Shown here: piece by piece, positions 1 through 34,363 of the stretch
Layout: each line of letters starts with the position of its first letter
How positions within the stretch are numbered: position 1 is the stretch's first letter
Assembly: GCA_027064005.1 (NCBI GenBank)
Contig: JAMOQM010000114.1
Span: forward strand, 1 to 34,363
Source of the DNA: Candidatus Cloacimonadota bacterium
Lineage (GTDB): Bacteria > Cloacimonadota > Cloacimonadia > Cloacimonadales > JAMOQM01
DNA: 34,363 bases
Direction of reading: 5' to 3'
Position numbers and translations under genes: made by a program
The notes under the pieces: model-generated
The model's input: only the letters and a program-made list of their open reading frames with translations
What the model was told of the DNA's origin: nothing
The model's database searches: none

Positions 1-946
1 TAAATTTCACCCAAAAAGCTTCTAATAATTCCTTAAAATATTCTTTTGATTTACCATTGTTCCCAATCTCATTTTTATAAAAAGGATAAAGATGTTGGTC
101 TAATCTTCCGGGATTAAATGAATCCCATGGATTTAATTCGGAGATAACGCCAATATGCACAAACCAATAATATTGCAATGCTTCTTGAAAAGTTTCCGGT
201 TTATTTTCGGGAACTTTATCACAAATTCTTGAGATTTCCAACAACTCGGATTTGCGTTTTTCATCAACTTCTTTTTGAGCCAATTCAAGAGCATACTTTG
301 AATATCTTTTCGCAAAATTTATCAGACCTTCGGCAACAATTTTCATTGCGTTCAATTCGTTTCGTTTCTCAAGAAAATCATCATCATTATAAAAATCTAA
401 ATTTTTTAGAGAATTCTCAATTTTTTGAATAAAATCTTTAAATCCGGAATGATAAATTTTATCATCCAAAACCGTATGTCCGGGAGCTCTTTGTTCCATA
501 AATTCTGTAAAAACACCTGACGAAAACGCTGATTTCCATTCATCATCAAGATTGTTAAAAATCTTGTCTCGAATAGCTTTACCTTTCCAAAAAGGAATAA
601 TTTTATCTTGATAAATTTGTTTAACATCGTTTGAAACTTTATAAGGAATTTTTGGACGGGTATCTAAAATTTGCAAATCTTGCATTGAATGAACTATTAT
701 TTCCGGAAATGTAGAAACAGCTTTTGGCGCCTCTCCCCTTTCTCCAACAATCAATTCTCCTTCACCAATATATAACTTTTTATTTTCAAAAAAATATCTT
801 ACAGCTTTGGCTCGCTGAATTGGAATCGGGTCAATTTCCTGCAATTTATTTTCATAATAATCTGTTAATAAGATTGCTCGTTCCGCACTGATATAAGGAA
901 TTTTATTAAGACTTTTTTCGCGAAGATTTCTAATTCTTTCATTCAT
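1..946 (-). CDS. hypD: Glycyl radical enzyme, trans-4-hydroxy-L-proline dehydratase-like (3' end beyond window)
   Basis: Reading the minus strand from an ATG at 946 gives 315 uninterrupted codons that leave the window at base 1. A GGAGGA Shine-Dalgarno lies at 951-956. The N-terminal half is clearly a pyruvate-formate-lyase-like glycyl radical enzyme. The stretch FTEFMEQRAPGHTV (about residues 146-159), with flanking blocks such as GELIVGERG, YYWFVHIG, NPGRLDQH and AFWVKF, closely resembles the clostridial hydroxyproline dehydratase HypD as I remember it. HypD removes water from trans-4-hydroxy-L-proline to give pyrroline-5-carboxylate, which is then reduced to proline. The catalytic Cys/Glu and the glycyl-radical Gly lie in the missing C-terminal half, so substrate class rests on N-terminal similarity only. 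The start is one base beyond the activase stop, so the genes are co-transcribed. Alternative: another PFL-like dehydratase or decarboxylase. Confidence 0.75.
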   Translation of the reverse strand, partial: MNERIRNLREKSLNKIPYISAERAILLTDYYENKLQEIDPIPIQRAKAVRYFFENKKLYIGEGELIVGERGEAPKAVSTFPEIIVHSMQDLQILDTRPKIPYKVSNDVKQIYQDKIIPFWKGKAIRDKIFNNLDDEWKSAFSSGVFTEFMEQRAPGHTVLDDKIYHSGFKDFIQKIENSLKNLDFYNDDDFLEKRNELNAMKIVAEGLINFAKRYSKYALELAQKEVDEKRKSELLEISRICDKVPENKPETFQEALQYYWFVHIGVISELNPWDSFNPGRLDQHLYPFYKNEIGNNGKSKEYFKELLEAFWVKF

Positions 947-947
947 T

Positions 948-1865
948 TTATCCTCCAATTTTTACGGTAAAACCGGCAGCTGTAAATTTTTCTCGAATCT
1001 TTTCCGGTGTCATATTTATTTTTGTTTGATAATTTAGCATTTTATTTTTTATATTTAAACGCTTGTATTTTTCGAATCCTGCGTTATGAAACGGTAACAA
1101 TGAGATCTTGGGTGTAAATTTCAAATCTTTTAGAAAATCTAAAATACTGTTAACGTTTTTATCTGTGTCCGTGATATTTGGAATTAAAGGAATTCTTATC
1201 TCAATATTATTTGTTAAGGTGCAGAGTTTTTTTAAATTAGCCAAAATTAGTTGGTTGGAAACAGTCGTAAATTTTAGATGTTGTTGATCATCAATTAATT
1301 TTAAATCATAAAAGAAAAGATCTGTAAAAGGTAATATTTTTTCAAAGTCGCAAAATTCACCAAATCCGGAAGTATCGACTATCGTGTTTAATCCCAATTT
1401 TTTAACAGCTTTTAGCAATTCAAATAAAAATTCAGGTTGAGATAAAGGTTCTCCGCCGGAAAACGTAACTCCGCCACCGGAATTTTCATAAAAAATAATA
1501 TCTTTCTTAATCTTTTCCATGACTTGTTCGACCGAGATATTTTCGCCAATAATTTTAATTGCATTTGTCGGACAAATATCAACACATTTTCCGCATAAAT
1601 CGCAATTATTATCAATATCAATTTTACTTTTTTTGCTGATTGATTTTGTTGAACATTCGGAAATACATTCTGAACATTCGGTAAGACATTTATCATTATA
1701 CACAACTATTTCCGATTGAAAATTCCGGCTTTCCGGATTATGACACCAAATACAATGAAGAGGACAACCTTTCAAAAAAACAGTTGTACGAATGCCTTTT
1801 CCATCATGAATGGCAAAACTTTTGATATCAAAAATCATACCTTTTTTATTGTTGATTGATTTCAT
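948..1865 (-). CDS. Glycyl-radical enzyme activating enzyme (radical SAM)
   Basis: The protein is 305 residues from the ATG at 1865, which has AGGAAA at proper spacing. A longer reading from 1949 lies inside the regulator gene and lacks the typical N-terminus. The radical-SAM cluster motif CX3CX2C is seen in KGCPLHCIWCHNPES, just after the AIHDGKGIRTTVFLKGC block typical of PFL-activase-like enzymes. Two ferredoxin-like cysteine sets follow (CLTECSECISEC, and CDLCGKCVDICP), as in activases of dehydratase-type glycyl radical enzymes. SAM-binding GGG(V)TFSGGEPL follows these. The C-terminus (FTVKIGG) resembles the HypD activase. It uses SAM and a low-potential electron to place the glycyl radical on the downstream enzyme. 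Its 5' end overlaps the GntR gene by about 20 bp and its stop abuts the hypD-like start. Confidence 0.88.
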   Translation of the reverse strand: MKSINNKKGMIFDIKSFAIHDGKGIRTTVFLKGCPLHCIWCHNPESRNFQSEIVVYNDKCLTECSECISECSTKSISKKSKIDIDNNCDLCGKCVDICPTNAIKIIGENISVEQVMEKIKKDIIFYENSGGGVTFSGGEPLSQPEFLFELLKAVKKLGLNTIVDTSGFGEFCDFEKILPFTDLFFYDLKLIDDQQHLKFTTVSNQLILANLKKLCTLTNNIEIRIPLIPNITDTDKNVNSILDFLKDLKFTPKISLLPFHNAGFEKYKRLNIKNKMLNYQTKINMTPEKIREKFTAAGFTVKIGG

Positions 1866-2517
1866 AATATTTCCTGATAAATTTTTCGTGAATATCAAAC
1901 GACCAATGAACATTTCGCAAATAATCGGAAGCTTCTTGGATTTTTCCATCTTCTATATATTTGATAAGAGCAGTGTGTTCCATAATTGACTCAACTTCCC
2001 AATCTTTAATAAATCCGGTTTTTCTCGGAAAATCATAAAGTCGGCGACGTTTTATTTCAATAATATTTTTCAAATCATTATTAGGTGAATATTTAATAAA
2101 AATGTTATGTAATTGAAGATTATTTTCATAATACAAATCAAATTTATTTCCCTCAATCGCATTTTTCATTTCATCATTTAAAAAAAGCATTTTTTCAATA
2201 TCTTTATTCTTAAGATTCCTTTTTGATTCATACAAAGCAGTACTTTCCAAAGCTCCGATTATTTGATAAAAATCTCGAATATCATTCAATGATAAAGAAT
2301 TTACAATAATACCTTTTCGCGGTTTGATCGTTACAAATCCTTCCAAATCCAATTGAAGGAGTGCATCCCGCAAAGGAGTTTTGCTAATTCCAAGCTTGTC
2401 ACTGGTACTTTGTAAATTAATGGCAGTATTAGGTTTAATTTCACCGGTTTGAATTTGATCGCGAAGATATTCATAAACCTGTTCTTTTAAAGATTTCGTA
2501 ACCAAGATATTTTTCAT
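1846..2517 (-). CDS. GntR-family transcriptional regulator, FCD (FadR-like) subfamily
   Basis: 223 residues from the ATG at 2517, chosen because GAGAGG lies five bases upstream; a GTG two codons earlier falls within that site. Residues 1-75 form the winged helix of GntR proteins (QVYEYLRDQIQTGEIKPNT, LGISKTPLRDALLQLDLEGFV, KPRKGIIV). The remainder is an all-helical FCD effector domain with the expected Asp/Asn and His positions for metal or carboxylate binding (YYENNLQLHN, EHTALIKYI, NVHWSFD). FCD regulators usually respond to small carboxylates or amino acids. As first gene of the glycyl-radical operon it probably controls that operon and itself, with hydroxyproline or a related acid as a plausible effector (inference). 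A perfect TGATATATCA palindrome lies 19 bp upstream. Confidence 0.88.
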   Translation of the reverse strand: MKNILVTKSLKEQVYEYLRDQIQTGEIKPNTAINLQSTSDKLGISKTPLRDALLQLDLEGFVTIKPRKGIIVNSLSLNDIRDFYQIIGALESTALYESKRNLKNKDIEKMLFLNDEMKNAIEGNKFDLYYENNLQLHNIFIKYSPNNDLKNIIEIKRRRLYDFPRKTGFIKDWEVESIMEHTALIKYIEDGKIQEASDYLRNVHWSFDIHEKFIRKYYEINQQ

Positions 2518-2535
2518 TTCCACCTCTCTAATGTG

Positions 2536-2545
2536 TGATATATCA
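2536..2545. promoter_or_regulatory. Palindrome TGATATATCA, candidate GntR operator
   Basis: A perfect 10-bp palindrome lies between the predicted -10 and the regulator start codon. Its position fits autoregulation by the GntR/FCD protein. Only one clear copy is seen, plus a partial one (ATGATATAT) near 2598-2606, so it remains a candidate. Confidence 0.4.
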
Positions 2546-2573
2546 GATATTACAGAGGCGGATTTTTTGTCAA
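2545..2573 (-). promoter_or_regulatory. Candidate sigma70-type promoter of the GntR-activase-hypD operon
   Basis: On the minus strand a perfect TTGACA (-35, bases 2568-2573) is followed 17 bp later by ATATCT, with TAATAT/TATCTG overlapping it (-10, about 2545-2550). It lies about 30 bp upstream of the regulator start. The -10 abuts the TGATATATCA palindrome, as expected for a repressed promoter. Confidence 0.5.
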
Positions 2574-2940
2574 ATTAAAAAAATAGAAATTGGTCAAATG
2601 ATATATAGTATTAATAATTTTCAATTAGAAGAATGCATTTTATCGATGAAAGGTCATCAGAAGAATTAATAAAATTTTTTTGCCATTTTTGCAACTCTTA
2701 CAATATTAAAAAATACACGATCAAAACATCATAAATCTATATTTCAAAACTGCTTTCTCCGCTTAGATCAAAACTGTCCTGAACAAATAATAACCAATTC
2801 ACCGATAAAAATAGATGAGTTCCCGTAGAATTTAATCCTCTCTCCAAAACTATAAAGCCCGCATAAAACATGACATATTTGCAAATTAAACAAGACGTTT
2901 GTTGTCTTTTATTTTAACAATTAATAACTTTATCAACTAT
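2574..2940. other. Non-coding stretch between the glycyl-radical operon and the TetR gene
   Basis: No convincing reading frame, RNA gene or strong promoter is visible in these 367 bases. A weak hairpin (AAGAC, 7-base loop, GTCTT, then T-rich DNA) lies near 2891-2907. It could be a weak terminator or a UTR structure, but nothing ends just before it. Confidence 0.4.
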
Positions 2941-2947
2941 TAATACT

Positions 2948-3032
2948 GTCAAAATAACATAGCGTCAAATAAAAACTTGACGGTTTTGACCATTAGTCAA
3001 AACATTGACGCTAAGTTAAATTGGATTGTCAA
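2948..3032. promoter_or_regulatory. TTGAC/GTCAA half-site array, probable TetR operator
   Basis: Seven copies of the pentamer TTGAC or its complement GTCAA occur in 85 bp (starting at 2948, 2964, 2977, 2986, 2996, 3005 and 3028). Two inverted repeats are nested. The inner one is GTTTTGAC-N5-GTCAAAAC at 2983-3003. The outer one is TAGCGTCAA at 2960-2968 with TTGACGCTA at 3005-3013. The array ends 23 bp before the TetR start codon and overlaps any promoter there, as expected for an autoregulated repressor. Confidence 0.6.
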
Positions 3033-3055
3033 AAATTAAATCACAAGGATTTTTT

Positions 3056-3679
3056 ATGAGTCGTAAAGAAAAAGAAAGAATGCAAAAAAAGGATTCCATA
3101 ATTATGGCTGCCGAAAAGGTTTTTCATGATAAAGGATTCGAAGATGCTACGATGGATGATATTGCAACCTTAGCAGAATACAGCAAAGGTGCATTATATT
3201 TTTACTTCACAGGGAAAAACGATCTTTGCCTTGCAATTGTAAATAAAAATTTAGCCCAAATAAAAGAACTCTTTCTAAATGTTTTAAACTCAAATTATAA
3301 CGGTTTGGAAACATTAAAAAATCTTGTTTTAGCATATATTCAATTCCAAAAGGAACATCCTTATTATAGTAAAAGTATTACAAATTTCCGTTCGTACCAT
3401 TTAAATTGTGAAGTTGATAATGATTATATGATGCAAAATACAACTATTAATAATGAAATAAACGAGGTTATTAAAAAAATTATAATAAAAGGGTTAAAAG
3501 ACAAATCCATCCGTGAAAATATAGAACCTGAAAAAACGGCAAATTCGATTTGGGGCAATTTAACCGGAATTTTACCCGGATTTGTTCTTCAGGATAACAG
3601 TGAAACAAAATATTCAACATCGGAATTATTTGACTATATTTTCGATTTAATTATAAAGGGTATGGCTAATGAGAATTAG
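3056..3679 (+). CDS. TetR/AcrR-family transcriptional regulator
   Basis: 207 residues from the ATG at 3056, preceded by AAGGA at good spacing. An in-frame TTG at 3026 would extend the protein into the operator region and has no ribosome site. The N-terminal HTH is typical of TetR proteins: IIMAAEKVFHDKGFEDATMDDIATLA, then YSKGALYFYFTGKNDL. The C-terminal ligand-binding and dimerisation part is helical and not diagnostic. The TTGAC half-site array directly upstream implies autorepression. The Mbx operon begins 176 bp downstream on the same strand; the regulator might control it, but the palindromes there do not match the upstream array. Ligand unknown. Confidence 0.88.
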   Translation: MSRKEKERMQKKDSIIMAAEKVFHDKGFEDATMDDIATLAEYSKGALYFYFTGKNDLCLAIVNKNLAQIKELFLNVLNSNYNGLETLKNLVLAYIQFQKEHPYYSKSITNFRSYHLNCEVDNDYMMQNTTINNEINEVIKKIIIKGLKDKSIRENIEPEKTANSIWGNLTGILPGFVLQDNSETKYSTSELFDYIFDLIIKGMANEN

Positions 3680-3779
3680 TAAATATGCTATCTTAAAAAT
3701 AAAAAATAGAAATGTGTTTAACTTCGAAATCAATCCGGAAAACAAAAATCCGGTCTTAGTTTGGATATTATTTTGAATA

Positions 3780-3796
3780 AATATTTCGCAAATATT
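3780..3796. promoter_or_regulatory. Palindrome AATATTT-CGC-AAATATT
   Basis: A perfect 7+7 inverted repeat with a 3-base centre lies in the 176-bp gap between the TetR gene and the first Mbx gene. It could be an operator for the Mbx operon. It lacks a T-run, so a terminator is less likely. Confidence 0.35.
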
Positions 3797-3798
3797 AT

Positions 3799-3813
3799 TT
3801 TTCAAATTGAAAA
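3799..3813. promoter_or_regulatory. Palindrome TTTTCAA-A-TTGAAAA
   Basis: A second perfect inverted repeat (7+7 around one base) starts three bases after the previous palindrome and 43 bp before the Mbx operon start codon. The two look like separate protein-binding sites; the binding protein is unknown. Confidence 0.35.
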
Positions 3814-3855
3814 TCCAATAAACAATATCAAAATAACCAAATAAAGGAAGGTCGT

Positions 3856-4362
3856 ATGGAAAAAAACAATTGGTTTGGACGATGGATTTATTCTTTCATT
3901 ATCCTCAGCGTTGGTTGGTTGCTATTTACATTTCCTTATAATCAAGAAGAATTGATTGTAGGTTTAATAGCATCCTTTGTTATTTCTCTATTCACTGCAA
4001 ATTTCTTTAAAGAATTCGGATTAAAAAGTTTCAGTCCAATGAGAATTATCGGACTAATCCTATATATCCCTTATATTCTTTGGGAAATAGTTATCGCAAA
4101 TTTAGAAGTTGCTAAAATTGTGCTTTCACCGAATTTACCAATTAAACCGGCAATCGTTAAAGCTAAAACAACTTTGAAAAGCGATTTTGGCAAGATGCTT
4201 CTTGCAAACTCCATTACTTTAACCCCCGGAACGTTGACCTTGGATATCGACGGAGACGATGTTTATATTCATTGTTTGAAAATCGAAGATACATCCGAAG
4301 AAAACGCAACAAAAACAATAACCGCCAAATTTGAAAAACATCTCAGGAGGTTTGTTGTATGA
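3856..4362 (+). CDS. mrpE: Mrp/Mbx antiporter subunit, MrpE-like (MbxA)
   Basis: 168 residues with ATG preceded by AAGGAAGG. Two or three membrane helices fill the first half (SFIILSVGWLLFTF, LIVGLIASFVISLF, IIGLILYIPYILWEIVIANL). A soluble tail follows with the MrpE signature NSITLTPGTLTLDIDGDDVYIHCL. MrpE/MbhA belongs to the small-subunit bundle of Na+/H+ antiporter modules in Mrp, Mbh and Mbx complexes. It is the first gene of a twelve-gene operon and overlaps the next gene by an ATGA, with that gene's AGGAGG inside its own 3' end. Confidence 0.9.
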   Translation: MEKNNWFGRWIYSFIILSVGWLLFTFPYNQEELIVGLIASFVISLFTANFFKEFGLKSFSPMRIIGLILYIPYILWEIVIANLEVAKIVLSPNLPIKPAIVKAKTTLKSDFGKMLLANSITLTPGTLTLDIDGDDVYIHCLKIEDTSEENATKTITAKFEKHLRRFVV

Positions 4363-4628
4363 ATACTCTTTATTGGATTTGGTCAATCATACTTTCAATT
4401 TCGATATTGATGGTTTTGACAAGATTTATCAAAGGTCCGGCTTTACCGGACAGAGTAATTTCGTTAGATATGTTTACAACGATTACCACGGGTTTGTTGG
4501 TTTTAATTTCATTTTTTCTTAACAATTACATTTTACTTGATGTTTCATTGGTTTATGCCGTCTTAGCATTTATCTCCGTTTTGATAATGGCAAGATATCT
4601 CGAATCAACTAATGAGGAGGAGAAATAA
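4359..4628 (+). CDS. mrpF: MrpF-like antiporter subunit (MbxB)
   Basis: 89 residues with three predicted membrane helices and the MrpF signature KGPALPDRVISLDMFTT between helices 1 and 2. Length and topology match the MrpF/MbhB family. Together with MrpE and MrpG it forms part of the sodium-translocating bundle. The start overlaps the mrpE stop (ATGA) and the stop overlaps the mrpG start (TAATG), so translation is coupled. Confidence 0.92.
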   Translation: MNTLYWIWSIILSISILMVLTRFIKGPALPDRVISLDMFTTITTGLLVLISFFLNNYILLDVSLVYAVLAFISVLIMARYLESTNEEEK

Positions 4629-4951
4629 TGGAAATAATCGGAATAATATTAATCTCAATCGGAGTCATTTTTAGCACTCTCGGTGCTCTTGGTTTGATAA
4701 GAATGCCCGATATTTACAATAGATTACAAACAAGTACAAAAGCAACCACTTTAGGAGCATTTTCCACTATTATCGGAGTAGGATTTATGCATCCGGCTTG
4801 GTTGATTAAAACAATTCTCATTGCTTTCTTTATTTTGATGACTGCTCCGATAAGTTCTCATAATTTAGGAAAAGCAGCTCATAAAGCAGGAATTCCGTTA
4901 ACTGATAAAACTCAAATTGACGAATGTCCTCAAAAGGAGGAAAATAAATGA
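4628..4951 (+). CDS. mrpG: MrpG-like antiporter subunit (MbxC)
   Basis: 107 residues with three membrane segments. The MrpG motif GALGLIRMPDIYNRLQTSTKATTLG (about residues 19-43) and the later MTAPISSHNLGKAAHKAG block are both conserved. Usual family length is about 100-120. A GAGGAGG Shine-Dalgarno lies within the end of mrpF; the stop overlaps the next start as ATGA. Confidence 0.92.
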   Translation: MEIIGIILISIGVIFSTLGALGLIRMPDIYNRLQTSTKATTLGAFSTIIGVGFMHPAWLIKTILIAFFILMTAPISSHNLGKAAHKAGIPLTDKTQIDECPQKEENK

Positions 4952-5184
4952 TAGTATTAATTTATCTTTCCGCAATCGTGATGATAATTTCTGCACTTTA
5001 TGCTGTTTACGCTAAAGACCTTTTAGTCTCGGTTGTAGCTCTCGGTATAAATAGCTTAATTGTCTCCGTTCTTTTCTTCTTAATGCATGCTCCCGATGTT
5101 GCAATTACTGAAGCAGCTATTGGAGCAGGTTTATCTACCGCAATCTTTGTTTTTGCGATAAAACACACAGAGAGGAAGGAATAA
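4948..5184 (+). CDS. mbxD: MbhD/MbxD-like subunit (DUF4040; corresponds to part of MrpA C-terminal region)
   Basis: 78 residues, almost entirely three hydrophobic helices, with the family block LMHAPDVAITEAAIGAGLSTAIFVFAIKHTER. In canonical Mrp operons this segment belongs to the C-terminal part of the large MrpA protein. As a free-standing gene it is typical of Mbh/Mbx complexes. The conserved acidic residues of APDVAITEAAIG are thought to line the Na+ path. The start is coupled to mrpG (ATGA). Confidence 0.88.
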   Translation: MIVLIYLSAIVMIISALYAVYAKDLLVSVVALGINSLIVSVLFFLMHAPDVAITEAAIGAGLSTAIFVFAIKHTERKE

Positions 5185-5185
5185 T

Positions 5186-6010
5186 ATGAAAAATACACAA
5201 GGTATGGTTAATGCTTTTTTCGCGTTCCTATTAGTTGTAATTTTAGGTATTTTCTTTTTTAATGCCATAAATCAACCTTTAGGAAACGGATTAGTTTTAA
5301 ATAAAGATAATCCTGATCTTTCTAAAAGAGTCTCGATACATTATATATTAAAAAATGTTCATAATGCTGAAGATTATCTTGCTCAACATAAAAGTTCTTA
5401 CTTTAGAAACAGAGATAAAGTGAAATCATCCAATTTAGAATTTGGGAAAACAAAAAATGCCGAATCAGGTTCAGCTAACGAAGTTACTTCTATTGTTGTT
5501 AACTATCGTGGTTTTGATACACTTGGTGAAGTAACGGTTTTATTCATTTCTATTTTAGGATTGGGAATGCTTCTCCATGAGAATAAGAAAAAATATTGGG
5601 CAAAACCATCTCTAATCGTTAGAACCGGAGCAAATTTCTTGTTCCCATTCATCGTATTATTTGGTGTTTATGTTTTCGTTCACGGACATCTTACCCCTGG
5701 TGGCGGTTTCCCGGGAGGAACTATTATTGCTTCGGCAGCATTACTTCTTATTCTTGGTCTGAAAGATTTTAAAAATAAACTTACAATGACAAAAATCATC
5801 GAAAGTTTGGCAGGTCTTACTTTTGCCGGATTGGGTTTAGTTGGTTTATTTACAAACGGTTCTTTCTTAACAAACTTTTTACCAAGTGGAACAATGGGTT
5901 TATTGGTTAGTAGCGGTATTACTGCTCTTATCTATATCGCTGTCGGTATTAAAGTTGCGGCGGAATTGTCTTCCGGAATTATGGAAATGAACGGCGGAGG
6001 TGAAGAATGA
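5186..6010 (+). CDS. mrpB: MbhE-MbhF (MrpA C-terminal end + MrpB) fusion
   Basis: 274 residues comprising two families joined. Residues 1 to about 135 match MbhE-type subunits: an N-terminal helix, then the soluble block YILKNVHNAEDYLAQHKSS and TSIVVNYRGFDTLGEVTVLF. From about residue 150 it is MrpB/MnhB (RTGANFLFPFIVLFGVYVFVHGHLTPGGGFPGGTIIASA), whose PGGGFxGG loop is diagnostic. Family members are usually separate proteins of about 100 and 150 residues. The junction is intact in one frame, so the fusion looks genuine. It sits in the sodium-translocation unit and overlaps mrpC by ATGA. Confidence 0.88.
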   Translation: MKNTQGMVNAFFAFLLVVILGIFFFNAINQPLGNGLVLNKDNPDLSKRVSIHYILKNVHNAEDYLAQHKSSYFRNRDKVKSSNLEFGKTKNAESGSANEVTSIVVNYRGFDTLGEVTVLFISILGLGMLLHENKKKYWAKPSLIVRTGANFLFPFIVLFGVYVFVHGHLTPGGGFPGGTIIASAALLLILGLKDFKNKLTMTKIIESLAGLTFAGLGLVGLFTNGSFLTNFLPSGTMGLLVSSGITALIYIAVGIKVAAELSSGIMEMNGGGEE

Positions 6011-6363
6011 TTCAAAGTACTTTCTTTTATACAACCGCAATAATCCTTTTCTTAATTGGACTTTACGGTGTTTTGACAAAACGAAATGTAATCAAAACAA
6101 TCATAACACTTACAATTATGGAAACGGCGGTTAACCTATTTTTGGTAACTATTGGTTATGTTAAAAATGGTACAGCTCCTATTTTTACATCAACAATTAG
6201 TGATGTTCATAAATTTGTAGATCCGTTACCGCAAGCATTGGTTCTTACTTCAATCGTAATTGGTTTAGGTACAACAGCTTTGATGCTTTCCTTAGCAATT
6301 CGATTATACAAAAAATATAAAACATTAAATTATTTAGAAATGGATGGTGAAGATGAAAAGTAA
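6007..6363 (+). CDS. mrpC: MrpC/NuoK-like antiporter subunit (MbxG)
   Basis: 118 residues with three membrane helices. Signatures include GLYGVLTKRNVIKTIITLTIMETAVNLFLV and the later DPLPQALVLTSIVIGLGTTALMLSLAIRLYKKY, characteristic of MrpC/MnhC and homologous to NuoK. The conserved glutamate in IMETAVN is equivalent to the proton-path Glu of NuoK-like subunits. It overlaps mrpB upstream and the MrpD-like gene downstream. Confidence 0.93.
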   Translation: MIQSTFFYTTAIILFLIGLYGVLTKRNVIKTIITLTIMETAVNLFLVTIGYVKNGTAPIFTSTISDVHKFVDPLPQALVLTSIVIGLGTTALMLSLAIRLYKKYKTLNYLEMDGEDEK

Positions 6364-7861
6364 TTATGCAGTATTATTGATAGCTATTCCTTTGTTGGTA
6401 GCTTTTCTTCAGCCATTATTTAGTTTGATTAATAAAAGATTAACCAAATGGGTAACATTTTTAACAATTGGTTTTAACTTTATTTATTCATTAAAATTAC
6501 TTAATTATGTAATGGCAAATGGTGCTCAAATAGCTATAATTGGAAATTGGAAACCGCCTTTCGGCATAAATCTATATTTATCTCCTTTTTCAATGTTATT
6601 TGCAACAATTATATATTTTGTTGCTCTTATTGTTCTTTTGGTTTATTTAATTGACAAACCAACAGAAGTTGATGATAGAATGAGCATTGCAACTTTATTA
6701 ATGGTTATGGCATCCGGTGCAATCACATTAACCGGTGACATTTTTAATATGTTTGTTTTTGTGGAAATTCTCTCAATCTCAACCGTGATTTTGATTTCTT
6801 TCAATAACAAAGGTATTTCTTTTAAAGGTGCTTTCCGCTACATTGTTTTGGCATCACTTGGTTCCAGTATGTTATTGCTTGCAATTGGATTTATCTACGG
6901 AAGTTTAGGAACGTTAAATTTAGCTTCAATAGCTTATAGATTTAACCTTTTAAATCCTGTTTATGCTTCTGTAATAGTATTTCTGTTTATGGCAGGCATT
7001 ATGGTCGAAGCTGAACTTTTCCCATTTAATGCTTGGGTTCCTGAAGCTTATAAAGGCTCAAAATCATATTTGAATGCTCTTTTAAGCGGAGTTGTCGGAA
7101 CAACCGGAATTTACGTTTTATTTAGAATGTTTATAACCATTTTTGGTTCAGGTCAAAATCATATCCAAGTAATCGGTTCGGTTAATTTTAATGCCGTAAT
7201 TATTGTTATTGGGGTATTAACAACTTTAATCGGTGAATTCTCAGCTCTTTCTCAAAAAGATATCAAGAAAATATTGGCTTTTTCTTCAATGGCTCAAATG
7301 GGTATTATTGCCGTAACAATCGGTGTTGCTAATATGAATTCCATTAATGCCGGTATTTTCCATTTGATAAATCATGCATTCTCAAAATCATTGTTATTTA
7401 TCGTTGCTTTCCCGATTATAAACATTGTCGGCTCAGCTAATATTGATAAATGGGAAGGTCTCGGAAGAAAAAACATCTTCCTCGCAATAGCTTTTGCGAT
7501 CGGTTCTTTTGGTCTTATCGGAATACCTTTCTTCAACGGATTTTGGTCAAAAATGATGATCGTAGAATCAGTTGTTTCAGCCGGTGGTTGGATGTATCTG
7601 GTTATCGGAACAATCCTCCTATCAGCTTTAGTTGAAACATTCTATTTCTTTAGAATTATCTTCAAATTATTTGTAGATAAAAAAATTGAAAGCACTTATA
7701 GCGTTCATATTTTTATTTACCTCGCTATTCTTATCTTATCTATAATAGTGATTTATATCGGTATAAAACCTTCTTTCTTAGCTACTTATATTCATAAAGC
7801 AGCTATCGATTTGGTTGATAAATCACATTATATTTCTACTGTTTTGGGGGTGATTAAATGA
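6353..7861 (+). CDS. mbxH: MrpD/MbhH-like antiporter subunit (MbxH)
   Basis: About 502 residues of a NuoN/MrpD-type proton-translocating subunit with about 14 membrane helices. ATG 6353 is preferred; an in-frame ATG at 6344 would add three residues. It overlaps the end of mrpC by 8-20 bp. The helix-5 glutamate is present (NMFVFVEILS, Glu about 138), as is the HLINHAFSKSLLFIVAF block. The helix-7 motif reads GIMVEAELFPFNAWVPEAY, with Glu where NuoL/M/N proteins normally have GxKAxxFPxHxW. That fits the MbhH branch rather than canonical MrpD. It is the antiporter-like subunit that contacts the MrpC-like and MbxM-like subunits. Confidence 0.92.
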   Translation: MKSNYAVLLIAIPLLVAFLQPLFSLINKRLTKWVTFLTIGFNFIYSLKLLNYVMANGAQIAIIGNWKPPFGINLYLSPFSMLFATIIYFVALIVLLVYLIDKPTEVDDRMSIATLLMVMASGAITLTGDIFNMFVFVEILSISTVILISFNNKGISFKGAFRYIVLASLGSSMLLLAIGFIYGSLGTLNLASIAYRFNLLNPVYASVIVFLFMAGIMVEAELFPFNAWVPEAYKGSKSYLNALLSGVVGTTGIYVLFRMFITIFGSGQNHIQVIGSVNFNAVIIVIGVLTTLIGEFSALSQKDIKKILAFSSMAQMGIIAVTIGVANMNSINAGIFHLINHAFSKSLLFIVAFPIINIVGSANIDKWEGLGRKNIFLAIAFAIGSFGLIGIPFFNGFWSKMMIVESVVSAGGWMYLVIGTILLSALVETFYFFRIIFKLFVDKKIESTYSVHIFIYLAILILSIIVIYIGIKPSFLATYIHKAAIDLVDKSHYISTVLGVIK

Positions 7862-9756
7862 TAAGTAATATATTATTATACACGATGATTGCTGCTGTTA
7901 TCAGTTTTGCTCTAGGGCAAAAACTTAAAGCAGTCAGATGGTCATTCTCCGCTTTATTTTTAGGATATGTCGGCTTCCAGCTCTACGGACTTTACGGTCA
8001 ATGGGGTATGGTTGAAACCCATAATATTTTCTCTTTAGGCTCAATTAACTTTTCTCTTAATTTTGGTATAACCAAATTAGGATGGTTTTTTGCCTTTTTC
8101 ACAACAATTATAAATATTATGATTTGGATTTTCTCTATTGTAAAAAATATGAATGAGAAAGAAGAGAGAGGAATTAATTTTCTTTGGATTTTGTTAGCCG
8201 GTTCAAATTTGGCTATCTTCTTCTCAGTAGATTGGATTACCTTTTTTATTGCTTGGGAAATTATGACTTGGACATCTTTCTTTATTATTACTCCGGGGTG
8301 GAAAAATTCTTTCAAAGCTGCAAATTGGTATTTTATCTTAAGTATGTTTGGTGCTTATGCAATGTTAGTTGGAATTTGGTGGCTATACGCAACACCGGCA
8401 ATTCATACTTTAAATATTGCTTCATCAATAGCTTTATTGGCTAAATTATCTATTACAGCACCGGGAACGGTTGGAATTATTATTGCCCTTTTTGTATTAA
8501 GTTTCTTTGCAAAATCAGCAGTATTTCCATTTCATCCTTGGCCGGCCGAAGCTCATGCTGAAGCTCCCGATGACTTTTCTCCTTACCTTTCCGGTATAAT
8601 GATTAAATATGGTTTATACGGAATTTTATTGTTCATTGTTCCATTATTTATTCAAATTATGAAGGTTAATCCAAATATTGCGATGGTAAACGGAATTCCG
8701 GTTTATTCATATATTTTAGCATGGTTTGGAGCAATTACAGCAGTTCTCGGAACATATCTTGCAATTGTATCTAATGATATGAAAAAATTGGCTGCTTATT
8801 CTACCGTTTCCAATATCGGTTATGCGGTTACTTCAATGTTCATTTTATCTTCAGCAGGTGTTACGGGTGGACTTTTCCACGTCGTAAATCACGCTGTATT
8901 TAAAAGTGCAATATTCTTGTCTCTCGGAGCGGTAAAATTTAGGACTCATGAACGTGAAATGCACAAATTAGGTGGTTTAGCAACCAAAATGCCAATAACT
9001 TTCTTAACTTTCTTATTAGGAATTATTGCTGCTGCCGGTATTCCACCATTAAATGGTTACGCCTCAAAATGGATAATTTACCAAGCTTTATTGTCCGGGC
9101 ATTTTCCATTTTTAACAACAATGATTTTCCTCGCTTCAACAGGTGCATTTTTGTATTTGTTCCGAGCATTACATTCAATATTCTTAGGACAATTACCACG
9201 CAAATTTAACAATGTTAAAGAAGTTCCTTTTTTGATGCAAATTCCAATGATTTTGGGAATTCTCTCAATGTTAGGAATTGGTTATGCTCCCGGTATTGTT
9301 TTGAAACCTATCGGATTGGCCGTTAAAGCAATGGGTTTAACTCCGATGACTGTTGAAAATACTTTGATGGTCGGAAAATTATCTTCAATTAATACAGCTG
9401 TCGTTAGTTCAACTTTTATAGGTGCTTTCTTTTTTGCATTCGCATTTTATCTTATCGGTAAAAAAAGGCATCACGTTGAACCTTTGGACAACTATACTGC
9501 CGGTCAGGATCCTGAAGAATTTGGTTTAACTCCTGAATTATATCATTTCGCTTTGAAATTTTATGAACCGGTTAAAAATATCTTCAGACCTATAGAAGAA
9601 AAACTAAATATTAAAAATTATTATAGAGCGTTAGTTAGAAACGCAAATTCTTTCGGAGCAACTTTATCAGAGATGTTTAAATTGTCCGGTGCCGGTTCAT
9701 CAATGATATTTGTACTTGGATTAGTTGTAATTATTTTAGCAGGATGGATGTTATGA
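7858..9756 (+). CDS. mbxH': Second antiporter-like subunit, MbxH' (NuoL/MrpA-type)
   Basis: 632 residues, a second NuoL-like protein encoded directly after MbxH with an ATGA overlap and GGGGGTG ribosome site. Canonical residues are intact: helix-5 Glu134 (AWEIMTW), helix-7 Lys219 and the FPFHPWPAEAHAEAP block, and a lysine in HVVNHAVFKSAIFL. About 100 residues at the C-terminus (from KKRHHVEPLDNYTAGQDPEE) form a cytoplasmic stretch, then a final helix. Carrying two antiporter subunits (H and H') separates Mbx/Mbs complexes from the single-H Mbh hydrogenases, and implies two ion channels per complex. Confidence 0.9.
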   Translation: MISNILLYTMIAAVISFALGQKLKAVRWSFSALFLGYVGFQLYGLYGQWGMVETHNIFSLGSINFSLNFGITKLGWFFAFFTTIINIMIWIFSIVKNMNEKEERGINFLWILLAGSNLAIFFSVDWITFFIAWEIMTWTSFFIITPGWKNSFKAANWYFILSMFGAYAMLVGIWWLYATPAIHTLNIASSIALLAKLSITAPGTVGIIIALFVLSFFAKSAVFPFHPWPAEAHAEAPDDFSPYLSGIMIKYGLYGILLFIVPLFIQIMKVNPNIAMVNGIPVYSYILAWFGAITAVLGTYLAIVSNDMKKLAAYSTVSNIGYAVTSMFILSSAGVTGGLFHVVNHAVFKSAIFLSLGAVKFRTHEREMHKLGGLATKMPITFLTFLLGIIAAAGIPPLNGYASKWIIYQALLSGHFPFLTTMIFLASTGAFLYLFRALHSIFLGQLPRKFNNVKEVPFLMQIPMILGILSMLGIGYAPGIVLKPIGLAVKAMGLTPMTVENTLMVGKLSSINTAVVSSTFIGAFFFAFAFYLIGKKRHHVEPLDNYTAGQDPEEFGLTPELYHFALKFYEPVKNIFRPIEEKLNIKNYYRALVRNANSFGATLSEMFKLSGAGSSMIFVLGLVVIILAGWML

Positions 9757-10640
9757 TAGTACTTAAATTTATTGGATATGGCTTTACTGCGATTATCATT
9801 GGATTGTTATTTATGGGAATTGGTCGTAAATACACAGCAAGAATTCAAAGACGTTACGGTCCTCCGTTTTGGCAAGCGTTTATTGATGTAACAAAGTTGT
9901 TTTCAAAACAATCTCTTTCTCATAATTGGATTATGGATTTCGGTATTCTTATGGGATTTGCCGGTATTGTCGGAACAATTCTTTTTATGCCGATCGGCCC
10001 CTGGCACTTTTTCAGTTTGATGAATGGTAACATTGTCATTATTATGTATTTTATGACAATTGGATCCCTCGGAATGGCAATGGGGGTTTCTGCCAGTGGA
10101 AACCCGAATTCAACTATCGGTATTTCCAGAGCTTTGACGTTAATGGTGGGATATGAAATTCCTTTCGTAATCGCTGTAATCGGCTTAATCTTTGTTAGTA
10201 AATCATCTCTTTTGGGAACTATGGTTAGTTTGCAAAGTGGTGGAATTATGAATTGGAATATTATTAAATACCCATTTGGATTTATAGCTGTTGAAATGGC
10301 TTTGCAAGCAATGTTGGGTGAAAAACCTTTCGATGTGATTACTGCTCCGTCTGAAATTGCTTCAGGTCCGATGGTTGAATTAAGCGGAAAAATGATGGGT
10401 TTGGCTTTTCTGCAACATGCAGCCCAAATCTTCCTTGAAACCGGAATCGTTGTTAATTTATTCTTAGGTGGAGCAAATAATATTTGGGAATTTTTCCTTA
10501 AACAATTTGTTTTGTTCATATTATCTTTAACTGTAAATGCAATATCTCCTCGTTTCAAATTTGAGGATGCTGTAAAATGGCTTTGGACTTGGCCTACAGT
10601 TTTTGCTCTCATTCAATTATTGATAATTATATTAACATAA
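9753..10640 (+). CDS. mbxM: NuoH/HyfC-like membrane anchor subunit (MbxM)
   Basis: 295 residues. ATG 9753 overlaps the previous stop (ATGA) and has AGGA eight bases upstream; ATG 9744 in the same frame would lie inside the preceding gene. The protein carries the complex-I NuoH signatures RIQRRYGPPFWQAFIDVTKLFSK and GEKPFDVITAPSEIASGPMVELSGK, and about eight helices. This subunit joins the peripheral redox arm to the membrane arm and forms the conformational relay (the quinone chamber in complex I). Its placement before J-K-L matches archaeal Mbx gene order. Confidence 0.92.
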   Translation: MIVLKFIGYGFTAIIIGLLFMGIGRKYTARIQRRYGPPFWQAFIDVTKLFSKQSLSHNWIMDFGILMGFAGIVGTILFMPIGPWHFFSLMNGNIVIIMYFMTIGSLGMAMGVSASGNPNSTIGISRALTLMVGYEIPFVIAVIGLIFVSKSSLLGTMVSLQSGGIMNWNIIKYPFGFIAVEMALQAMLGEKPFDVITAPSEIASGPMVELSGKMMGLAFLQHAAQIFLETGIVVNLFLGGANNIWEFFLKQFVLFILSLTVNAISPRFKFEDAVKWLWTWPTVFALIQLLIIILT

Positions 10641-10649
10641 GGAGAAAAA

Positions 10650-11216
10650 ATGATACAAACATCAACAAAAGATTTGCACGACAGTGGCTTTGAAAAAGTT
10701 CTAAACTTTTTTAGAAAAAGGTCAATGTGGATGCTTCATTATTGTACAGGTTGTGGAGCGATGGAATTACCACCAACTATGACAACTCGCTGGGATATGG
10801 AACGTTTTGGAATTGGACCTATGGCTACTCCGCGTCAAGCCGATTTATTACTCATCACCGGCTATCTTTCTATAAAATCTCTGAAAAGAGTGATCAGAAC
10901 TTACGAACAAATGCAAGATCCAAAATGGGTTATTGGGTTTGGTTCATGTACAATTAACGGTGGAATTTATTATGATTCTTATACCGTGATTAACAGATTA
11001 TCTGATTATATTCCGGTGGATTTGACAATTGAAGGCTGTATGCCAAGACCTGAAGCTATTATGACAGGATTTCAAACTTTAATGGATGCTATCCAAAAAG
11101 GTGAAGCTGTCGGATATAAAAAATATAAAGAAAATTATGAATGGTATAAAAAGAATCAAGATTCCGTACTTGGAAGAACTGAACCGGTTTTCACTTCAAG
11201 TGAGGTAAAAAAATGA
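10650..11216 (+). CDS. mbxJ: NuoB/[NiFe]-hydrogenase small-subunit-like protein (MbxJ)
   Basis: 188 residues with AAGGAG before the ATG. The proximal [4Fe-4S] cluster ligands are all visible: Cys32 and Cys35 (HYCTGCGAMEL), Cys100 (GFGSCTINGG) and Cys130 (IEGCMPRPEA). The CxxC spacing is of the hydrogenase/Mbh type rather than the tandem CC of complex I NuoB. This cluster receives electrons from the ferredoxin-like subunit and passes them to the site at the interface with MbxL. The basic C-terminal tail (GYKKYKENYEWYKK) is common in the group. It overlaps the next gene by ATGA. Confidence 0.93.
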   Translation: MIQTSTKDLHDSGFEKVLNFFRKRSMWMLHYCTGCGAMELPPTMTTRWDMERFGIGPMATPRQADLLLITGYLSIKSLKRVIRTYEQMQDPKWVIGFGSCTINGGIYYDSYTVINRLSDYIPVDLTIEGCMPRPEAIMTGFQTLMDAIQKGEAVGYKKYKENYEWYKKNQDSVLGRTEPVFTSSEVKK

Positions 11217-11698
11217 ATCAAAAAGAAATTATAGAATTAATCGACAATAAATTCGGTATTGTAAAATCGAATATTTACGATGAATACCAATTAAGTGTTG
11301 TTGTAAAAAAAGAAAATATCTTTGCCGCTTTGGCATTGATGCAATTAAACGATTTTAAAGAATTATCAATTCTTACAGCCGTAGATTGGTTTGATAGAAA
11401 TGTCTTTGAAGTCGTGTATATCCTTTTTTCTTATACTCATAATCAACAACTTATTCTAAAAACTGAAATCGAACGTGATAATCCTGAAATAGTTTCAGTT
11501 ATGAAATTATGGGAAGTTGCCGAAACTTATGAAAGAGATGTCCATGAATTTTTCGGAATTAAATTCCTCGGAAATCCAAGCTTAAAACCGTTTTTCTTAC
11601 ATAATTGGTTGGATATGCCACCAATGAGAAAAGATTTTAAAACGCAACAATATTCAGATAAAGTTTTTGGTAAAACAAAAGAAGAGAGGGAAAAATGA
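11213..11698 (+). CDS. mbxK: NuoC-like 30-kDa subunit (MbxK)
   Basis: 161 residues. The signature is ERDVHEFFGIKFLGNPSLKPFFLHNW, then PPMRKDF, diagnostic of the NuoC/30-kDa family. It has no cofactor and stabilises the NuoB-NuoD-like core. It is coupled by ATGA overlaps at both ends (11213-11216 and 11695-11698). Confidence 0.92.
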   Translation: MNQKEIIELIDNKFGIVKSNIYDEYQLSVVVKKENIFAALALMQLNDFKELSILTAVDWFDRNVFEVVYILFSYTHNQQLILKTEIERDNPEIVSVMKLWEVAETYERDVHEFFGIKFLGNPSLKPFFLHNWLDMPPMRKDFKTQQYSDKVFGKTKEEREK

Positions 11699-12831
11699 GT
11701 GATAATCTAACTTATTTGGGAATGGAAGACCAGTACAAAAAATATGAATTGTTTTTCGGACCTAACCACCCCGGTATGAACGGAAACTTTTCCTATATTT
11801 TGACTGTTGAAGGACACACAATCGTTAAGGCTGAACCGGTTCCGGGATTGCTTCATAGGGGTTTTGAAAAATTAGTTGAACAAAGATTATGGTTGCAAAA
11901 TATTTCATTAATTCTTAGAATCTGTGTTCCTGAACCTGATATTAATGAATTGGTTTATTCCAGAATTATCGAGAAATTAATGGGTGTTGAGATTCCCGAA
12001 AGAGCAAAATTCATCAGAACTATAGTGCTCGAAATGTCAAGAATCGGTGCGTTTCTACTGGGATTTGGCGGAATTGGCGGAACAACCGGACTTTATACCG
12101 CTCCGAACTGGACTATTGCAGACAGAGATTATCTTTTGGATCTTTGGGAATGGATTTCCGGTGCCAGAGTTTATCATATGTTTATCCTCCCGGGCGGAGT
12201 TCGTAGAGATCTTCCGGAAGGTTGGATTGAAAAATTGCAAAAAACTATTGCTTACCTTGAAAAACGTTTACCTGAATATGATCGATTGATTTATAACAAT
12301 CCGTTAATTGTTAAACGTGTCACAGGTTTAGCTCCCATAACTCAAGAAGATGCCATCAAATACGGTATTACCGGTCCAAACTTAAGAGCCACCGGAGTTA
12401 AATTTGATGCCAGAAAAAATGTTCCTTATGCTGCTTATCCTTATCTTGATTTTGATATCCCCACCCAAACAGGTGGAGATGGTTTTGCTCGTGTAATTCA
12501 AAGACGTGAAGAATTTGAGATTAGTTTGAATCTTGTCAAACAAGCAATTAAGTTAATGCCAAAAGGTGAAGTTAGAGCTCCAATGCCAAATGCTTTAAAA
12601 TTCAGAGTACCTAAAGGAGAAAGATACGTTCGCGTTGAATCTGCTCGTGGTGAACATGGATTTTATATTGTTTCGGATGGAACGGAAAAACCTTATAGAA
12701 TGGCAGTTAGAGGCGGTTCTTATACTGCCGGTTTAATTTATGCTAAAAAAGCTCTCGAAGGAATGCGAATTGAAGATGTTGCTCTTTGGATGGCAACAAT
12801 GGATATTTGTGCTCCCGATTTTGACAGATAG
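11695..12831 (+). CDS. mbxL: NuoD/hydrogenase large-subunit-like protein lacking a full [NiFe] site (MbxL)
   Basis: 378 residues with the 49-kDa/large-subunit fold (FFGPNHPGMNGNFSYIL, PGLLHRGFEKLVEQR, RGEHGFYIVSDG). True [NiFe] hydrogenases have CxxC near the N-terminus and CxxC near the C-terminus. Here the first reads C77-V-P-E80 and the second C372-A-P-D375, so only the first cysteine of each pair survives. A Ni-Fe centre with four thiolate ligands cannot form. This separates the protein from Mbh hydrogenase and places it with Mbx/Mbs-type large subunits. It probably couples electron arrival at the MbxJ cluster to ion pumping. AGGAG and 8 bases separate it from the fused ferredoxin gene. 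Confidence 0.92.
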   Translation: MSDNLTYLGMEDQYKKYELFFGPNHPGMNGNFSYILTVEGHTIVKAEPVPGLLHRGFEKLVEQRLWLQNISLILRICVPEPDINELVYSRIIEKLMGVEIPERAKFIRTIVLEMSRIGAFLLGFGGIGGTTGLYTAPNWTIADRDYLLDLWEWISGARVYHMFILPGGVRRDLPEGWIEKLQKTIAYLEKRLPEYDRLIYNNPLIVKRVTGLAPITQEDAIKYGITGPNLRATGVKFDARKNVPYAAYPYLDFDIPTQTGGDGFARVIQRREEFEISLNLVKQAIKLMPKGEVRAPMPNALKFRVPKGERYVRVESARGEHGFYIVSDGTEKPYRMAVRGGSYTAGLIYAKKALEGMRIEDVALWMATMDICAPDFDR

Positions 12832-12839
12832 GAGAAATT

Positions 12840-14693
12840 ATGAATTATAAAGATAAAAGTAAATTAGCACCGCTCTCAGCCCTAAAGTATCTTTTTAAAG
12901 ATCCCATAACTATTCGTTATCCTCAAGAAGAGAAAGAAGGTTATCCAGGTGGATTTAAAGGCGTTTCTCCAAAATACAGGGGAATGCATTCCAACGATTT
13001 GGAAAAATGTATCGGTTGCGGAAGTTGTTCGGAAATTTGTCCTACCGATGCCATCAGAATGGTTGAGGCTGAAGATGTTGAAGAAAAATTCGGAGCAACT
13101 AAAGAACGCCCAGTTATAGATTACGGAAGATGTTGCTTTTGTGCCTTTTGCGTAGAAGTTTGTACAACCGGATCCTTAAATATGACCAGAGATTATATTC
13201 ATGATTATGTCAGCCCAATTGATAAAACGGGTAAAGATTTATCGGAAACAATTTCAGAAGAATTTATTAGAAGACCCGATTATAAGCACGAAGAGAATTT
13301 GGGATGGAATACTCCTGACGAATATTCTTGGTTGGAACTTGAAAGAGTGAAAATGGAAGAATTAAAACCATCTGAAAGAGATCATTCTTTTATTGAAATC
13401 GTGAAAGGTTTTTCTAAAGAACAGGCAACCAAAGAAGCTCAAAGATGCGTTTCTTGCGGATTATGTACCGAAGTTTGTCCGGCTCATATGGACATTCCGG
13501 AATATATCCAATCTATTTTTGATGCCGATTTGGAAGAAGGTTTGCGTCAACTTTACAAAACAAATCCGTTGCCGGAAATTTGCGGTCGTATTTGTACTCA
13601 TAAATGTGAAACCGCTTGTTCAATTGCTCATCGTGGTGAAGCGTTGTCGATTCGTTGGTTAAAACGATATATTGCCGATTCGGTTCCACTTGATAGTTAT
13701 AAAAAATATCTTGGAATTAATTATATCAAACAGATAGACAAAAAAATCGCTATTGTTGGTGCCGGTCCTGCCGGATTATCAGCAGCTTATTATCTTTCAT
13801 TATTAGGATATAAAACAACGATTTTTGAAGCTCTCCCAAAACCGGGTGGTATGATGCGTTACGGTATTCCTGAGTATCGTCTTCCTTATGACCAAATTGA
13901 TAAAGATATTAATTTTATCGAATCTCTCGGTGTTGAAATAAAATGTAATACAAGAGTAGGTAAAGATATAACTCTTGATGAATTACATAAAACTCATGAT
14001 GTCGTTTATATTGCTACCGGTTTGCATCTTGGAAGAAGTACAAGAATTCCGGGTTCTGACCATAAAAATGTTTATTATTCTACTGATTTATTGCGTGAAG
14101 TTTCTCTTGGAAATGAAATTCCTGTTGAGAAAAAAATTGTAATTATCGGTGGCGGTAATGTAGCTATGGATATTACCAGAACTCTTGCCAGACTGCAAAA
14201 TATTAAATACGGTAAAGTTGATATTACAACTACTTCTTTGGAATCGGAAGATATTATGCCTGCTGATCGTGAAGAAATTGTTGAAGCTCGCGAAGAAGGT
14301 GCAACAATAGATCCTGGTTGGGGACCTAAAGAAATCGAAATCAAAAACGGTAAAGTTGTTGGTCTCCACGTTGTGAAATGTCTTTCCGTATTTGACGAAG
14401 ATCATAGATTTAGTCCAAAATTTGATGAAAGTCAGAAAAAATTCTTTGCTGCCGATATGGTGGTTCAATCTATCGGTCAGGCAATGGATTTATCTTACAT
14501 CAGCGAAGACATAAAATCAAAATTAACTTTCGGACCGCGTGGAAGAATCAAAGTAAATGAAAATTTCCAAACGGATTTGGATTGGTTATTTGTTGGCGGT
14601 GATATTATTCAAGGACCTGATGCAATTCATGGTATCGCGAATGGTCACACCACAGCCAAAGCTATTGATGATATGTTAAATAAAAATAAATAA
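12840..14693 (+). CDS. MbxN (NuoI-like 2x[4Fe-4S]) fused to GltD/NfnB-like NAD(P) oxidoreductase
   Basis: 617 residues in three parts. Residues 50-115 are a NuoI/MbxN ferredoxin with two [4Fe-4S] sets: C57, C60, C63, C67 and C98, C101, C104, C108. Residues 185-290 are the GltD-type N-terminal cluster domain (C203, C206, C209, C213; C248, C252, C256, C260). Residues 300-617 are the FAD/NAD(P) module: GAGPAG at 307-312 for FAD, GGGNVAMD at 437-444 for the nicotinamide nucleotide, and VGGDIIQGPDAIHGIANG near the end. GltD/NfnB proteins transfer electrons between NAD(P)H and iron-sulfur clusters. As the last gene of the Mbx operon, the fusion gives the complex its own nicotinamide port. The YRR-type NADPH-phosphate motif before MPA is replaced by TTTSLESEDIMPA, so NADH is possible. 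Confidence 0.9.
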   Translation: MNYKDKSKLAPLSALKYLFKDPITIRYPQEEKEGYPGGFKGVSPKYRGMHSNDLEKCIGCGSCSEICPTDAIRMVEAEDVEEKFGATKERPVIDYGRCCFCAFCVEVCTTGSLNMTRDYIHDYVSPIDKTGKDLSETISEEFIRRPDYKHEENLGWNTPDEYSWLELERVKMEELKPSERDHSFIEIVKGFSKEQATKEAQRCVSCGLCTEVCPAHMDIPEYIQSIFDADLEEGLRQLYKTNPLPEICGRICTHKCETACSIAHRGEALSIRWLKRYIADSVPLDSYKKYLGINYIKQIDKKIAIVGAGPAGLSAAYYLSLLGYKTTIFEALPKPGGMMRYGIPEYRLPYDQIDKDINFIESLGVEIKCNTRVGKDITLDELHKTHDVVYIATGLHLGRSTRIPGSDHKNVYYSTDLLREVSLGNEIPVEKKIVIIGGGNVAMDITRTLARLQNIKYGKVDITTTSLESEDIMPADREEIVEAREEGATIDPGWGPKEIEIKNGKVVGLHVVKCLSVFDEDHRFSPKFDESQKKFFAADMVVQSIGQAMDLSYISEDIKSKLTFGPRGRIKVNENFQTDLDWLFVGGDIIQGPDAIHGIANGHTTAKAIDDMLNKNK

Positions 14694-14699
14694 TAGGAA

Positions 14700-14735
14700 T
14701 AAGAACCGGATTAAGTTTCGGTTCTTACCCTTTTT
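14700..14735 (+). terminator. Rho-independent terminator after the Mbx operon
   Basis: A 9-bp stem TAAGAACCG/CGGTTCTTA (14700-14708 and 14719-14727) with a 10-base loop is followed by CCC and five T. It falls just after the fusion gene stop and before the ferritin-like gene, so it may end or attenuate the Mbx transcript. Confidence 0.65.
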
Positions 14736-14752
14736 AAAATTAGGAGTTGTAA

Positions 14753-15208
14753 ATGAGAGGTTTAAGCTTAAAGGAAATTATCGAATTTTCTGAAAAAATA
14801 GAATTGGAAAGCTATGAGTTTTATTCAAAGGCAAAAGAGTTAATTGATGAAGAAGAAACAAAATTACTATTAAATTTACTTGCTGATGAAGAAACCGGAC
14901 ACTATAATCATTTGAGAAGTTTAATCAACAAAGGAAATTTAACTGCTGATGAATTGGATGCAAAACTTTTGCTCAAGGAAGAATCTTTATCTCAATTTGT
15001 TAATACTGACAAAATTGAAAAAGGATTTTCCGGAAAACAAATTCTTGAAATTGCTTTGGATAGAGAAAAAAAAACAGAACAACTTTATGCAATGTTTATG
15101 ACTCTGACCGATATAAATGTAAAAGTATTGAAAATCTTTACAGATTTGAGAAATCAAGAAAAAGGACATGTTAGTAAAATTGCTACCCGCTTAAAAAAAC
15201 ATAATTAA
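14753..15208 (+). CDS. Ferritin-like / rubrerythrin-type diiron protein
   Basis: 151 residues, ATG preceded by AGGAG. The four-helix ferritin-like fold is supported by two carboxylate/histidine sets. The first half has E17/E19 with YEFY, then DEETGHYNHL (E46/E47, H50). The second half has E99, E109 and NQEKGH (E136, H139). No C-terminal rubredoxin CxxC motif is present, so it is a short erythrin-like form rather than classical rubrerythrin. Such proteins detoxify peroxide or handle iron in anaerobes. It follows the Mbx operon but is separated from it by a hairpin, so a shared transcript would be partial at best. Substrate unknown. Confidence 0.82.
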   Translation: MRGLSLKEIIEFSEKIELESYEFYSKAKELIDEEETKLLLNLLADEETGHYNHLRSLINKGNLTADELDAKLLLKEESLSQFVNTDKIEKGFSGKQILEIALDREKKTEQLYAMFMTLTDINVKVLKIFTDLRNQEKGHVSKIATRLKKHN

Positions 15209-15221
15209 TTAATCAATTAAT

Positions 15222-15248
15222 ATGACCAAATAGATAGGTCATTTTCTC
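15222..15248 (+). terminator. Weak hairpin after the ferritin-like gene
   Basis: ATGACC (15222-15227) pairs with GGTCAT (15237-15242) around a 9-base loop and is followed by TTTCTC. The stem is short, so this could be a weak terminator or an operator-like palindrome upstream of the FadL gene. Confidence 0.35.
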
Positions 15249-15276
15249 AAAAAAAATAGAAAAAAAGGAGTCTAAT

Positions 15277-16812
15277 GTGAAAAAAATTATTGCGATTATA
15301 TTATCGTTTGTTGCTACGACTATGTTTGCAACTAATGGAATGAATATGATTGGTTTCGGACCAAAATCATCAGCCATGGGAGGCATAGGTCTCGGTTTAT
15401 GGAATGATGCCAGTTCCATGAATATTAATCCGGCAACAATATCTTTTATCAAAAATAAGAAACTCGATTTAAACGTGGGTCTTCTTATGCCTAAAGTTAC
15501 ATTTAAGAATAGTTTAAATGATACCGAAGGAGAAAATAATATCTTTCCAATGCCTAATATATCTTATGTTAATGGAAATGATAGTAAACTTACTTTTGGA
15601 CTAAGTTTTTTTACTCAAGGTGGAATGGGAGCAACTTATAAAGATATGTCTCATAATATTTTTAGAAATTATGATATGAATCCACAAACTCAAGATGATC
15701 CTTTAGTTTCGAATCTTGAGTATCATTCAAAAGTCGGATATATGAAATTTCTACCGACAATTTCCTACAAAGTTACTCCTAAATTAGCTTTTGGTGTTTC
15801 TCCTTCAGTAGGTTATGCAATGTTAGAAATGAAAATGCCATATTCTCTTAAACCTTCCGTGATGAAAGGTGTTGCTAATCCGGAAACCGGAATGACTTTT
15901 GGAGATATGTTTGGTACTCCTGCAGAACAAGGTGGGTTGGGATATCACGAAGTAACAGCTTATGCTGATATGGGTGATGCTGCTGACGCTTATGGTTTTG
16001 GAGCTAATTTTGGTTCTTCCTACAAATATAATGATAATCTTTCATTTGGATTTAGTTATGCTCTTCAATCCGAACTTACTTTTAAAGGTAATGCTTCAAT
16101 GGATATGACAGCTCAATTCGGTCAAGCTTTTGAAAGAATGGTTGGCGGAGCTTTGATGCAAATGGGAATAACTGATATTTCTACTGCAACACCTGAGCAA
16201 ATTCAACAAGCTTCTCAAGGCGTTGGGCAACAACTTACCGGAATGGGAATAGATATGTCTAAAGGTATGATTTCTTATTTTGATACAGAAATTACAATGA
16301 ACTGGCCACAAGAATTAGGTTTAGGTTTTGCCTACAAAGCATCAGAAAAATTCTCATTCGGTTTGGATCTTAAATGGATTGATTGGGAAGATGCAATGAA
16401 AAATTTCAAAATGAAATTTAAGAATGGTACAAACGATAATATTACCAGAATGATGGGAAATAAAGATCTTAATCTCACAATGCCATTAGATTGGGATAAC
16501 CAAATTGCAATTGCTTTAGGTGCTCAATATAATGTTAATGAAAAATTGGCTTTGCGTTTTGGATATAATTTTGCCAATAATCCGGTTCCTGAAGAAACAA
16601 CAATACCTATTTTTCCTGCCGTAGTGGAAAATCACATCACTTTAGGTTTTGGATATAAAGTAATGCCAAATGCCTCATTTGATTTAGCTTATGAATACAA
16701 TATGGAAAAAGAAGCTGATGTTGAAACCAGTATAATTGGTGACGAATATAACAACAGTAAAAGTACCTTGTCTGAAAATGTTGTTCATTGCGGATTAACA
16801 TACAATTTCTAA
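15277..16812 (+). CDS. FadL/OmpP1-family outer-membrane transport protein
   Basis: 511 residues starting with GTG at 15277. AAGGAG lies six bases upstream; the overlapping ATG at 15275 runs straight into TGA, so GTG is the start. A signal peptide of about 18 residues (MKKIIAIILSFVATTMFA) precedes the FadL-like N-terminus TNGMNMIGFGPKSSAMGGIGLG, with NPAT shortly after. Alternating hydrophobic strands continue to a C-terminal aromatic residue (GLTYNF), as in beta-barrels. FadL-type porins admit hydrophobic compounds such as fatty acids across the outer membrane. A Met/Gln-rich insertion around residues 265-325 is probably an extracellular loop. It is a single-gene unit ending at a strong terminator. 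Substrate cannot be read from sequence. Confidence 0.87.
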   Translation: MKKIIAIILSFVATTMFATNGMNMIGFGPKSSAMGGIGLGLWNDASSMNINPATISFIKNKKLDLNVGLLMPKVTFKNSLNDTEGENNIFPMPNISYVNGNDSKLTFGLSFFTQGGMGATYKDMSHNIFRNYDMNPQTQDDPLVSNLEYHSKVGYMKFLPTISYKVTPKLAFGVSPSVGYAMLEMKMPYSLKPSVMKGVANPETGMTFGDMFGTPAEQGGLGYHEVTAYADMGDAADAYGFGANFGSSYKYNDNLSFGFSYALQSELTFKGNASMDMTAQFGQAFERMVGGALMQMGITDISTATPEQIQQASQGVGQQLTGMGIDMSKGMISYFDTEITMNWPQELGLGFAYKASEKFSFGLDLKWIDWEDAMKNFKMKFKNGTNDNITRMMGNKDLNLTMPLDWDNQIAIALGAQYNVNEKLALRFGYNFANNPVPEETTIPIFPAVVENHITLGFGYKVMPNASFDLAYEYNMEKEADVETSIIGDEYNNSKSTLSENVVHCGLTYNF

Positions 16813-16825
16813 CCAATTAATCAAT

Positions 16826-16862
16826 AAAAAACCTCAGCATTATTTTATGTTGAGGTTTTTTT
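16826..16862. terminator. Bidirectional terminator between converging genes
   Basis: A-rich DNA, then ACCTCAGCAT, a 6-base loop, ATGTTGAGGT (one G-U pair) and a T-run. The A-tract on one side and T-tract on the other let it end both the FadL transcript (plus) and the BspA-like transcript (minus), whose stops flank it. Confidence 0.85.
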
Positions 16863-16889
16863 ATAGAGATTTTGTTGAGAAAATTCTTT

Positions 16890-19800
16890 TTATTTCAAAA
16901 TCATCATTTTCTTTATATCTCTAAAATCATCTGTTTCCAGCTTATAAAAATAAATTCCTGAAGCACATTTGGTATTATTTGAATCCAATCCTCTCCAAAT
17001 AATAGATTGGTCTCCCCTATTTAATTTCTTATTATAGAGAGTTTTTATTCTCTGCCCTTTAATATTGTAAATTGCCAGATTGACATTTGAACTTTTCCTT
17101 AAATAAAACGAAATAGTTGTCCCAAAATTACGATTATTTCCTGAAATTATAAAAGGGTTGGGATAGGCATTATTTAATTTGGTTATTGTCGGGAAATTGT
17201 TATTTTCAGAATCAATTGCAACTATTCCATTATCAATAATTGTCCAATTAAATGTATCAATAATATATTGTCGAGCAGCTTCAGAATTTTCAGAATATTC
17301 ACTATTACCTCCGGAGAATTCGACATCATTTTGCAGGTCAAGAGTTGCCCAATTATTTAGAATAGCGTCATAATTTTCGGTAGAGAGAGTTAAATCTAAA
17401 AACATATTTGCCATATTTTCTACATTTTCCACATCCCAGCTTCCTATGTTTTGGTCAAAACTCGAAGCATCACAAAACATTGCTCCCATATTTGTTACGT
17501 TGGCTACATTCCAATCTCCAATATCCTGATTAAAAGATGAAGCTCCTAAAAACATTCCGTACATATTAATAACATTACTGACATCCCACGAATTGATATT
17601 TTGATTAAATGCACTAGCGTATGAAAACATAGATACCATTTTTGATACGGAACTGACATTCCATAAACTTATATCTTGATTAAAACTTGAAGCACCGCTA
17701 AACATTGAAACCATATTGGTTACATTTCCAACGTTCCAAGATCCAATATCCTGATTAAATGAAGAAGCGTTATAAAACATTTTGAACATGTTATTAACAT
17801 TACCAACATTCCAAGAACCAATATCTTGATTAAATAATGAAGCTCCCGAAAACATTTGTTTAGTACTGGATACATTTTCAACATTCCAATCTTCTATACT
17901 TTGATTAAAATTACTCGCATCTTTAAATAATTTATCCATATCACAAACATTACTGACGTTCCAAGAATTTAAGTTTCGGTTGAAATTTGTTGCCCCCTCA
18001 AACATCGATTCCATCGTTATTACGTTAGAAACATCCCAAAGACCAATTTCCTGATTAAATGATTCCGCACCGGAAAACATATTCGACATATATTCAACAT
18101 TACTGACATTCCAAGAATGTAAAATTTTATTAAACGAAATTGCATTATTAAACATATCCATCATACTGATAACATTGCTAACATTCCAATCTCCTATATA
18201 TTGATTGAAATTATCAGTATATGCAAACATCGAATCCATATAGTTTACATTTATTGTATTCCAATCATTAAGATTTTGATTAAAATGTTCAGCATTATAA
18301 AACATACTCCCCATATTTGTTACATTTTCCACATTCCAAGAATCAATACTTTGATTAAAATTTATGGCATTCTTAAACATCTGGCTCATATCTGCTACAT
18401 TATCAGTATTCCAATTTTCAACTAAACCGTTAAATTCTGTTGCATTATAAAACATTGAATTCATATCTATTACATTTATTGTGTTCCAACTATTTAGATT
18501 ATGATTAAAAGATTCAGCATGATAAAACATTTCCGCCATATTTGTTACATTTTCCACATTCCAATAATCAATAATTTGATTAAAATTTATGGCATTCTTA
18601 AACATCTGGCTCATATCTGTTACATTATCAGTATTCCAATTTCCAACTAAGCCGTTAAATTCTGTTGCATTATAAAACATTGAATTCATCTCTATTACAT
18701 TTATTGTATTCCAACTATTTAGATTATGATTAAAAGATTCAGCATGATAAAACATTTCCGCCATATTTGTTACATTCTCTACATTCCAGGATCCAATACT
18801 TTGATTAAAATTTATGGCATTTTTAAACATTTGGTTCATATCTGTTACATTACCAGTATTCCAATTCCAAACTAAGCCGTTAAATTCTGTTGCATCTTCA
18901 AACATTGAATTCATATCTATTACATTTATTGTATTCCAACTATTTAGATTTTGATTAAAATGTTCCGCATGATAAAACATTTCCGCCATATTTGTTACAT
19001 TTTCCACATTCCAATAATCAATACTTTGATTAAAATTGGTGGCATTTTTAAACATTTGGTTCATATCTGCTACGTTATCAGTATTCCAATTCCCAATTAA
19101 TCCGTTAAATTCTGTTGCATTATAAAACATTGAATTCATATCTATTACATTTATTGTATTCCAACTATTTAGATTATGATTAAAAGATTCAGCATGATAA
19201 AACATTTCTGCCATATTTGTTACATTCTCTACATTCCAGGATCCAATACTTTGATTAAAATTTATGACATTTTTAAACATTTGGCTCATATCTGTTACAT
19301 TATCAGTATTCCAATTCCAAACTAAGCCGTTAAATTCTGTTGCATCTTCAAACATTGAATTCATATCGGTTACATTTATTGTATTCCAACTATTTAGATT
19401 TTGATTAAAATGTTCCGCATGATAAAACATTTCTGCCATATTTGTTACATTCTCCACATTCCAAGAATCTATACTTTGATTAAAATTGGTGGCATTTTTA
19501 AACATTTGGCTCATATCCGCTACGTTATCAGTATTCCAATTTTCAACTAATCCGTTAAATTCAGAAGCATCTTTAAACATTGAATTCATATCGGTTACAT
19601 TTATTGTATTCCAACTATTTAGATTTTGATTAAATTGTTCAGCATTATAAAACATATTTCCCATATTTGTTACATTCTCCACATTCCAGGATCCAATACT
19701 TTGATTAAAATTTATGGCATTTTTAAACATTCCGTTCATACTATTTACATTTGATACATCCCATAAACTGATATCTTGATTGAAAGAAGTTGCATTTTCA

Positions 19801-20384
19801 AACATGCGATACATATTTGTAACATTGCTAACATCCCAATTACTAATATTTTGATTAAATGATTCGGCATTGGAAAACAAATGATTCATATTTGAAATAT
19901 TACTAACATCCCAACTGCTAATATCAGAATTAATTGATGAGGTAAAATAAAACATATATCCTAAATTTCTAACTGAAGCCGGAAGAGAATTTGGTACTTC
20001 GGATAAATTATAAGCGTGAGAAAATGCTCCGCTAAAAGAAATAATTCCGAGATCTCCAAAATTTAGAACTTTTGTAAGTTTAGTTGCATCAGGATATGTA
20101 CTATATCCATCACCAAATTGAGTAAGTGTTCCGGAAATTGTAACATCATAAACTCCCTCAATAGCGTAAGTATGAGCTTTATCTCCTGACTCGATAACAT
20201 TTTCTATATTTTCATCCCCCCAATCGATATTGACATTAACATTCCCATGTAATGGTAAGAAAATAGTTGTACCGTTAGAAAGTGTAGTGTCATATTCCAA
20301 AACCATTTCAGTCCTTTCAAAAGCAAATAGCTCGGCTGTAAACAATAATAAAGATATCAATAAAATTTTTGAAACTATATTCAT
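16890..20384 (-). CDS. Secreted BspA-like DUF285 repeat protein with FlgD-like C-terminal domain
   Basis: 1164 residues, ATG with GAGGAG upstream. A signal peptide (about residues 1-21, ending ELFAF) is followed by a PKD-like region with IDWGDENIEN and HTYAIEGVYDVTISG. Residues 156-1005 are 34 uninterrupted repeats of exactly 25 residues, consensus xSWNVxNVTNMxxMFxxAxxFNQxI. This is the DUF285/26-residue surface repeat, related to BspA leucine-rich-like solenoids. The C-terminal 90 residues (YPNPF, LAIYNIKGQRIKTL, ASGIYFYKL, KKMMILK) are the FlgD-like/T9SS-type domain of secreted proteins in FCB bacteria. Probable role: surface adhesin or matrix protein (inference from family). Only one gene, facing the FadL gene across a terminator. 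Confidence 0.9.
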   Translation of the reverse strand: MNIVSKILLISLLLFTAELFAFERTEMVLEYDTTLSNGTTIFLPLHGNVNVNIDWGDENIENVIESGDKAHTYAIEGVYDVTISGTLTQFGDGYSTYPDATKLTKVLNFGDLGIISFSGAFSHAYNLSEVPNSLPASVRNLGYMFYFTSSINSDISSWDVSNISNMNHLFSNAESFNQNISNWDVSNVTNMYRMFENATSFNQDISLWDVSNVNSMNGMFKNAINFNQSIGSWNVENVTNMGNMFYNAEQFNQNLNSWNTINVTDMNSMFKDASEFNGLVENWNTDNVADMSQMFKNATNFNQSIDSWNVENVTNMAEMFYHAEHFNQNLNSWNTINVTDMNSMFEDATEFNGLVWNWNTDNVTDMSQMFKNVINFNQSIGSWNVENVTNMAEMFYHAESFNHNLNSWNTINVIDMNSMFYNATEFNGLIGNWNTDNVADMNQMFKNATNFNQSIDYWNVENVTNMAEMFYHAEHFNQNLNSWNTINVIDMNSMFEDATEFNGLVWNWNTGNVTDMNQMFKNAINFNQSIGSWNVENVTNMAEMFYHAESFNHNLNSWNTINVIEMNSMFYNATEFNGLVGNWNTDNVTDMSQMFKNAINFNQIIDYWNVENVTNMAEMFYHAESFNHNLNSWNTINVIDMNSMFYNATEFNGLVENWNTDNVADMSQMFKNAINFNQSIDSWNVENVTNMGSMFYNAEHFNQNLNDWNTINVNYMDSMFAYTDNFNQYIGDWNVSNVISMMDMFNNAISFNKILHSWNVSNVEYMSNMFSGAESFNQEIGLWDVSNVITMESMFEGATNFNRNLNSWNVSNVCDMDKLFKDASNFNQSIEDWNVENVSSTKQMFSGASLFNQDIGSWNVGNVNNMFKMFYNASSFNQDIGSWNVGNVTNMVSMFSGASSFNQDISLWNVSSVSKMVSMFSYASAFNQNINSWDVSNVINMYGMFLGASSFNQDIGDWNVANVTNMGAMFCDASSFDQNIGSWDVENVENMANMFLDLTLSTENYDAILNNWATLDLQNDVEFSGGNSEYSENSEAARQYIIDTFNWTIIDNGIVAIDSENNNFPTITKLNNAYPNPFIISGNNRNFGTTISFYLRKSSNVNLAIYNIKGQRIKTLYNKKLNRGDQSIIWRGLDSNNTKCASGIYFYKLETDDFRDIKKMMILK
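18345..19694 (-). repeat. Six tandem 225-bp copies inside the BspA-like gene
   Basis: Repeat units 4-21 of the protein form six copies of a 75-residue triplet: a SWNVENV unit, a SWNTINV unit and a NWNTDNV unit. Copies differ by few residues. Alternating variants (AEHFNQNL with FEDATEFNGLVWNWN, versus AESFNHNL with FYNATEFNGL) show a further 450-bp duplication, 19020-19469 against 18570-19019. Outside this block the 25-residue units are much more diverged. Confidence 0.9.
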
Positions 20385-20489
20385 TTTTTCTCCTCAAATT
20401 AATTTCTATATTTTTATTAATCGGCATTTTCCCGTCAATATTTATATCCTTACGTATTTTTTGTCTTTAAAATCTCTAAACAGATAAAC

Positions 20490-22004
20490 TTAATTTTCAG
20501 ATAAATTATCTTTTTCAAAAATTAAAACATTACCACCTTGCAGATATGAATCAATTTCGGTTTTAGACTCAGATAAAAATTTATTTAAAATATTTGATAT
20601 TTTTTGTATTCCTTCATCAATTTTCATAATATTTTTCATAGATTTTTCATCTAAATTTTGATTATAAATCTTAAGCATTTCGGCATTAGCTTTAATTGTC
20701 ATTAATGGTTGATTTATCTCATGGCTGGTAGTAATAGCCATTGCAGCAACCGTTTCTTTTCTTTCTAAATTTCTAATTGTAGATTGGGCACTGTTTAATT
20801 CATTGATAATTTTTTGCAATTCTTTGTTTTTAATATCTAAAATTTCTTTTTCTCTTTTTTCTTTTTCATATTCAAATTGTGCCTCAATTTCGGCAACTTT
20901 ATCTGAAAAATGCTTTTCGGATTGGGAAACAGAGTTTTCGTAAGATTTTTTCCATAACTTTGCAGATTCCTTAAAATTTTCCATCTTACCATAAGTTTCA
21001 GCTAATCTGGTATAGATCCCCGATTTTAGATTTTCAAAATTGTTTTTTTCAATAACTTTCAATGCTTTTAGAAGTATTCTTTCAGAATTAATATAATCAT
21101 TTTGGAGATATGAGTTATCTGAGATATTTAATTTACAACGAATTATTTCTTTATCTAAAGAATTTTCTTTAGCAATTTTTAAAGCTTCAAATAAATATTT
21201 TTTACCTAAATCATATTTTTTAATATGTGTATAACCTTTTCCTAAATTCATAAGAGAATTAACTTTTGAAGATTGATAAGCCGGTTCAAAAAAATCTGAA
21301 CTAACAATTTCATAAAAGACTTTCACCGCTTCTTCGTATTTTTCTAAACCAAGAAGAGCTACACCAAGATTATTTTTTGCCATAAAAAAGTGCTCTTTTG
21401 AATTTAATTCTTCTGCTAAAGAAATTGTTTTCAAACATAATTCATTCAATTTGAGGTAATTTTTACTTTCATAATAGTAACTTTGAATATTTAAGCTAAT
21501 ATGCATAATAGCAAACTTATTATTCTTCTTCTCTGCAATTTTTAGAGCTTTTTTATAATATTCCAAGCTTTTAGAAACTTGGTTCAAATCATGATAAATT
21601 AAGCCAAAATTAGAATACAAATTTAAATCATTTTTTTCATCTCCGTACTTTAAAACAATTTTTTCACCTTTTTGTAAATAAAATAGTGCTTCCCCCGGAT
21701 TTCGTTTTTTCCAATAATATGTACTAAGAATAACGCAAGCATAAACAATTCTGGAGTGGTTATTTTCTTTTTCTGCCCACGACAATAAATCCAAATTAAC
21801 CGGCAGACTCTTTTCAAGATCTTTTTTCATAGAAATCATAAAAGATAATCTTACTAAAATCTCAACTATTTCGTCGGTATAATTTTCCTGTTTTGCTGTT
21901 TCATAAAGACTTTCAAAAAGTTCAATAGATTTAAAATCTTTTTGATCAAACAATTTCTTTGCGATTTCTAAATTTTTATCAAAGCTTTCTTTTTTTTTGC
22001 TCAA
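20490..22004 (-). CDS. TPR protein ending in a histidine-kinase DHp (HisKA-like) domain without ATPase
   Basis: 504 residues beginning with TTG at 22004. GGAGG lies five or six bases upstream, and the nearest ATG upstream is in another frame. Residues 1 to about 360 are tandem TPR-like helical repeats (ALFYLQKGEKI, SKSLEYYKKALKIAEKK, YEEAVKVFYEIV, LGKKYLFEALKIAKE). A charged coiled coil follows at about 365-415. Residues 416-475 look like a histidine-kinase dimerisation domain with H-box MAITTSHEINQPLMTIKANAEML, candidate phospho-acceptor His428. The protein stops 76 residues after this His and has no N, G1 or G2 box, so no ATP-binding domain. No membrane segment is seen. It may be a scaffold or phospho-acceptor partner for another kinase; function uncertain. 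Confidence 0.82.
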   Translation of the reverse strand: MSKKKESFDKNLEIAKKLFDQKDFKSIELFESLYETAKQENYTDEIVEILVRLSFMISMKKDLEKSLPVNLDLLSWAEKENNHSRIVYACVILSTYYWKKRNPGEALFYLQKGEKIVLKYGDEKNDLNLYSNFGLIYHDLNQVSKSLEYYKKALKIAEKKNNKFAIMHISLNIQSYYYESKNYLKLNELCLKTISLAEELNSKEHFFMAKNNLGVALLGLEKYEEAVKVFYEIVSSDFFEPAYQSSKVNSLMNLGKGYTHIKKYDLGKKYLFEALKIAKENSLDKEIIRCKLNISDNSYLQNDYINSERILLKALKVIEKNNFENLKSGIYTRLAETYGKMENFKESAKLWKKSYENSVSQSEKHFSDKVAEIEAQFEYEKEKREKEILDIKNKELQKIINELNSAQSTIRNLERKETVAAMAITTSHEINQPLMTIKANAEMLKIYNQNLDEKSMKNIMKIDEGIQKISNILNKFLSESKTEIDSYLQGGNVLIFEKDNLSEN

Positions 22005-22438
22005 AATATCCTCCGGACATAATCATAACATAATCTGTAAAGAATGAATAAATTAAATAAACTGTAAAGGATAAAATAAATTTAATCAAAACCTTCCTTG
22101 ATAATTCTAAACAAATTCAAATATATGTTAGCTTTCCCGTGTTCATCAATTTAACTATTTTCCCGATTTTTTGATATCTAAAAAGAACAAGTAATGATAA
22201 ATCAAGATAGTTTTTTTAATCACTCGAAAGAGTTAATTTAAGTGAAATATTATGAAAATAGTTTTAAAATGAATCCGATCGGCAGAATTATTTTTGTTTT
22301 GATTTAGTATTTGTCCCAATCGTTTTGCTTACTAAAAAATAATTGGAAAATGAAAAATTAAATCCAAAGAAATAATTTGACAATTTAACAGATGAAAAAT
22401 GCTTATTTAAAAAAAATAATATTTAATGGAGGTTACCA
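22005..22438. other. 434-bp divergent intergenic region
   Basis: AT-rich DNA between the TPR gene (minus) and tdh (plus). No credible reading frame or RNA gene is visible. The only clear promoter element on the plus strand is TTGACA at 22377-22382 with a weak -10 region near 22400-22408 (TGCTTATTT). It lies about 30 bp upstream of the tdh start and may serve that operon. Confidence 0.45.
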
Positions 22439-23389
22439 TTGAAAAATATCCTAATCGTAGGAGCCGGCGGTCAGATCGGTTCTGAATTAACTGTAAAATT
22501 GAGAGATATTTACGGGAAAAATAACGTTGTTACAACAGATTTGAATTCCGATATTAATGAAAAAGTTAAAGACGGTCCTTTCTATGTCAGTGATGCTTTA
22601 GATGCAAAAAAAATGGCTGAAATTGTTGATAAACACAAAATCGATACAATTTATAATTTGGTAGCAATGCTTTCCGCTAAAGGCGAACACAATCCGCAAC
22701 TTGCTTGGAAAATCAATATGGGTGCTTTAATGAACAGTTTGGAAATTGCCCGTGAAAAAAATTGTGCTGTTTTTACGCCGAGTTCGATAGGTGCTTTCGG
22801 TGAATCAACTCCTCATAAAAATACTCCTCAAGATACGATTATGCGTCCGAATACAATTTATGGTGTAAGCAAAGTGTCCGGTGAATTAATGAGCGATTAT
22901 TATTTTACTCGTTTCGGTGTTGATACAAGAAGTGTCAGATTCCCGGGAATTATTTCTAACGTTACACTTCCGGGTGGTGGTACAACCGATTATGCCGTGG
23001 ATATTTTTTATGAAGCAATTCGAAATAAAAAATACACCTGTTTTTTAAAAGAAGGTACTTTCCTCGATATGATGTATATGCCGGATGCAATTGATGCTGC
23101 CATCAATATTATGGAAGCGGATCCTTCAAAACTTATTCACCGCAACAGCTTCAATGTTTCAGCATTATCATTTGATCCTGAAATGTTGGCAAACGAAGTT
23201 AAAAAACATATTCCTGATTTTGTTATGGATTATGACGTTGATCCGATTAGACAAAAAATTGCCGACAGTTGGCCTGATAATATGGATGATTCCGCTGCTC
23301 GTGAAGAATGGGGATGGAATCCTAAATATAATCTCAGTGACATGACAAAAGATATGATTGAAGTACTTTCAAAAAGATTGAAAAAATAA
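22439..23389 (+). CDS. tdh: L-threonine 3-dehydrogenase, SDR (epimerase-like) type
   Basis: 316 residues starting with TTG at 22439; GGAGG lies six bases upstream and no in-frame ATG gives a sensible N-terminus. The Rossmann motif GAGGQIG (8-14) opens the protein. The catalytic Tyr141 and Lys145 (NTIYGVSKVSGE) and Ser115/116 (FTPSSIGAFG) form the SDR triad. Blocks such as YNLVAMLSAKGEHNP, RFPGIIS and GGGTTDYAVDIFYEA are those of the short-chain threonine dehydrogenases, not the zinc-dependent type. It oxidises L-threonine to 2-amino-3-ketobutyrate with NAD+. The product is labile and is passed to the ligase encoded two genes downstream. The stop overlaps the acpS start (TAATG). Confidence 0.92.
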   Translation: MKNILIVGAGGQIGSELTVKLRDIYGKNNVVTTDLNSDINEKVKDGPFYVSDALDAKKMAEIVDKHKIDTIYNLVAMLSAKGEHNPQLAWKINMGALMNSLEIAREKNCAVFTPSSIGAFGESTPHKNTPQDTIMRPNTIYGVSKVSGELMSDYYFTRFGVDTRSVRFPGIISNVTLPGGGTTDYAVDIFYEAIRNKKYTCFLKEGTFLDMMYMPDAIDAAINIMEADPSKLIHRNSFNVSALSFDPEMLANEVKKHIPDFVMDYDVDPIRQKIADSWPDNMDDSAAREEWGWNPKYNLSDMTKDMIEVLSKRLKK

Positions 23390-23778
23390 TGATTTTTGGT
23401 GTTGGTATAGATATTATTGAAGTTAACAGAATAGAGAAGTCATTAAAAAGTGACAGCTTTAAAAACCGTGTTTTTACTTCTAAAGAAATTAATTATTGTG
23501 AAAACAGAAGTGGCTCTTTTCAATCTTATGCTGCTCGATTTGCAGCCAAAGAAGCTTTTTTTAAAGCTTTGGGCTCGGGCTGGAGAGATGGAATGGCTTG
23601 GACCGAAATTGAAATAATTAATAATGAGTTAGGTAAACCGGAATTTACGTTTTACGGAAAAACAAAATCTATACTGAATGAAAAAAAGATAACTAAATCG
23701 CACGTTTCTTTAAGTCATATTAAAGAGACAGCAACTGCTTATGTTCTTTTGGAACAAGAAATTAGGGAGGAAAAATGA
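23389..23778 (+). CDS. acpS: Holo-[acyl-carrier-protein] synthase
   Basis: 129 residues, the usual AcpS length. GVGIDIIEVNRIE near the N-terminus supplies the Mg2+-binding Asp8, and YAARFAAKEAFFKALGSG (47-64) supplies Glu55 and the CoA-binding lysines. It moves 4'-phosphopantetheine from CoA to apo-ACP (or a similar carrier) for fatty-acid synthesis. The gene overlaps tdh by one base (TAATG) and kbl by four (ATGA), so all three are translationally coupled. No carrier-protein gene is nearby. Finding it inside a threonine-degradation pair is unusual. The shared theme may only be CoA metabolism, or the operon may set AcpS expression. Confidence 0.93.
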   Translation: MIFGVGIDIIEVNRIEKSLKSDSFKNRVFTSKEINYCENRSGSFQSYAARFAAKEAFFKALGSGWRDGMAWTEIEIINNELGKPEFTFYGKTKSILNEKKITKSHVSLSHIKETATAYVLLEQEIREEK

Positions 23779-25001
23779 GTTTAGGAAAATTGGAAAATAC
23801 TCTTAGAATAAAATTAGATGAATTAAATGAAAAAGGTACTTCAAAAGGGAATGAATTAGTTATTAATAAAATTATTCCGGCCAACGGTAAAAAAGGAACA
23901 CGCTATATTATCGAAGGTTACGGTGATAAAGAATTTTTAAAAATGAATGCCAATTCTTATCTCGGAATGTCTTTACGTAAAGATGTTATTGAAGCTGAAG
24001 AAAAAGCTGCTCAAGAATTTGGTGTAGGTCCGGGAGCTGTTAGATTTATTAGCGGGACTCATAAACCTCATCTTGATTTGGAAAAAAAATTGGCTGAATT
24101 CCATTCTCGTGAATCAGCAATGCTTTTCAGCTCGGCTTACGTAACAAGTTTGGGCGTTATTTTTCCATTAATCACAAAAGACACGGTAATTGTGAGTGAC
24201 GAATTAAATCATAATTGTATTATTCAAGCAATGAGATTATCCAGACCGGCTGCCAAATATATTTATAAACACAATGATATGAATGACTTGGAAGCTAAAT
24301 TATCGGAAGCTGTCGGAAAAGGGAAACGTTGTATCGTTGTTACAGACGGTGTTTTCAGTATGAGAGGAGATTATTGTCCATTTGATGAATTTACCGCAAT
24401 TTCCAAAAAATTTGATGATAAATTTGAGGAAGGTGTAATCACGGTTGCCGATGATTCTCACGGTGTCGGATCTTATGGTAAAACCGGTCGAGGCACGGAA
24501 GAAATTACCGGAGCTAAAGTTGATATTTTAATCGGAACTCTCGGAAAAGCTTATGGAGTTAACGGCGGTTATGTTGTTTCATCAAAAGTAATTACTTCAT
24601 TCTTAAAAGAAACTGCGCCGATGTATATTTATTCAAACCCCATTACCTGTTCGGAAGCTGCCGCAGCGTTAAAAGTTCTTGATATTTTGGATTCAGAAGA
24701 AGGCTTGAAAATTCTCGAACATTTGAAAAAAATGACGGAAAAATTTGAAAACGGTCTTAAAAAATTAGGATTGGAAACAATTGAAGGTCCTCATCCTGTT
24801 GTCCCTCTGATGGTTAGAGATACGGCAAAAACAACTGAAATCGTTAAACATCTTATCGAAAACGGTGTATTGGCTACCGGACTTAATTTCCCGGTTGTCC
24901 CAAAAGGTGATGAAGAAATTCGTTTCCAAATTAATGCCGATCATACCGAGTATGATATTGATTATGCTCTTGAAGTTTTGAAAAAATATACTGAAAAATA
25001 A
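23775..25001 (+). CDS. kbl: 2-amino-3-ketobutyrate CoA ligase (glycine C-acetyltransferase)
   Basis: 408 residues of the PLP-dependent alpha-oxoamine synthase family. NSYLGMS, GPGAVRFISGTHKPH, the aspartate-histidine pair VADDSHGVGSYGKTG (Asp226/227, His229) and the PLP-binding Lys258 in GTLGKAYG are all present. The close homologues BioF, HemA and SPT share the fold; pairing with threonine dehydrogenase points to the KBL reaction, 2-amino-3-ketobutyrate + CoA to glycine + acetyl-CoA. It ends the operon before a strong terminator. Confidence 0.9.
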   Translation: MSLGKLENTLRIKLDELNEKGTSKGNELVINKIIPANGKKGTRYIIEGYGDKEFLKMNANSYLGMSLRKDVIEAEEKAAQEFGVGPGAVRFISGTHKPHLDLEKKLAEFHSRESAMLFSSAYVTSLGVIFPLITKDTVIVSDELNHNCIIQAMRLSRPAAKYIYKHNDMNDLEAKLSEAVGKGKRCIVVTDGVFSMRGDYCPFDEFTAISKKFDDKFEEGVITVADDSHGVGSYGKTGRGTEEITGAKVDILIGTLGKAYGVNGGYVVSSKVITSFLKETAPMYIYSNPITCSEAAAALKVLDILDSEEGLKILEHLKKMTEKFENGLKKLGLETIEGPHPVVPLMVRDTAKTTEIVKHLIENGVLATGLNFPVVPKGDEEIRFQINADHTEYDIDYALEVLKKYTEK

Positions 25002-25009
25002 ATTACTTT

Positions 25010-25039
25010 GAGGCAGGTTAACGCTTGCCTCTTTTTTTT
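25010..25039 (+). terminator. Rho-independent terminator of the tdh-acpS-kbl operon
   Basis: GAGGCAGG, a 6-base loop (TTAACG), CTTGCCTC with one G-U pair, then eight T. It starts nine bases after the kbl stop. Confidence 0.9.
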
Positions 25040-25175
25040 ATCAATTCTTTTCTCAAAATAATTATTTCCATTTTTACCGAAGGATAATCCGAAAATTTTG
25101 TCTGAATTAGAAAAATCAAGTCATCTTAAATATTAGGAATGCTATTTGCATTTTAAAATAAAAAAAAGGAAATTT

Positions 25176-26618
25176 ATGGTTAGAATTTTAGAAAATTTGC
25201 TTATTTTATATTATGTCTTCTATTTTTTAATTGATTGGACTTTTATGATAATATTTATGAAATCAATTAAAAATGAAAACGTTGGCTTTACGACAGATGA
25301 TAAATTTGCAGATTTTCCTGTCTCAATTATTGTTCCGGCTTTTAATGAAGAAATAACGATTTTGCACAGTGTTAAAATGTTGCTCGCTTTGGATTATCCG
25401 AATTATGAGGTTATTGTCGTAAATGACGGTTCGAAAGACAATACTTTGAATATTTTGCTTCAAAATTATTCTTTCTCGGAGATCAATAAATCTTTTGAAG
25501 AAATAATTCATACCGAGAAAATTAAAAAAATCTATAAATCCGATAATCTTATTCTTATCGACAAGGAAAACGGCGGGAAAGCGGATTCAATAAATGCCGG
25601 AATTAATTTTTCGAAGAACAGAATAATTTGTACCATTGATGCGGATTCCATTCTTGATGAAAAAGCATTGAAGCAAACTGTTCAGCCAATAATTAATGAT
25701 GAAAATGTTTTTGTTTCCGGCGGTCAATTGGCTGTTGCCAACGGTATTCAAATCAGGAATAATAAAATTCTTAAATCGGAACTTCCAAAAAATATTTGGG
25801 TGCAATGGCAAATTATAGAATATATAAAATCATTTCTAATTGCTCGTTACGGAATGAGTAAAATCAATTCCATTATGATTATGTCCGGAGCATTCTCCGT
25901 GTATAAACGACGGGATTTATTGGTTATCGGAGGTTTCCTCACGAAAGATAACGACAGTGATTATATCAGAAAAATCGCCAGTAATGGCAGTCAAACCATT
26001 TGTGAAGATATGGAAGTTGTCGTAAGGTTATGGAGATATTTTTATGAAAATGATGTAAAAGCAAAAGCAGTATTTTTACCGCATCCGATTTGCTGGACTG
26101 AAGTTCCCGACAATCCCCGTTTTCTTTTGAAGCAGAGAAACAGATGGCATAGAGGTTTGGCGGAGACTTTGAAAATCCATAAAACGATGATGTTTGAACC
26201 GAAATATAAAATGATTGGACTGTTTGCCTTCCCATATTATTTTTTCTTTGAGTTATTATCGCCATTGATTAAAATATTTACTTTGGTATTTTTAATTTAT
26301 GCAACATTCGCCGGACTTCTTAATCAGGCTTGGATTTTGTTGACAGTAATTTTTACGACTTTGGCATCGGCGATAATTACGAGTTTATCGACTGTTTTTA
26401 TTGAAGAATGGTCTTTGAAAAATAAATTAACTTCCTATGATGCTTTGAGATATAAGACGGGAAAAGATTGGGTTCTTTTGTTATTTGTGAGTATTTTAGG
26501 TGATTTTATTTATGCACCTTTCAAAATATTTGCTCAAATTTCGGGATTAAAAGATTTTATAAATAAAAAAAACGAATGGTATAAATTTTCCAGAAAAGGA
26601 TTTGGAAAAAAGGAGTGA
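25176..26618 (+). CDS. Family 2 processive glycosyltransferase, PgaC/IcaA-like
   Basis: 480 residues from ATG 25176 with AAGGAAA upstream; an in-frame TTG at 25146 lacks a ribosome site. One N-terminal helix precedes the GT-A domain: SIIVPAFNEE, VVNDGSKD (Asp84), GGKADSINAG, DADS (155-158), the ED pair of CEDMEVVVRL (277-278) and QRNRWHRG (320-327), the Q(R)xxRW motif of processive synthases. At least three C-terminal helices follow. The order and motifs are those of PgaC/IcaA and related hyaluronan/cellulose-type enzymes. It would polymerise a UDP-sugar, likely UDP-GlcNAc given the deacetylase neighbours, and move the chain across the inner membrane. No separate PgaD-like gene is present. 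First gene of a five-gene operon. Confidence 0.88.
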   Translation: MVRILENLLILYYVFYFLIDWTFMIIFMKSIKNENVGFTTDDKFADFPVSIIVPAFNEEITILHSVKMLLALDYPNYEVIVVNDGSKDNTLNILLQNYSFSEINKSFEEIIHTEKIKKIYKSDNLILIDKENGGKADSINAGINFSKNRIICTIDADSILDEKALKQTVQPIINDENVFVSGGQLAVANGIQIRNNKILKSELPKNIWVQWQIIEYIKSFLIARYGMSKINSIMIMSGAFSVYKRRDLLVIGGFLTKDNDSDYIRKIASNGSQTICEDMEVVVRLWRYFYENDVKAKAVFLPHPICWTEVPDNPRFLLKQRNRWHRGLAETLKIHKTMMFEPKYKMIGLFAFPYYFFFELLSPLIKIFTLVFLIYATFAGLLNQAWILLTVIFTTLASAIITSLSTVFIEEWSLKNKLTSYDALRYKTGKDWVLLLFVSILGDFIYAPFKIFAQISGLKDFINKKNEWYKFSRKGFGKKE

Positions 26619-26620
26619 AA

Positions 26621-27547
26621 ATGAGAAAAATTATTATTTTAGGGATTGTTATTTTCGGATTATTAATCGGTTGTGAAGTGAAAAATCCAACTTTCCCGAA
26701 TAACGAAAAACCAATGGTTTATGTAACTTATCCGCTTGATGAAGAAACAATTACGGATAGTTTGCTTGATTTGAATTTTGACGTTGAAAACGAACAAAAT
26801 ATAGATTCGTTGCAGGTTTTTCTTAATGGAAATAAAATTGCCGTTTTAACAACAACACCATATAGGTTTCAAATCTCGAAAAATGATTACGAACTCGGGA
26901 CAAAAGCGGTTTATGCCAAAGCTTTTGATAGCAACGGCACAGTCGGAATTTCGGAAATTAAAACATTTTATTGGTTATCCGATATAGAATCATCCGATAT
27001 AAAAATAGAATTTCTGAGACCCATATTATGGGAAGAATTCCCGACGTCTTCCGTAAATGTAAAGTTATTAGTGGAAAGTGAGTACTCTATTGACAGCATT
27101 TTTGTATATGTTGACGGCAATCTGATTCACACTTTTACCGGTGAACCTTATGAAACCATTTTACAAATCGCCAATCCGGGAACTCATAATATTTATGCGA
27201 AAGCCAAAGATTCCCAAAACATAACGGCAACAACCTCTCTTGTTAATTTTTCAATTAATTTGCCGGATATTGAACCGCCAACAGGATTTATTTCTTATCC
27301 TGCGGACTGGAATGATGTAAGCGGTAATTTTTCCGTGAGGATAACAGCTACCGATAATGTTGAGGTTTCCGAAATAGAATTGTTTATTGACGGTGAATCT
27401 TTTGGCAATACAACCTCTGAACCATATGAATTTCAAATAGATTCGACAACTTTGGATAATGGGAATCATACTGTTTTTGCTAAAATTATTGATTCGTCCG
27501 AACTGTTTTCTTATACACAAATGATAAATATCCGAGTAGAGAATTAA
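26621..27547 (+). CDS. Lipoprotein with three Ig-like domains
   Basis: 308 residues from ATG 26621, which has AGGAG five bases upstream; GTG 26615 in frame overlaps that site. The signal peptide ends in the lipobox LLIGC (Cys18), so the protein is lipid-anchored. Three repeated beta domains of about 85-95 residues follow, each with the pattern VxxxYPxDxxxxx...IDSxxVFxxGxxI...PYxFxI...G...VYAKAxDxxG (about residues 28-115, 125-215, 222-305). These are Bacterial Ig-like domains common on extracellular carbohydrate-active proteins. In this operon it may hold the polymer or assemble the export machinery; that role is inferred from context only. It overlaps the GT2 gene at its ribosome site and the next gene by TAATG. 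Confidence 0.75.
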   Translation: MRKIIILGIVIFGLLIGCEVKNPTFPNNEKPMVYVTYPLDEETITDSLLDLNFDVENEQNIDSLQVFLNGNKIAVLTTTPYRFQISKNDYELGTKAVYAKAFDSNGTVGISEIKTFYWLSDIESSDIKIEFLRPILWEEFPTSSVNVKLLVESEYSIDSIFVYVDGNLIHTFTGEPYETILQIANPGTHNIYAKAKDSQNITATTSLVNFSINLPDIEPPTGFISYPADWNDVSGNFSVRITATDNVEVSEIELFIDGESFGNTTSEPYEFQIDSTTLDNGNHTVFAKIIDSSELFSYTQMINIRVEN

Positions 27548-29091
27548 TGAAAAATATCATTTTTATTTTTTTGATTGGATTTATATCTTTTCTTTATGCG
27601 GATACAAGTCTTATTGAAAAAGAAATTAAGACAAAAAATTTCGCTAAAGCAAAGGTTTTACTTGAAAAAAATAATCCCCGAAATATTGAATTATGGAGAA
27701 AATTGGGTTATTCTTATAAAGAAGAAGGCGATTTAAAAAATGCGATTTTTTGCTATGAAAAGGTATTTAAGATTGATTCGGAAGATTATGATGCCGAATT
27801 GGCTTTGGCACGGCTTTATCTTCAAACAAATGAATTATATCTTTCCAAAAAATATTTCCAAATGATTTTGGATAACGACATAACGGATGTTGAAGCTTTG
27901 CTCGGATTAGCTCGAATCCAAAAGAAAAAGGAAAATTATTCAAAATCAATTGTCTATTATCAAACCGCATTGAAATATCTTCCTGACAATATTCCAATCA
28001 TTTTGGAAATAGCAGAAGTTTATTTAGATGCAAATAAATTAGATTTGGCAGAGCGGTCTTATAAGAAAATCAATAAAATCGATGATACGTGGTCAGAAGC
28101 TTGGAGTGGAATAGGCAAAATTTTATGGTGGAAAAATCAACCTTTCTCAGCAAAGAAATATTATGAAAAAGCTTTGGAATTAGATCCTGAAAATAAAGAA
28201 ATCGTTAATGAATTTAGAAAAGTAAAAGATTCGATAAAGTGGAATTTATCTGCCACATTTTCTTTCCAAAAAGAAATTGAAGATACATACGAAATTAAAA
28301 GTTACAACCAAAAATACCTTGGAAAGAAAAGATTTTCCGATAAACTTTTTTTTACCGCAACAAGTTTTTGGCAATATGCCGATAAAAATGAGAGTGGTCT
28401 TATTACAAAAAGATATTACGATTCTTCGTATTTGAAAACAGATTGGGAAGTTTATGACGGAATCAAAGTAAATTTTTCAATAGGCGGAAGTTTAACTGAT
28501 TCCACGTTGACTGTTCTTGACGGCGGATTATTCCTGAGTCATAATTTCAATTTTGTGAAAGTAAAAAACAATCTGAATTTCGGGAATGAATATTTCTATT
28601 ATTGGGAAAAAGTCAGAAGAAATTATATCAAAGAAAAGTTTATCCTTAATTTTGAGAAAGTTGATTTTCAAACCGATTATCAAATCGGGAAAATTGAGAA
28701 AAATTATATTTTGGATAAATCTGAAATTAGTGAAAATACCTTTCTCGATTATAATTTTTCCCTAAAATACCGTTTTGGGAAAATTGCCAAATTATCCGCC
28801 GGAGCTGTTTACAGATATATTGATTATGCCTATTATTCTTCTTTATATTATTCTCCGATAGACAGAAAAATTTATGGATTAACAGGCTCATTATATTATC
28901 CTTTCAAAAAAACATATCTGTATTTTGACTGTTCGGTAAATCAAGATAATAGCAATATTTGGGAAACTAATTATGATGCGGAAATAGGTTTTTCAATAAA
29001 GAAAATATCAATATCGTTTAGTTATTCCGAATTTAAAAACAAATATTATCAAAATAATAATTTATCTTTAACTATTGGTGGAGATTTTTAA
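27547..29091 (+). CDS. TPR + outer-membrane beta-barrel protein, PgaA/YaiO-like exporter
   Basis: 514 residues. A signal peptide of about 18 residues ends FLYA-DTS. Residues 20-230 hold about five to six TPR units (LWRKLGYSYKEEGDLKNAIFCYEKVFKI, AELALARLYLQTNELYLSKKYFQ, ALLGLARIQKKKENYSKSIVYYQTAL, SAKKYYEKALELDPENKE). From about 235 to the end the sequence alternates as beta strands rich in Tyr/Phe and ends GGDF, as in outer-membrane barrels of the YaiO type. PgaA of E. coli has the same plan: periplasmic TPRs that bind de-N-acetylated PNAG and a barrel that exports it. Sequence identity to PgaA is not claimed; this barrel (about 280 residues) fits fewer strands. Position after the synthase supports an export role. 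Confidence 0.8.
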   Translation: MKNIIFIFLIGFISFLYADTSLIEKEIKTKNFAKAKVLLEKNNPRNIELWRKLGYSYKEEGDLKNAIFCYEKVFKIDSEDYDAELALARLYLQTNELYLSKKYFQMILDNDITDVEALLGLARIQKKKENYSKSIVYYQTALKYLPDNIPIILEIAEVYLDANKLDLAERSYKKINKIDDTWSEAWSGIGKILWWKNQPFSAKKYYEKALELDPENKEIVNEFRKVKDSIKWNLSATFSFQKEIEDTYEIKSYNQKYLGKKRFSDKLFFTATSFWQYADKNESGLITKRYYDSSYLKTDWEVYDGIKVNFSIGGSLTDSTLTVLDGGLFLSHNFNFVKVKNNLNFGNEYFYYWEKVRRNYIKEKFILNFEKVDFQTDYQIGKIEKNYILDKSEISENTFLDYNFSLKYRFGKIAKLSAGAVYRYIDYAYYSSLYYSPIDRKIYGLTGSLYYPFKKTYLYFDCSVNQDNSNIWETNYDAEIGFSIKKISISFSYSEFKNKYYQNNNLSLTIGGDF

Positions 29092-29092
29092 A

Positions 29093-32000
29093 ATGAATAA
29101 GAAATATTTTGTTGTTTTCGGATTTTTTATTCTTCTTGTTATAACAATAAATATGATGGTAAATGTTGAAAATAACATAAGAAAAGAACGGACAATTATC
29201 ATTGACAGCACAAAAGTCAGGATAAATTTATTGCCCGAATACAATAGGGAAAATTTAATTTCCGCTTCGGAAAATTCGTTGATAAATTTTAAAGTTGAGG
29301 GAGATTATTTTCAACAGCTTTCTCTTAATAAATCAAATAAAAAACAATGGCATTCCATTTTTCTGAAAGGTGTGAATCTCGGTGCGGCATTGCCCGGGAA
29401 ATTCCCTTCTCAATTTCCGGAAGATTTTGACCTTTATATGGATTGGTTCAAAAAAATAGGTGAAATGAATGCAAATATTGTTCGAATTTACACAATTTTC
29501 CCGCCTGTTTTTTATGAAGCTTTTGCAAATTATAACCTTATTCATTCCGATAAACCTTTATATTTGATGCAAGGAGTTTGGGCGACTGTTCCTAAAAATC
29601 ATAATTATCTTGATGAAGAATATTCCTATGAATTTCAAAAGGAAATAAAAGATGTGATTGATGTTATCCACGGAAACAATGTTATAGAAAAAGCAAAAGG
29701 TAAAGCGAACGGTGTTTATATTTCCGATGTCTCAAAATATACGATTTCCTATCTTTTAGGACGAGAATGGGAACCGAAAGGCGTGGTTTTCACAAATAAA
29801 AACAATAGTATTTCTTCTTTTGTCGGTGATTTTGTAAGCGTTCCGAAAGGTAATCCGATGGAAATATGGTTGGGAAAAATGCTTGATTATACCTTAAAAT
29901 ACGAAACTTTGAAATATAAAAATCAACATCCCGTTTCTTTTGTAAATTGGTTACCTCTTGATCCGATGTTTCATAATTCCGAATTTATTGAAAATAAAAA
30001 AGTAAGAGAATTCGATAATGACTTGGAATCAATTGATTTCCGAAAATATTACAAAACAAATTTGGTAAAAACAGGAATCTATGCCGCTTATCATGCTTAT
30101 CCTTATTATCCGGATTTTATTTATCTTGATGAAAAATATAGAAAATCAAAAGACAATTATTTCTCATATTTAAAAGATTTGAAAGATCACTGTCCGAATA
30201 TGCCTCTTATCATCGCCGAATACGGTGTACCTTCCAGTAGAGGAAACAGCCATTTTTCGCCCTTTGGATTTGATCAGGGCGGTCATAATGAAAAAGAACA
30301 GGCTCGAATTAATAAAATTCTTACCGAAGATATTGAAAAAGCGGATTGCGGAGGAGCAATAATTTTTGAATGGATTGACGAATGGTTTAAATTTAATTGG
30401 ATGGTTATGGATTTTGAACAACCGCAACATCGGCGAAAAGAATGGCATAATATGGAAAATCCTGAACAAAATTTCGGAATTATGGCAATGGAAAACAGAA
30501 AGAATTATGTAAAAAGAATCAATAATTCCGAAAATATGTTTTCTAAAAATAATTTGCTAAATGCCGATGCCGATCCGAGTTATTTTTATTTAGCTTATAA
30601 GCTGAATAATTTTGATTTCAAAAAAAATAATTTGTATATCGCAATTGATACTTACGATAAAGAAAAAGGTGATCATCTTATTCCTATTATTAAAAAACAT
30701 TCCGATACCGGTATTGAATTTTTTCTGAAATTTGTTTCTCCCGATTCGGCACAAATTTTAGTTGATGACCAATATTCGGTTTTTTCCGATATTTATCATG
30801 ACTATATCCCGATTTATTCTTCTAAAAAAAATAATAACGGACGTTTTGTTCCTCAAGAATTAATTGCAAATCGAATGAGAGAATCTCTTTTAGGAAAAAA
30901 ATATCATCAAATTTTATATAATCGTAGTAAATTGGTTTTCGGGAAAATAAGCGAGAATTCAAATTCCGATTGGTATTTCGATAAAGAAAATAAAATCCTT
31001 AATATGAGAATTCCCTGGCATCTTTTGAATGTCTCGGATCCCTCGTCTTTACAGGTTTTGGATGATAAACAGGGAACAGCTGAAATTGAGACAACAACAA
31101 TTAAAAAATTTAAGATATTCTCGTTTGTTACAGGAAAAAATAATAAAATTGTTTATACAATTCCGAAAAACGGGAAAAACTTTTCATATGTTTGGAAAGG
31201 ATGGGAAACTCCAAAATATGAAACACGTTTGAAAAAACAATATTGGGTCTTAAAAAACGTTTTTGAAAATTTACACCCGAAAAAAGAAATTAAATCAAAA
31301 AAAATTAAAGATTTTTTTAAAATAACAAAATGGGCTGAAAATAAATCGGGGGCAATATCCGTAACTTTTGATGACGGAGATTTTAACCAATTTAAATATG
31401 CTTTCCCGATTTTAACAAAATATAAACTTCATGCCGATTTTGGGATTGTAGGAAGTTGGACTGCCGAAAAATCACAGATTACAACGGAAAAGGGAGGTTT
31501 CGGAATTAAGCGAATGGGCTGGGAAGAGATCAGGACTTTGCATAATGCCGGAAATGAAATCAGTTCTCACGGATATTTTCATGAAAAAATTGATGTTAGA
31601 AAACCTGAACAGAAAATTATTCATGAGTTGAGAAGAAATAAAAAACTGATTCAAAAAAACATTAAAGATTCGATTTTTACAATTCATTACCCGTATTCTT
31701 TTACGCGAGATAAAATTATTGAATGTACAAAAAAAAGCGGATTTCTTTTCGGTCGATTGGGAGACGGAAATAAAAAAAATACTGATCGAAATTTGTTTAG
31801 AATTAACAGCAAAGTGATTTTAAATGAAAATAATCCCACTCCGAATCAATTTTTCAATTGGATAAAAAATGCTAAAAATAATTGGTTGGTTTTAATGTAT
31901 CATCATATTTTCCCAAAAGATTCGAAACCTGTTCATTTATTTGAATATTACAAAGTTACAAACAGATATTCAGTTACTCCGAAAAAATTTGATAATCAAA

Positions 32001-32302
32001 TGAGATTATTAAGAAATTCAGATTATTGGATTGCCACAACTTCTGAAGTCGGAAAATATATTACGGAAAGAGAAAAATCGAAATTAAATTTTACTCTCGG
32101 AGAAAATTCTCATATTGTCGAAATTAAATCCGATTTGAATACTAAAGTTTACAATCAACCGCTAACAATAGAATTTGATACGAATTGGAAAATAATAAAA
32201 ATAACAAATAGTAAAAATGACGGAATTTATAATTCGCGAAACGGAAAAATATTTTTCCCTGCCGAATTGAATAAAAAAATAATTATTGAGAAGGTAAAAT
32301 AA
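29093..32302 (+). CDS. Glycosidase-like TIM barrel fused to polysaccharide deacetylase (PgaB-like, reversed order)
   Basis: 1069 residues from ATG 29093, two bases after the previous stop. A membrane anchor or signal (FVVFGFFILLVITINMM) opens it. About residues 85-435 look like a GH2/GH5-type TIM barrel: FLKGVNLGAALPGKFP, ANIVRIYTIFPP, AAYHAYPYYPDF, IIAEYGVPSSRG (candidate catalytic Glu376) and IIFEWIDEWFKFNW. A beta-rich middle region follows (about 480-700). Residues 755-990 are a CE4 deacetylase: TFDDGD (metal and catalytic Asp), SSHGYFHE (HxxxH metal pair, 826-830) and LMYHHIF. E. coli PgaB joins a deacetylase (N-terminal) and a glycosidase (C-terminal); here the order is reversed and the glycosidase belongs to a different family. 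Probable role: trimming and de-N-acetylation of the polymer made by the GT2. Confidence 0.82.
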   Translation: MNKKYFVVFGFFILLVITINMMVNVENNIRKERTIIIDSTKVRINLLPEYNRENLISASENSLINFKVEGDYFQQLSLNKSNKKQWHSIFLKGVNLGAALPGKFPSQFPEDFDLYMDWFKKIGEMNANIVRIYTIFPPVFYEAFANYNLIHSDKPLYLMQGVWATVPKNHNYLDEEYSYEFQKEIKDVIDVIHGNNVIEKAKGKANGVYISDVSKYTISYLLGREWEPKGVVFTNKNNSISSFVGDFVSVPKGNPMEIWLGKMLDYTLKYETLKYKNQHPVSFVNWLPLDPMFHNSEFIENKKVREFDNDLESIDFRKYYKTNLVKTGIYAAYHAYPYYPDFIYLDEKYRKSKDNYFSYLKDLKDHCPNMPLIIAEYGVPSSRGNSHFSPFGFDQGGHNEKEQARINKILTEDIEKADCGGAIIFEWIDEWFKFNWMVMDFEQPQHRRKEWHNMENPEQNFGIMAMENRKNYVKRINNSENMFSKNNLLNADADPSYFYLAYKLNNFDFKKNNLYIAIDTYDKEKGDHLIPIIKKHSDTGIEFFLKFVSPDSAQILVDDQYSVFSDIYHDYIPIYSSKKNNNGRFVPQELIANRMRESLLGKKYHQILYNRSKLVFGKISENSNSDWYFDKENKILNMRIPWHLLNVSDPSSLQVLDDKQGTAEIETTTIKKFKIFSFVTGKNNKIVYTIPKNGKNFSYVWKGWETPKYETRLKKQYWVLKNVFENLHPKKEIKSKKIKDFFKITKWAENKSGAISVTFDDGDFNQFKYAFPILTKYKLHADFGIVGSWTAEKSQITTEKGGFGIKRMGWEEIRTLHNAGNEISSHGYFHEKIDVRKPEQKIIHELRRNKKLIQKNIKDSIFTIHYPYSFTRDKIIECTKKSGFLFGRLGDGNKKNTDRNLFRINSKVILNENNPTPNQFFNWIKNAKNNWLVLMYHHIFPKDSKPVHLFEYYKVTNRYSVTPKKFDNQMRLLRNSDYWIATTSEVGKYITEREKSKLNFTLGENSHIVEIKSDLNTKVYNQPLTIEFDTNWKIIKITNSKNDGIYNSRNGKIFFPAELNKKIIIEKVK

Positions 32303-34086
32303 TGAATAAGAAAATTTTAATTTTAATGATGATTTTAACCTGTTTTTTCAGCTTAAAAGCTATTGAATACTCGCTTCCTAAAGTGTTATTTGTTACTACA
32401 GGTGACGGTGACGGAAGAGGGACTGTTTCGGACGGAGTGATTCTTGCACTTCAGGAATTTGATAAATTGGGAGCTTTCGTTAGATTGGATAATCGCAAAA
32501 TTCTATTTAATCCTACAAAAATGAATGAATTTTCAATAATGATTTTACCGACAACTTTCGGTTATCATGATGCAGATAAAAAATATTCACTTTCGTTTTT
32601 GTCTGATTTGGAAATGAAGAATATATCGAATTGGGTAAAGAACGGCGGTATTTTGATATCTGATGTTTATCTTGGAAGAAACAGATTGGACGGGGAAGAC
32701 AGAATAAATAAAAGCGGATTCTTAACGGCGGAAAATTGGAGTTTGGCAAATTGTTTCGGTGTTAATCTGCAGGAAAAAAATATGAAAAACTTTTGCATTG
32801 TAAGTCAAAAATCCGACATTTGGTCAGGAAAAATTACATCTATCTTTCATTCTCCGGAATGGACTCCGGTAGTAACGAAATTGAATACTTCCAAGGCAAA
32901 AATTCTCGCAAATTGGGAAAACGGTTCCCAAAAATATCCGGCTGTTGTTCAAAATAATTTTTTCAAAGGAAAAACAATTTTGTTTGGAAATTTTAACATT
33001 ATTCATCCGGCTAAAGACGGCGGATTTTCCGGTTCGGAAGAAATTCAGAAATTTTATAATTATGTATATAATTTATCTCTTTCGGGAAGAAAATATTTAA
33101 TAGACTTAAATCCGTGGAAAAACGGTTCCCAATCTGCATTTTGTTTGAGTTTTGATGACGGTGGTTCTGAAAATGAATATAGACGCATTTTTAATCTTAT
33201 TGATGAAAATAATATCAAAACCAATTTCTATGTTACGGATAATATCCCTCAAAAAATAAGGGAATTATTGGAAAAACAAAAACTTGTTTCTCTCGGTGGA
33301 CATTCACATTCGCATCCTGATTTTAGGAATATTTCCTATGGAAAAACCTGTTCGGAAATTTTAATGAACAAATCAAATTATAAAACTGATTTTAAAGGAT
33401 TCAGATTTCCATATACAAATAACAGCTTTTGGGGAATGAAAGTTTTGGAAGAAACAGGTTTTGTTTACGATTCGAGTATTGCTGTTAATCATCTTGATTT
33501 TTATCGAGGTTCGGTTTTCCCGTATAATATTCCGATTTTTAAAGATGGTTTTTTCCAATCTTTAAATCTATTGGAATTATCACAAAATTATCACGATGAT
33601 TGGTATTTTTATCAAAATCTTATTAAAGACAGAAGTACAAAATCACAAAAAATAGCTGCTGCAAAATTTAATAAATATCTTGAAAGTCTTTGGGAAAGGG
33701 CAATTCTTCCTAATCACGGACTTATGATTTTTTTAGGACATCCAATGTATTCAGGAATTAGCGAAATAACTGTTAAACCTGTAGAAAATATGATTAAGCG
33801 AGCAAAAGAAAATAATGCTTGGATAACAAATCCGGATGAAGTTGCAGAATATTGGAATCAAATAAGAAATCTCAAAGTTAATTTTATCGAAAAAAGAAAC
33901 AGTGTTTCTATGCATTTTAATCTTCCTAACGGTAAGATAACCGGATTGAGTTTTAAACTTTCGCAAAAACCGAAAAAGATTAAATTTGCAGGAAAATATT
34001 ATTTAGAAAAAATAGACGGTTCTGATTTCATTGTTTTTGAAAAAATTGAAAACGGAGATGTTGCAGAAATTAAATTCCGAAATTAA
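32302..34086 (+). CDS. Polysaccharide deacetylase (CE4) with N-terminal GATase-like domain
   Basis: 594 residues with a signal peptide (MNKKILILMMILTCFFSLKA). Residues 25-265 resemble a class I glutamine-amidotransferase-like/ThuA-like fold: KVLFVTTGDGDGRGTVSDG, MNEFSIMILPTTFG, WVKNGGILISDVYLG, GKTILFGNFNIIH. No nucleophilic Cys is seen in the expected elbow, so it is probably non-catalytic. Residues 280-470 are CE4: SFDDGG (283-288), GGHSHSHPD (His334 to His338) and RFPYTNNSF. A small beta domain ends the protein (FNLPNGKITGLSFKLS). It starts on the A of the preceding stop (TAATG), so it is the last gene of the operon. A second deacetylase suggests heavy or staged de-N-acetylation, or action on another glycan such as peptidoglycan. 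Confidence 0.82.
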   Translation: MNKKILILMMILTCFFSLKAIEYSLPKVLFVTTGDGDGRGTVSDGVILALQEFDKLGAFVRLDNRKILFNPTKMNEFSIMILPTTFGYHDADKKYSLSFLSDLEMKNISNWVKNGGILISDVYLGRNRLDGEDRINKSGFLTAENWSLANCFGVNLQEKNMKNFCIVSQKSDIWSGKITSIFHSPEWTPVVTKLNTSKAKILANWENGSQKYPAVVQNNFFKGKTILFGNFNIIHPAKDGGFSGSEEIQKFYNYVYNLSLSGRKYLIDLNPWKNGSQSAFCLSFDDGGSENEYRRIFNLIDENNIKTNFYVTDNIPQKIRELLEKQKLVSLGGHSHSHPDFRNISYGKTCSEILMNKSNYKTDFKGFRFPYTNNSFWGMKVLEETGFVYDSSIAVNHLDFYRGSVFPYNIPIFKDGFFQSLNLLELSQNYHDDWYFYQNLIKDRSTKSQKIAAAKFNKYLESLWERAILPNHGLMIFLGHPMYSGISEITVKPVENMIKRAKENNAWITNPDEVAEYWNQIRNLKVNFIEKRNSVSMHFNLPNGKITGLSFKLSQKPKKIKFAGKYYLEKIDGSDFIVFEKIENGDVAEIKFRN

Positions 34087-34104
34087 ATTTAATTCGAGGA
34101 TAAT

Positions 34105-34242
34105 ATGAATACTGTAGGTGCAAATGAAAATCGGTACAGTTTTGGCAACGAAAATGTACCTGATTTAATTGCCATTGACAAAGATTATAACCGGATAATT
34201 GTCATTCCTGTGAATAAAAATAATTGTCATTCCCGTGAATAA
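34105..34242 (+). pseudogene. Short ORF truncated within tandem repeats
   Basis: 45 codons with a good ribosome site (GAGGA at 34096-34100), 18 bp after the deacetylase stop. The first 31 residues (MNTVGANENRYSFG, NVPDLIAIDKDYNRI) look like ordinary protein. The rest (IVIPVNKNNCHSRE) is translated from the 25-bp repeats, which also supply the stop. It may be the remnant of a gene interrupted by the repeat element, or a non-gene. No family recognised. Confidence 0.3.
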
Positions 34243-34275
34243 AAATGATTGTCATTCCCGTGAAAACGGGAATCT
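34198..34275. repeat. 25-bp tandem repeats ending in a REP-like hairpin
   Basis: Three copies beginning ATTGTCATTCCYGTGAA start at 34198, 34223 and 34248, exactly 25 bp apart. The first two continue with TAAAAAT and lack a right arm. The third has the full inverted repeat ATTCCCGT-GAAA-ACGGGAAT (34254-34273). GTCATTCCCG...CGGGAAT is a widespread REP/MITE-end type sequence in bacterial genomes, so this is probably an intergenic mobile or REP-like element with a locally expanded arm. The hairpin may also end the exopolysaccharide transcript. Confidence 0.75.
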
Positions 34276-34329
34276 ATTATTTCATTCGGAAAAATAACAT
34301 CTAACCGGAAGACAAAAAAAGATAAGATT

Positions 34330-34358
34330 TAGCCACTGATAACACGGATAACACTGAA
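34330..34358. repeat. Possible dispersed-repeat fragment with GATAACAC direct repeats
   Basis: AGCCACTGATAACACGGATA continues as ACACTGA, so GGATAACAC follows a TGATAACAC copy directly. GCCACtGAt-aACACgGAt-aACAC-type sequences recur in intergenic DNA of many uncultured bacteria. Only one fragment is in view, at the window edge, so element limits are unknown. Confidence 0.35.
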
Positions 34359-34363
34359 AAGAT

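Follow-up and report, generated by a model that had tools for sequence, protein, structure and literature searches.

The operon and its MBS-type core

The window (the whole stretch of DNA that was analyzed, 34,363 nucleotides from a Candidatus Cloacimonadota bacterium) contains 13 ORFs between positions 3856 and 14693, all on the + strand, with neighbors that overlap or almost touch. Pfam and NCBIfam assignments gave the order MNHE, MrpF, MrpG, MbhD, an MbhE+MnhB fusion, an MrpC/NuoK-like subunit, two antiporter-like subunits, NuoH-, NuoB-, NuoC-, and NuoD-like subunits, and a NuoI-GltD fusion; this is the gene order given in the original prediction. The features are as follows.

3856..4362, + strand: MrpE-like (MbsA) subunit (Pfam MNHE, 4.6e-41)
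4359..4628, + strand: MrpF-like subunit (Pfam MrpF_PhaF, 1.6e-16)
4628..4951, + strand: MrpG-like subunit (Pfam PhaG_MnhG_YufB, 5.5e-24)
4948..5184, + strand: MbhD-like subunit (Pfam MbhD, 1.5e-22)
5186..6010, + strand: MbhE-MbhF (MnhB) fused subunit (Pfam MnhB and MbhE; the top PDB match, 6u8y_E, covers both parts)
6007..6363, + strand: MrpC/NuoK-like subunit (Pfam Oxidored_q2, 1.1e-28)
6344..7861, + strand: antiporter-like subunit H, MbsH-like (top PDB match 6u8y_H, 283 bits)
7858..9756, + strand: second antiporter-like subunit H', MbsH'-like (top PDB match 6u8y_X, 237 bits)
9744..10640, + strand: NuoH/MbsM-like membrane anchor (6u8y_M, 176 bits, versus 91 for MBH)
10650..11216, + strand: NuoB/MbsJ-like proximal-cluster subunit (6u8y_J, 237 bits; runner-up 116)
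11213..11698, + strand: NuoC/MbsK-like subunit (NCBIfam NuoC families)
11695..12831, + strand: NuoD/MbsL-like large subunit without a NiFe site (6u8y_L, 364 bits)
12840..14693, + strand: MbsN/NuoI dicluster ferredoxin fused to a GltD/NfnL-type NAD(P)H module with FAD and two [4Fe-4S] clusters (NF010590 end to end, 3e-265)
13200..13343, + strand: interdomain linker, residues 121-168, and probable exchange breakpoint between a Thermotogota-like N-terminal and a Cloacimonadota/Bacteroidota-like C-terminal part (identity scan, AU tests, trees)
14700..14727, + strand: strong terminator-like hairpin just 3' of the stop codon, closing the operon (11-bp stem, T-rich tail)

The 13 genes, with an Mrp module, the fused E-F subunit, H and H', M, J, K, L, and N, make up the complete Mbx/MBS-type complex that had been proposed. 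Seven subunits or domains (H, H', E/F, M, J, L, and the NuoI half) were searched against the PDB; MBS (6u8y) was the best match in each case, usually by a wide margin, and was ahead of both MBH and complex I for all seven. The likeness to Pyrococcus furiosus MBS extends to the composition (including the fused E-F, chain E of MBS, and the second antiporter H'), the pattern of cluster ligands, the retention of MbsL C85/C385, and the lack of a NiFe site. P. furiosus MbsN, however, is a 208-aa ferredoxin-type subunit without the flavin module found in the window. In a residue alignment to MbsH, the equivalents of E138, E219, H330, and K393 on the charged axis of subunit H were kept, whereas K250, present in P. 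furiosus, is Thr in the window and is gone from most bacterial copies. All five charged-axis residues of H' (E128, K217, K248, H336, and K399) were kept.

The criteria for an open site were taken from PMC7684303, namely a proximal cluster with three Cys ligands (C28, C93, and C123 in a shortened motif) and C85/C385 in L. The window's proximal cluster has this three-Cys ligand set of MBS, and its L subunit keeps the C85/C385 equivalents. In the NuoB/MbsJ-like subunit, Cys occupies the equivalents of C25, C28, C93, and C123. The latter three are Cys in all aligned homologues from fused operons whose sequence spans the site, except in L032 (called short), where one is missing. The C25 equivalent is Gly or Ala in operons of the Cloacimonadota/Bacteroidota type and in L144, and thus many fused-operon complexes have no fourth proximal Cys; C25 is not a cluster ligand in MBS according to Yu et al. 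(PMC7684303).

Two better-known identities were rejected. A group 4 [NiFe] hydrogenase of the Mbh type was ruled out by the incomplete ligand set of the large subunit, which has only the C85/C385 equivalents of the NiFe ligands (RICVPEPD, DICAPDFDR) and neither of the two CxxC pairs. Complex I (Nuo) was ruled out because the equivalents of Nqo4 His38 and of the quinone-binding Tyr87 are Asn and Val (the former in the window protein, the latter in all aligned homologues), no NuoEFG module is present in the operon, and the NuoD/MbsL-like gene is the sole Complex1_49kDa gene of the genome.

The NuoI-GltD fusion and its distribution

The last ORF (617 aa) is a single open frame in which a NuoI-like dicluster ferredoxin (residues ~1-120) is joined through a linker (~121-168) to a complete GltD/NfnL-type flavoprotein (~169-617); the predicted in-frame junction with a whole flavoprotein module is thus intact. 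Residues 4-616 aligned to positions 7-609 of 611 of the NCBIfam family NF010590/PRK13984 (E = 3e-265). This "putative oxidoreductase" family has the same full-length architecture, although the window protein, at 881 bits, lies below its equivalog cut-off of 946 bits, above which the Thermotogota members score. The GltD half contains two dinucleotide-binding folds, and eight invariant Cys residues make up the ligand set of two [4Fe-4S] clusters. The AlphaFold model had a pLDDT of 84.7, with low values in the linker, and NfnL (5jca_L) was the closest fold to the GltD half. Residues ~167-615 have the whole fold and the FAD/two-cluster architecture in common with NfnL and GltD (5jca_L, 4ylf_B; GltD 6s6s); unlike them, the window's module is fused to NuoI, and in its second nucleotide-binding fold the YRR motif typical of NADP(H) binding is replaced by TSLES (in the context TTSLES). 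Because this motif is missing, the window copy is presumed to use NADH.

The direct fusion had been put forward as the novel part of this locus, and Thermotogales had been credited with a GltD-like gene merely beside an Mbx-like operon. Neither statement held. The fusion is already known as a family and is shared by Thermotoga and members of several further phyla. The genome with the identical 13-gene layout and a 618-aa fusion we take to be that of T. maritima MSB8. Its MBX operon (mbxA = THEMA_RS08165) matches the window's in all 13 genes and in their order, and its fusion, which scores above the NF010590 cut-off, is 53% identical to the window protein over the full length. The search for such fusions at mrp/mbx loci, as had been proposed, showed that in at least eight phyla they form the last gene of the same operon; they occur in 69 of 101 Thermotogota and 42 of 125 Cloacimonadota genomes, and carriers include gammaproteobacterial animal symbionts. 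A rubrerythrin-like gene was the only recurrent operon neighbor seen. In the papers that were searched, no report of the NuoI-GltD fusion was found; an earlier description is possible. The "Mrp-linked group 4g hydrogenase" of Ca. Tenebribacter (PMC8542988) was ruled out as a complex of this kind, because a genuine NiFe large subunit (RICGICS...DPCYCCTE) is encoded in that genome in addition to a NuoI-GltD-type operon. A related system is the archaeal "dehydrogenase-linked MBX" of Thermosphaera aggregans, an MBX operon for which a SudA/GltD-type NADPH dehydrogenase was proposed to feed proton or sulfur reduction; there, a separate sudA-like gene replaces fdhA (PMC3035292).

Possible functions of the complex

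The predicted product of the operon is a membrane complex of the MBS/MBX type, in a bacterial form that carries an NAD(P)H dehydrogenase of its own. We tentatively read it as a sulfane or polysulfide reductase fed by NADH (possibly also by ferredoxin) and coupled to ion pumping. In the GltD half, hydride (from NADH in the window copy) would be passed to FAD, and electrons would move through the two clusters of that half to the pair of NuoI clusters, where ferredoxin may be a further electron donor. They would then reach the open proximal cluster, where polysulfide, a sulfane, or another disulfide would be reduced, and this reduction would drive the passage of H+/Na+ by way of H' (and H) and the Mrp module. 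The conserved three-Cys proximal cluster suggests that a substrate is reduced in the chamber.

The function of T. maritima MBX is only predicted from P. furiosus MBS; its mbxA is up 4.4-fold with S0, which favors the reductase reading. When membrane fractions were given S0 and either NAD(P)H or reduced ferredoxin, no H2S was formed, in assays that used membranes without further purification and, for ferredoxin, a temperature of 40° C (PMC9431562). Because those membranes were inactive, the reductase reading is held at slightly less than an even chance. Also counted against it are the loss of MbsH K250 in most bacterial copies, the low-pLDDT linker, and the driving force from NADH (about -320 mV) to polysulfide (about -260 mV), which is small under standard conditions; pumping from NADH alone would therefore need low sulfide or few ions.

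The original prediction favored an ion-translocating ferredoxin:NAD(P)+ oxidoreductase as an alternative to Rnf, in which ferredoxin would reduce NAD(P)+ through the NuoI clusters and the GltD flavin and so power the membrane arm, or NADH would reduce ferredoxin at the cost of the ion gradient. In favor of this proposal, the NAD(P)H module is fused to the subunit that takes ferredoxin electrons in MBS. Electron transfer from ferredoxin to NAD+ is energetically favorable, the lack of sulfur reduction by T. maritima membranes fits, and Pyrococcus MBX was earlier read as a ferredoxin:NADP+ oxidoreductase (PMC6349859; PMC3035292). However, such a reaction would probably place both redox sites on the peripheral arm, so that electrons need not cross the proximal cluster and chamber where complex I-like machines couple, and the three-Cys cluster is conserved nonetheless. 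The proposed check for rnf elsewhere in the genome turned up a complete rnfCDGEAB operon, and T. maritima is reported to have a Na+-coupled Rnf (PMC7414866), so the role of a substitute for Rnf is weakened. We regard this reading as rather unlikely.

Less likely again is an NAD(P)H:acceptor enzyme working from the cytosolic side on a small organic disulfide or some other hydrophobic compound instead of sulfur. The hosts include organisms not known for sulfur respiration, and PMC7684303 extends its proposed MBS mechanism to organic disulfides, but no candidate substrate gene is conserved next to the operon, where only the rubrerythrin-like gene recurs. An electron-confurcating sulfur reductase, in which an NfnL-like flavin would merge streams from NADH and ferredoxin into the proximal cluster, is improbable. 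In its favor, NADH alone is a weak donor for polysulfide, and the closest fold to the module is indeed the bifurcating NfnL, with its FAD and two [4Fe-4S] clusters. Nevertheless, GltD has the same architecture and does not bifurcate, the operon has no NfnS partner, and the genome's one DHODB_Fe-S_bind gene, a PyrK-sized ORF of 250 aa, lies on another contig.

A relative of complex I that is predicted to pump ions and to be linked to nicotinamide, with neither a quinone nor a NiFe site, is thus encoded across many anaerobic phyla, T. maritima included. Published models describe a ferredoxin-dependent sulfur reductase and leave the NAD(P)H module out of account. The arrangement is relevant to the ways in which complex I-like machines can acquire an NADH input other than NuoEFG.

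Probable exchange of the nicotinamide module

In the identity scan, AU tests, and trees, the NuoI half and the core genes grouped with Thermotogota, and the GltD half grouped with Cloacimonadota/Bacteroidota modules that lack YRR. Compared with T. maritima MBX, the window core is nearer to other Thermotogota (G113/G100), whereas the GltD half is nearer to the Cloacimonadota/Bacteroidota copies. Judged by these affinities, the fusion gene in the window is a domain chimera, and this is what is new here.

An artifact, i.e., a fusion or chimera made by misassembly or a frameshift near 13390, is hardly credible. The genome is fragmented (153 contigs) and the two halves differ in phylogenetic affinity, but the same full-length fusion in a single frame recurs in dozens of independent genomes, unrelated ones among them, which rules out such an origin for the fusion itself and removes the objection that the original prediction had raised. 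Misassembly is also unlikely as the source of the chimera, because the core genes match the host in GC3 and codon usage (correlation of 0.975 with the rest of the window); moreover, the probable junction is in frame and inside a natural linker.

The YRR motif changes once on the module tree and three times on the core tree, indicating that the nicotinamide module has probably been exchanged repeatedly between lineages. A broader scheme is possible, though we consider it doubtful: these operons may encode respiratory sulfane reductases that are modular and fed by NAD(P)H. In them, a single ancestral MBS core that pumps ions would have swapped its module repeatedly, within one fused gene, between an NADP-type (YRR) and a presumed NAD-type form. 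Given the conservation of the open-site cluster and the apparent swap of the module, the questions of acceptor and nucleotide are directly testable. Some Cloacimonadota genomes (G004 and G011) have two operons each, one of the YRR type and one of the non-YRR type; if the scheme is true, their cells would run two machines from two nucleotide pools.

Operon organization and distribution of the fusion

The 13 genes of the operon are all on the + strand and overlap or lie close together. Family assignments gave the order MrpE, MrpF, MrpG, MbhD, an MbhE-MnhB fusion (E/F), MrpC, two antiporter-like subunits (H and H'), the NuoH-, NuoB-, NuoC- and NuoD-like subunits (M, J, K and L), and a 617-aa protein in one uninterrupted open frame. 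A terminator-like hairpin is located directly 3' of the final stop. The original prediction of a complete Mbx-type gene set in this order, with the NuoI-like subunit running in frame into a whole GltD-type flavoprotein, was thus confirmed; the operon encodes a real, complete complex.

Features of the window
3856-14693 (+): 13-gene operon
12840-14693 (+): NuoI-GltD fusion (617 aa)
Fusion residues about 1-120: NuoI-like dicluster ferredoxin
Fusion residues about 121-168: weakly conserved linker
Fusion residues about 169-617: complete NfnL/GltD flavoprotein
14753-15208: rubrerythrin/ferritin-like gene (151 aa), downstream of the operon beyond the hairpin
16890-20384 (-): probable surface protein of 1164 aa; 14 DUF285 repeats, FlgD-Ig-like domain at the C terminus
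25146-34086: probable operon for exopolysaccharide export/modification, with a family-2 glycosyltransferase, an Ig-domain protein, a TPR protein and two proteins with polysaccharide-deacetylase domains (1075 and 594 aa)

A rubrerythrin/ferritin-like gene is also found beside the operon in several Cloacimonadota, one Spirochaetales and possibly one Thermotogales genome.

The direct fusion had been thought novel, which was not borne out. Its alignment with NCBIfam NF010590/PRK13984 runs the full length (611 positions, E 3e-265) and, judged by sequence, it is a member of this already established family. Thermotoga maritima was the sole match among 14 control genomes at E < 1e-100, and scored above the NF010590 cut-off of 946 bits. 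An identical 13-gene operon with a 618-aa fusion is present in genome G085, which we take to be T. maritima MSB8. The genome search for NuoI+GltD fusions located them in 69 of 101 Thermotogota genomes, in 42 of 125 from the window's own phylum, Cloacimonadota, and in other phyla. Among named operons, the same layout, whole or to the contig end, was observed in Thermotogota, Cloacimonadota, Delongbacteria, Aminicenantes, Fermentibacterota, Bacteroidota, Spirochaetota, Mycoplasmatota and Gammaproteobacteria (Ca. Thiodiazotropha).

Relation to membrane-bound sulfane reductase

Seven subunits or domains were searched against the PDB, and the best relative of all seven was the Pyrococcus furiosus membrane-bound sulfane reductase (MBS, 6u8y). 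The scores to MBS were 364 bits for L (246 to complex I, the next best), 237 for J (116 for the next best) and 89 for the NuoI half (56 to complex I); those for M, H, H' and E/F were 176, 283, 237 and 150 bits, versus 91, 175, 145 and 69 to membrane-bound hydrogenase. The E-F fusion noted in the original prediction is a feature of MBS too.

Yu et al. (PMC7684303) define MBS as follows: only three cysteines, C28, C93 and C123 of MbsJ, hold the proximal [4Fe-4S] cluster (C25 is too distant); MbsL retains two cysteines (C85 and C385); and His38/Tyr87, which bind quinone in Nqo4, are lost. Residue alignment revealed all of these marks in the window complex. The three ligating cysteines are kept across the aligned fused-operon homologues, one short row excepted, and the Tyr87 position is Val in all of them. 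The Cloacimonadota/Bacteroidota-type operons and one other have Gly or Ala in place of C25. Many such complexes therefore lack an available fourth cysteine, and this lends independent sequence support to an open-site cluster. Identities as a [NiFe] hydrogenase or as complex I were ruled out by the ligand residues.

Two operons (L118 and L144) form a deep branch that has lost both Cys85 and Cys385 of the large subunit (to Asn, and Val or Ala) and has a distinct module lacking the NADP-type YRR motif; it is possibly a further functional variant.

H and H' are separate genes in the window and in Thermotogota, and are joined as a double-pump fusion in one ORF of about 1040 aa in 13 Bacteroidota/Cloacimonadota/Delongbacteria-type operons (L024, L025, L035, L038, L108, L110-L113, L115, L116, L120, L122). 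In the window (6344-7861) and in nearly every other bacterial fused operon, T, V, A, E, F, L or G stands in place of the central Lys of MbsH (K250), while MbsH' retains Glu128, Lys399 and, for the most part, its other charged-axis residues; the distal pump may work differently in these operons.

The nicotinamide module and its proposed exchange

An AlphaFold model of the fusion (37-sequence alignment; mean pLDDT 84.7, pTM 0.81) had P. furiosus NfnL as its best fold match (5jca_L, TM 0.89 by target length). Within the module, none of the eight cysteines for two [4Fe-4S] clusters varies. In the second nucleotide-binding fold, NADP-binding NfnL/GltD proteins carry YRR...MPA, versus TTSLESEDIMPA in the window fusion; from what is generally known of such folds, this module would use NADH, not NADPH. 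Two operons of this kind occur in some Cloacimonadota genomes: G004 (L111/L116), G011 (L107/L119), G018 and G025 (L118/L122). G004 and G011 each pair one YRR-type with one non-YRR fusion.

The host was assigned to Cloacimonadota because its RpoB is 68% identical to that of a named Cloacimonadota versus 47% for Bacteroidota. In M+J+K+L trees, the window grouped with two Thermotogota operons, from G113 and G100 (100% SH-aLRT). The NuoI half did likewise (62-64% identity, support 92/78), with Cloacimonadota/Bacteroidota NuoI halves in a separate clade (100/99), whereas the GltD half grouped with Cloacimonadota, Fermentibacterota and Bacteroidota modules (70-74% identity, 100/99). AU tests, whose p values are indicative because the groups were picked after the trees were seen, rejected placement of the window core within the Bacteroidota/Cloacimonadota group (p 1e-43), of the GltD half with G113/G100 (p 3e-104), and of the NuoI half with seven close GltD relatives (p 0.0009; only p 0.07 with the whole 14-row group). 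The crossover in the identity profile falls within the linker (residues 121-168). The fusion thus appears to be a domain chimera, its NuoI half and the core Thermotogota-like and its GltD half Cloacimonadota/Fermentibacterota/Bacteroidota-like. GC3 and codon usage of the core genes are host-like (correlation 0.975); this speaks against contig misassembly and points to an event long past.

There is a single change of the YRR state on the GltD tree, as against three on those of the core and the NuoI half, so the simplest reading is that the nicotinamide half was exchanged repeatedly across the linker; the core also rejected YRR operons as a single clade (p 0.0001). This swapping and the open-site ligand conservation are the parts worth following.

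Proposed function and redox context

We favour a reading in which the complex works as an NADH-fed reductase of polysulfide, sulfane or disulfide coupled to ion movement. NADH would pass hydride to the FAD of the GltD half, and electrons would then traverse the fusion's four [4Fe-4S] clusters and arrive at the open proximal cluster; ferredoxin may also deliver electrons at the NuoI clusters. The substrate would be cleaved at the open cluster, in a chamber that J, L and M enclose; M and H'/H would couple this to ion movement with the Mrp module. Counting against this mechanism is the weakness of NADH as a donor for polysulfide. Also against it, T. maritima membranes produced no H2S when given NAD(P)H or reduced ferredoxin (PMC9431562). 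The mechanism agrees with the conservation of the open-site cluster and with the rise of T. maritima mbxA on S0 (PMC9431562), and it follows a scheme already put forward for the Thermosphaera aggregans MBX linked to SudA (PMC3035292).

The ferredoxin:NAD(P)+ oxidoreductase of the original prediction is a less likely alternative; it gives the proximal site no role, and the search for rnf elsewhere in the genome found a complete Rnf operon already present.

The window's genome contains no second NuoD-like gene. It has a single gene with an [FeFe]-hydrogenase domain, two CoA-disulfide-reductase/NSR-like genes, both under the family cut-off, and a NuoEF-formate dehydrogenase locus on contig C101. 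A NuoE-NuoF-(2Fe2S+GltD+NuoG-like, 1113 aa) locus (L140; G000:C131:20550-25663) resembles the StnABC/NfnABC bifurcating transhydrogenases.
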